Of a DNA stretch of 43,792 nt, positions 1 through 43,792 are shown one piece after another. Below the pieces are notes generated by a model. The model was not told the origin of the DNA, searched no databases, and saw nothing but the letters and a program-made list of their open reading frames with translations. Position numbers and translations under genes: made by a program. The number at the start of each line of letters is the position of its first letter. The first letter of the stretch is position 1. This DNA is from a virus, in IMG/VR virus record IMGVR_UViG_3300018424_000048, positions 1-43,792 of that record; one strand, written 5' to 3'.

Positions 1-2207
1 AACGTTAGGGTGATGTAGTTGATAGTACGAGTTGGTTTGATATAAATTTCAGCATAGAGTTCGCCTCTATCTACCGAATCATCAGAGTTGTTCTCGGAAT
101 CACACTTAACAAGGAAGTCTTGAACGCCTCTTCTTGCCTGGATGTTTCTGAGGAATGGTTCTACAGCGTTGGTGAAGTTTGCTCTAGAGGTTGAATCATT
201 AAATTCAAAGAGTAGGGACTTAGCAGTCTGTGAAATAATTCTCTCACAAAGGAGGAACAAACGACGAACGTTAATTCTATCGAACGCTGAAGCATAACCG
301 AGAGCGGTCTTATCACCGAATAGGACGATGCCAGAACCAGGGAATGCAACGATGGGGTTGACTCTCTCAACATAAAGTTGATCTCTCTGTGCCTTGTTAG
401 GCGAGTATGCTAGTTTGATAGCATTTCTTAGTACGCCTCTCTGGAGACCAGCGGGGGAATACCAATCTGCTTCTTCAACAGAAGTTGATAGGCAGAGACC
501 TGCCATGTCAGCAGAGCAAGGGATATAACGATAAACGTCATTATAACGGTCGTAAATATACTTATAACCAGAATCTAGTGCTGCATAAGATGTTGAAGGA
601 ATCTTACGGAAATACTTAACCAAATTCTCAGTGATCACGTCAGAATCTTCGACACCGATGATGTCGTTTCTGAGAGGCGAGAAGAATGACATGCAATCTT
701 TTCTTGTCTCAAGGATGGTGATGATTGCATTTGCCTTAGCAAGTGCATCAGTTGTGTTTGCACCCATAGGACCAGGAAGGATGAAATCAACATCCTGAGT
801 CTCTGGGTCTGAGATTAGATTGATTGCCGAAGTATACTCACCAGTTGTAGGTGCGTAGTTGTCAACACCAGCGGTTGCAGATTCACCACCAAGGATGTAC
901 TGCATGGTAGGACCATTCTTAGAACCTACAAGGTAAGTACCGCTAACAGGATCGGTAACACCATCGGTCATGCCGCTACCAGCACGAATAACGTTGAAGT
1001 TCTTATTCGCTGCTACAACACCCCAATTGCCATCAGAAGCAGTTGCGGTTGCTGCCATTACGTTGGTGTCATCTAGATCACCAGCATAGATATAGTTTGA
1101 ACCGAACTTGAGTGAGTTAACGATATGGTTAACTTCGCCGTTGGTGGTCTTAGCATCGGTTGCCTTGGAAAGACCGATGTGTCTCTCAAGGATAGTACCA
1201 GGAGTGCCAGTGATCTTACCTTCGGTGTCAACAACTAGGAGGTGAAGTTCATCTCTGAATGCACCCTTAGAAAGACCAAACTGTGAAGTGCCAGGACGGG
1301 GAGCAACGCTGACCCACTTAAGACCAGTGTAAACTTCTCTGGTTTGATACTCATTTGATTCTGAGTCAATAGCAACTGCGTTAGAGTTGGTATCAGTCAG
1401 AGAATCTGAAGCAGCAAACTCAATTGAACCTTTGTCGAGAAGGATTCTTAGTTCTCTAGTGATACCGCCAGTTGCGATTGTACCAGATGCACCAGAAGAT
1501 GCCTGAGCAACTGCATCAGCTGCAGCAGCGATACCAGTGTATCCAGTGTCAAAAGAAACATCGAGGATAGATTTGGTAGCATCCCAACCAAGAACTGTTG
1601 CTGCTTGTGAATCAACAGTAGCAGCACCAGGAACGAAAGTACCAACAACAGAGGTTAGTTTTAGTTTTACTCTATAGGAGTAAACTTTACCAGCAGCACC
1701 AGATGCTGCAGTGACTGCCTCGTCAGCAACGAATTCCCACTCATTACCTGAAGAAGGTGCAGGAAGAACTGCTAGTTGGTCAGGACCTGCGTCGGTAGCA
1801 TAGATTCTAACGCCATTTAGAAGGGTGCCAGGAGTCTTACCTGCCCAATTCCAAGTGTTTGAACCAGACTCGAAGTTGTTCTCGTAGTCATCTGAGTTTT
1901 TGATCTTAACAGCAGTGCCGTTAGAAACTGAGTTCTTGAGAGTGGTTGAATCGGTTCTAATAACCTTAACTGTACCACCATATAGAAGGTACTGTGCCGC
2001 AGAGAACCAGTATTCAAAGTTTGAGTTGTTAGGAGCACCGAAGACAGACTCAAGTTGTCTCTCGGAACTGATTACACGAACTTCACTTACAGGACCTTGT
2101 GAGAAGGGACCTGCGACTGCAGCATATGCGGGAATCGCCTGAGTTGATCCTGTGCTGCGATCAATTTCTCTTACTAGTACCCCTGGGGAGTATTGACTTA
2201 ATGCCAT
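1..2207 (-). CDS. gp18: Tail sheath protein gp18 (3' end cut by window edge)
   Basis: This is the contractile sheath subunit that polymerises around the tail tube and contracts on infection. I translated the frame by hand from the ATG at 2207 and it stays open to base 1 (735 codons). It begins MALSQYSPGVLVREIDRST. Near the C-terminal side it carries AFPGSGIVLFGDKTALGYAS, followed by a segment reading NVRRLFLLCERII, and it ends at the edge with IYIKPTRTINYITLT. These are hallmark stretches of T4-like sheath proteins. T4 gp18 is 659 residues, so this one is longer, as in marine relatives. Probably only about 15-25 C-terminal residues are missing. The start is supported by an AGGAGA ribosome site 6 to 12 bases upstream and a late promoter at 2247-2254. 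It lies downstream of terminase, as in T4. Confidence 0.95.
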   Translation of the reverse strand, partial: MALSQYSPGVLVREIDRSTGSTQAIPAYAAVAGPFSQGPVSEVRVISSERQLESVFGAPNNSNFEYWFSAAQYLLYGGTVKVIRTDSTTLKNSVSNGTAVKIKNSDDYENNFESGSNTWNWAGKTPGTLLNGVRIYATDAGPDQLAVLPAPSSGNEWEFVADEAVTAASGAAGKVYSYRVKLKLTSVVGTFVPGAATVDSQAATVLGWDATKSILDVSFDTGYTGIAAAADAVAQASSGASGTIATGGITRELRILLDKGSIEFAASDSLTDTNSNAVAIDSESNEYQTREVYTGLKWVSVAPRPGTSQFGLSKGAFRDELHLLVVDTEGKITGTPGTILERHIGLSKATDAKTTNGEVNHIVNSLKFGSNYIYAGDLDDTNVMAATATASDGNWGVVAANKNFNVIRAGSGMTDGVTDPVSGTYLVGSKNGPTMQYILGGESATAGVDNYAPTTGEYTSAINLISDPETQDVDFILPGPMGANTTDALAKANAIITILETRKDCMSFFSPLRNDIIGVEDSDVITENLVKYFRKIPSTSYAALDSGYKYIYDRYNDVYRYIPCSADMAGLCLSTSVEEADWYSPAGLQRGVLRNAIKLAYSPNKAQRDQLYVERVNPIVAFPGSGIVLFGDKTALGYASAFDRINVRRLFLLCERIISQTAKSLLFEFNDSTSRANFTNAVEPFLRNIQARRGVQDFLVKCDSENNSDDSVDRGELYAEIYIKPTRTINYITLT

Positions 2208-2246
2208 GTCTTGTTCTCCTGAAAATCATAGGCGTATTGCTAGAAA

Positions 2247-2254
2247 TATTTATA
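2247..2254 (-). promoter_or_regulatory. Late promoter (TATAAATA) for gp18
   Basis: The minus strand reads TATAAATA, the exact T4 late promoter core, 40 bases upstream of the gp18 ATG and inside a 96-base non-coding gap. A second, weaker copy (CATAAATA) lies at 2277-2284. In T4-like phages such sites are read by host RNA polymerase carrying gp55 and gp33. Those proteins are not encoded in this window. Confidence 0.75.
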
Positions 2255-2281
2255 AAAAATCGTTCTTCAGAAGTAATATTT

Positions 2282-2303
2282 ATGCATGAACAATGCATGA
2301 ACA
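2282..2303. repeat. Perfect 11-bp tandem repeat before gp18
   Basis: ATGCATGAACA occurs twice in direct succession (2282-2292 and 2293-2303). It starts right after the stop codon of the small zinc-finger gene, and its last bases form the CATAAATA octamer. Each copy contains the palindrome ATGCAT. A regulatory role is possible but unproven; replication slippage is an equally simple origin. Confidence 0.6.
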
Positions 2304-2501
2304 CTAGGGTTTTGACCGTTTATCAGTGATTCGTTTTATTGTACACTCTTTACATTCATAAGCGTATGATGATGCTAAAGAAGGTTTAGATCTTCTCATA
2401 ATGTAGAAATCTTCAAGCAAATTTTTATGCTCGCCGCAAGACCTACATCTCCTTTCAACGAATAATAAATTATCTAAACTAATCTGTGAATCTAAGTCCA
2501 T
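2304..2501 (-). CDS. Small zinc-finger-like protein, translationally coupled to terminase
   Basis: This encodes 65 residues. I chose the ATG at 2501 because it overlaps the terminase TGA stop by one base (TGATG), a classic coupling arrangement. A GTG at 2516 would add five residues. The protein has two CxxC pairs, CRSC near residue 14 and CKEC near residue 46, with a basic C-terminus (KRITDKRSKP). This spacing suggests one zinc-binding ribbon, as in many small phage proteins and in the zinc site of some HNH enzymes. No HNH catalytic residues are visible. The function is unknown; its place between gp17 and gp18 gives no firm clue. Confidence 0.7.
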   Translation of the reverse strand: MDLDSQISLDNLLFVERRCRSCGEHKNLLEDFYIMRRSKPSLASSYAYECKECTIKRITDKRSKP

Positions 2502-4150
2502 CAACCATAGTCCCACATAAATGACCTATCACCATATTCATCAACGTGCCACCTATCTCCATCACCATCCACAAATGATTCATCTTCAAATCCATCACTA
2601 ATAAATCCAAAGGGTGCCATGTCTGCTTCAATTGCTTCCCTTTGATCTTCAAAAATTCTTGCTCTGACATCACTATCAGTCATCTCTCTAAAGTATGGTT
2701 GCATTGCCAACCAAGAAAAGATAACCAAAGACATAGCAAGGTCGTCATTACAACCTTCTTCTGCTTCAAACGAGTTGCCCTTTTGGATAAAGGTGGTTAA
2801 CTCACTAATAATGTCATAGTCTTTTATAATTAATTTATCTTCCTCAATCAATGCCTTGAGGTTAGAGCACCCAACCTTCTTAACAGTAGAAGTCATTCTC
2901 ACACCAAGAGATGCCTTCTTACCACTGAATCCAGATCCAACAATCTGCCCAGCACGTCCACGCATGGAACACATCAGAAGGTTTTCATATTCCAAGTCAT
3001 ACTGTAGAATATCTGCAACCTGAGCACCAATGTCATTAACCTCAATAAGTATGTAAGCACCATTGTAATTCCTTGCCACATCGTGTATGATGTTAGGAAG
3101 CAGAATGGGTTTGATGTCATTGTTCCTATATTTTGCAACCAGTCGATATGGCAACTGACTAATATCCATTACAACAAATGCTGAATAATCTTGACTGGTC
3201 CCTCGCGATGTATCCACACACATGATATACTGGTGATCCTTCTCTGCTCTTTCGTAGACATCAAGTCCAGCGTTAGATGCGATAGGATCTTCATACACAA
3301 GGTTTCTTAACTTTGCTGGGTTGATTAGAGTATCAACCGAACCCAAGAACTCACATTCAAATTCTTGCGTAAACTGTCTTTGAGACGTGTTAGCAATAGT
3401 TTGTTCTTTCCATTTTGCATCTCTACCAGGAACTGCCGACCAATGAACCTCAGTAGGAATATAACTATTCTTCTTTCTCTCAGCATCATGCCAAAGTTTA
3501 TAAAACATGTTCATTCCATTTGGCGTGGAAATGATAATCACCTTGGTGTTTTTACCAGACGAAATGGTAGGATACACCGACGAGAAGAACTGCTCTGCAA
3601 TATTGTTTGGGATGAACGCGAATTCGTCCAAGAAAATAATATTAAATGAATTACCTCGGACTGCACTGGATGAGGTAGATGCTGCTACAATTTTTGATCC
3701 ATTCTCAAGTTCTAGACTACCTTTGTTCCATGACACAATACCTTGCTGCATCCATGTCGGTAGATTTTCATAAGAAAGTTGTAGTCTGGAAAGAAGTTCT
3801 CTCGCAGTCTCTGCTTTGTTTGCTAGGATTGCAATCCTGACATTATCGTTAAAGATAGCATAATGCAACAGATAAGAAACCACCGTAGTGGACTTACCTG
3901 TTTGTCTTGGTAGTTTTGCAATGTTGAATCGATTATTATGAAACCTATCAATCAGGTCTTCCTGAAAATCGTACATATCAAAAGGCACAAGACCTTCATC
4001 CAGAGAGACAATTTTAATGTGCTCTCTTGCAAAATGGATGGGGTCTTGTGAACACTTGATAAATTCTTCAACTTGTTCTTGTGTGAACTCTTGGGAAACG
4101 TTTGCCTTTTTAAGGTTAGGGTTTCCCAAATAAATATTGTCAGCTTTCAT
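2501..4150 (-). CDS. gp17: Terminase large subunit gp17
   Basis: This is the DNA-packaging motor ATPase and headful nuclease that docks on the portal. The 549 residues show both domains. The N-terminal ATPase has Walker A PRQTGKST at about residues 81-88, Walker B IIFLDEFAFI at about 171-180 and the coupling motif IIISTPNG at about 205-212. The C-terminal RNase H-like nuclease has MCVDTSRGTSQDYSAF at about 310-324, an acidic LIEVND at about 368-373 and CNDDLAMSL at about 467-475. T4 gp17 is 610 residues. Its start overlaps the 52-codon ORF upstream and its stop overlaps the small zinc-finger gene downstream, so the set is probably co-translated. The very acidic C-terminal tail (residues 519-541) contains a VDGDGDR stretch. 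Confidence 0.97.
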   Translation of the reverse strand: MKADNIYLGNPNLKKANVSQEFTQEQVEEFIKCSQDPIHFAREHIKIVSLDEGLVPFDMYDFQEDLIDRFHNNRFNIAKLPRQTGKSTTVVSYLLHYAIFNDNVRIAILANKAETARELLSRLQLSYENLPTWMQQGIVSWNKGSLELENGSKIVAASTSSSAVRGNSFNIIFLDEFAFIPNNIAEQFFSSVYPTISSGKNTKVIIISTPNGMNMFYKLWHDAERKKNSYIPTEVHWSAVPGRDAKWKEQTIANTSQRQFTQEFECEFLGSVDTLINPAKLRNLVYEDPIASNAGLDVYERAEKDHQYIMCVDTSRGTSQDYSAFVVMDISQLPYRLVAKYRNNDIKPILLPNIIHDVARNYNGAYILIEVNDIGAQVADILQYDLEYENLLMCSMRGRAGQIVGSGFSGKKASLGVRMTSTVKKVGCSNLKALIEEDKLIIKDYDIISELTTFIQKGNSFEAEEGCNDDLAMSLVIFSWLAMQPYFREMTDSDVRARIFEDQREAIEADMAPFGFISDGFEDESFVDGDGDRWHVDEYGDRSFMWDYG

Positions 4151-4298
4151 CCTGTAAAAGGTTTTGCTCTTCGTAAGTCTTCAACTTATTTAGCAATTCG
4201 TGATATTGGTCCCAGAGATATTCAGAACCAGTCTGATCTGCATAGTAAGCAACTGCCCTTCTCAGGCGAGCAATGTCAGTCTTGTTGAGGTGGTACAT
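4140..4298 (-). CDS. Tiny ORF (52 aa) overlapping the terminase start
   Basis: I read this ORF directly from the sequence, ATG at 4298 to TGA at 4140. It begins MYHLNKTDIARLRRAVAYY and ends EEQNLLQDES. It overlaps the 89-codon gene upstream by 23 bases and the terminase start by 11 bases, fitting a chain of coupled small genes. It is predicted to be mostly alpha-helical, with a basic N-terminal and an acidic C-terminal half. I do not know its function. It could assist packaging, since it sits next to gp17. Confidence 0.6.
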   Translation of the reverse strand: MYHLNKTDIARLRRAVAYYADQTGSEYLWDQYHELLNKLKTYEEQNLLQDES

Positions 4299-4545
4299 CG
4301 GTTGGAAAGTCCTTATCGAGTTGAGAGAGACGCTTTGCCCATGTTATCCCAGAATCAGAACCTCTGCAAGGGTTTATGCATCTATGATCACCTAGTTTGT
4401 TGCAAACCAAACCTGCCAAGTCGTGCGGATCTCCCAATGCTCCCGTTCCTGACCAGTAGTGCTGTCCGTTTAACCAGAGAGCACCACATTTTTCGCACTC
4501 TTTTCTATCCATCGATAGGTCAGAGAACTTTGAATCGGGGTCCAT
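4276..4545 (-). CDS. Small cysteine-rich protein (89 aa) upstream of terminase
   Basis: The protein has CEKCGALWLNGQHYW near residues 18-32, followed by two more cysteines (LVCNK near 48, and C-INP-C near 57-61). That makes six cysteines plus histidines and suggests a zinc-stabilised fold. Proteins of this look are common next to terminase in marine T4-like phages, but I know no function for them. The start at 4545 has no clear Shine-Dalgarno; an internal Met at residue 12 (MDRKEC) is an alternative start. A late promoter-like AATAAATA lies 21 bases upstream. Confidence 0.7.
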   Translation of the reverse strand: MDPDSKFSDLSMDRKECEKCGALWLNGQHYWSGTGALGDPHDLAGLVCNKLGDHRCINPCRGSDSGITWAKRLSQLDKDFPTDVPPQQD

Positions 4546-4566
4546 AGTGGATTAATGCGAAGTGCA

Positions 4567-4574
4567 TATTTATT
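4567..4574 (-). promoter_or_regulatory. Late promoter (AATAAATA) upstream of the terminase block
   Basis: The minus strand reads TATAATAAATATGC around this site, 21 bases before the ATG of the 89-codon gene, in a 70-base non-coding gap. It would drive the 89-aa, 52-aa, gp17 and zinc-finger genes. The first base differs from the T4 TATAAATA consensus. Confidence 0.6.
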
Positions 4575-4615
4575 ATATAGGCGCAGGACGGTTCGTCAAG
4601 CTACAAAATAATAAG

Positions 4616-5182
4616 TTAGCAATTCCAAGCTCTTAGTGCTTTGTTGATTCTGCTATCGGGATCGTTAGCAGTTCTGGCAGAAGTTAATCTCTTTTTCATG
4701 CCTCCCATTCTAGCGCAGAAGGATGACCGTCTGGAATTTCCAACCTTCTTTGAAGGTGCTTTAAGGTCAGATCCTGGATTTTCTCTTTCGTAAGATTTTC
4801 TTCCTTTCTCATTAAGTCCCCCGCTGGAGGACTGTCCTTCCTTTCTAGTCCAGGCTGCTCCTTCATTAATAAACTCTGCAAACGACGGAATGTACGAATT
4901 ATTCAGTTTTTTCTGCTGTTTCTCGTATGCTCTGTGTGCTTTGTTTCTTGCATATTCAGCATCATAAGGACTCTTGCCTGCCTTAGTGGCAGCGGCATGA
5001 GCATCATCACCTGCTTTCTTTTTAGCGGAAGCATGATCAGTTGCGGCACTTGCCTTCTCTGCGTTAGTGATCTTTTCAGATGCACCAACTCTTTGAGCAA
5101 TGCCACCACGCTTTGCTCTCTTTGCCTTACCTGTTGCTACGTTTTCGCTGATCATAGAATCAACCAGATACTTGGACTTCAT
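4616..5182 (-). CDS. DUF6321 domain protein
   Basis: This encodes 188 residues. The C-terminal part (about 109-188) has AAWTRKEGQSSSGGLNEKGR, then KSYERENPGSDLKAP, RRSSFCARMGGMKKR and a C-terminal DPDSRINKALRAWNC. I recognise this as the DUF6321 family that is widespread in cyanophages; its function is not known. The N-terminal half is rich in Lys and Ala and probably helical. The start at 5182 overlaps the upstream gene by 23 bases. A second Met at residue 10 (5155), just past the upstream stop, is an alternative. Neither has a strong ribosome site. Confidence 0.85.
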   Translation of the reverse strand: MKSKYLVDSMISENVATGKAKRAKRGGIAQRVGASEKITNAEKASAATDHASAKKKAGDDAHAAATKAGKSPYDAEYARNKAHRAYEKQQKKLNNSYIPSFAEFINEGAAWTRKEGQSSSGGLNEKGRKSYERENPGSDLKAPSKKVGNSRRSSFCARMGGMKKRLTSARTANDPDSRINKALRAWNC

Positions 5183-5708
5183 CGATATACAGAGTCATAC
5201 CATTGCTGGTATCACCCTTTGCCTGAATCTTGATGCTATTAGAACCAGTAGCAGATCCAGTAAAAGCAGCACTAGAAGACTGATCGGAGTCAATGGTGAT
5301 AGTTGTATCGCTGACGGCAGTAATTTCTACATGAGATACATTGTATGCAGCAACTGCAGAACCAGTGATTGTGATATAATCTCCAACTGCAAAATTGTGA
5401 GCAGGTATTCTACCATCCTCACCAACTGTCAGTACACAAGGACTTGCAGCACTAGCAGAACGAATATTAATTCTTTTGGGTTTGGCAAGTTGAAACAACT
5501 CAGCACCATTTACAGCAGTGTGAATTGTAAGCGCATCAGTTGATACATCAGGAGCACCACCCCATGAAAAATGGTTGCTGTGAGTATCAGCATTGATCAT
5601 ACGATAAATTCCAGTCTTCACAATATGACCAGCGGTTGTTTGTGCTGTATCTGAATTATCGGTAAGGATTCCCAGACTTTGTACTGGTGTTACTACGTTG
5701 GATGCCAT
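5160..5708 (-). CDS. Beta-rich small virion-like protein of unknown function (182 aa)
   Basis: The protein begins MASNVVTPVQSLGILTD and is rich in Thr, Ser, Ala and Val, with regular hydrophobic/polar alternation typical of beta structure. A segment reading VGDYITITGSAVAAYNVSHV resembles the small beta modules of phage virion proteins. Cysteine is nearly absent and I see no signal peptide or membrane segment. Its own late promoter, and its position between gp16 and gp17, suggest a late structural or decoration protein, but I cannot assign a role. Confidence 0.7.
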   Translation of the reverse strand: MASNVVTPVQSLGILTDNSDTAQTTAGHIVKTGIYRMINADTHSNHFSWGGAPDVSTDALTIHTAVNGAELFQLAKPKRINIRSASAASPCVLTVGEDGRIPAHNFAVGDYITITGSAVAAYNVSHVEITAVSDTTITIDSDQSSSAAFTGSATGSNSIKIQAKGDTSNGMTLYIDEVQVSG

Positions 5709-5731
5709 TTTAATTTCGTCCAGTTTCTTCT

Positions 5732-6145
5732 CTATTTATTACCTTTTGTGTTTTGCTTGAGGAGTTTTTGAAGTTCTGCAGTCGATCCAACAAACATAGT
5801 GTTATTAACTGTGGTAGGACCAGATTTAGGTTGCTCATCGAGATCTTTCATTTTTTTCTGAAGGTCGATTAATTTATCTGCAACGTCAGCAGTGTTTTTG
5901 ATTAGTTGTCCTGCAACTTCGTATGCTCTAGGATGGTCAGAACTCCTTGCAACCTCTAGGATTCCATCGATTGCTTCCTGACCTTTCATGACTAGAGAGT
6001 GCAGCTGCGCTCTTGACGTTTCATAGTCATGTTGAATTTCTGGTTTGTCTGCTGCTCTAGGAGCAGGAGGTTTTGATGGTGGAGACTTTTCAATCTCCAC
6101 AGGTTCTACATCGAAAACTTCATCCAGACCGTCGTAATTACTCAT
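5732..6145 (-). CDS. gp16: Terminase small subunit gp16
   Basis: This is the small packaging subunit, thought to form a ring that recognises phage DNA and stimulates the gp17 ATPase. The protein is 137 residues (T4 gp16 is 164). The N-terminus is acidic and proline-rich (residues 1-40). The centre is a long helical, coiled-coil-like segment (SRAQLHSLVMKGQEAIDGIL through ADKLIDLQKKMKDLDEQ, about 44-105). The short C-terminus contains FVGSTAELQKLLKQNTK. This central pattern and the place directly after gp15 match T4-like gp16. It starts two bases after the gp15-side stop boundary of its downstream partner, implying coupling. Confidence 0.88.
   Translation of the reverse strand: MSNYDGLDEVFDVEPVEIEKSPPSKPPAPRAADKPEIQHDYETSRAQLHSLVMKGQEAIDGILEVARSSDHPRAYEVAGQLIKNTADVADKLIDLQKKMKDLDEQPKSGPTTVNNTMFVGSTAELQKLLKQNTKGNK
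5733..5740 (-). promoter_or_regulatory. Late promoter (AATAAATA) inside the end of gp16
   Basis: The octamer is formed by the last codons of gp16 (AAT AAA TAG, sharing the first two bases of the stop codon) and lies 24 bases upstream of the 182-codon gene's ATG. Confidence 0.6.
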
Positions 6146-6147
6146 AG

Positions 6148-6996
6148 TTAAATAGGTTCATCTTGTCCTGAAACTGAGTTCCAACGTGCAGCATCTGTAA
6201 ATTCAGACGTAAGTTCATTGAAACCAAAGTCATCTCCTGCAGATACGAATGGGTCATCTAGACTATTGATGTTTCCATCCGAATTGTAATCTTCTTTTGC
6301 TTTTGGAGTAACTGAATATCTGATCTCTCTTGCTCTTGTAACATCCACATCGGTATATTGATCGACCAAGACTTTCTTGATAAGACCAGAAGTTGCTTCC
6401 TTGACAGGACCGTAAACATAAGTCTTGGCAGTAAATTTAAGACTATAGATTAAGATTCTGTTGTCGGCAAAAGCTCCTTCATAGTCATCTCTGAAATCTA
6501 CAGATTCCAAATTAATTAGAACATCTTTGGTTTCATTCAATGCAGTGAGCATATTTACACCGATTGAAAAAGATGGTTGGAAGAAGGGGAGAATTTGCTC
6601 CAAGATCTGCAAAGCATCATCTTGGTTTTTTGAAATAATATCTACTTCAAAACCAAGATTATATGGGACTGGCATATAACCCTTGTCAACTTCACCTTCC
6701 GTTGCGGAAGGAACCTTGATGACTTGCGTTGGAGCAACCTTTCTGGTAGGATCGTAAGAAATAGAAGTTAGTTGAAAACCAATTCTAGGAACTGTGATTT
6801 GAACTCTTCTACCTTCTAGGTTAGGATTCTCTCTCAAACGAGAAAGAAACTTTTCTGTGGGACCATATGCCAGAGGTACTTTCATAACCTCAACATCTCC
6901 GCCATTCGCACGACGAAGTTGGATATTATTGAATAAGGTTCCAAATCCAATAATAGTCTTTTTGAAGATCTCGTTATAAAAGTATGTCCCTAACAT
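6148..6996 (-). CDS. gp15: Tail sheath stabiliser and completion protein gp15
   Basis: This protein caps the finished tail and lets it bind the neck. It is 282 residues, against 272 in T4. The N-terminus MLGTYFYNEIFKKTIIGFGT and the central ILEQILPFFQPSFSIGVNML (about 131-150) are typical of the family. An EF-hand/dockerin-like loop, DYNSDGNINSLD, spans residues 236-247 (6256-6291) and is followed by DDFGFNE. Its ATG overlaps the gp14 stop (TAATG), with an AGGGAG ribosome site upstream. Confidence 0.95.
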   Translation of the reverse strand: MLGTYFYNEIFKKTIIGFGTLFNNIQLRRANGGDVEVMKVPLAYGPTEKFLSRLRENPNLEGRRVQITVPRIGFQLTSISYDPTRKVAPTQVIKVPSATEGEVDKGYMPVPYNLGFEVDIISKNQDDALQILEQILPFFQPSFSIGVNMLTALNETKDVLINLESVDFRDDYEGAFADNRILIYSLKFTAKTYVYGPVKEATSGLIKKVLVDQYTDVDVTRAREIRYSVTPKAKEDYNSDGNINSLDDPFVSAGDDFGFNELTSEFTDAARWNSVSGQDEPI

Positions 6997-8156
6997 TAGA
7001 TGTTACTCCCTGAATTACCGAATTCACCGAATGGATTTGTTTCAGTCCAATCTAGAATGTCGTCTGCCTCGTCCTCAATATATGCATTCATATCTTGGGT
7101 ACTATTCGTATTATTTAGGGTATTATAAGACTCAGGACTCCAGAGAGCACCTGAAGTGAGACCCTTGATAGTTTCACTTGTCTGGAATGTACCTGATCTG
7201 TTGATTACTTCAAGTGATCTTGTGGACTCGTTCCAAGACTTGACTTCTGCTCTATTGTCCTTGGGACTGTAGTCGATTGCGACAGTAGGCGCAGAAGTAT
7301 AACCAGACCCACCACTTGTGATAGTAATGCCAGTAACAAGACCGTTGCTATTGACGACAGCAGTACCCGTAGCGCCACTTCCTCCTCCTCCTGTAAATGT
7401 TACTAGTGGAGGCAATGCAGACTTATAACCTGCACCACCATCTGTGATTGCAACAGAAGATACTGCATCACCCGTGATAGCAGCAGTACCAAATGCACGA
7501 TAGAGATCACCAACGATCTCTTCGCCAACTGTGAATGTTCCAGTACCACCTGGATCCATAGTTAGTTTGATAGAGATTGCGTTCTCAGTTTCAACTGCAT
7601 CAATCTCTGCCACACCAGTGTCGATAGACTCATCGCTGTACTCGAAGAGTTCGCACTGCATTTCCCATACATACCCTTTACCTAATTGGTAGAAAGGTTT
7701 TTCGTGCTCTACAAAACTAATCTCAAACAAAGTTTTTGAGAATGGTGCATAAATTAGATCGCCTTCATTAGGACGACCTTCAACAATCAAGGTAGCATTA
7801 TCATCGACTGCCTCTGTGAATCTATATCTAGAAACAATAAAGGTTGTCTTGTCTTCGATGCGAATACCAAACTTTGTTAGGATGTCTCCTTGACCTTCCC
7901 ATCCATCATTAGTATTACAGAATGCTCTGATCTGATATGCTCCATCAAAAGAGGACATTGTATCCTCACCAAAAAGAGTGTCCTCTTTCACCAAAGTTCT
8001 AGGAACATAGTATACGTCCTGACCATAGATGTCGATTGATTCTGTAATTAGATCAGACAACAGGTTCTGTTCGCCCTGAGTGCCATTTAGTCTTAAGCGA
8101 CAACTGGGTTCGGGATCTGGTCTTTGTGTACAAGATGAAACTGTATGGTCTGACAT
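6996..8156 (-). CDS. gp14: Neck protein gp14 with an inserted beta-repeat domain
   Basis: This is a head-completion (neck) protein, which with gp13 closes the filled head for tail attachment. T4 gp14 is 256 residues and this one is 386. The gp14 core spans roughly residues 30-200 (YGQDVYYVPRTLVKEDTLFG, then KPFYQLGKGYVWEMQCELFE), with the conserved end ILDWTETNPFGEFGN at about 367-381. Between them, at about residues 200-345, lies extra sequence. It contains two GGxGY units (ITDGGAGYKSALPP, ITSGGSGYTSAPTV), a glycine-rich TGGGGSGATGTA and a 'GLTSGA' segment. The same modules occur in other genes in this window. The gene is four bases downstream of gp13 and probably coupled to it. Confidence 0.93.
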   Translation of the reverse strand: MSDHTVSSCTQRPDPEPSCRLRLNGTQGEQNLLSDLITESIDIYGQDVYYVPRTLVKEDTLFGEDTMSSFDGAYQIRAFCNTNDGWEGQGDILTKFGIRIEDKTTFIVSRYRFTEAVDDNATLIVEGRPNEGDLIYAPFSKTLFEISFVEHEKPFYQLGKGYVWEMQCELFEYSDESIDTGVAEIDAVETENAISIKLTMDPGGTGTFTVGEEIVGDLYRAFGTAAITGDAVSSVAITDGGAGYKSALPPLVTFTGGGGSGATGTAVVNSNGLVTGITITSGGSGYTSAPTVAIDYSPKDNRAEVKSWNESTRSLEVINRSGTFQTSETIKGLTSGALWSPESYNTLNNTNSTQDMNAYIEDEADDILDWTETNPFGEFGNSGSNI

Positions 8157-8160
8157 AGGA

Positions 8161-8967
8161 TTAACCGATTAGGTCCATGGGTGGTAGTTCATGATCAGTC
8201 CTGATCTGTTCTTCCAGATCTTTCTTGAAGGTGCTTGCATCCTCAAGGATTCTGCGACCATTCAAGGTCACACCCCCAAGCATTGCAATACCGTCATACT
8301 TACTGAGGTTTCTACCCCACTGTTGTTGGAAGAGTGCCTCAACATAATCCTTCATCCATGCATCATTATACATTCCTGTGTTTGAATCAGGATCTTGACG
8401 CATCATGACTTCAACCAAGAGGAAATCACCAGCAGTCAACTCATTCCAGTCAAAGTCAAGATATAGTCTACCTTGCATCTCATTGAATCTAATTCTGCGA
8501 GTCATACCAGTGTTAGTAATCCAATCTAGAGTTTCTAGATACTGAGATGTCATGTAATAGTGTAGAATATTTCCATGCGTCATTGCATAGATGTCATTCA
8601 AGAAAATTTGATACTTGATGTTAAAAATATTACCAGGGACAACACTGGAAGCACCTAGTTGACTGTATACATGGTTAACACCAATTACATTGGGAGGAAG
8701 ATCAACATAATCATTATTTTCATACCAGTTTGTAGCACCCAACTGTGAAGACGACTGAGCAGCAGTCTTGATTGCCTCAGTCACTTCGATTTTGATGAAT
8801 GCCTTATAACTTCCGTTATAATGATATTCTTGATAATAATCAATTGCTTCTTCAATTAGATCATCAAGTTGTTCATCGCAGACGTTGATGTCTACAGCAG
8901 GATACCCTAGTCTGCGAAGGGCATATGCCTTTAGTTCTGCTTTACTCGCTGGTCTTGTCGCTGACAT
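8161..8967 (-). CDS. gp13: Neck protein gp13
   Basis: This is a head-completion neck protein that acts with gp14. It is 268 residues (T4 309). Recognisable stretches are SKAELKAYALRRLGYPAVDI, IEEAIDYYQEYHYNGSYKAF (about 35-55) and VEALFQQQWGRNLSKYDGI near residue 215. A strong AAGGAGG ribosome site lies 10 bases upstream and overlaps the stop region of the tail-fibre gene, so translation may be high. Confidence 0.95.
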   Translation of the reverse strand: MSATRPASKAELKAYALRRLGYPAVDINVCDEQLDDLIEEAIDYYQEYHYNGSYKAFIKIEVTEAIKTAAQSSSQLGATNWYENNDYVDLPPNVIGVNHVYSQLGASSVVPGNIFNIKYQIFLNDIYAMTHGNILHYYMTSQYLETLDWITNTGMTRRIRFNEMQGRLYLDFDWNELTAGDFLLVEVMMRQDPDSNTGMYNDAWMKDYVEALFQQQWGRNLSKYDGIAMLGGVTLNGRRILEDASTFKKDLEEQIRTDHELPPMDLIG

Positions 8968-8985
8968 GTCAGGTGCTCCTCCTTA

Positions 8986-11900
8986 TCAGTTTAGTAGTGG
9001 TAGGTATCTAATAGAAACATTATCAGTTCCTGCCGCTGGAGCAGTGGTCAAGGTAACTACAGCACCGAAGGTAATTTGATTACCAGTGGTGTTGGCAGTA
9101 TTTGCAACAGTTAGGTTGATCTGCAAACCGTTGATGGTATCGATTCTTGCACCAACACCGATGCCAGTACCAGAAACTGCCATACCTTCAACCAATCCAG
9201 TGTTAGATGCAACGGTGATGAAGGTGTCAGTAGCAGCACCACCAGTAGATGCCTTAACATCTTCATCAGTGTATGTGTAATCAATGGTTGGTGTTTGAAC
9301 CAAACCGTCAACAATAACAAAGATGTCATTTACACTTCTGCCTGCAAGTGCAGGGAATGCGGTTTCTGCGGAATCGCCATTTGCAGTTGTGTTGGAATAT
9401 ACTGGAGTGATTTCAATATCTGCAGTGCCATCAAACGAAACACCGTTGATAGTTCTTGCAGTTTGAAGTGCAGTTGCTGTAGAAGCATTACCAACCAAAT
9501 CAGCAGTGATCTCATTAGCAGTGAAATCGCCAGATGCATCTCTCGAAACAAGAGTGCTTGCTGCGTTTGAAGGAGTTGCATTAGAGGTGACTGTTGGATT
9601 GCCCGCAACACCATCAGCGTTAGAAACAGAAAGACCGATACCTGATACTGCAACGGATCTGGTAGCAGCAGTACCAGCAGCAGTTTTTGCGATGATACCA
9701 TTAGTTGCCAAACCAGCGATTGCAGTTAGATCTGCATCAAGTGCTTGAGCATCCGTGATGCCATAACCAGAAAGAGTTGTGGGATTAGATCCTGCAGTTG
9801 CTCTACCCTTAGCATCAACTGTAATAGAGGTATAAGTTCCTGCCGCAACTCCAGAATTTGCTAGAGTCAATGCTGCAGATGCATTAGCAGAACCATTGAC
9901 TGACATCGAACCAGTCGCATCACCAGTGAATGATAGAGTTCTGTTGGTTGTCCAACGTCTTGCGTCTCTAGCAGTACCAACGATGTCTGCGTTGTTGAAT
10001 GTTGCGGTAGCATTAACTGTTAGAGTATCACCAACAGCATCGCCAAGAGTTGTGTTGCCATCTACAGTCAAGTTGCCAGCAGTCTCAATATCACCATTTG
10101 CAGAATATAGAGTTAGTTTCGTGCTAGTTCCATCGGTGATGATTAGGTTCTCACCAACACCAGCAGAACCAGCAATTGTCAAACCTGCGTTTGCAGTAAT
10201 TAGACCAGTTGAAGTGATGGTAGAACCAAATGATGCTGTACTATCAACAGTCAGAGTTCCAGTAATGTCAGCATTCGTTCCGACCCAGAGAGACTTAGTA
10301 ATCGAAACACCACCATCAGTAGAGATTGATGCGTTTTGATCTGTTGCGGAAGAAGCATCGGTAGTATTCTGTTGACGCAGAATACCAGAGTAAGTCTGAG
10401 TACCTTGATAATCAATACCACCTTGATAAACAGCAGCACCGTAAACTTTGAGATCACCGTTGATAACAACATTTTCACCAAAGTGTGAACCACCAGCAAC
10501 CTGGAAAGCACCACCAAGAGAAGGTAGAGAGTTGCCAGGGGGAATTGCTCTAGTGGTAGTATTGTCTAGTTCAACAATACCAGTGACATTCAAAATATCT
10601 TGAACCTGTACTGTACCGCCTGCAGAATCTAGGATTAGATTTCCAGTTGAAGTGTCGATCTCGTTATTAGAACCAACACCGATTCTTACGTTATCGATAG
10701 TTGCACCACCGTTTGCATCTAGCAGACCAGTTAGAGTTGTCTGACCTGTGACTGCAAGAGTGGAAGATAGTGTTGTTGCTCCTGTGACACCCAAAGTAGA
10801 ACTCAAGGTGGTAGCACCTGTTACCCCCAAGGTAGAACTTAGAGTTGCAGATCCAGTTAGTGTTAGAGTTCCACCGATAGAAGCATTGTTGTCAACAGTA
10901 AGTGCAGTTCCTGCCTCGGATAGAGTTAGTGAACCAGCATAAAGATCTGCGTCAGTACCAGAGAATACTTCAGAGTTGTTCGTTGCATTCTCAAGGAATC
11001 TGAAACCAGATGAAGAATCATCCCAACCAAAGAAACCAAGTTTAGCACCGAGTGAATAGTATCTGAACTCAACACCACGATCCTTATTATCATCCGAACT
11101 GGGTGCAGTATCGCCACCAAGAGTTAGAACGGGATCATCGACTGTAATTGTCGTTGAATTTACAGTAGTGGTTGTACCATTAACTGTAAGATTACCTGAA
11201 ACAATTGCATTTCCACCAACGGTCAAGTCCTGACCAGAAGCAAGAGTTACAGGAGCATTGAATGTAGATGTTGAATCGACAATTAGGGTATCACTAGAAG
11301 CATTACCAATTTCAACATTACCATAAGCATAGAAGTTTCTATAAAATTCAACATCACCATGTACATCTAGCGTACCAACAGTGTTAGAACCAGCACCAGA
11401 TCTACCAATTGTGGTATTACCACTCTCACCAAGAACTTGGAACTCGATGTTATCACCGTTGTTTACCTTACCAATGTAGAGGTCATCACCAATGTGCAGA
11501 TCGGTAGCAATACCAGCACCACCATAAACTCTCAGGTTAGAGGTATCATCTGTTGCATACAAAGGTGTATATGCTGCTCTCGTACCTGCACGCAACTTAT
11601 AACGAACTTCCAAGTAGTTCTGTCTGGAGTAGTTCGCTGTCTGGTCTTCTTTCTGAATGATTAGACCGTTAACATAAACATCACTATTGAATAGTGCATC
11701 TCCTTCAATATATCCACCACCAGAAAATCTAAATGCACCATAATCAGCATTGTCAATCTGATAGAGACCAGTGCCACTGTTTAGACTAATTTGTGGTTCG
11801 TCAGTATCTTCATGATAGAAGAAGTTTGCAAGATTTAGAGTGCTGTTTAGATCTGCAGCACCAGTCAGAGTTAGAGTGCCCTGAATTGCAGTATTGCCAT

Positions 11901-14259
11901 TATCCGTATCTACAGTAAACTTGTCCACACTTGCAGCAGTGCGGATCTTAAATTCTTTATTGTCAGCAGTAATAATAAGATTGTCAGTAATCTCAGTCTC
12001 TAGTTGGACATCAAGAGTACCTTCAATAATTGTATTACCAGTATCACTAAAGACTGCAAACTTATCAACACCAGCAGCAGTCTGAACCTTGAACAAAGCA
12101 CTGTCTGCCTTAACCAGAGTCGTGTTATTAATCTCAGTTTGACCAGCAACTGTTAGGGTATTGTTGAGATCTGCCGCACCAGTCAAGGTGTAAGTACCAC
12201 CGACATGGAGGTTCTCGCTAACACCAACACCACCAGTTACCACTAGAGTTCCTGATGTAGTTGAGGAAGCACCTGTGTTTGTGGTTAGTCTGAGGTTACC
12301 AGCAATGAGAGCAGCGTCAGTACCAGAGAAAACTTCATTGGTGTTAGTCGCGTTGTAGAGGAACCTATACCCGCCAGTGCCAGACCACATGCTAGCGTTC
12401 GCGTAATCTTCATCCCAGCCAAAGAATCCGAATCTTTCTTGCGTATCATAGTACCTAAATTCAACACCACGGTCAAGATTGTCATCTACTGTAAGAGTAT
12501 CCTCACCACCTAGAGTGATGATGGGATCTTGGACTGTGATCGTAGTTGAGTTGACTGTGGTTGTGGTGCCGTCAACTTGTAGATCACCACGAATGCGAAC
12601 AGTACCAGTGTTATCGTCATCATCAGCAGGGTCCAACACCATCGTAGAGTTGGTAGTTGAGAGGACGTTATCTTGGAAATGGAAGTCTTCAACGTTAACT
12701 CTGCTTGCAGCATTGACTGCAGAGATTGTAATATCCTGCTCAGCAGTCAACCCAATAGTAGAGTTGGATGAAGTGATTGAAATGCTATCATCTGCAAGAA
12801 CTTCAATCTTTGCTTCACCAGAACCTGCATTATTTGCAGTAAAACGTAAAAATCTATTAGAAGCAGTATTCGCATCCATTAATAGTGTCAGTGATCCCTG
12901 ACGATTAATGGTTTGAATAGCAGTTAGTGTTTTATCTAGCGTAATATCTGAGAAGATAGTCGCTGTAGTTGTATTAATATCAACGTTATTGTTTGCAGCA
13001 AGACACTCTAGAAGAGGACTACCGCTTGTATTATTTACCGATAGATCGTTGATAGTTGTGATGCCACGATAACCAGTGGTTGCAGTTAGTTCATCATCAA
13101 GTTCATATGCAGTGTATGAATTTCCATCTGCAAAACGGATCTGCTTATTCTGAAGTTGTGTATTATCTACACCGAGGGCGGCGATGGTGACGTGCCCGTC
13201 GCCGTCAACGTCGAAATCTTCCTGTGCAAAACTAGCCAGTCCCTTCTGCTCAACGGTCGCCGCCGCGAGGAACCTCCATCCTCCAGTATCGCTAGCATCA
13301 GTATGAGAAGGAGCACCACCGCCCGCAGAGATGTCCTGAATCGCCTGGTAGACATTTCCACCCTCCTCAATAATGTCATAGCGGTTGTAGGCGGTCCCAG
13401 CACCGTATGCGGGGTATTTACTGCCTTCAACTGCTGTAGCAATTGGGAAGTCTTCTGCATAAGTGAATCTACCAAAGGTATCAACGCTAAATTTAGTAGC
13501 ATTAATAGTCTGGGTTCCGCCTGCAATCGTAGGATCATTATATGTACCAGCGTTAACCGTGGTATTAATTAGATCTAGAGTTGGATTACCAAGAACACCA
13601 GAACCATTTACAACACTGATTCTACCAGCAGTACCTGTTACCGTTCTGGTAGAAATATTACCATCTGAAACTCTGGTAATAATACCAGTGGTGTTTAGAT
13701 TTGCAACACCCGCAAGGTCTCTATCATATGGTTGAGCAGAAACACCTTCAGTAGTACCGTTTAGGTTGTAGTCTGCAATGTCATTGGGAGTGTCTGCATT
13801 AAAAATTCTACCCTTTGCATCAACTTGAACTCTTGTATATTGACCACTGGATGATGTCGAACCATCGTGGTGAGGAAGAGTTGAGATGATACCAAGGTCA
13901 GAGACAAGGTTGAGGTTGGCGGAACCGTCAAATGTTGCAGATGCAGTAACATCACCTGTTAGTGCAATCTGACGAGTGTTTGCAAGTCTGGTTGCTGTAG
14001 CAGCATTACCAATTAGAGAACCTGTAATTGCACCTGCAAAGAAATTACCGTCAGCATCACGCTGCACCAAAGTGTTTGGCGTGTTGGTAATAGACTCAAG
14101 TGGTCTTTCATACCTCAAAGAGTTCCAACTGGTAACACCATCACCGATCTTGATACGTCCCGTATCAATCTCGATCCCAAGTTCACCGATTGCTAGAGTT
14201 GGGTTGACGTTTGCCCATTCCTGAGCAGAACCGCGTCTTAATTGTATTCTATTTGCCAT
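8986..14259 (-). CDS. Long tail-fibre / receptor-binding protein (1,757 aa)
   Basis: The N-terminus (IQLRRGSAQEWANVNPTLAI, then IDTGRIKIGDGVTSWNSLRY) is the small attachment domain seen at the start of many phage fibres and of major tropism determinant-type proteins. The rest is low-complexity beta-rich repeats of the 'TLTVxGxTTLxxTLxVTG' kind. Two long homologous modules built around RGVEFRYY and GFFGWD lie at about 12293-12600 and 10930-11205. 'TLVxRDAxGxFxA...GNAxTATxL' segments occur near both ends. Residues about 281-363 form a distinct domain (YNRYDIIEEGGNVYQAIQDI, resembling small carbohydrate-binding modules) encoded by G+C-rich DNA. It occupies the T4 gp12/fibritin position just before gp13. 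Receptor binding is inferred. Confidence 0.85.
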   Translation of the reverse strand: MANRIQLRRGSAQEWANVNPTLAIGELGIEIDTGRIKIGDGVTSWNSLRYERPLESITNTPNTLVQRDADGNFFAGAITGSLIGNAATATRLANTRQIALTGDVTASATFDGSANLNLVSDLGIISTLPHHDGSTSSSGQYTRVQVDAKGRIFNADTPNDIADYNLNGTTEGVSAQPYDRDLAGVANLNTTGIITRVSDGNISTRTVTGTAGRISVVNGSGVLGNPTLDLINTTVNAGTYNDPTIAGGTQTINATKFSVDTFGRFTYAEDFPIATAVEGSKYPAYGAGTAYNRYDIIEEGGNVYQAIQDISAGGGAPSHTDASDTGGWRFLAAATVEQKGLASFAQEDFDVDGDGHVTIAALGVDNTQLQNKQIRFADGNSYTAYELDDELTATTGYRGITTINDLSVNNTSGSPLLECLAANNNVDINTTTATIFSDITLDKTLTAIQTINRQGSLTLLMDANTASNRFLRFTANNAGSGEAKIEVLADDSISITSSNSTIGLTAEQDITISAVNAASRVNVEDFHFQDNVLSTTNSTMVLDPADDDDNTGTVRIRGDLQVDGTTTTVNSTTITVQDPIITLGGEDTLTVDDNLDRGVEFRYYDTQERFGFFGWDEDYANASMWSGTGGYRFLYNATNTNEVFSGTDAALIAGNLRLTTNTGASSTTSGTLVVTGGVGVSENLHVGGTYTLTGAADLNNTLTVAGQTEINNTTLVKADSALFKVQTAAGVDKFAVFSDTGNTIIEGTLDVQLETEITDNLIITADNKEFKIRTAASVDKFTVDTDNGNTAIQGTLTLTGAADLNSTLNLANFFYHEDTDEPQISLNSGTGLYQIDNADYGAFRFSGGGYIEGDALFNSDVYVNGLIIQKEDQTANYSRQNYLEVRYKLRAGTRAAYTPLYATDDTSNLRVYGGAGIATDLHIGDDLYIGKVNNGDNIEFQVLGESGNTTIGRSGAGSNTVGTLDVHGDVEFYRNFYAYGNVEIGNASSDTLIVDSTSTFNAPVTLASGQDLTVGGNAIVSGNLTVNGTTTTVNSTTITVDDPVLTLGGDTAPSSDDNKDRGVEFRYYSLGAKLGFFGWDDSSSGFRFLENATNNSEVFSGTDADLYAGSLTLSEAGTALTVDNNASIGGTLTLTGSATLSSTLGVTGATTLSSTLGVTGATTLSSTLAVTGQTTLTGLLDANGGATIDNVRIGVGSNNEIDTSTGNLILDSAGGTVQVQDILNVTGIVELDNTTTRAIPPGNSLPSLGGAFQVAGGSHFGENVVINGDLKVYGAAVYQGGIDYQGTQTYSGILRQQNTTDASSATDQNASISTDGGVSITKSLWVGTNADITGTLTVDSTASFGSTITSTGLITANAGLTIAGSAGVGENLIITDGTSTKLTLYSANGDIETAGNLTVDGNTTLGDAVGDTLTVNATATFNNADIVGTARDARRWTTNRTLSFTGDATGSMSVNGSANASAALTLANSGVAAGTYTSITVDAKGRATAGSNPTTLSGYGITDAQALDADLTAIAGLATNGIIAKTAAGTAATRSVAVSGIGLSVSNADGVAGNPTVTSNATPSNAASTLVSRDASGDFTANEITADLVGNASTATALQTARTINGVSFDGTADIEITPVYSNTTANGDSAETAFPALAGRSVNDIFVIVDGLVQTPTIDYTYTDEDVKASTGGAATDTFITVASNTGLVEGMAVSGTGIGVGARIDTINGLQINLTVANTANTTGNQITFGAVVTLTTAPAAGTDNVSIRYLPLLN
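10738..10845 (-). repeat. Three 36-bp tandem repeats in the fibre gene
   Basis: The fibre reads TLSSTLGVTGAT twice and then TLSSTLAVTGQT. This is three head-to-tail 12-residue units that are similar but not identical at DNA level, lying just downstream (protein-wise) of the second RGVEFRYY module. They probably form one turn each of a trimeric fibre shaft. Confidence 0.8.
13171..13420 (-). other. G+C-rich insert within the fibre gene
   Basis: Bases 13201-13380 contain 98 G+C of 180 (54 %) by my count. The flanking lines 12901-12960 and 13441-13500 give 32 % and 37 %. The insert encodes a self-contained domain, residues about 281-363, so it looks like a recently acquired module. Confidence 0.75.
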
Positions 14260-14292
14260 TGGTGTTTATTGCAGGTTCTCAATGTCTCTTTG

Positions 14293-14300
14293 TATTTATA
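14293..14300 (-). promoter_or_regulatory. Late promoter (TATAAATA) for the tail-fibre gene
   Basis: An exact T4-type late promoter octamer lies 33 bases upstream of the fibre ATG and directly after a hairpin terminator. It would start a new transcript covering the fibre and then gp13, gp14, gp15 and gp16, none of which has its own obvious promoter. Confidence 0.8.
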
Positions 14301-14303
14301 CAA

Positions 14304-14329
14304 TTAAAAGGGGGCATGATTGCCCCCTT
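14304..14329 (-). terminator. Rho-independent terminator before the fibre gene
   Basis: The minus strand forms a 9-bp stem (AAGGGGGCA with TGCCCCCTT, 14308-14316 and 14321-14329) around a 4-base loop, followed by TTAATT. The stem plus the four-T run ends the upstream transcript two bases after the stop codon of the 66-codon gene. Confidence 0.85.
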
Positions 14330-14331
14330 AA

Positions 14332-14532
14332 TTACTCTTCAGTTTCTGCTGATTCTTCTTCGGGTTCAGTATTGAGATAATTTAGTGTCTCAATAGCACC
14401 GAGAAGTTTTAGTGCTTGTGATTCATTTTCTTTGATCTTTCTTGCAAGTTCTTGATTTTCCTTTGCAAGTGCCTCATACTTTTCGCGGAATTGGGCAAGA
14501 AGTTCTTCAGGACTAGATTTTTCAATCGTCAT
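14332..14532 (-). CDS. Small coiled-coil protein (66 aa)
   Basis: Residues 8-45 (ELLAQFREKYEALAKENQEL onward) have the heptad pattern and charge of a coiled coil, and the tail is very acidic (EPEEESAETEE). The start is supported by a TTAGGAG ribosome site and overlaps the preceding gene by 11 bases. It is the last gene before the terminator. I know no function; a small assembly factor or chaperone for the neighbouring large fibre proteins is a guess from context. Confidence 0.75.
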   Translation of the reverse strand: MTIEKSSPEELLAQFREKYEALAKENQELARKIKENESQALKLLGAIETLNYLNTEPEEESAETEE

Positions 14533-14773
14533 TTTTAATGCTCCTAATAAAATCGGTCATCAGTGATTTCAATTCTGACATATCGGAAGATAGAGAATCA
14601 ACTTTATTTTTTAGATTCTCCATCTCTTCCTTTTCTTTCTTACGGGATTCGTAAGATCGGATATATGCCTCATATCCGTTGTCATCAGTATTTATAATAC
14701 CGTTAGATGCTCTATCTCTGAAGAGAGTAGACCTGTCCTGTATAGGGACAAGTCTCTTCGGTTCATTACTCAT
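14522..14773 (-). CDS. Small coiled-coil protein (83 aa)
   Basis: The N-terminal half (RLVPIQDRSTLFRDRASNGI) is polar. Residues about 43-80 (SRKKEKEEMENLKNKVDSLS onward) form a probable coiled coil. Its ATG overlaps the TGA of the 2,433-codon gene (ATGA), so it is translationally coupled to that baseplate/fibre protein. Function unknown. A TATAAATA octamer lies inside the gene at 14689-14696 and may be coincidental. Confidence 0.75.
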   Translation of the reverse strand: MSNEPKRLVPIQDRSTLFRDRASNGIINTDDNGYEAYIRSYESRKKEKEEMENLKNKVDSLSSDMSELKSLMTDFIRSIKNDD

Positions 14774-17700
14774 GATGCAGTTGCAATTGCTCTGAAGTAT
14801 TTAATCCTTGGAACAACTGCCTGATCTGGAGATGCCATAACAATCTTGACTTGGAACTTAACAAACTCAAGACCTGTTGCGTTAAACTCATAAGATTTGA
14901 ATTCAACTTCATTGGATGGATTGACAGCAGTATCAGGAGCACCCGTAGTATTGAAGAATCTCCATAGAACTTGGTCTTCATCGCCAGTAAATCCTGGTTC
15001 AATAACCTTATAGAGAACTCTAATCATGCTACCAGTTGGTCTGTATGCATCAAACATAACTCTCAAAGACTTGGATTGTTTATCTGCGAGAGAGATCATC
15101 TTAGTAATATAGACTGCCTCATGAGGATCACCAACTGCTAGAATCGAATCTTCCCAATTAGTAGGATTGTTGATTCTATTGGATGTTGTAATCACCGCAC
15201 ATCTATCAAGGTCAATAACGGGAGTTAAGTTGGAGTTGCTTGTTGACATAAGCATTTCAACCGTTAGAGATTTCTGACCTGATAGTTTAGCAACTTCATT
15301 CTGTGCGGAAAGAATTAGTTTTTGACCATCTAGAGCATTTGGAGAACTTAGCGTCACACCAGCAAAACTCTGGTCGTTAACGAAAGATGCTTCAGTTGGA
15401 GATCCATCATCGATGGAAGTACCAGACACCCCATTAAATCTAGTGATAATTTCAGTATTTGGTTGAACCAAAGTAGTAATGTGAGGAGTGAGGGTTTCAT
15501 ATGGAATGTTCTGAGAAGCAAATACCGAAGCACCACCTGCTTGAATGCCGACAGACGCCACTGAAGTTGTTGCAAGTTCATAAGAATCTAGAGTTGGATT
15601 CTTGATGGTAGTATGAGTCTTGTTGATCTCAGTCAGAGGAATACCGTCTAGGTTGTAGCAGAAAACTGTTGAACCCTCTGGATGTGCTGCAGCAGTGGTT
15701 TCTCCCGCACCGCGTCCACCAGTTGCTTTCACTGTAATAGTGAAACCATCATCAGAGATTGCTGTATATGCAATAACCTCATTGCCAATCTTAATATAAC
15801 CTGGGTTGTCAGTGCTGATGCTAAATCCGCCAATCTTCTTATGGAATGCACTTGCATCAGATACGGAAATGGATGTATCAGACGCAGTAATAGCAGTTCT
15901 TAGTAGAATTGGAGAAACTTCAGATTGTACACCCGAGATAACAACGTTGTTGTTAAGGTCGTGCATACCATGATTGCTATGCAAAACAGTAACTGTCTTG
16001 GTAGTATCTGCATATACAGGAGATACCGATACGAACTTCTGAGTGGTGTCGCCAGTATATGTACCACCAGATGCATCTAGAGTGGAGTCAATCTGAGGAT
16101 TGCTCTGACGGATTGTTTCACCGTCCGTAAACGCTTCAGATAGGTAGTTTACAGTTAGGGTGGCAGTATTACCACCATTATCGGTGAATCCTGTAATGTA
16201 AGCAGTAGCACCTGAGGTTTGACCAGTAATCAGTTTACCAGCGGTATAATCACCAGTAGTATTACTGACTTGGAGGGTGCCAGTTGACTGACTACTAATT
16301 AGAGGATATACAACGTTTCCACCAGAATCAGAACCCTGTAGGAATGAACCATCGATCTGCGTAACTGTTAGACGGTATGGGTTTGCAGTAGTATCAAACT
16401 CCGTAATAGTTGCAGATGCATTTGTTGTTTCCTGATAGATTCTTGCACCAACAGTGTATTGTCCTGTCTGATCATTCAAGATCAATACCTGAGTAGGTTC
16501 TTGAGTCTTGACTGGGTTATTTCTGAGTCTCAGAATACCATTATTACCGACAGCAAGTGCGTTGTTGTTTAGAACAAGTTTACCGCTGGTTGGTGAGAAG
16601 ATTGCCTTATAGAGGTTGAACTTAAGGTCTTGCAACTGGTTTGCAGTCCATGTAGAAGCGTTCTGCGACTTGAACAAGACACCTGCATATGGTTGCTCAG
16701 AGATAGTTCTGTTTCCCGTAATATCAATTTGACCCATTTCGGAAATCCAAACAGTATACTCGTTAGAGTCCGTGAAGAGGACGAAACAGTATTCAACTGA
16801 GGGACTGATATAAATGGGGATCTTAAAGTTGAATGTAGTCTTCAGAGAAGCATTTTCTGATAGTTCTACGTTTTCAGGGTAAATCGTAACAGTAGAGAAT
16901 GGTAGAATCTTCTGAGTTGGATAACCATTTTCCATCTCCCTAATCTGAAGGTTGATAGGAATGTTGGGATCCTTAGAAGCAAAGAAGATGTCAATCTTAG
17001 ACAGATAGCATCCACCTTCTTCTTGAATAAGGAAGGATTGTGCAAGAGGGTCCCACCAACCAATTTCTACCTGCTCAGTATTAATGACTCTGGGAGGTGC
17101 TGCTCTTTCATCAGTTAGAGTTTCAGTTACAATCTCAGCATTTCTGACGTTAAGTACCGTTTCTTGAACGGTTTCCAGAACACCGCTCGCCTCGAATGCA
17201 ACTTGAGCATTTGATGCGTTAGTAGAACCAGGAAGTGCCGTTTCGTTAGTCTCACTAACAGTCAGTTTCAATAGTCTCTCACCAGTTTCCCATCTTGGAT
17301 TTGCATCATTTGAAGGATCTGGAATGAAGAATGCACCACGGAAACTACCTCTTCTGTCAGTTAGAAGTCTTCTATCTCTAATAACTGCTTGTGCCTCTGA
17401 AGTTACACCTCTGATAATTGCCCCAGTAGTAATATAACCATAGTAATCACCATCAACTTCTTGTGCAAGCATATTGACATCGACGTTCAAATATTCAGTG
17501 TTTGCAGAATAAACTTCTGGAAGTTCAGTATCAGTGTATGGGTTATATACAATTTCATGATTAGGTGCTTTGACCTTTGCTCTCATGATAAGTTGTTCAG
17601 TTTCGATAGAACCAACTCCATCTTCAGCAGCAGCAGTCTGAGTGATTACAACTTCAATATCTTCATCAACCTGGAAAGGAATGTTATTAGTTCTAGAATC

Positions 17701-20700
17701 TTCGTCTGGATTTTTAATAATCTCAATAAGTTTTGGTGTGATATAATTTGTAATCGGTTGATTATCAAAGAAACCAAAGAACTTAGTGAGTGGTTTCAGT
17801 CTCTCTGCAGAGATTGCAATGTTTCTAGATCTAATATTAGAAATATTTTGCTTGGATAGAGTTCTATCACCCAAGGATTGTTCCTCGAAGGAAGCGACTA
17901 GTCTCTGCTGAGTACCAGTTCTTCTTTCGATGATACCGTTAAGAGTGGTAGTTCTAGTTCCGAATGCAGGGATTCTACGTCCAAGAGGACCAACCCAACC
18001 TCGCCATTCTCCACCAGAAACAGTCTCATAAGCACCAGTAAGGTCATCAACCCATGAACCCCACTGTTCAGGACCATAACCATTCTGGTCTGCACCAATC
18101 TCTTGTGCAACCTGAGCATAATCACCTTCAGTCTGAATAACTTCTCTAGCAAGTCTATTAGTTTCTACCCAGTTATCACTTGATGGGTTGAGGTCAATAT
18201 GACCAATAAACGTGAAGACGTTGAATGGGTTAACATTCTCAACTTGTGATGCATATGGTTGCTCAATTAGAAGAGAACTTGTAAATGGGAGAGTTACAAT
18301 ACCAGTGTTTCTAACGTAATTGCTAGAAGCAGATTCATTAACCTGTAGTGAAACTTGGGTAGTGTAGTGCTTGGGTCTGAGAGTTCTCTCATTAAAATCC
18401 ATTGCTGCACTATAATCTGGGTGAGTTCTTTCTGCAGCACTAAAGTTATCAAATGAATCAACCATGAATCCATTCTTAAATTTATTAAGACCAAATTCAT
18501 CGGTGATCATTAGAGACTCAGTTTCTTGCTCAAGAAGAGTCAGAGCACTGTAGTATTCAATATTCTTGACACGCTTATCGATTCTAGCAATGTCGCGCAT
18601 TGTATATCTTCTAATATCTTCTTGGAAGATACGAGCGTCAATAGCAGGATCGAAACCATAAGCATTATGACCAATGGTTGCTAGAAGCATTGCTTTGTCA
18701 ACGTTATCTCCAGGAATCGGGTTCTCAGCAGAAGTACCCTGAATGACAAAGAACTTGCCTTTTTCATTAACAAAGACTTTATCAATTCTCTTCAAATAGA
18801 ATTCGTAATCAGAACGGAAGTCAGAATCCCTCTTAGGAATATCAAACTTAGTTGCATCATCATCAAAGAGTCTACTTGGGAAATCTAGAGTAGAACACTC
18901 AAGGTAGTAAGGATTGGTAACGCTACCAGTTGCCCCAGTAGCAGTTAGAGGAGATGCTGCAGGTCTAAAGTCTGCAACATCTGCAAGTGGTTTGGTTCTT
19001 ACTAGTTTATCTGGGGATGAAACGAATACTGGAATATCTTCGTATGCAGTACCAACATAAGAGTTAACATTGAAGTAGTCTCCAGTTGTTTCGTGGGTAA
19101 AGTAGTCGGCAACAATTTTAATTTTTCTAATGGGAACCGTAGAACCCTTCTTTCTCTCAAGGTATGAAATACCATAGTAAAAATCTTTCTGACCACTCTT
19201 GAGAACATAATTTTCAGTAATATTTTTACTACCAGAGTTTACAGATCCAGAAGCATCAGAAACAAGACCTTGAATCTTCTCGCCTAGACTGTTGAAACCA
19301 TCAATAACTTCATTCTGTTGTAGTTGAACCGCAGTTTGATAAACAAGAGATAGTTTGAGAGTAGAGGAGTTAAAATCTACAACCAATGCTTTTGCAGTAG
19401 ATTTCTTTCCAGTAATGATTGTACCAGGAGCAAAGAACGCAGGTTCAACCAAGGTTACATTAGGAATGATTGCCTCGTTCTCATCATATGATTCATACAC
19501 TGCATGTAGTTTATATGCATCGGTGACACCTAGAGAGATGGTGTCATCTTCAATTCTAGTAGCAAAAATTGGACTATATGCTAGACCATATGGAATTTGA
19601 TCACTACTGTTAGTCGTTCTATTAACTTTCCAAACAGACATCTTGTTAGGGTTCTTGACCTTAGCAGTGATGCTGTTCTTGGAAATCGTAGCAATCAATC
19701 TTACTGAACTAATACCCGTTAGGTTTGAAACAGTAATAGTTGTTCTTGGTACACCAGAAGTGTTGAATGTTGTATACCCCACAGAACCAGATTGGGAGGT
19801 TTGTAGAGGAATAATATCACCAACATCATATGAACCAGAACTACCAGTTACCATAAGAGTATAGTTCTCAAATTCAACTGCAGCAAACTGCTGAGTTTCT
19901 GGAAGTGAGAAGGTAAAACTATCACTGGTAGTTTGAGTTTCTAGAGTTCTTCTGACGATGACACTTTCGTCAGTGATACTCTTAATTGCTTCTTTTGGAA
20001 ACTCAACAAATAGGTCGCCAAATTGTTGTTGTTCAATTTGAGGACGAATACGAATTAGAGGGCTAAACTGCTGACCATCCGTTAAAGTTTGTGCTACACC
20101 TGCATCGTTATAAGCATCGGTAATTTTAATTACCTGATCTGCATACACAAAAACGTCTGTATTAAGATCAAAATCTGCAGGAACAGGTTCGACAAGAAAA
20201 TACTTATCAATATCATAGTAAAGTTTATCGCCTGCCCTAACATCTAGTGCAATATCACTGTTATAACCTGTAAGAGTTTTGGGAGTTGTAGAACCATCAA
20301 AAGTAAAGTAATTACCTGCAATTGATGTAGTCTCTGTCAATACTAGATCACTAGTAAAGATGGTCGCACCTAAGGTATTGCTACCAACAATTGATCTAGC
20401 ATCAGAAATTTGATATGCATAGAGATTTGAAATAGTTCCCTTATCTTTACCATCAACTTTAATAATCTCTCCAGGGATAAAATTGCCTGTAGTTTGAACA
20501 AGAGTGATTGTATCAGAAGTTACTGATGTTGCACCACCAGTGATTCTGATAAAACCTTTAGCACCAGAAGTTGCACCTACAATTTGAGAACCTGCTAAGA
20601 TAGTTGCATTCGATTGGAGTTTCAACATCGTCAGCATCGAGATGTCGAAAACGTGAGCAGTATAGATGTCATCTCTTGCTTCACCAGAAGGGTTTCCTTC

Positions 20701-22071
20701 CAGGGAATTTGAACCTGCACTCATGAATTCCCATGCTGCAACTCTAGCAAAACCAATTGTTGTGCCGTTAGCAGAACCAGGAATAGTATTGAACTCGTCC
20801 TTGAGTTCAATAATCTGATATGAAGTAGTTACGTTAGGACCACTAACAACAGGCACACCATAACTATTGGTGCATTGGAGATAGTTGCCAAGTTCAAAAG
20901 GAATAATCTGGTTCTCAAGAGACTTGAATGATCTGGACTTGTCCATATCAAGATACTTGGGAGCAGTCAATCTAATTGGGAATCCATTTAGATATACCTT
21001 TCCTGGTCCAATTTCGAGAGCATATAAATCGTTGCTGGCAAGAACACCTCTGTCTTGAGTGTACTCACCAGATTGATATACGCCATTATTGCTTCCATTG
21101 TTCAGACACTCTCTAACCGAGATCTGGAACTGACGGATCATAAAGTTGCCATGAAGATCATACGTTCTTCTGGCAAGTGTTTTTTCCAGTTCACTATACA
21201 TGGTCCTATCGACCAACTTCTCGATCTTACCATCCTTAATACGGACGAGTTCGATAAAGTTCTTATCAGCATCATCGCCAATAGACTTCTTGACGAGTTC
21301 AGCACCAATCTTCAAACGGTGTGAACCAGGAGCAGCATAGTTAGACGAACCTGCAGCATTATCATTCAGAGAGGTGTCATCTTCTGGAGTAATAATAGAC
21401 TCAGAAATTTCTAAACCAACTCTAAATGATGGATTCTGAGCATATTGTTGTAGAATAATATACTGGTAAGATACATCAACGAAATAACCACGGATGAAGT
21501 ATACACCGTTATTGATGTAAGCAACTGAACCAGTAGAAGTTGCATTATTTGGAATAAGTTGAGCAAAAGGAGATCCAACCTCAATCAGGTTAGTGCCGTA
21601 AGTGATCTCATCGTTTGCTAGGAGTTGCTCATTGTTTTGGAATTTGACGACATCTTTATTGTCGCCACCTGCCTCAACATATTTAATATAAAGAGTAATA
21701 AAACCCTTGCTCGATTCAGATGCAGGAATCGAGTAGAGTACCTTTGCTTTGACCCCAGTGGTAACACCAGTAATGATAAGATTGTTGAGTTGAGAGCGAT
21801 AGAGTTCTACCTCAGAACCCAAAAAACTGGATTGAACGAGGATACATTCAACGTTATTATCAAAACCTACCTGGCCAGGGATAACCATGGCACCATCTTT
21901 GAAGAAATGGTTGCCCATGCTTTCAATCTGATTCTGAAGAATCGATTGCATTGTCGTGAGTTCCCTTGCCTGAATTGGGAATCCAGGTCTATAAAGAACT
22001 TTATAAAAGTTCTTAAACTTGTCAAAATCGTCGTAGTAAGGCGTGACGTTTAGGTTGGTATTCTGGGGCAT
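14770..22071 (-). CDS. Giant baseplate/fibre protein with N-terminal DUF4815 (2,433 aa)
   Basis: The first ~200 residues (YYDDFDKFKNFYKVLYRPGF, then QARELTTMQSILQNQIESMG and HFFKDGAMVIPGQVGF) are the DUF4815 domain found in virion proteins of many marine phages. Further on are 'ATSGAKGFIRITG' type segments and a stretch GWWDPLAQSFLIQEEGGCYL with KIDIFFASKD (about 17060-16960). There is also an IGNEVIAYTA module (about 15800) and a C-terminal beta domain (DRCAVITTSNRINNPTN onward). It follows gp8 and so sits near the T4 gp9/gp10 position. A baseplate-wedge or fibre-connector role is inferred; I do not assign a T4 number. Confidence 0.85.
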   Translation of the reverse strand: MPQNTNLNVTPYYDDFDKFKNFYKVLYRPGFPIQARELTTMQSILQNQIESMGNHFFKDGAMVIPGQVGFDNNVECILVQSSFLGSEVELYRSQLNNLIITGVTTGVKAKVLYSIPASESSKGFITLYIKYVEAGGDNKDVVKFQNNEQLLANDEITYGTNLIEVGSPFAQLIPNNATSTGSVAYINNGVYFIRGYFVDVSYQYIILQQYAQNPSFRVGLEISESIITPEDDTSLNDNAAGSSNYAAPGSHRLKIGAELVKKSIGDDADKNFIELVRIKDGKIEKLVDRTMYSELEKTLARRTYDLHGNFMIRQFQISVRECLNNGSNNGVYQSGEYTQDRGVLASNDLYALEIGPGKVYLNGFPIRLTAPKYLDMDKSRSFKSLENQIIPFELGNYLQCTNSYGVPVVSGPNVTTSYQIIELKDEFNTIPGSANGTTIGFARVAAWEFMSAGSNSLEGNPSGEARDDIYTAHVFDISMLTMLKLQSNATILAGSQIVGATSGAKGFIRITGGATSVTSDTITLVQTTGNFIPGEIIKVDGKDKGTISNLYAYQISDARSIVGSNTLGATIFTSDLVLTETTSIAGNYFTFDGSTTPKTLTGYNSDIALDVRAGDKLYYDIDKYFLVEPVPADFDLNTDVFVYADQVIKITDAYNDAGVAQTLTDGQQFSPLIRIRPQIEQQQFGDLFVEFPKEAIKSITDESVIVRRTLETQTTSDSFTFSLPETQQFAAVEFENYTLMVTGSSGSYDVGDIIPLQTSQSGSVGYTTFNTSGVPRTTITVSNLTGISSVRLIATISKNSITAKVKNPNKMSVWKVNRTTNSSDQIPYGLAYSPIFATRIEDDTISLGVTDAYKLHAVYESYDENEAIIPNVTLVEPAFFAPGTIITGKKSTAKALVVDFNSSTLKLSLVYQTAVQLQQNEVIDGFNSLGEKIQGLVSDASGSVNSGSKNITENYVLKSGQKDFYYGISYLERKKGSTVPIRKIKIVADYFTHETTGDYFNVNSYVGTAYEDIPVFVSSPDKLVRTKPLADVADFRPAASPLTATGATGSVTNPYYLECSTLDFPSRLFDDDATKFDIPKRDSDFRSDYEFYLKRIDKVFVNEKGKFFVIQGTSAENPIPGDNVDKAMLLATIGHNAYGFDPAIDARIFQEDIRRYTMRDIARIDKRVKNIEYYSALTLLEQETESLMITDEFGLNKFKNGFMVDSFDNFSAAERTHPDYSAAMDFNERTLRPKHYTTQVSLQVNESASSNYVRNTGIVTLPFTSSLLIEQPYASQVENVNPFNVFTFIGHIDLNPSSDNWVETNRLAREVIQTEGDYAQVAQEIGADQNGYGPEQWGSWVDDLTGAYETVSGGEWRGWVGPLGRRIPAFGTRTTTLNGIIERRTGTQQRLVASFEEQSLGDRTLSKQNISNIRSRNIAISAERLKPLTKFFGFFDNQPITNYITPKLIEIIKNPDEDSRTNNIPFQVDEDIEVVITQTAAAEDGVGSIETEQLIMRAKVKAPNHEIVYNPYTDTELPEVYSANTEYLNVDVNMLAQEVDGDYYGYITTGAIIRGVTSEAQAVIRDRRLLTDRRGSFRGAFFIPDPSNDANPRWETGERLLKLTVSETNETALPGSTNASNAQVAFEASGVLETVQETVLNVRNAEIVTETLTDERAAPPRVINTEQVEIGWWDPLAQSFLIQEEGGCYLSKIDIFFASKDPNIPINLQIREMENGYPTQKILPFSTVTIYPENVELSENASLKTTFNFKIPIYISPSVEYCFVLFTDSNEYTVWISEMGQIDITGNRTISEQPYAGVLFKSQNASTWTANQLQDLKFNLYKAIFSPTSGKLVLNNNALAVGNNGILRLRNNPVKTQEPTQVLILNDQTGQYTVGARIYQETTNASATITEFDTTANPYRLTVTQIDGSFLQGSDSGGNVVYPLISSQSTGTLQVSNTTGDYTAGKLITGQTSGATAYITGFTDNGGNTATLTVNYLSEAFTDGETIRQSNPQIDSTLDASGGTYTGDTTQKFVSVSPVYADTTKTVTVLHSNHGMHDLNNNVVISGVQSEVSPILLRTAITASDTSISVSDASAFHKKIGGFSISTDNPGYIKIGNEVIAYTAISDDGFTITVKATGGRGAGETTAAAHPEGSTVFCYNLDGIPLTEINKTHTTIKNPTLDSYELATTSVASVGIQAGGASVFASQNIPYETLTPHITTLVQPNTEIITRFNGVSGTSIDDGSPTEASFVNDQSFAGVTLSSPNALDGQKLILSAQNEVAKLSGQKSLTVEMLMSTSNSNLTPVIDLDRCAVITTSNRINNPTNWEDSILAVGDPHEAVYITKMISLADKQSKSLRVMFDAYRPTGSMIRVLYKVIEPGFTGDEDQVLWRFFNTTGAPDTAVNPSNEVEFKSYEFNATGLEFVKFQVKIVMASPDQAVVPRIKYFRAIATAS

Positions 22072-22083
22072 CTTTTTTTACTC

Positions 22084-22099
22084 TTCTAATGAATTAGAA
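22084..22099 (-). promoter_or_regulatory. Small hairpin across the gp8 stop and next ribosome site
   Basis: TTCTAAT and ATTAGAA form a perfect 7-bp inverted repeat with a 2-base centre. The left arm contains the gp8 stop codon and the right arm overlaps the AGAAGAG ribosome site of the DUF4815 gene. Ribosomes finishing gp8 would open it, so it could couple translation. The stem is A+T-rich and the loop tight, so its stability is doubtful. Confidence 0.35.
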
Positions 22100-23626
22100 C
22101 TCAACAATAATCTTAATATCCTCAATCTGGTCGTTTGCACGACTGATGGGTCTCCTATTATCTATATAGACTACCTCACCCGTGTTTTTCTGAATCTCGG
22201 GGAAGGCATAACCTGCTGTAAACGCCATGCCCAAGTCATATTCAGTAGCATTAATAATTCTTGTAGACGTTCCAGGAGTAGCGGGGAAGTTAATATCGGG
22301 TTCTGCTGTAGCACCAGAAGATGCACCAGTGATTACATTACTTCCACTAAAATCACTCAACGAACCAGTAATTTCTGGAAAAATACCGTCAACGTTGTTC
22401 TGATAATATTTAAGAACCTTTGTAGTAGAGTTCCAAGAAATGACTCTACCCCTTGCTGTAATAGTTGTACCACCAACAGTTCTTTGTTGGGTGATAATTT
22501 CATCAGGGACAAAATTACCTTGGAACGATGGTGGGAAAATAACTGCTTTTGTAGCACTCAGAGTTAGATCGGTGGTCAGTTCTTCAGTTCCATACTTATA
22601 TGGATTTAGAAGTAGACCAATACGACGATAGTCATTATCAACAGGGAAGTCGCCAGAACCCTCAGAATAAGAAAGTTTAGCGTTCACCATTACTCGGTAT
22701 GCACCAAGTTCAAAGGAAGGATCGAAACCATGTCCACCCTGGGGAGGAATCACAACGTCGATAACACCACCAGTACCAGTACCGATACCATTAACTTGAC
22801 TGACGACGATCTTACCAAAGGTATAACCAGTACCACCAGAGGTCACCGTAGCATTAACAATACGACCACCATCAACAACGATAGAAACACGACCACCAGA
22901 ACCATCACCATTGATGGGAACATTATCAAATGCACCGTTGTTATATCCAGTACCTGCTGCTGTAATTACAACGGTATCAATTTCACCAGGAACAGCATTT
23001 CTCTTGATAGCATCATCAGTAAGTACAGGGATATACTCAGAAGAGAAAAACTTAAGAACCTGTGCAACAGGAATCGTGTACATAAACTTCCAGCGATAGC
23101 CGTCGGCGGTGGTTACGATTGAAGTTGATGTACCAGTTGGTTCAACAGTTGAAGGTTTACCGTTGGGGTCAGAGGGAGAGGTGCCATTGTAAATGCACTT
23201 ATATACCTGATAAGATGAATTTACAACATAGAAGTCTGCATCATACAGTCTGGTAGAACCAGATGCAGCAGTTTTAGTTGGTGAATAGTCATGACGATAC
23301 ATGTCATAGATGAAACCCAAACCACCAGTGGTCTTTTCTGGGGGAGTCCAGTCAATACGACGAACAACCTGAATCGTGTCGTTTGCAAGAACACGCTTCA
23401 AGGAGATCATATCATCGTATAGTTCACTATATTGTGAAAAACTATCTACGGGTGATGGTGGATCGTTATCAGATTCCCATGTTTGTGGTCTACCAATAAA
23501 GACGTACAATCTATCTCTAGAAGTACCTGCCACGAGGTCACTTGCCTCAGCATCGGGTCCTTCTAGGGAGGAGATAAACTTCTTGGCAGAATAAATCCTG
23601 AATTGATCAGTAAGCAGCGCCGACAT
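22094..23626 (-). CDS. gp8: Baseplate wedge protein gp8 with inserted beta repeats
   Basis: This is a baseplate wedge subunit. The core is recognisable from DRLYVFIGRPQTWESDNDPP (about 38-57), DDMISLKRV near residue 75, RRIDWTPP near 90, a DGYRWKFMYTIP stretch at about 175-186 and the end VVYIDNRRPISRANDQIEDI. T4 gp8 is 334 residues and this one is 510. The additions include a GGxGY segment (ITAAGTGYNNG and VTSGGTGYTFG, about 221-300) and an ITGASSGATAE segment near 432. Its promoter lies 33 bases upstream, with an AGGGA ribosome site. Confidence 0.92.
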   Translation of the reverse strand: MSALLTDQFRIYSAKKFISSLEGPDAEASDLVAGTSRDRLYVFIGRPQTWESDNDPPSPVDSFSQYSELYDDMISLKRVLANDTIQVVRRIDWTPPEKTTGGLGFIYDMYRHDYSPTKTAASGSTRLYDADFYVVNSSYQVYKCIYNGTSPSDPNGKPSTVEPTGTSTSIVTTADGYRWKFMYTIPVAQVLKFFSSEYIPVLTDDAIKRNAVPGEIDTVVITAAGTGYNNGAFDNVPINGDGSGGRVSIVVDGGRIVNATVTSGGTGYTFGKIVVSQVNGIGTGTGGVIDVVIPPQGGHGFDPSFELGAYRVMVNAKLSYSEGSGDFPVDNDYRRIGLLLNPYKYGTEELTTDLTLSATKAVIFPPSFQGNFVPDEIITQQRTVGGTTITARGRVISWNSTTKVLKYYQNNVDGIFPEITGSLSDFSGSNVITGASSGATAEPDINFPATPGTSTRIINATEYDLGMAFTAGYAFPEIQKNTGEVVYIDNRRPISRANDQIEDIKIIVEF

Positions 23627-23658
23627 ATCTTTCCCTGTAGGTTTTTATATTATATGTT

Positions 23659-23666
23659 TATTTATA
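23659..23666 (-). promoter_or_regulatory. Late promoter (TATAAATA) for gp8
   Basis: An exact late promoter octamer lies in the 43-base gap upstream of gp8, 32 bases from the ATG. It probably serves gp8, the DUF4815 gene and the two small coiled-coil genes, ending at the terminator near 14304-14329. Confidence 0.8.
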
Positions 23667-23669
23667 CCC

Positions 23670-25775
23670 TTAGAATACGTCGTCTCTAATTTCAACATCG
23701 TATTTAATTGATCGTATTCTCCAACTAGCACCAGAAGTGCTTCCAGTTAGTTTTTCACCCCCAAGAATTGCTTCAGCAATCGCTCCAGATCCACCTCCAC
23801 CACTAAAACTAATAGATGGAGGACTTGGGTATCCATAACCACCATTATCAACAGTAATGTCGTTAACCTGGTCAGCAAGTAGAACAGCAGTTGCAGTTCC
23901 TGCAAGAACTCCTGTTGTACCAATATTTACCGTAGGTGCAGAAGAATAGTTATTACCAATCTCCTGAACTCTAATATCTATGATAGTTCCTTTGTCTGAA
24001 AATTCATACAATTCACCAATCAGGGGATCTCCAGTGTCATATGGAACAACTGCACCAACTTGCAATTCTCTAGTATCTGTATTCCATGCAAGGACAGTTG
24101 CTTGAATACTAGAATTAGTTCCTGTTACAGTTTCTCCAACAATATAATTGATGCTGTTGAAGTAGGAAGAATTTCTATCATCCATTTTGATAGTAATAGT
24201 TGCAGCATGGTCAACACCCTCACTCAATTGACTTGCGTCAAAGATTGTAGATGATTTTGCGGGGAGACTTGAATCTTTGATGGTATCGCCAATTTGGAAT
24301 AGAGTGGTGTTTTGACCACCAACAGTCTCTTCAATACCATATAGAGTCGATGCTTTACCACCATCAAGATTGATCTGATTCTCAAATGATGTTCCAGTAT
24401 TAATGAGGTCTGGTAGACCATCACCATCACCATTGAGTTCATCATCGTCTTCAAATCCTCTGTCTACTTCAAAAGATGGAGGTTCTGTCAACTGAAACAG
24501 GATGTCTCCAACTCTATCAACAATGGTATGTGGAAACTCAATTGAATTACTTGAATCTGCTAGACCAGCATCAAAAACAATATTTGTCTTCTCAGCAGGT
24601 GAACCTGCATCAATAAATGCTAGTTCATCAACTTGGAAAACAACAAATAGTTCTCTTGTCTCAGGTTTCCAGTCGTATACAATAGCAATCTTACTAGATG
24701 CACTTTCAATGGCACGGATAACACGGTCTCCGATGTTAAACTCGTAAGTTGATATGCCATTTTCATCAACTTGAAGATCGTCAACAATTACACGTTGATC
24801 GTATCTAAAATTAATACCTCTCGTACAACCAGTTAGAGCATTATCATTTTTTCCTGTATAACGAATAAGTTCCTTCTCCAAAAGGAATACACCTGAACCT
24901 GGATAAGGATCCGTCGAAGATACATACACTGAGGTATCATCTCTAGCAACGTTTTTGGTGATCCCTGCAATATTATAGAACTCTGAGTTAAATGATTGTC
25001 TATTTCTAGAGACTTTCTTTAGTTTTACGTTTCTAGCAAAGACAACTCTAGGAGCACTAGTATAACCTCTACCTGGGTTATCAACAATAATCCTGGTTAG
25101 TCTTCCTTGATCAATCTCTGCTCGTGCTTTTGCACCTAGTCCACCACCACCTACAAGTAGAACATATGGAGCAGTTAGGTAAAATTGACCAGCATCACTG
25201 ATTGTAAAACCATCAACAATACCTTCAAGGTCAACTTCAGCAACACCTGCAGCACCAGCACCGCCACCACCATCAATTGTCAATGTTGGAGGTTCTTCGT
25301 ATCCAGTACCTTCTTTTAGAATAGCAAGACCAGTGACTGTTTTTGAAACAACTGCTGTAGTAGCACCAGTACCTTCTCCACCTTCAATAACTCCAGAAAC
25401 ATCATAAAATTGATTGTCTCCAGGTTGAAGAACTTTAATATAATCAACAGTTCCATCATCTCTCAGAACAACTTCACCTTTAGCAGGAACAGGTTCTTCT
25501 CCACCTTCAGGAATACTTGGTGTAAGAGTAATCCTCAAAGGATTATACCCTTCACCAGGGTCTACTACTTTTACAGCAACAATTTTTCCACTGTCATCAA
25601 TGACAGGATCTAATCGAGCATCTCGAATTGGTTGACCGCAATCAGATACGATCAAGGTCGGAGGAGACGATGCAACATAACCAGATCCTCCATCTTCAAC
25701 GATAACTGAGTCAACACCGAACTCATCATTGAAGACAGGTCTAATAACTGCGCCAGATCCAGGTACTACTGCCAT
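23670..25775 (-). CDS. Beta-repeat virion protein (701 aa)
   Basis: Residues 1-245 are almost all GGxGY/PP units (VEDGGSGYVASSPPTLIV, LKEGTGYEEPPTLTIDGG, VDNPGRGYTSAPRVVF), and another pair lies at about 600-660. In the middle is a module with LLEKELIRYTGK and TGCTRGINF (about 298-323), also seen in the two largest proteins of the window. A calcium-loop-like NGDGDGLPD follows at 448-456. The C-terminus ends with LTGSTSGASWRIRSIKYDV. No enzyme motif is visible. It is most likely a baseplate or fibre-associated structural protein. The ATG has no Shine-Dalgarno, which is odd for a late gene. Confidence 0.8.
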   Translation of the reverse strand: MAVVPGSGAVIRPVFNDEFGVDSVIVEDGGSGYVASSPPTLIVSDCGQPIRDARLDPVIDDSGKIVAVKVVDPGEGYNPLRITLTPSIPEGGEEPVPAKGEVVLRDDGTVDYIKVLQPGDNQFYDVSGVIEGGEGTGATTAVVSKTVTGLAILKEGTGYEEPPTLTIDGGGGAGAAGVAEVDLEGIVDGFTISDAGQFYLTAPYVLLVGGGGLGAKARAEIDQGRLTRIIVDNPGRGYTSAPRVVFARNVKLKKVSRNRQSFNSEFYNIAGITKNVARDDTSVYVSSTDPYPGSGVFLLEKELIRYTGKNDNALTGCTRGINFRYDQRVIVDDLQVDENGISTYEFNIGDRVIRAIESASSKIAIVYDWKPETRELFVVFQVDELAFIDAGSPAEKTNIVFDAGLADSSNSIEFPHTIVDRVGDILFQLTEPPSFEVDRGFEDDDELNGDGDGLPDLINTGTSFENQINLDGGKASTLYGIEETVGGQNTTLFQIGDTIKDSSLPAKSSTIFDASQLSEGVDHAATITIKMDDRNSSYFNSINYIVGETVTGTNSSIQATVLAWNTDTRELQVGAVVPYDTGDPLIGELYEFSDKGTIIDIRVQEIGNNYSSAPTVNIGTTGVLAGTATAVLLADQVNDITVDNGGYGYPSPPSISFSGGGGSGAIAEAILGGEKLTGSTSGASWRIRSIKYDVEIRDDVF

Positions 25776-25790
25776 TTTGGTATTTTTAGG

Positions 25791-25798
25791 TATTTATT
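25791..25798 (-). promoter_or_regulatory. Late promoter-like AATAAATA at the end of the protease gene
   Basis: The minus strand reads CTAATAAATACC, using the protease stop codon, only 15 bases before the 701-codon gene. An exact TATAAATA also lies 58 bases further upstream at 25849-25856, inside the protease gene. Either could serve the 701-aa gene. Confidence 0.5.
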
Positions 25799-27452
25799 AG
25801 GTTCTACGAATCCTAGGTCTAGGATATACAAAACCACTATCACGTCTATATTTATACTGAGCGGTTGGATATGCTTGACCATCATCTTGACGGATCTTAT
25901 AGAAATACAGGTATCTGTTATTAGATCCTGAACCAAGAGAAGTGTAGTCTCCAAAACCACCACCAGATGAACCTACTCGATTCTTAGTTGTGGATTGTTC
26001 AATCCAAGCAACAGCATCTGCCTGATTCAATGTTGGTTGTGATTCAAGAAGACATGCAAGATAACCACATACTTGCGGTGATGCCATACTAGTTCCGTCA
26101 ATAGAACCTAGTTTGTAGTTTGAATCTCTAGGATCATCAACTAGTGTGATACCAAATTCCGATGCTGCTCCACTGTTATACACAGCGGACACAATACTAG
26201 ATCCAGGTGCCCACACATCAACTCTAGGTCCATAATTACTGAAGTTTGATTTATACTCATCAGTAGTAGTACCAATGCTACCAACACAAATTACATTAGT
26301 ATCTGCACCAGGTGAAGAACCACGCATATGGTAAACATTACCAATACCGCTAACACTAACGTAGTTTTGGTTGTAATCGTTATCAGATGGGTTTGCAATC
26401 TGCCAATAAGAATTCCCTGCAGATCCAACCAGAATAATACCATCAGCGATAGCATCGTTCATATCCGCTTCTAGAGCAGCAACTCTTCCAGGAACATAAC
26501 TCAAGAAAGTATTGAATGGAACAGGAACACCGTTCTGCTCAAGTGCAGTCTTTTTGTCTGCATCATTAAGAGTTGTGAGGTTTACAACGCTTCCTCTATA
26601 ACCAACAGAGTTGATAGATGACAAGAAAATTTGCTGAATAGAATAACCCCAACTATTATTAACAATTGTAGGATTTCTTACCCCAGTTGTTGAATTGATT
26701 GGTTTACTGTTGTGCCATGCTCTAATATAGTCAAATATATACAACGCCCAGTCTCCTGTAGGTGCATTACTAGCAGGATATGCAAATTCAATATTGTAAA
26801 TGTTGGCATCTCGTGCCCAACCTTGGGTATTACCTACACATGTACCAGCAACGTGTGTTCCGTGATGACTTGTGAAGGGGTAATCATAGTCATAAGAACC
26901 TGTGGTGCTAATTCCTAGACCTGAACTATGTTGGAACCAATCATACTCAACTACTCTAGACCCTCCTGTACCGTCTACATTGACGGCAAACTCTGGATGG
27001 TCTGGGTTGATATGTGCATCAACAATAACAACGTCTACGTTCTTTCCAGAACCATTACATGAAATTGTTGCATTATACTCGGTAAACGATCCGTTAGTAC
27101 CCCAGTTTGCTTGGTTGGATCCTTGAATGACACTTGGTAGACCCCAGTTTTTATCATCCGAGTCAATAGTTGCACTTTTTTCAAAATCTCCTGTCTGAGT
27201 CCATGCAGGACTAGGGGTCAATCCCAAATCTCTAGGAACGTGTTCACACGACAACACCCTAGGATCACTTCTAACCTCTTCTGCTTCCTCTTCAGTCAGC
27301 ATATAATGAGTGTTCCTACTGATAGATCTCCTTACAGAACAAGAGACCTCTCTGTCGGGAATGTAAAGATTACCGCCAGGGGTCTCCATGTCATTGTAAA
27401 AATCTTCTAGGTCATCATAATTATGGAGAGTTACGATGAATTCTTGCATCAT
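25797..27452 (-). CDS. Subtilisin-family serine protease (peptidase S8)
   Basis: The 551 residues carry all expected S8 active-site motifs. These are Asp145 in VVIVDAHINPDHPEF, His197 in SHHGTHVAGT, the oxyanion Asn347 in LVGSAGNS and Ser455 in IDGTSMASPQV. The Asp motif is DAH instead of the usual D-T/S-G. Residues 1-75 resemble an inhibitor I9-type propeptide (MLTEEEAEEVRSDPRVLSCE). There is no signal peptide, so it would act in the cell or virion, not by secretion. After the catalytic domain (to about 495) comes a basic tail ending YPRPRIRRT. Its ATG overlaps the stop of the fibre-like gene (ATGA), so it is co-translated with virion genes. It is distinct from the T4 prohead protease gp21. 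Confidence 0.93.
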   Translation of the reverse strand: MMQEFIVTLHNYDDLEDFYNDMETPGGNLYIPDREVSCSVRRSISRNTHYMLTEEEAEEVRSDPRVLSCEHVPRDLGLTPSPAWTQTGDFEKSATIDSDDKNWGLPSVIQGSNQANWGTNGSFTEYNATISCNGSGKNVDVVIVDAHINPDHPEFAVNVDGTGGSRVVEYDWFQHSSGLGISTTGSYDYDYPFTSHHGTHVAGTCVGNTQGWARDANIYNIEFAYPASNAPTGDWALYIFDYIRAWHNSKPINSTTGVRNPTIVNNSWGYSIQQIFLSSINSVGYRGSVVNLTTLNDADKKTALEQNGVPVPFNTFLSYVPGRVAALEADMNDAIADGIILVGSAGNSYWQIANPSDNDYNQNYVSVSGIGNVYHMRGSSPGADTNVICVGSIGTTTDEYKSNFSNYGPRVDVWAPGSSIVSAVYNSGAASEFGITLVDDPRDSNYKLGSIDGTSMASPQVCGYLACLLESQPTLNQADAVAWIEQSTTKNRVGSSGGGFGDYTSLGSGSNNRYLYFYKIRQDDGQAYPTAQYKYRRDSGFVYPRPRIRRT

Positions 27453-28588
27453 GATTCTAACTGAATAACGGTTAAGGTGACGGTAATTGCTGCAGAACTT
27501 GCTGCTTTGTTAACTACTTTGAGATAAATGTTTGTGCTTGGAGTAATATCATTATTAAATCCAATAGTTGCTGGAGTCATAATCTGAGACTGAGAACCAG
27601 TCGTAATCAACTCAGCAATAACACCGCTGCCTGGCAATGGATCGTCAGTTTCTGCTCTAGTTGCATCGCTAAGTCTGCTACCAGTGTCTGTGTAAATGGT
27701 AACCCATGCAGCACCATTAACTTCAATGTTGAGAAGACCGTAGGACTTATATCCAATAATAGTTAGGTTTTCTGATGATCCAGAAGCAAGTGAAGACGTG
27801 GTTGCAGAGAATGTACCTCTGGACTGGAGACCACTACCACTACCGCCACCAGATTGGTCAGTGTCATTAACCCATGCAGTACCACTCCACTTCAGAACCT
27901 GACCTGATGTAGGAGTTGTGATGGTTACATTTGCAAGATCTTGAATGTCGCTAGGGACCGTTGGTTTATCAGCAAGGTCATTCCAAGAACCAGAGAAAAT
28001 TGATGGTTTATCGTTTAGATCATTCCAAGAACCACTAGTAGCAACATTGGCAAGAACGGGTTTACCAGTCAGATCAGCATAAGCACCTGAGAACAACGAT
28101 GGCAGGTTGTCTAGGTCGTTATAACTGTTTGATGTAGCAACAGTACCCAGAGTGGGTTTATTGAGAATCTGAGCGACTCCAGTGGTAGCAGTCCAGTCAG
28201 AACTTACCTGAGCAGCAGGAATAGTTGGAGCTCCTGTTAGGTCTCCGTAAGAACCACTAGTTGCTACGTCAGCAAGCAGTGGTTTATTGATGATTCGAGT
28301 AGCACCTTCTGTTGCTAACCAGTCTGACGGTTGCTGTGCTGCAGGAATTGTGGGGGTATCTGATAGATCATTATAAGACAATCTAGCAGGAACAAATGCA
28401 GTTCCATTAGAACGCAAGACAAACTCTGCAGTGCTTGCTGCATCGATGTCAACCAGGATGTTGCTACCATCTCCTAGTTTTGAATATGCATCCAAAAACA
28501 TGGAGTTGATCTTTTGACCACCCGACCTTAAAGTATCACCTGTTCCGTCGTTGGCGATAGAGCCAACATTGATAGTTTGTCTTGCCAT
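27449..28588 (-). CDS. Short fibre-like protein with NDLxDKP repeats (379 aa)
   Basis: The N-terminus RQTINVGSIANDGTGDTLRS with GGQKINSMF is a common attachment domain of marine T4-like fibres. Residues about 70-220 hold at least six repeats of the form SYNDLSDTPTIP / SWNDLNDKPSIF, with ADVATSGS linkers, typical of fibre shafts. After a glycine-rich linker (SGGGSGSG) a C-terminal beta domain follows (LNIEVNGAAWVTIYTDTGSR onward to IQLES), a likely receptor- or glycan-binding head. The ATG has a TAGGAG ribosome site and its own late promoter. Confidence 0.85.
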   Translation of the reverse strand: MARQTINVGSIANDGTGDTLRSGGQKINSMFLDAYSKLGDGSNILVDIDAASTAEFVLRSNGTAFVPARLSYNDLSDTPTIPAAQQPSDWLATEGATRIINKPLLADVATSGSYGDLTGAPTIPAAQVSSDWTATTGVAQILNKPTLGTVATSNSYNDLDNLPSLFSGAYADLTGKPVLANVATSGSWNDLNDKPSIFSGSWNDLADKPTVPSDIQDLANVTITTPTSGQVLKWSGTAWVNDTDQSGGGSGSGLQSRGTFSATTSSLASGSSENLTIIGYKSYGLLNIEVNGAAWVTIYTDTGSRLSDATRAETDDPLPGSGVIAELITTGSQSQIMTPATIGFNNDITPSTNIYLKVVNKAASSAAITVTLTVIQLES

Positions 28589-28612
28589 CTGTTTTGTAAA
28601 CTCCTATAGTTT

Positions 28613-28620
28613 TATTTATA
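28613..28620 (-). promoter_or_regulatory. Late promoter (TATAAATA) built from the giant gene's stop codon
   Basis: The last codons of the giant gene read GTA TAA and, with the next bases ATA, form an exact TATAAATA 24 bases upstream of the fibre-like gene. It would drive that gene, the protease and possibly the 701-aa gene. Confidence 0.75.
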
Positions 28621-31600
28621 CCCCGTCAAACGTTGCTTCAGTGTTATCGAACGTACCAACCGCAGAGTCGAACGATGCTCCACCCTCGATCTCAGGTACA
28701 TCCGTGTCAACCAGGATTGATGGATAAACATATCCACTTCCTCGATTCACAACGTCGATTCTTGCAACACCCACAAGTGCCTTGATGGTTGAGTCAAATC
28801 CAGTTGCAGAGTTGATCGAAACCGTAGGTCTTGAGGTATAACCATCACCACCTGAGGTCAACTGTACATCGCTGAGTCTGCCTGTCTTCAGTCTTGAAAG
28901 TGCAGATGCATTTCTACCGAAGATAGAACCCAAATAATCAAATGTGACCAGTGAGTTGGAGGATTCAACCAGTGCGACAGTTCTTTCTTCATCCTCACCC
29001 TCGATCTCTAGTTTATCGCCAGATTCGATTGGAGGAACAACAGTTGCTGCCACAACGTCAGCATCAGAACCAATGTACGAGTAAGCAACGAATGTACTTC
29101 CTGCGCGAGGAATCTCAGCAAAGTTGATTCTAGAACCAACAATCTCAAACGCGACTCCAGGTTCTTGAATAACACCATTGAGAGAAACAATAATGTTGTT
29201 CTCTGGTCTAATCGTAGTTGACTGCGAACCTTCCGTAATCGTTAGGGAGTAGAACACATCATTCAACTTGAGATTGAACGAAGAACTCAAAGAGTCAAAG
29301 TCAAATGCAATATTATCCAACTGTCTCAGTTTACCCATGTAAACCGCGTGGAAGGATGATCCCAATTCGGGTGCTTCTGTGAAAGAGATGGTGTCGGAGA
29401 ATGCTGAGAACGAATCGCCTGCAGGTTGTAGAACACCGTTGACAAATGTCAGCAGATAACCGTCAGGATCTGGTAGGTATGGAGTACCATTGTTGATAGT
29501 GATTTTGAAGGAAGTTTGAGTTCCATCAAATCCTCTGAAGGATCTTGTGATCCTACCCTTAATCTCGCTGGATTCCACAACAGAACTTCTATATCCAATA
29601 CCGATGATCTGAGCATATTTGTTGAATGTACCCAGTACACCACTCAGATATACTCTGTAGTTCTGACCAATTTGCTGAACCCTTTCGACAGTACCAAACG
29701 CGAGGGAGTCGGTTTCGTATACCTGTAGAACTTCGCCATAACCTTCTGGATCAGTACCAACGGTCTCGTAATATGCAACATATTCACCAACGGAGAAGTT
29801 TGTACCAGAGAGGTTTTGGTAATAGATAATTTGATCACCATTTTCCTCAACCTGGTCGATAATTACTGCGCTCTTACCTTGGATGATTCCACCCAAGACA
29901 TTAACGAGTGTTCCGCCCTTAGTGAAGGTTTCTTGAGACGCAAATGGATAACTAACACGGATTTTATAGATCTTGGATGTTTTAATCACATCACCAATGC
30001 CTACCTGAACACCCTCATATGATTGGAATGTATCAATGTAAATATCGCTGATGGAAGAGTAAACAACTCTAGATACATCCAGAGAACCTTGAATAAACTC
30101 TGTTTCCAGTGTCAACTTACCACCAGCATTTGATGTAATAGGTGCTCTGTTGTTTTCAAATCCAATAATATCAAACTCAGAAGAAGATCTTGAAGATCTC
30201 GCGTAATCATCATCAGTAAAGGAACCGACCAGATCAATAACCTGCATTCTATCTGCGACTGCATCTACAGTTGCCTCAAATGTCGTAGTGTCATTTCTTA
30301 GAGTATTTGTCGCACCGATTGTACCATTTGTTATAATCACGTCAATGTATGAGACATTCTCTCGGTAATCGACTGAGAACACTGTGCAAGTATTAGTTGT
30401 AGAAGGAACAATTAGTTCATCACCAAAACTAAATGTCTGCAATGGATTAGTAAATGTAATCTCAAATCTCTTGATGAGATGTTTAATATATGCTCTATTT
30501 GAAGTGATAGAAGAAATTTCTCCTGTTTCTGTAGAAGTTGTTCCAAAGATGTAATCACCTGTAGATAGACCACCTTGGATTGGCGTATAAACTTCGCGTT
30601 GAACATAACTGATAGAGGGAACACTAATTGCATTCGATGGTAGGAAATTATCAATGTATACTGGATTATTCAAAGTTCCAATAAGAAGATCCATTTCATT
30701 ATCGATGAATCCCTGAAGTTCGGAAAGAAGTTCCGAGTCTGCCGCGAGTGTAATGCCTGCCTCCTCATAAGGATAGTATCCAGAAGCAGCAGCAGGAGAA
30801 TCAAGATCTTGTTGGATTGCTTTCTGCATCAATTCATTCACTCTACTGTATGCATAGATGCTCTCTACCAATTCACCATCTAGAGAACTGATTGTTCCTG
30901 TTGCACCGTCGATGTAAGCCGTCGCTGCATCATACATTGCAGAATTTCCAAAGGTAAGTAGATCATACACAACTGCATCAATGATATAACCCATGTCTCT
31001 GAGACACTTAGCATTTCCACCAGGAATCGAGAATCCTTGATAATTATTCAGAGTAAGTTGTAGTGCCTCGTACTTAATATACTCTTTGTTGAATAGTACA
31101 AGTTTTGCTGCCTCGCGATATGCACGATTCTTATTACTATCAAGTGTTCTGGTGATACCAGAAAGACTTCCAGTAGAAATAGCAGTATCTAGAATCGCGA
31201 AGAGAGTTGTGATTGCAGAAGCAACGTTTGCACATAGAGGAGCACCTGCAGGATCTGCAGTAATCGTGCCGTCAGTGACCTGAGTCTCGGAAGATCCAGT
31301 GATAGTGATTGCCTCGTTTCTCATGGCTTGAATTGCCATGTCTCTTGCTTGCTCGAATGCATATCTAGACTCGGTTTCTTCACCACTGAGGAACGAATCA
31401 TAGATGTAGATTGCTGCAGCATCATATGTCTTATGGTTGCCACCATTTCTCAAGTCGAAGCAAACCTGATCAAGAACATCCTTGATGTCATCGATACATG
31501 CCTGGTTTCCAGTTGGAACAGTGAATGTTGGGAACTGGGTGAGCATTCTGTCAACAGCAACCTCAGCAATCAGAGTCTTATTGGACTCGATGAGGTTAGC

Positions 31601-34600
31601 AGCATCATAATATCTGCTGCTGCTGTCTGCACTGTTAGCAATCAGAGTAGGACCAAAGACATAAATCAACTGATTGTTGAATGTATTAACAGAGTCTGGA
31701 TTGCCAGTGCTGAATGGTGCGATTGTAGGTAGAATTACTTGACCAGAGGCATCAGCATAGACAGTAGAGGTTACCTTTCTCCAAGAGTTTCCAGCATCTT
31801 CAACGGTGACAGGAACGTCGAAGAATTCACCAACTGGCAGGTTTCCGCTGCCAACAAAGAAGAAGAATGAATCATTGGCATCATTAGGTTTGACGCCATC
31901 ACCATCCCAATAGAATCCCATGATTCCACTGGATGCCTGTTGGGTGTAGAAACTAAAGGTGAAACTTTGACCAGGTTCTGCAGTTGGAAGTGCTGCTGTA
32001 GGGGGAGTTAAGGCAACCTTTGTTCCACTGGTAGTTGCAGATGCTCTGATTCCATAACCGCCAGAACCAGTAAATCCTGTAGGAAGTGCTCTGTTAGCGG
32101 TCTCCATATTGATTGCACCAGTGGTCTGCCAGGTAGTCATGTTCTGGTAATCTGCTAGGAGGTTGACTTCCTCAGTTGCCAGATCTCTTTCTGGTAGTAG
32201 AACCTGAATTGCTTTGGTGAATAGGGTATCAACTGTACCTTTAATAATACGACAGTCGCCACCATAAGTACCATCATCTAGAGTGATGCTAGTATCTGTG
32301 TATTGTGCTTGTGAATTATATGGAGAGGTATATGTACCGCCACCATCTAGTTCCCAGTTGTTAAGTGCCAACTGACATAGTTCGCTTGCCTTCTCCCATG
32401 CAAAAATAGTAGGAAGAAGTTCATCCTTAACATGCTCAATAGAACCATCATCTGTAGTATTAACGTAATACTTCATTGATGTGATAATATTCTCATCACC
32501 GCCAGCAACCAGGTCGCCAATGATTGAAGGAATAATATACTCGTAAATATCTCTTCTGCAGACAGTCGTATCACCATTTGGATAATCAAATGCTCTGAAT
32601 GTGACACCATTCAATTCAAACACAAACTCATCTTCAATATATGCAACTACTTCATCTGCAATAAAGGATCTATTGAACCAGATAAGGTCGCCAGCATCCC
32701 TGTACACATCTCCAGTAGGAGCAATGATGTCATTAACTTTGGTCCAGAGAGTATCGATTGTAGACTTGACATTTGCACATCCACCTGGATCATTAGTGAT
32801 ATTGATGGGTGGAATTGGGAATCTTGTGGTATATAGTGGAGACTCACTTAGATCACCAGAAACCGCATCTTGGCAGAGTTGACTCATCTCTTTGTGAGTG
32901 AAGACACTCTGTAGGACTTGCAGATTAATGAATCTCAGACCACCTGTTGAAGAAATATAGAACTCACCTGCCTTGACAGTATTGTAATCACCACCATCTC
33001 TAAGGTCCTTAATGACAGCAGCAAGGATTAGAGATAGGTCCAACTTACATCTTTCAGAACCTGCACCAGAACCATCTTCATCGCCAGGGATGACTAGATC
33101 TGGGTATCTTGCTTTCATTCTGCCATGTGCTTCATCCACGATATATGCAGAGTTCTGCTGAATTAGATTTGCAGCATCTCTATATCTGTGTTGTGCATCA
33201 GTGTAGAACTGGTCTGTAGTGATCGTCTTGGTTGCAGTATCAATATCTTTGACAACCAGAGGAACTGTAAGTTGAGTAGAAACAACTGCCGAAACACCAC
33301 TACCATTTGAAATAGTCTCATCAGTGGTAAATGTTCCAGTTGTTGCACCAAGATATAGCGTCTTCAGACCATAATTAATACCTAGAATAGTTGCAGTTGC
33401 AGAAGAACTACCACCAGTGATAGTGTCATTAAATCCAAAGTTGCCGCCAGCAAGAGTGTGATATGACATCTTTCTGACTTCTAGAGTCTCGCCAGATGTA
33501 AATGCTGCAGACTCATTTCTATAACCAACCTTATAATTTTGGATTAGATCCCCAATGGATAGAGTATTGGTTGCATTTTCATAATCGATGATAATGTTCT
33601 CAACCTCTTCTGCCTCAAGGAAGTTGCCATTAACTTCCAGAGTAGCATCATCTAGAGAAGCAACTTCAATCGAACTCTTACTGATGTCATCAATAATAGC
33701 GTTTGGATTTGTTGGAGAAACAATTCTGTTGAACAATAGACCAAAGAATTCACTAGGATCACTGATGGTAACCGATGATGTTGGTTCGATCGTGGTCGAA
33801 GTTAGGATTCTGAAGACCGCGTTTGAAGTCTGACCAGTAATTACGTCCAAAGATGTGAATGCAGTCTCAGGAGTTGTAGTTTCTGCAATCAATCTTCTTG
33901 TATCTGGATACCAGAAGAGAACTCTACCTGCAGCACCGCTTGGAGCAGTAAATGTTTCGCCCTGCTGGAAACTTCCCTGAGTTTGAGGGTAGTTATCTGT
34001 GGTATCAACAACAATGTAAGTATTGGTATCTCTATATGGAGTAATACCAGTAATTCTAGCGATAATACCCGTCTGAGCAGAGATGATGAAGTCATCAATA
34101 TCCATATCGAGCAGACCAGCAGGAGAATCGTATGTACCAGAAGTCTTACTAATAACGATCTGATTTGTTGTCAACTGGTTTGCAGTATCAAGATTGATTT
34201 CTTCAACAACTGCCGTCTTATTACGGAGGTTAGTAATTTTCTCTCTGAACTGATAGACATTTGCATTAGTATTTTCAGTGGTTGTGGTTACATTACCACT
34301 GAATCCAGTTGCAGATACAATCAATGATTCACCATTAGAGAATGTTCCAACCACGTTGAACACTACGATCTCGGAGGTTGTAGAACTGATTACAGTAGCA
34401 GAAGCACCAGAAACCAGACCTCTAATCGTATTTCCTAGTAGTGGGAAGATACCACTGGTGTTTGTAACACCGATTGTGGTGGTTGTGAGGAACTGGAGTT
34501 CAAGATTTGCATAACTTACTTTAGTAGGTGCTGAAGGTGGTTCATTGAAGATAATACTACCAGACTGAACCTCGAAAGCAGTTCCTGCTGCTTGAGCAAT

Positions 34601-37600
34601 ACCATTGATCACAATCATAAATTGTGATGCCTGAGCAATAACAGGTGTCCCATCAATGGTTAGTGGGAATACCGTTCTTTCACCATCAAACAAGTTAGCG
34701 ATGTTATCAATTTTCTGTACGACAGAGGTTAGAATTTCCTCCGAAGAAGTTAGTCGCTTGTTTCTGAATAGTACCTGTGTGTTGTCAAATTCACTATAGA
34801 CTGGTTCAACCAAAGCGAAGTTGTCGATATTGGAAACAACAGAACTTTCAACAAGATTAACACTCTTTGTAAGTTCAAAGTCAGTTCTATTGGTAATACC
34901 TTTACCACCACCAACGATACCAATTTCACCGAAGATCTTAAATCCAGCAGGGTGAATATTGTCAATAACCGTCTTCTTCCATTGGTCGATAGAAATAGGA
35001 CTCTTGATATTGTACGAGAACAACTGATAGAGGTAAGAGTCTTGAACTTTCTGAACAATTTCACTGGGTTTACCGATGTCATCGATAAACTTACCAGATG
35101 TATTAGTAATTGAGTCCACTTCAAGAACACCCTTAGCAATACTAATTTCACCGATAGTACCACTTGCCTTAGAGATCAGACCGTTAACTCTTTGACCAAT
35201 CTCAAATGTACCAGTGTAGTTAATGAGTTTGAGCAGTCTAGGACCAATCTGCCAACCAGAGTTTGTTGATACATAACCGACTGCGGTAGCAGTTTCGATT
35301 GTATCGCCTTGGAATACAGTCTCACCAGAAAGGAATCTGGCGGTTTCTAGTGTTGCTTCTGCAGCACCACCAAATGATGCAGTCAGAATGATTTGTCTAC
35401 CTTGACCACCGTTAACGAAGTTGATGAAACTTCCTGTCTCTGCATCCTGAGGAGTTAGTGCAATTCTCAACTGATCATCTTCTAGACCTGCACCCTCACC
35501 AGCAACCGCATAGTAGGTTTGACCTGCAACCAAGAAACCGAATGAGGTTAGTGGGAACTCTTGTCCTTCGCCAAGGTCTTCAGTTTCAAAGGTTACTTCT
35601 GCACCATTTTGAATGCCGTGTGGGAAGGAGAACTGGAACAGACCTAAGTCAAGGTTTACAACGTAAGTAAAGGATGACTTCAGTTCAATTAGAGGTTCGG
35701 TAGTATAACCAGAACCAGGATTCTTAATGGTAATACCATTGATTCTACCGTTTCTAAGGATTGCTTCTGCCTCAGCACCAGTACCACCGCCACCAGTAAT
35801 TACAACTTCAGGAGGTGAAGTATAACCAGTACCAGGATCAGTGACCTGAATGCCACTTAGAACACTTGTACTAGTCAACTGTAGGTTAACAGGGAATGTA
35901 ATTTCTGGTCTTAGTGTGTAGTCTGGCGTATAATCAAAACCAAAGTTGTTGTTCTTCAGATTCTTGATCTTACCAATTCTGTTGCCAGTGACGAAAATTG
36001 AAGCACCAGTACCAAAAGGAGGAATAACAACCTTAAGTTCAGCACCAGAACCTGCAAGTGTGGGTCCTAAGATTCCATCAATAGCATCCACGTCAATAGA
36101 TGCAGTGGTATATCCCTTACCAGGATCTGTGACAGTAACCTCGACAATTTGACCTGCAGGATCTGTAGTTCCATCAACACGAATAGAAACCTTACCGCCA
36201 GTACCGTCTCCATCAATAGGAACACTGAAATATTCACCTGCTGCATATTCAGTACCAGGACTTACAATTTCAACTCTCTCAATTTTTCTAGCAGACTGAA
36301 TTGTATCGATAATTGGTAGTTTTTCATAGAAACCACCGCCACTAACCAGTCTTGCTTGTGCAATAGGACCAACTGCCTTAGGTGAAGAAGTTGTGTAGTC
36401 AGTAGAGGATGCAATTGCTGCTTTTTCAGGATCAAATTGGATTGGGAACTTAAATACATTGGCACCAGAGGTGATTGTTGCCCCTTCTAGGTCAGAGATT
36501 ACAAATTCGCCAATATAAGGACTCTGAACAACGTCGATGTAAGAGTTCTCACCAACAGGTTTGTTCTCAGTTAGTCTTGATGGGTCTGCATAGTAAGAAA
36601 TGTTCTCAACATCATCGGTCACCTTAAATGAGATGTATGGAGAGTTGCCTGGTTCATCAAGACCAGGAGTACCTCTTCTAACAATGTTTTTGAAGGTATA
36701 CTCAATTCTATTAAGGTTATCTTCGTAGAAAGATAGATAATGACCGTAGTTTGAAGAATTTGATAGGTCGAATGTATATTGCTGACCAGTAATAAACTTG
36801 AAGATAGGATGCTTCACATATGTCGTGAATGTTGTTCCTGAGGCAATTGCTGCACCAGGAGTGCTGTCAGCATTGTATAAGAACTCTCTCTGATTCAGAA
36901 TTGTTTCAACTGCATATGTTCCTTCTGCCTGAGCATAGTTAACGCTATTGTCAATACTGATAACATCACCAGCATTTAGATAGTGAGAAGTTGCAGTAGA
37001 AACATAGAGTTGATTTGTCAGTGCCTGAGCAGTTGGTTGTAGAATCTTTTCTAGATTTGCAGTGACAGAAATCTGAGTTACCGATGCTAGACCACTAATG
37101 GTCAACTCAGTGTAATCTGAGTTGAATGAGAAGTAAGATGAACCTAGAGCATAGACAGAACCCCTAGAGAATTCTGATCCTGCAATAATTTCATCAATTC
37201 TTACAAGATAGTCATCTTCACTATATGGTTTGAACTTAGCAAACTCATCAAGATTATTAGTTCCTCCTGCAGGAGCATTGTAATTTGTCAAATCAATTAC
37301 AAATGTACCAGGAGTGGTGTTAACTACGCTTGCAAATAGGTAATCTTCAATGTCATTTACAACACTATCAGAAGATCTAATTTCATGAGTATCATTTGCC
37401 CAAGTGCCAACAATTGAAGATAGGTAAATCTTGTTGTCAGAACCAAGTCTCATAACTTTAGCAGATGCTACCGTTCCTCCAACAGAATTTACTTGAGTTA
37501 GAGTCGTACCAAGATTAAACTTAAATGACTGATTAAGAGTAAACTCGTATACATTATCAACTTTGCTAGTAGTAAATACCTTGAAGAAGAACTTATCAAA

Positions 37601-40600
37601 TGCCTTTGCATTAAATAGTGGTTTTCTACCACCAGGTGAAGGAATGGTAGCAGTTCTGGTTGACCAAGTATTTGTAGTAAACGTTGGTGATTGTGAGTCT
37701 TGAGTAAGTACAGTTGGCAGATCAGAGTAATCCAAAACTTGGAAACCATCACCTGCTAGTGTATATGTACCATTAGTAGAACTTAGGTCTGCGACAGTTG
37801 CTGATGATAGAGTTCTGTTTAGGGTGATGTTAGAGTTAGAAAGTGCAATATCACCAATTCTTACAGCATCTGCATTCTTGTCAAATTTAACAAGTAGAGA
37901 ACCACCAAGTTCAAAGTCATAAATGGTTTGTGCTACGGTAGGTGCAGTGAATGTATCACTATAGACGAGGTAATCACTATATCTAATATCATCAACCTGC
38001 ATTGGATGCGAGTTGGCAGTTGTAGTAGAACCCCAATCCATAGTTGTGGGATTCATGTTATCAGCAATCTCATCAATAGTTGCTGCCTCAGTTCCATTCC
38101 AGAACACTTTGTAAGTATTAACACCAGCAGAAACGGACTTGGTTAGAGCAATATGTACCCAACCAGAAGTTAGATCAGTAATGAAGGTCTGTGCCGTTGT
38201 ATCATCAGTGATAGATCCAGTATTGTTGGAAAGACGTAGTTTACCGTAGTTTCCAGTGTCAAGACTGTCTGCACGAAGTACGACCTTGACCCCAGTTGAT
38301 GCATCAAATGCATGGATGAGAATAGGTTCACCAGTAGTAGGAGCACTACTCATCTTAATCCATTGCTCAACTGTAAAGACAGTAGAATCTAGAGTTAGAC
38401 CAGTAGCACTAATTTTTGCATCCTGGGTGATCTCATAAGAACCAGAACCAAACTTAGCATCAACCTCAAGGTTGACAGTTCCACTTGTAGTGAGGTCTGC
38501 TGCTCTGCCAACTGCATCTGTATATGCAGATTCTGCGTTGAACAAGAATTGAGTTCTGTTAGGATGTACTTGAGCAGCAATAACTGGATCTCCAGAAACA
38601 TCACTGAATACTGCAGTATTCTCAATACCTTCTTCATCACTGTCAGACATTAGTTTGTTAACCTGGACCACAGAACCGTCATACTTCAGTTTAGCAAAAT
38701 ATGAGATCTTATCTCCAGTAGAAGTGATTGCAGATACACCAACGTTCAGTACATCAAATTGATCATAGTTAACGGGAATGGACTTAACAGAAGTGGTATT
38801 GGGGAAAGTATATGACTTGTAGAACTTAACTGTTGCTGAAGAGTCAATCTTGACAACTGCAATTTTATTTCTAGTATTTCCAGTGGTTTCATGGTATGTA
38901 CCAACAATGTACATTTCATCGTATTCATCGATGACTGCAGACATGTCTTCTAGATCAAGACCAGGGAACGCAATTGTCTTAGACCAGTTGATAGTAAATC
39001 TATTACCAATAAATTCTGCTTTTGCAACGAGAATATTGGTCAGTGCCTTACCAATCAAATAAACACCATTGTCTGATCCAACTTTGATCTGGAAGAACTG
39101 ATCTTGAGTTGATAGTGAAGTTACCTTTCTTCTAGTAATTGTTAGACCATCTTTATCAACATACATCAACATTGCGTCATATGTATGCCCTGAGTTGGTG
39201 CTTGTATAACCAGAGATTACAACTCCCTCACCAAACACTGCAACATCGGTTCCATAATCTTGTCTGCTAACACCAGAGATACCAGCAAAACCTCTTTGCC
39301 ATCTGAAAGTTGCATCAGTTCCTGTAGCATTTTCTTCCCATTTGGCAAGAATAATGTCAGGATTAAATGCTGCTGTTAGAGTTTCATTTGGATTCGTATT
39401 ACCTAGAACATAAATGTTGCCCTGAACCTTGGTTAGTGAAATAAACTCAACAGATTTTGTCTGTAGAGAAGGGACTGTCTGACTCAAAGATTTGGACCAA
39501 ATCAAGAAACCTTCTGAGTTAAACTTCATGACAACAGCATGAGTGTTTCCAGAAGAATCTACAGACTTACCAACTGCATAAACATTTTTACTTTCGCTAA
39601 GGATTTTAGTGATAGTAAGACTTTCGCCATTAACGACTAGTGTTCCATAGTAGTTTGATCTTGCCTGAACCTGAGGAGGTGTAATTCTGATTCTAGGAGG
39701 ATTCTCAGAAGAATATCCAGAACCAGAGTTTAGAATATTAACTCTATCAATAACACCAGTTGTAGTAGGTGTAGTGGAAACTACTGCTCCACTACCTTCT
39801 GTTGTCTCAATCTCAATAACTGGAGGAACATCATCGTTATAACCAATACCAGTTCTATCAACATGAACTTGCTCAAGACCTGAAATTGTAATCATGTTGA
39901 TGGTCTTGCTGGTAGGCTCCATCTGAGGAGTGGTGTCAATAAAGACAGTATCACCAACTTCAAGGTTGTGTGCTCCCGTAGTTGTAATTACACCCTTATA
40001 AGAATCGGTTGCAGGACTATATTCGTAAGTGTAAGAGGATACATCATTACCTTCAATTCTAGAAACTTGACCAGATGCACCATATCCAGCAGTATTAGTA
40101 TCATCAAATACAAGAACATCACCAACCTGATAGTTGATACCTGGGTTTTCAATCAAGAAACCGCTAACTTTTGCATCTTCAAACTTGGTTGTAGTAGAAA
40201 CTTCAATGTCAACTTTAGATGCAACGTCAATCTTGGGAAAGTAATCAAAGATTTGTAGTTTGTTCTCTTCAAACATGATGTTGGGGTCATCAATCTCGTC
40301 TTGACTGATAATACCATCTTTGTTCTCATCTTCTACCTCGAAGAGTAGGAAATTGCCATCTTCTAGAGTAATTGCATTTGTTTGTTCATTTGCTGCTCTT
40401 TCAATGTCAACGTCAACATTCTCGAAAGGATCTCTATATCTAACAATACCTGTAGGAATATTTGACTGAACAGCAAACTGATCTAGATTCCACTTATCGG
40501 GAACAGAGTAGAAGTCTGGTCCAATGATGTATGGGAATGATGCATTGCCAGCAGCATCAATACTTACAAAATATGCATAAGTACCATCTGGATACTCAGG

Positions 40601-43600
40601 AGTTTTTGTAAAACGACCATTATATTGATCTAAGAAGATCGACTCACTCTGGAATGTGAATTCATAGTCTTCAATAAATTCACCAGCAGGATATTGAGAA
40701 AGAAGAGGACCCTGAGTACGAACAGGGTTAGGATTGGTGACCTCATCATAAACAAGATTAGACTTTAATGCATAACCGCTCTTAATTTGACCAATTTCAC
40801 TATTAATATTAGTTGGGTCAGTCAAACCATATGGACCATAGATGGGATTACCATCAAATGCCCAACCAATAATAGGAGAATGCTGAAGACCATCAACTTT
40901 CTCCATAAGAGACCCACTCATGACTTCTAGGTTATCACCTAGAACAAATCTTAGTTGAGTTGGGTTTGAAATGTGTGCGTATTCACCACCAAACTGTTTA
41001 TTGAAACCTTCAAAGATAGAACCTTGAGCATAATCAAAATTCGTGTTTTCCTGTAGGTTGTATGTCCACTGGAAAATATTTGCGGAGAAACTTGCACCTT
41101 CACCAACAGATACGAGGCGAATTTGTGTATTATTAGAACCGTATCCAATACCTCTATTAAGAATGGTGATCCCAGTAACCCTACCAGAATCAACACCTTC
41201 AGTAGAAATGGTTGCCTTTGCAATTGCACCGAAACCATCGCCAATAATTTCTACTTCTGGTGCAGTTGTATAACCAGCACCAGAAGCAATAACTGCAATG
41301 TTTGAAATTCTGCCATTGCTGACATATGCTTCAGCAGCAGCACCATTACCGCTACTTAATGTGATAGTTGGAGAAGAAGTGTAATCTTCACCAGAATTAG
41401 TGATTACAACACTATTAATTGCGCCTCGGACAACTGCTTTGGCAGTTGCACCAACCCCGCCACCACCAACAATGTTCACCGTTGGATTTGATGTAAAACC
41501 AGTACCAGAAGTCTTAACAAGAATTCTTGAAACAACTCCGTTGGTAATGATTGCAGTAGCAGTAGCACCATCGCCACCACCACCTGAAATTGAGACTAGA
41601 GGAGATGTCTTGTATCCAGAACCACCAGCAGTAACCTCAATATCTACAATTGAACCATTAACAACTGCTCTTGCAGTTGCACCAGTACCACCGCCACCAC
41701 TAATTGTTAGGGATGGAGGTACAACGGCATCATACCCCGTACCGCCATTAGTAATGTCAATGCTGGTTAGAGGACCATATGATAGTTTATTTGAAGACTT
41801 ATAGTTCCAAATACTGACACCATTAACAAATGAACCAATTGGACCTGGTTTAGTTGCTTCTTTTAGTGAGATCGTAGCAGGGACTTTTGGGTATCTGTTA
41901 AGTTTTCTTTGGTTTCCTGGAAGTAGCGCGGTCCCAACGAAAGGCCCAATTTTGTAATTAGGAATACCAGAGGAGGCAACATATACATAATCCGTATTGA
42001 AAAAGGTATTCTGGACGTTGGAAGCGAATCTGCTGATTGATGCGTTGATTGATGTTGTGTCACTCTTTCCTTTGTTAAGGTCAATTGAAATTAGAATATT
42101 GCCCTGAGGAACAATGTTTGCAGGAGCAGGTAGTTCGTATGTAAATGTTCTTCTAGTAGGAATTGAAGTAACAAGGAACGAACCGTTATAAACGATTGGG
42201 TTTGCACCGTATACAGTAACTTGATCCCCGACAAGTAGACCATGAGGATCTTCGGTCTCGATAGTTTCTGTTCTATTTGAATCACCACCAAAGTTTACCG
42301 TAGAAACTTGCAGTAGTTTCTTAACGTTATACAACCAACTATCAAGAAGACGAGTATCTTCTGTAGAACCTAGTTTTGCAATCGTAAGTTTATCGCCAGG
42401 TAGATAATATCTACCATCATCTGTTAATACGGTCTTGTTTGCCTCAACAATACCCAATACAGACAATACAACTTCATCGGCAGTGTCCTTGTTAACATAG
42501 ACAAAGAAGTTTGATTCGCAAACAGTTGCAGGATCCCACTCTCCTCCAACACCACCTAGATTGATACCTCTAGTACATTCAATAAATTGAGTTAGAGACT
42601 TTTCCTTATAACGGATGAGTTCATTACCAACAATGACCTCACCGTTTCTTTCTGGCCAACCAATAGTTGAGTCAACGGTAATAATGATGTCGTTTGGACC
42701 AAGAGGTTCTGCAAGTTTAGTTTTATATGGAATCGTAAACTCGCCAACAATAGACTCTTCAGATAGTGTTAGTTCGTAAACATCAAATCTTGGAGTTTGG
42801 ATTGCGATATAGTTTTCAATCAGTGCTTCGGCAGATTTGACATTAGTGTCAATATCACTCTCTACTTGCTCCAGAAGACCATTTGATAGATCTCTAGGAT
42901 CTCCAGAAACTAGTCTCGCTCTGAGTACGGTGTCTACAGACCAACTTGCAGCAGATGGTTTGATGAGTTGATCTTTTGGATATGAGATTTCAACCGCAGC
43001 AGAATATAGTAGATTGAATAGATACTTGACAGCAAATTGCGTGCCTTTAGATGCATAAAAATCTTTTGCTGTTGAAAGTACGTTAGCAATATTAATATTA
43101 TTAAAGTCAATATCTGGCAAACCAGGCATATACTGATTTGCAATTCTTCTTAGAAGTGTTTTAAGAAATACGGAGTCTAAACTACTTACAGATACACCAG
43201 AAGTATGATCAGAAGCAACAGATTGGTTTTCAGTTGAAAATACAGCACTATTATCTTCAGTATAACCAGTAATACCGCTAACACCTCTACTACAGTTCAA
43301 GAACTGGGATTTTTGGTATCCACGACCAGGACTGACAATCTTAAATCCTGTAATTTCTCCATCACCAACAATTGCAGATGCTTTTGCTCCAACAGGTACT
43401 GAGATAAAGACTTTAGGTGGATTTACCGATGAATAACCCGTTCCAAAATCTGTGATGTTAATATCAATAATTTGACCATTGAATACAGTTGCCACTGCTG
43501 TAGCACCCGATCCTCCAATAGGATTTCCAATATTGTCTTTTCTATCGTCTACAATATAAACACTAGGAATATCCTCATAACCAGTACCACCATCCAATAG

Positions 43601-43792
43601 ATCGATATTGATAACACGACCGAAACTATCAACCTCAACATCTAGAATTTGAGCACCAGTTGGTTGAATGACTGCAACTCTAGGAGGGTTTTCTACAGAA
43701 TACTGAGTACCTGCATTGGCAATATCTACACCAATAAGTTCACCAGCAGAGTTTAGAACACCTTGCAATACCGCGTTAATACCAATATCGGT
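28616..43792 (-). CDS. Giant mosaic baseplate protein, gp7-like position (over 5,058 aa, 5' end outside window)
   Basis: The frame is open to the window edge (TDIGINAV precedes the first TTG), so the true start is outside. Counting from the edge, I see: GGxGY repeats at about 1-190; a baseplate-type FYASKGTQFAVKYLFNLLYS near 245; an IGNELIRY...CTRG module near 385; six or more GGxGY units at 677-894; a YHYH-domain motif GWAFDGNPIYGPYG near 975; an EF-hand loop near 1154; propeller-like repeats at 1384-1717; a LamG-like domain at 1767-1957; YLYQLFSYNIKSPISIDQWK with HPAGFKIFGE near 2920; four helical repeats at 3534-4350; and three 'FVNGVLQPAG' modules. It lies directly upstream of the gp8 region, where gp7 is in T4. 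That identity is inferred from position. Confidence 0.85.
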   Translation of the reverse strand, partial: TDIGINAVLQGVLNSAGELIGVDIANAGTQYSVENPPRVAVIQPTGAQILDVEVDSFGRVINIDLLDGGTGYEDIPSVYIVDDRKDNIGNPIGGSGATAVATVFNGQIIDINITDFGTGYSSVNPPKVFISVPVGAKASAIVGDGEITGFKIVSPGRGYQKSQFLNCSRGVSGITGYTEDNSAVFSTENQSVASDHTSGVSVSSLDSVFLKTLLRRIANQYMPGLPDIDFNNINIANVLSTAKDFYASKGTQFAVKYLFNLLYSAAVEISYPKDQLIKPSAASWSVDTVLRARLVSGDPRDLSNGLLEQVESDIDTNVKSAEALIENYIAIQTPRFDVYELTLSEESIVGEFTIPYKTKLAEPLGPNDIIITVDSTIGWPERNGEVIVGNELIRYKEKSLTQFIECTRGINLGGVGGEWDPATVCESNFFVYVNKDTADEVVLSVLGIVEANKTVLTDDGRYYLPGDKLTIAKLGSTEDTRLLDSWLYNVKKLLQVSTVNFGGDSNRTETIETEDPHGLLVGDQVTVYGANPIVYNGSFLVTSIPTRRTFTYELPAPANIVPQGNILISIDLNKGKSDTTSINASISRFASNVQNTFFNTDYVYVASSGIPNYKIGPFVGTALLPGNQRKLNRYPKVPATISLKEATKPGPIGSFVNGVSIWNYKSSNKLSYGPLTSIDITNGGTGYDAVVPPSLTISGGGGTGATARAVVNGSIVDIEVTAGGSGYKTSPLVSISGGGGDGATATAIITNGVVSRILVKTSGTGFTSNPTVNIVGGGGVGATAKAVVRGAINSVVITNSGEDYTSSPTITLSSGNGAAAEAYVSNGRISNIAVIASGAGYTTAPEVEIIGDGFGAIAKATISTEGVDSGRVTGITILNRGIGYGSNNTQIRLVSVGEGASFSANIFQWTYNLQENTNFDYAQGSIFEGFNKQFGGEYAHISNPTQLRFVLGDNLEVMSGSLMEKVDGLQHSPIIGWAFDGNPIYGPYGLTDPTNINSEIGQIKSGYALKSNLVYDEVTNPNPVRTQGPLLSQYPAGEFIEDYEFTFQSESIFLDQYNGRFTKTPEYPDGTYAYFVSIDAAGNASFPYIIGPDFYSVPDKWNLDQFAVQSNIPTGIVRYRDPFENVDVDIERAANEQTNAITLEDGNFLLFEVEDENKDGIISQDEIDDPNIMFEENKLQIFDYFPKIDVASKVDIEVSTTTKFEDAKVSGFLIENPGINYQVGDVLVFDDTNTAGYGASGQVSRIEGNDVSSYTYEYSPATDSYKGVITTTGAHNLEVGDTVFIDTTPQMEPTSKTINMITISGLEQVHVDRTGIGYNDDVPPVIEIETTEGSGAVVSTTPTTTGVIDRVNILNSGSGYSSENPPRIRITPPQVQARSNYYGTLVVNGESLTITKILSESKNVYAVGKSVDSSGNTHAVVMKFNSEGFLIWSKSLSQTVPSLQTKSVEFISLTKVQGNIYVLGNTNPNETLTAAFNPDIILAKWEENATGTDATFRWQRGFAGISGVSRQDYGTDVAVFGEGVVISGYTSTNSGHTYDAMLMYVDKDGLTITRRKVTSLSTQDQFFQIKVGSDNGVYLIGKALTNILVAKAEFIGNRFTINWSKTIAFPGLDLEDMSAVIDEYDEMYIVGTYHETTGNTRNKIAVVKIDSSATVKFYKSYTFPNTTSVKSIPVNYDQFDVLNVGVSAITSTGDKISYFAKLKYDGSVVQVNKLMSDSDEEGIENTAVFSDVSGDPVIAAQVHPNRTQFLFNAESAYTDAVGRAADLTTSGTVNLEVDAKFGSGSYEITQDAKISATGLTLDSTVFTVEQWIKMSSAPTTGEPILIHAFDASTGVKVVLRADSLDTGNYGKLRLSNNTGSITDDTTAQTFITDLTSGWVHIALTKSVSAGVNTYKVFWNGTEAATIDEIADNMNPTTMDWGSTTTANSHPMQVDDIRYSDYLVYSDTFTAPTVAQTIYDFELGGSLLVKFDKNADAVRIGDIALSNSNITLNRTLSSATVADLSSTNGTYTLAGDGFQVLDYSDLPTVLTQDSQSPTFTTNTWSTRTATIPSPGGRKPLFNAKAFDKFFFKVFTTSKVDNVYEFTLNQSFKFNLGTTLTQVNSVGGTVASAKVMRLGSDNKIYLSSIVGTWANDTHEIRSSDSVVNDIEDYLFASVVNTTPGTFVIDLTNYNAPAGGTNNLDEFAKFKPYSEDDYLVRIDEIIAGSEFSRGSVYALGSSYFSFNSDYTELTISGLASVTQISVTANLEKILQPTAQALTNQLYVSTATSHYLNAGDVISIDNSVNYAQAEGTYAVETILNQREFLYNADSTPGAAIASGTTFTTYVKHPIFKFITGQQYTFDLSNSSNYGHYLSFYEDNLNRIEYTFKNIVRRGTPGLDEPGNSPYISFKVTDDVENISYYADPSRLTENKPVGENSYIDVVQSPYIGEFVISDLEGATITSGANVFKFPIQFDPEKAAIASSTDYTTSSPKAVGPIAQARLVSGGGFYEKLPIIDTIQSARKIERVEIVSPGTEYAAGEYFSVPIDGDGTGGKVSIRVDGTTDPAGQIVEVTVTDPGKGYTTASIDVDAIDGILGPTLAGSGAELKVVIPPFGTGASIFVTGNRIGKIKNLKNNNFGFDYTPDYTLRPEITFPVNLQLTSTSVLSGIQVTDPGTGYTSPPEVVITGGGGTGAEAEAILRNGRINGITIKNPGSGYTTEPLIELKSSFTYVVNLDLGLFQFSFPHGIQNGAEVTFETEDLGEGQEFPLTSFGFLVAGQTYYAVAGEGAGLEDDQLRIALTPQDAETGSFINFVNGGQGRQIILTASFGGAAEATLETARFLSGETVFQGDTIETATAVGYVSTNSGWQIGPRLLKLINYTGTFEIGQRVNGLISKASGTIGEISIAKGVLEVDSITNTSGKFIDDIGKPSEIVQKVQDSYLYQLFSYNIKSPISIDQWKKTVIDNIHPAGFKIFGEIGIVGGGKGITNRTDFELTKSVNLVESSVVSNIDNFALVEPVYSEFDNTQVLFRNKRLTSSEEILTSVVQKIDNIANLFDGERTVFPLTIDGTPVIAQASQFMIVINGIAQAAGTAFEVQSGSIIFNEPPSAPTKVSYANLELQFLTTTTIGVTNTSGIFPLLGNTIRGLVSGASATVISSTTSEIVVFNVVGTFSNGESLIVSATGFSGNVTTTTENTNANVYQFREKITNLRNKTAVVEEINLDTANQLTTNQIVISKTSGTYDSPAGLLDMDIDDFIISAQTGIIARITGITPYRDTNTYIVVDTTDNYPQTQGSFQQGETFTAPSGAAGRVLFWYPDTRRLIAETTTPETAFTSLDVITGQTSNAVFRILTSTTIEPTSSVTISDPSEFFGLLFNRIVSPTNPNAIIDDISKSSIEVASLDDATLEVNGNFLEAEEVENIIIDYENATNTLSIGDLIQNYKVGYRNESAAFTSGETLEVRKMSYHTLAGGNFGFNDTITGGSSSATATILGINYGLKTLYLGATTGTFTTDETISNGSGVSAVVSTQLTVPLVVKDIDTATKTITTDQFYTDAQHRYRDAANLIQQNSAYIVDEAHGRMKARYPDLVIPGDEDGSGAGSERCKLDLSLILAAVIKDLRDGGDYNTVKAGEFYISSTGGLRFINLQVLQSVFTHKEMSQLCQDAVSGDLSESPLYTTRFPIPPINITNDPGGCANVKSTIDTLWTKVNDIIAPTGDVYRDAGDLIWFNRSFIADEVVAYIEDEFVFELNGVTFRAFDYPNGDTTVCRRDIYEYIIPSIIGDLVAGGDENIITSMKYYVNTTDDGSIEHVKDELLPTIFAWEKASELCQLALNNWELDGGGTYTSPYNSQAQYTDTSITLDDGTYGGDCRIIKGTVDTLFTKAIQVLLPERDLATEEVNLLADYQNMTTWQTTGAINMETANRALPTGFTGSGGYGIRASATTSGTKVALTPPTAALPTAEPGQSFTFSFYTQQASSGIMGFYWDGDGVKPNDANDSFFFFVGSGNLPVGEFFDVPVTVEDAGNSWRKVTSTVYADASGQVILPTIAPFSTGNPDSVNTFNNQLIYVFGPTLIANSADSSSRYYDAANLIESNKTLIAEVAVDRMLTQFPTFTVPTGNQACIDDIKDVLDQVCFDLRNGGNHKTYDAAAIYIYDSFLSGEETESRYAFEQARDMAIQAMRNEAITITGSSETQVTDGTITADPAGAPLCANVASAITTLFAILDTAISTGSLSGITRTLDSNKNRAYREAAKLVLFNKEYIKYEALQLTLNNYQGFSIPGGNAKCLRDMGYIIDAVVYDLLTFGNSAMYDAATAYIDGATGTISSLDGELVESIYAYSRVNELMQKAIQQDLDSPAAASGYYPYEEAGITLAADSELLSELQGFIDNEMDLLIGTLNNPVYIDNFLPSNAISVPSISYVQREVYTPIQGGLSTGDYIFGTTSTETGEISSITSNRAYIKHLIKRFEITFTNPLQTFSFGDELIVPSTTNTCTVFSVDYRENVSYIDVIITNGTIGATNTLRNDTTTFEATVDAVADRMQVIDLVGSFTDDDYARSSRSSSEFDIIGFENNRAPITSNAGGKLTLETEFIQGSLDVSRVVYSSISDIYIDTFQSYEGVQVGIGDVIKTSKIYKIRVSYPFASQETFTKGGTLVNVLGGIIQGKSAVIIDQVEENGDQIIYYQNLSGTNFSVGEYVAYYETVGTDPEGYGEVLQVYETDSLAFGTVERVQQIGQNYRVYLSGVLGTFNKYAQIIGIGYRSSVVESSEIKGRITRSFRGFDGTQTSFKITINNGTPYLPDPDGYLLTFVNGVLQPAGDSFSAFSDTISFTEAPELGSSFHAVYMGKLRQLDNIAFDFDSLSSSFNLKLNDVFYSLTITEGSQSTTIRPENNIIVSLNGVIQEPGVAFEIVGSRINFAEIPRAGSTFVAYSYIGSDADVVAATVVPPIESGDKLEIEGEDEERTVALVESSNSLVTFDYLGSIFGRNASALSRLKTGRLSDVQLTSGGDGYTSRPTVSINSATGFDSTIKALVGVARIDVVNRGSGYVYPSILVDTDVPEIEGGASFDSAVGTFDNTEATFDGV
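30740..33190 (-). repeat. Four helical cysteine-containing repeats in the giant protein
   Basis: Four copies start near 33185, 32703, 31612 and 31125: YRDAANLIQQNSAYIVDEA, YRDAGDLIWFNRSFIADEV, YYDAANLIESNKTLIAEVA and YREAAKLVLFNKEYIKYEA. Each is followed by a conserved Cys (ERCKLDL, TVCRRDI, QACIDDI, AKCLRDM), a 'DL..GG' turn and an aromatic helix. Three of them end with a 'C...K.TIDTLFTK' type helix (GGCANVKSTIDTLWTK, GDCRIIKGTVDTLFTK, PLCANVASAITTLFAI). Confidence 0.85.
40295..40330 (-). other. EF-hand-like calcium loop in the giant protein
   Basis: The 12 residues DENKDGIISQDE match the canonical EF-hand loop D-x-N-x-D-G-x-I-x-x-x-E at every ligand position. Calcium binding is inferred. 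Confidence 0.7.
40825..40884 (-). other. YHYH-domain motif
   Basis: HSPIIGWAFDGNPIYGPYGL is a close match to the core of the YHYH domain, known from bacterial and phage proteins of uncertain function. It is followed by a region with YDGTYAYFVS-like text (PDGTYAYFVSIDAAGNASFP), also typical of that domain. Confidence 0.75.
41110..41770 (-). repeat. GGxGY beta-repeat array in the giant protein
   Basis: At least six consecutive units of about 30-35 residues follow the pattern 'xITNGGTGYxxxPxVxISGGGGxGAxAxAVVxxGxI' (for example ITNGGTGYDAVVPPSLTISG, VTAGGSGYKTSPLVSISG, KTSGTGFTSNPTVNIVG). The regularity suggests a beta-solenoid or stacked beta-hairpins. Smaller arrays of the same unit occur elsewhere in this gene (43792-43230, 39870-39670, 36280-35690, 28880-28700). 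Confidence 0.85.

Follow-up and report, generated by a model that had tools for sequence, protein, structure and literature searches.

A subtilisin-like protease encoded directly behind a tail-fibre gene in T4-like cyanophages as a possible fibre-tip enzyme

What does a subtilisin do among the tail genes of a virus? This question is raised by the 43,792-nucleotide stretch analysed here (the window; IMG/VR record IMGVR_UViG_3300018424_000048), which comes from a genome close to Synechococcus phage S-H38. On its minus strand, a gene for a 551-residue protease of the S8 (subtilisin/proteinase-K-like) family (25797-27452) follows a tail-fibre gene and lies near genes for a T4 gp8-like baseplate wedge protein (22094-23626, minus strand; Pfam and PHROG matches) and a second baseplate wedge protein (PHROG 708; 23670-25775, minus strand). 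An earlier note on this sequence had proposed that the enzyme either cuts a giant baseplate protein or fibres during assembly, or is carried on the tail tip and digests host surface proteins on entry. The second proposal fits best, and we somewhat favour the reading that a subtilisin, kept inactive by its pro-region, sits on the tip of the fibre and attacks proteins of the host surface.

The product of the gene matched PF00082 (Peptidase_S8) at residues 136-493 (E 1.2e-27; 97.4 bits, Pfam curated cut-off 21.8) and PHROG 9158 (E 1.2e-106), an entry which PHROGs lists as of unknown function. The ratio dN/dS of 0.088 in comparison to S-H38 indicates purifying selection, and the open reading frame is therefore not a chance occurrence. 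Asp145 (codon 27018-27020), His197 (26862-26864), the oxyanion-hole Asn347 (26412-26414) and Ser455 (26088-26090), all on the minus strand, stand in the D-H-N-S order typical of S8 enzymes, at the places which the earlier note had given for a complete protease. All four residues were invariant in the window and 116 complete IMG/VR relatives (117/117), and they were kept in 46 of 48 sequences of a second set, which overlaps in part with the first. They were also kept at about 25% identity in S-T4, Sf-CH8, S-TIM54 and P-HM2. The protease is thus apparently active, as judged from its intact catalytic site. Confusion with the phage tail-sheath domain that bears the name 'subtilisin-like' in Pfam was excluded by the PF00082 match and the intact catalytic residues.

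The two exceptions in the second set belong to a subtype in which Glu replaces the catalytic Asp and the other site residues are intact (L069:7329-9584, which is SXBG_00005 of S-CAM1, and L184:1484-3295). The S-CAM1 protein is annotated as tail fiber protein.

An AlphaFold2 model built from 24 window and IMG/VR rows gave a proteinase-K-type fold. Residues 84-521, the catalytic domain (25890-27203, minus strand), aligned to proteinase-K-type enzymes with a Z score of 34.7 and 2.2 Å over 275 residues, in a model of modest confidence (mean pLDDT 62, core about 80). This fold is common to peptidases S8 such as aqualysin I, ProteinT and the Meiothermus keratinase (Z about 34), with which the phage protein also shares the order of Asp, His, Asn and Ser and a probable N-terminal pro-region. 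In contrast to these enzymes, it is phage-encoded and coupled to a fibre, and it possesses about 150 extra loop residues and a basic C-terminal tail. It also has no signal peptide: a hydrophobicity check of the protease revealed neither a signal peptide nor a membrane segment, in agreement with the earlier note. The conserved basic tail (25797-25889, minus strand) ends with VYPRPRIRRT and the stop codon; the consensus of the relatives is RPTSGxVYPRPRIRRR, and this part has low confidence in the structure model.

Since the catalytic domain aligns from residue 84, a pro-region of about 83 residues fits the N-terminus (residues 1-83; 27204-27452, minus strand; boundary inferred from the start of the alignment). 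Residues N-terminal to position 84 are well conserved among the relatives, and 10 of 28 N-termini weakly matched the inhibitor I9 family (PF05922, best E 0.003). The I9-like propeptide claimed before is weakly supported by these relatives, whereas the window's own N-terminus gave no PF05922 match. A search of an I9 profile against solved structures returned only chance matches to T4 lysozyme. On the sequence evidence, the pro-region is likely I9-like.

The gene itself is already known, and relatives are annotated as protease. The S-H38 copy is 96.6% identical and carries the name 'subtilisin-like serine protease'. Matches occurred in 47 phage records, almost all of them T4-like cyanophages, and at least 593 relatives were confirmed in IMG/VR. 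The 'subtilisin-like serine protease' proteins of S-H38, S-WAM2 and S-H9-1 and T4-GC 292 of P-SSM2 belong to the same family and are likewise encoded behind a fibre gene; these copies have been named by domain only, and their function and the fibre pairing are absent from searchable papers. Sullivan et al. (2010) mentioned an S8 peptidase in P-HM1 and P-HM2 without a role (PMC3037559), and no paper on a fibre-tip subtilisin was found in the open-access literature. What is new is the context of the protease, i.e. its constant pairing with a fibre gene that ends in a particular C-terminal domain (CTD). An origin from host genomes was also considered and rejected: six matches turned up in bacterial and archaeal genomes, all on draft or metagenome-derived contigs that are likely phage.

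The cassette's giant neighbour, an open frame (28616-43792, minus strand) with 5,058 amino acids, runs off the window and matches the 'baseplate wedge initiator' of S-H38 (16.5 kb gene), so that the >5,000-residue baseplate protein described earlier is indeed there. This gp7-like protein was found in 362 phage records (155 over ≥ 80% of the query), the protease in 47. In S-RSM4, S-WAM2, S-H9-1, Sf-FR1 and the ACG-2014 phages, the protease is located near fibre, tRNA and talC genes and the giant gene lies elsewhere. A place inside the baseplate operon holds for the lineage of S-H38 and S-CREM1 but not for the family, which is mostly found near talC, tRNA and fibre genes, and a family search gave no constant baseplate-operon location, since most protease-bearing isolates have the gene elsewhere. 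Because the giant protein is far commoner than the protease and usually not its neighbour, a dedicated role of the enzyme on it is unlikely, and the cleavage proposed before finds no support in distribution or synteny.

The constant neighbour is instead the fibre gene (27449-28588, minus strand; 379 amino acids; Pfam and PHROG matches), whose stop and start overlap with the protease gene (ATGA, 27449-27452, minus strand) is present as the earlier note had described. The fibre starts with a T4 gp9/10-type baseplate anchor (residues 3-45; 28454-28582, minus strand; PF07880, E 2.8e-10), which was present in 15 of 18 partner fibres. It ends with the CTD (residues about 255-379; 27449-27826, minus strand), which is always kept beside the protease: wherever the upstream gene of an environmental virus locus could be read (128/128), it was a fibre gene with this domain at its end, lying directly 5' of the protease gene at a distance of -11 to +4 nt from fibre end to protease start. 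The CTD comprises about 105-125 residues and the rest of the fibre is variable, with fibres of up to 1,573 amino acids. Among 73 distinct complete fibres, the CTDs matched in 2,628/2,628 pairs, the fibre bodies in only 545 of these. The domain is predicted to be a jelly-roll (pLDDT near 90). A fold search gave weak matches to viral jelly-rolls, among them the HFTV1 turret and cyanophage Pam1, from which no function follows for the CTD. A scan for promoters and terminators yielded sites no commoner than in shuffled sequences.

In the reverse scan from the CTD side, the domain stood at the C-terminus in 92/92 matches. The next gene was readable for 88 (four had none) and encoded an S8 protease in 62 cases, an S-CAM1-type S8 protein in four, a member of a second family in 21 and another protein in one; S8 proteins (66) and the second family (21) thus account for 87/88 CTDs. 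Both scans were seeded from the window family and returned the best matches, and these proportions describe the sampled loci. The siphoviruses P-SS2, S-CBS2 and S-CRES2 possess the CTD and no protease. Proteins of the second partner family have 608-776 amino acids, start like MAVTKTEYLVNGGNTGW and showed no Pfam match (L077:4963-7266, L071:7323-9620, L075:7324-9654, L070:7317-9143 and L068:708-2678).

In a tree of 151 CTDs, which rests on few columns and has moderate support for its main split (88/94), the partner class changed 4 times, in comparison to 24.9 times in shuffles, and 21 of 22 second-family CTDs clustered together. Phages with both cassettes (S-H9-1, ACG-2014i, L168, L170-L172, L181 and L195) carry one CTD in each clade. 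That the subtype of the CTD tracks the type of the partner is compatible with docking specific for the partner; the same pattern could result from co-inheritance alone.

A comparable arrangement is known from Tfa of phage Mu and gp38 of Salmonella phage S16, accessory proteins which remain at the distal tip of the fibre (PMC7289586). The protease gene has a similar position, immediately 3' of the fibre tip in all 128 loci. Its product matched PF00082 and S8-related PHROGs only and neither Tfa nor gp38, in sequence or domain, so that the comparison refers to the way of working and membership is not claimed. In the favoured reading, the two genes would form a tail-fibre cassette, fibre first and subtilisin second, whose coupled translation would unite both products. 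The fibre would be anchored in the baseplate by its gp9/10-type N-terminus and expose the jelly-roll CTD as its tip, and the I9-like pro-region would hold the subtilisin silent in the cytoplasm. We infer that the protease docks on the CTD and rides on the virion until the pro-region is released. It would then cut host surface proteins, which may weaken attachment, give access to the membrane or release progeny from debris. Support comes from the fold match, the catalytic residues, the obligate gene pair, the tracking of CTD and partner and the virion annotation of one distant fused relative; docking, pro-region release, proteolysis and the nature of the substrate are what the model would add. 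More tentatively, and with a probability somewhat below even, the cassettes of aquatic T4-like phages may constitute a modular system of exchangeable tip proteins on fibres with a partner-specific docking domain, in which one tip, an active pro-inhibited subtilisin, digests proteins of the host surface during host recognition, sometimes beside a non-protease tip in the same virion.

If placed in this way, the protease would resemble enzymatic tailspikes (depolymerases such as LKA1gp49, PMC5701251) as a tail-borne enzyme on the host surface, but its proposed substrate is a protein instead of a glycan and the enzyme is a separate polypeptide. A tail-fibre subtilisin in at least 593 aquatic virus sequences would represent a new phage means of handling protein surfaces such as S-layers and outer-membrane receptors, and it would give a family listed without function a proposed role. 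To our knowledge, known tail-borne enzymes mostly cut sugars or peptidoglycan.

The main rival of a fibre-tip enzyme is a maturation protease, which would act during assembly, trim either the partner fibre (in its CTD or its linker) or a different protein of the tail, and then leave or stay as a passenger. Cleavage of the partner fibre is possible: its gene is translationally coupled to that of the protease, the enzyme without signal peptide would be expressed in the cytoplasm, and control by a pro-region suits an assembly trigger. However, because the second, non-protease family pairs equally tightly with the same CTD, this domain is not just a substrate of the protease. Among cyanophages with a common core tail, the enzyme also has a patchy distribution, and its inserts of 40-430 residues resemble host-range more than assembly variation. 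We therefore regard maturation as rather unlikely. T4 itself encodes a prohead protease, gp21, which belongs to an unrelated family and acts in the head, not in the tail.

Evidence from virions is available for one member of a distant S8 clade (P-SSM2, S-SCSM1, S-T4), whose members are also encoded behind fibres. In S-SCSM1, the protease domain lies within a 1,411-aa protein with laminin-G/ConA-like regions, which is annotated as virion protein, as is the fibre upstream of this fusion. The label is also carried by NMNAT, ORF213 and ORF214, which were named as detected in the mass-spectrometric study of this virion (PMC9602691), and it seems to mark such detection; with 48 labels counted in comparison to 45 proteins in the paper, it is only a close proxy. 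The peptides could moreover derive from the non-protease part of the fusion protein. ORF231, a CTD fibre, and its second-family partner ORF232 are labelled likewise. So is the prohead protease, a homologue of the T4 serine protease gp21 and a maturation enzyme, and virion presence alone thus does not exclude a maturation role. For the CTD-ending fibre ORF087 of P-SS2, 11 virion peptides were reported (PMC2784084). In the virion study of S-CREM1 only 14 proteins were found, and no protease is named in its main text.

A structural use of the subtilase fold, which would help to fold the fibre tip or cap it with catalysis being incidental, is improbable. Fibre chaperones and accessory proteins such as Tfa and gp38 are typically encoded right behind the fibre, and the S-CAM1/L184 subtype has Glu in place of the catalytic Asp, but no other sequence deviates at the four site residues, which a pure scaffold would not need.

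We give a still smaller chance to a link by recombination only, in which the CTD and the downstream gene are swapped as a cassette by homologous recombination and their products make no contact. A conserved block beside variable fibre bodies is the expected product of such swapping, a crossover upstream of the CTD could yield co-inheritance of CTD and protease, and this alone would align their types. Against this stand the distant clade, which retains the order of fibre and protease with a different tip domain, and the phages in which the protease is fused to further structural domains. A protease for host takeover or lysis in the cytoplasm, merely co-expressed with the late genes, would agree with the missing signal peptide, but it is barely credible for a gene that is always located beside structural genes and whose product, in some phages, is joined to large proteins carrying a virion annotation.

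The large inserts, together with the lectin-like, virion-annotated fusion and the fibre-tip coupling, agree best with a tail-tip protease at entry. The inserts occur in long relatives at a few positions of the scaffold, or as C-terminal extensions, and look like host-range variation; that a conserved catalytic scaffold varies in this manner points to encounters with changing hosts. In inserts of about 320-430 residues after query residue 295, seen in many environmental relatives (L187, L186, L177, L225, L226 and others), no known domain was identified.

The fibres of the distant clade (L006, L007, L008 and L009) end in a conserved tip domain of about 100 residues with the motif IQSQKV, and profile comparison showed no relation to the CTD. 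Finally, both partner families contain, at varying places, a mobile cupredoxin-like module, which is absent from the ORFs of the window. It was found at residues ~588-667 of the S-H9-1 protease (L077:8386-10392) and in L223, L225, L018, L071 and others. With a His and a CxxHxxM motif it possesses the ligand set of type-1 copper sites and is a candidate for copper binding.
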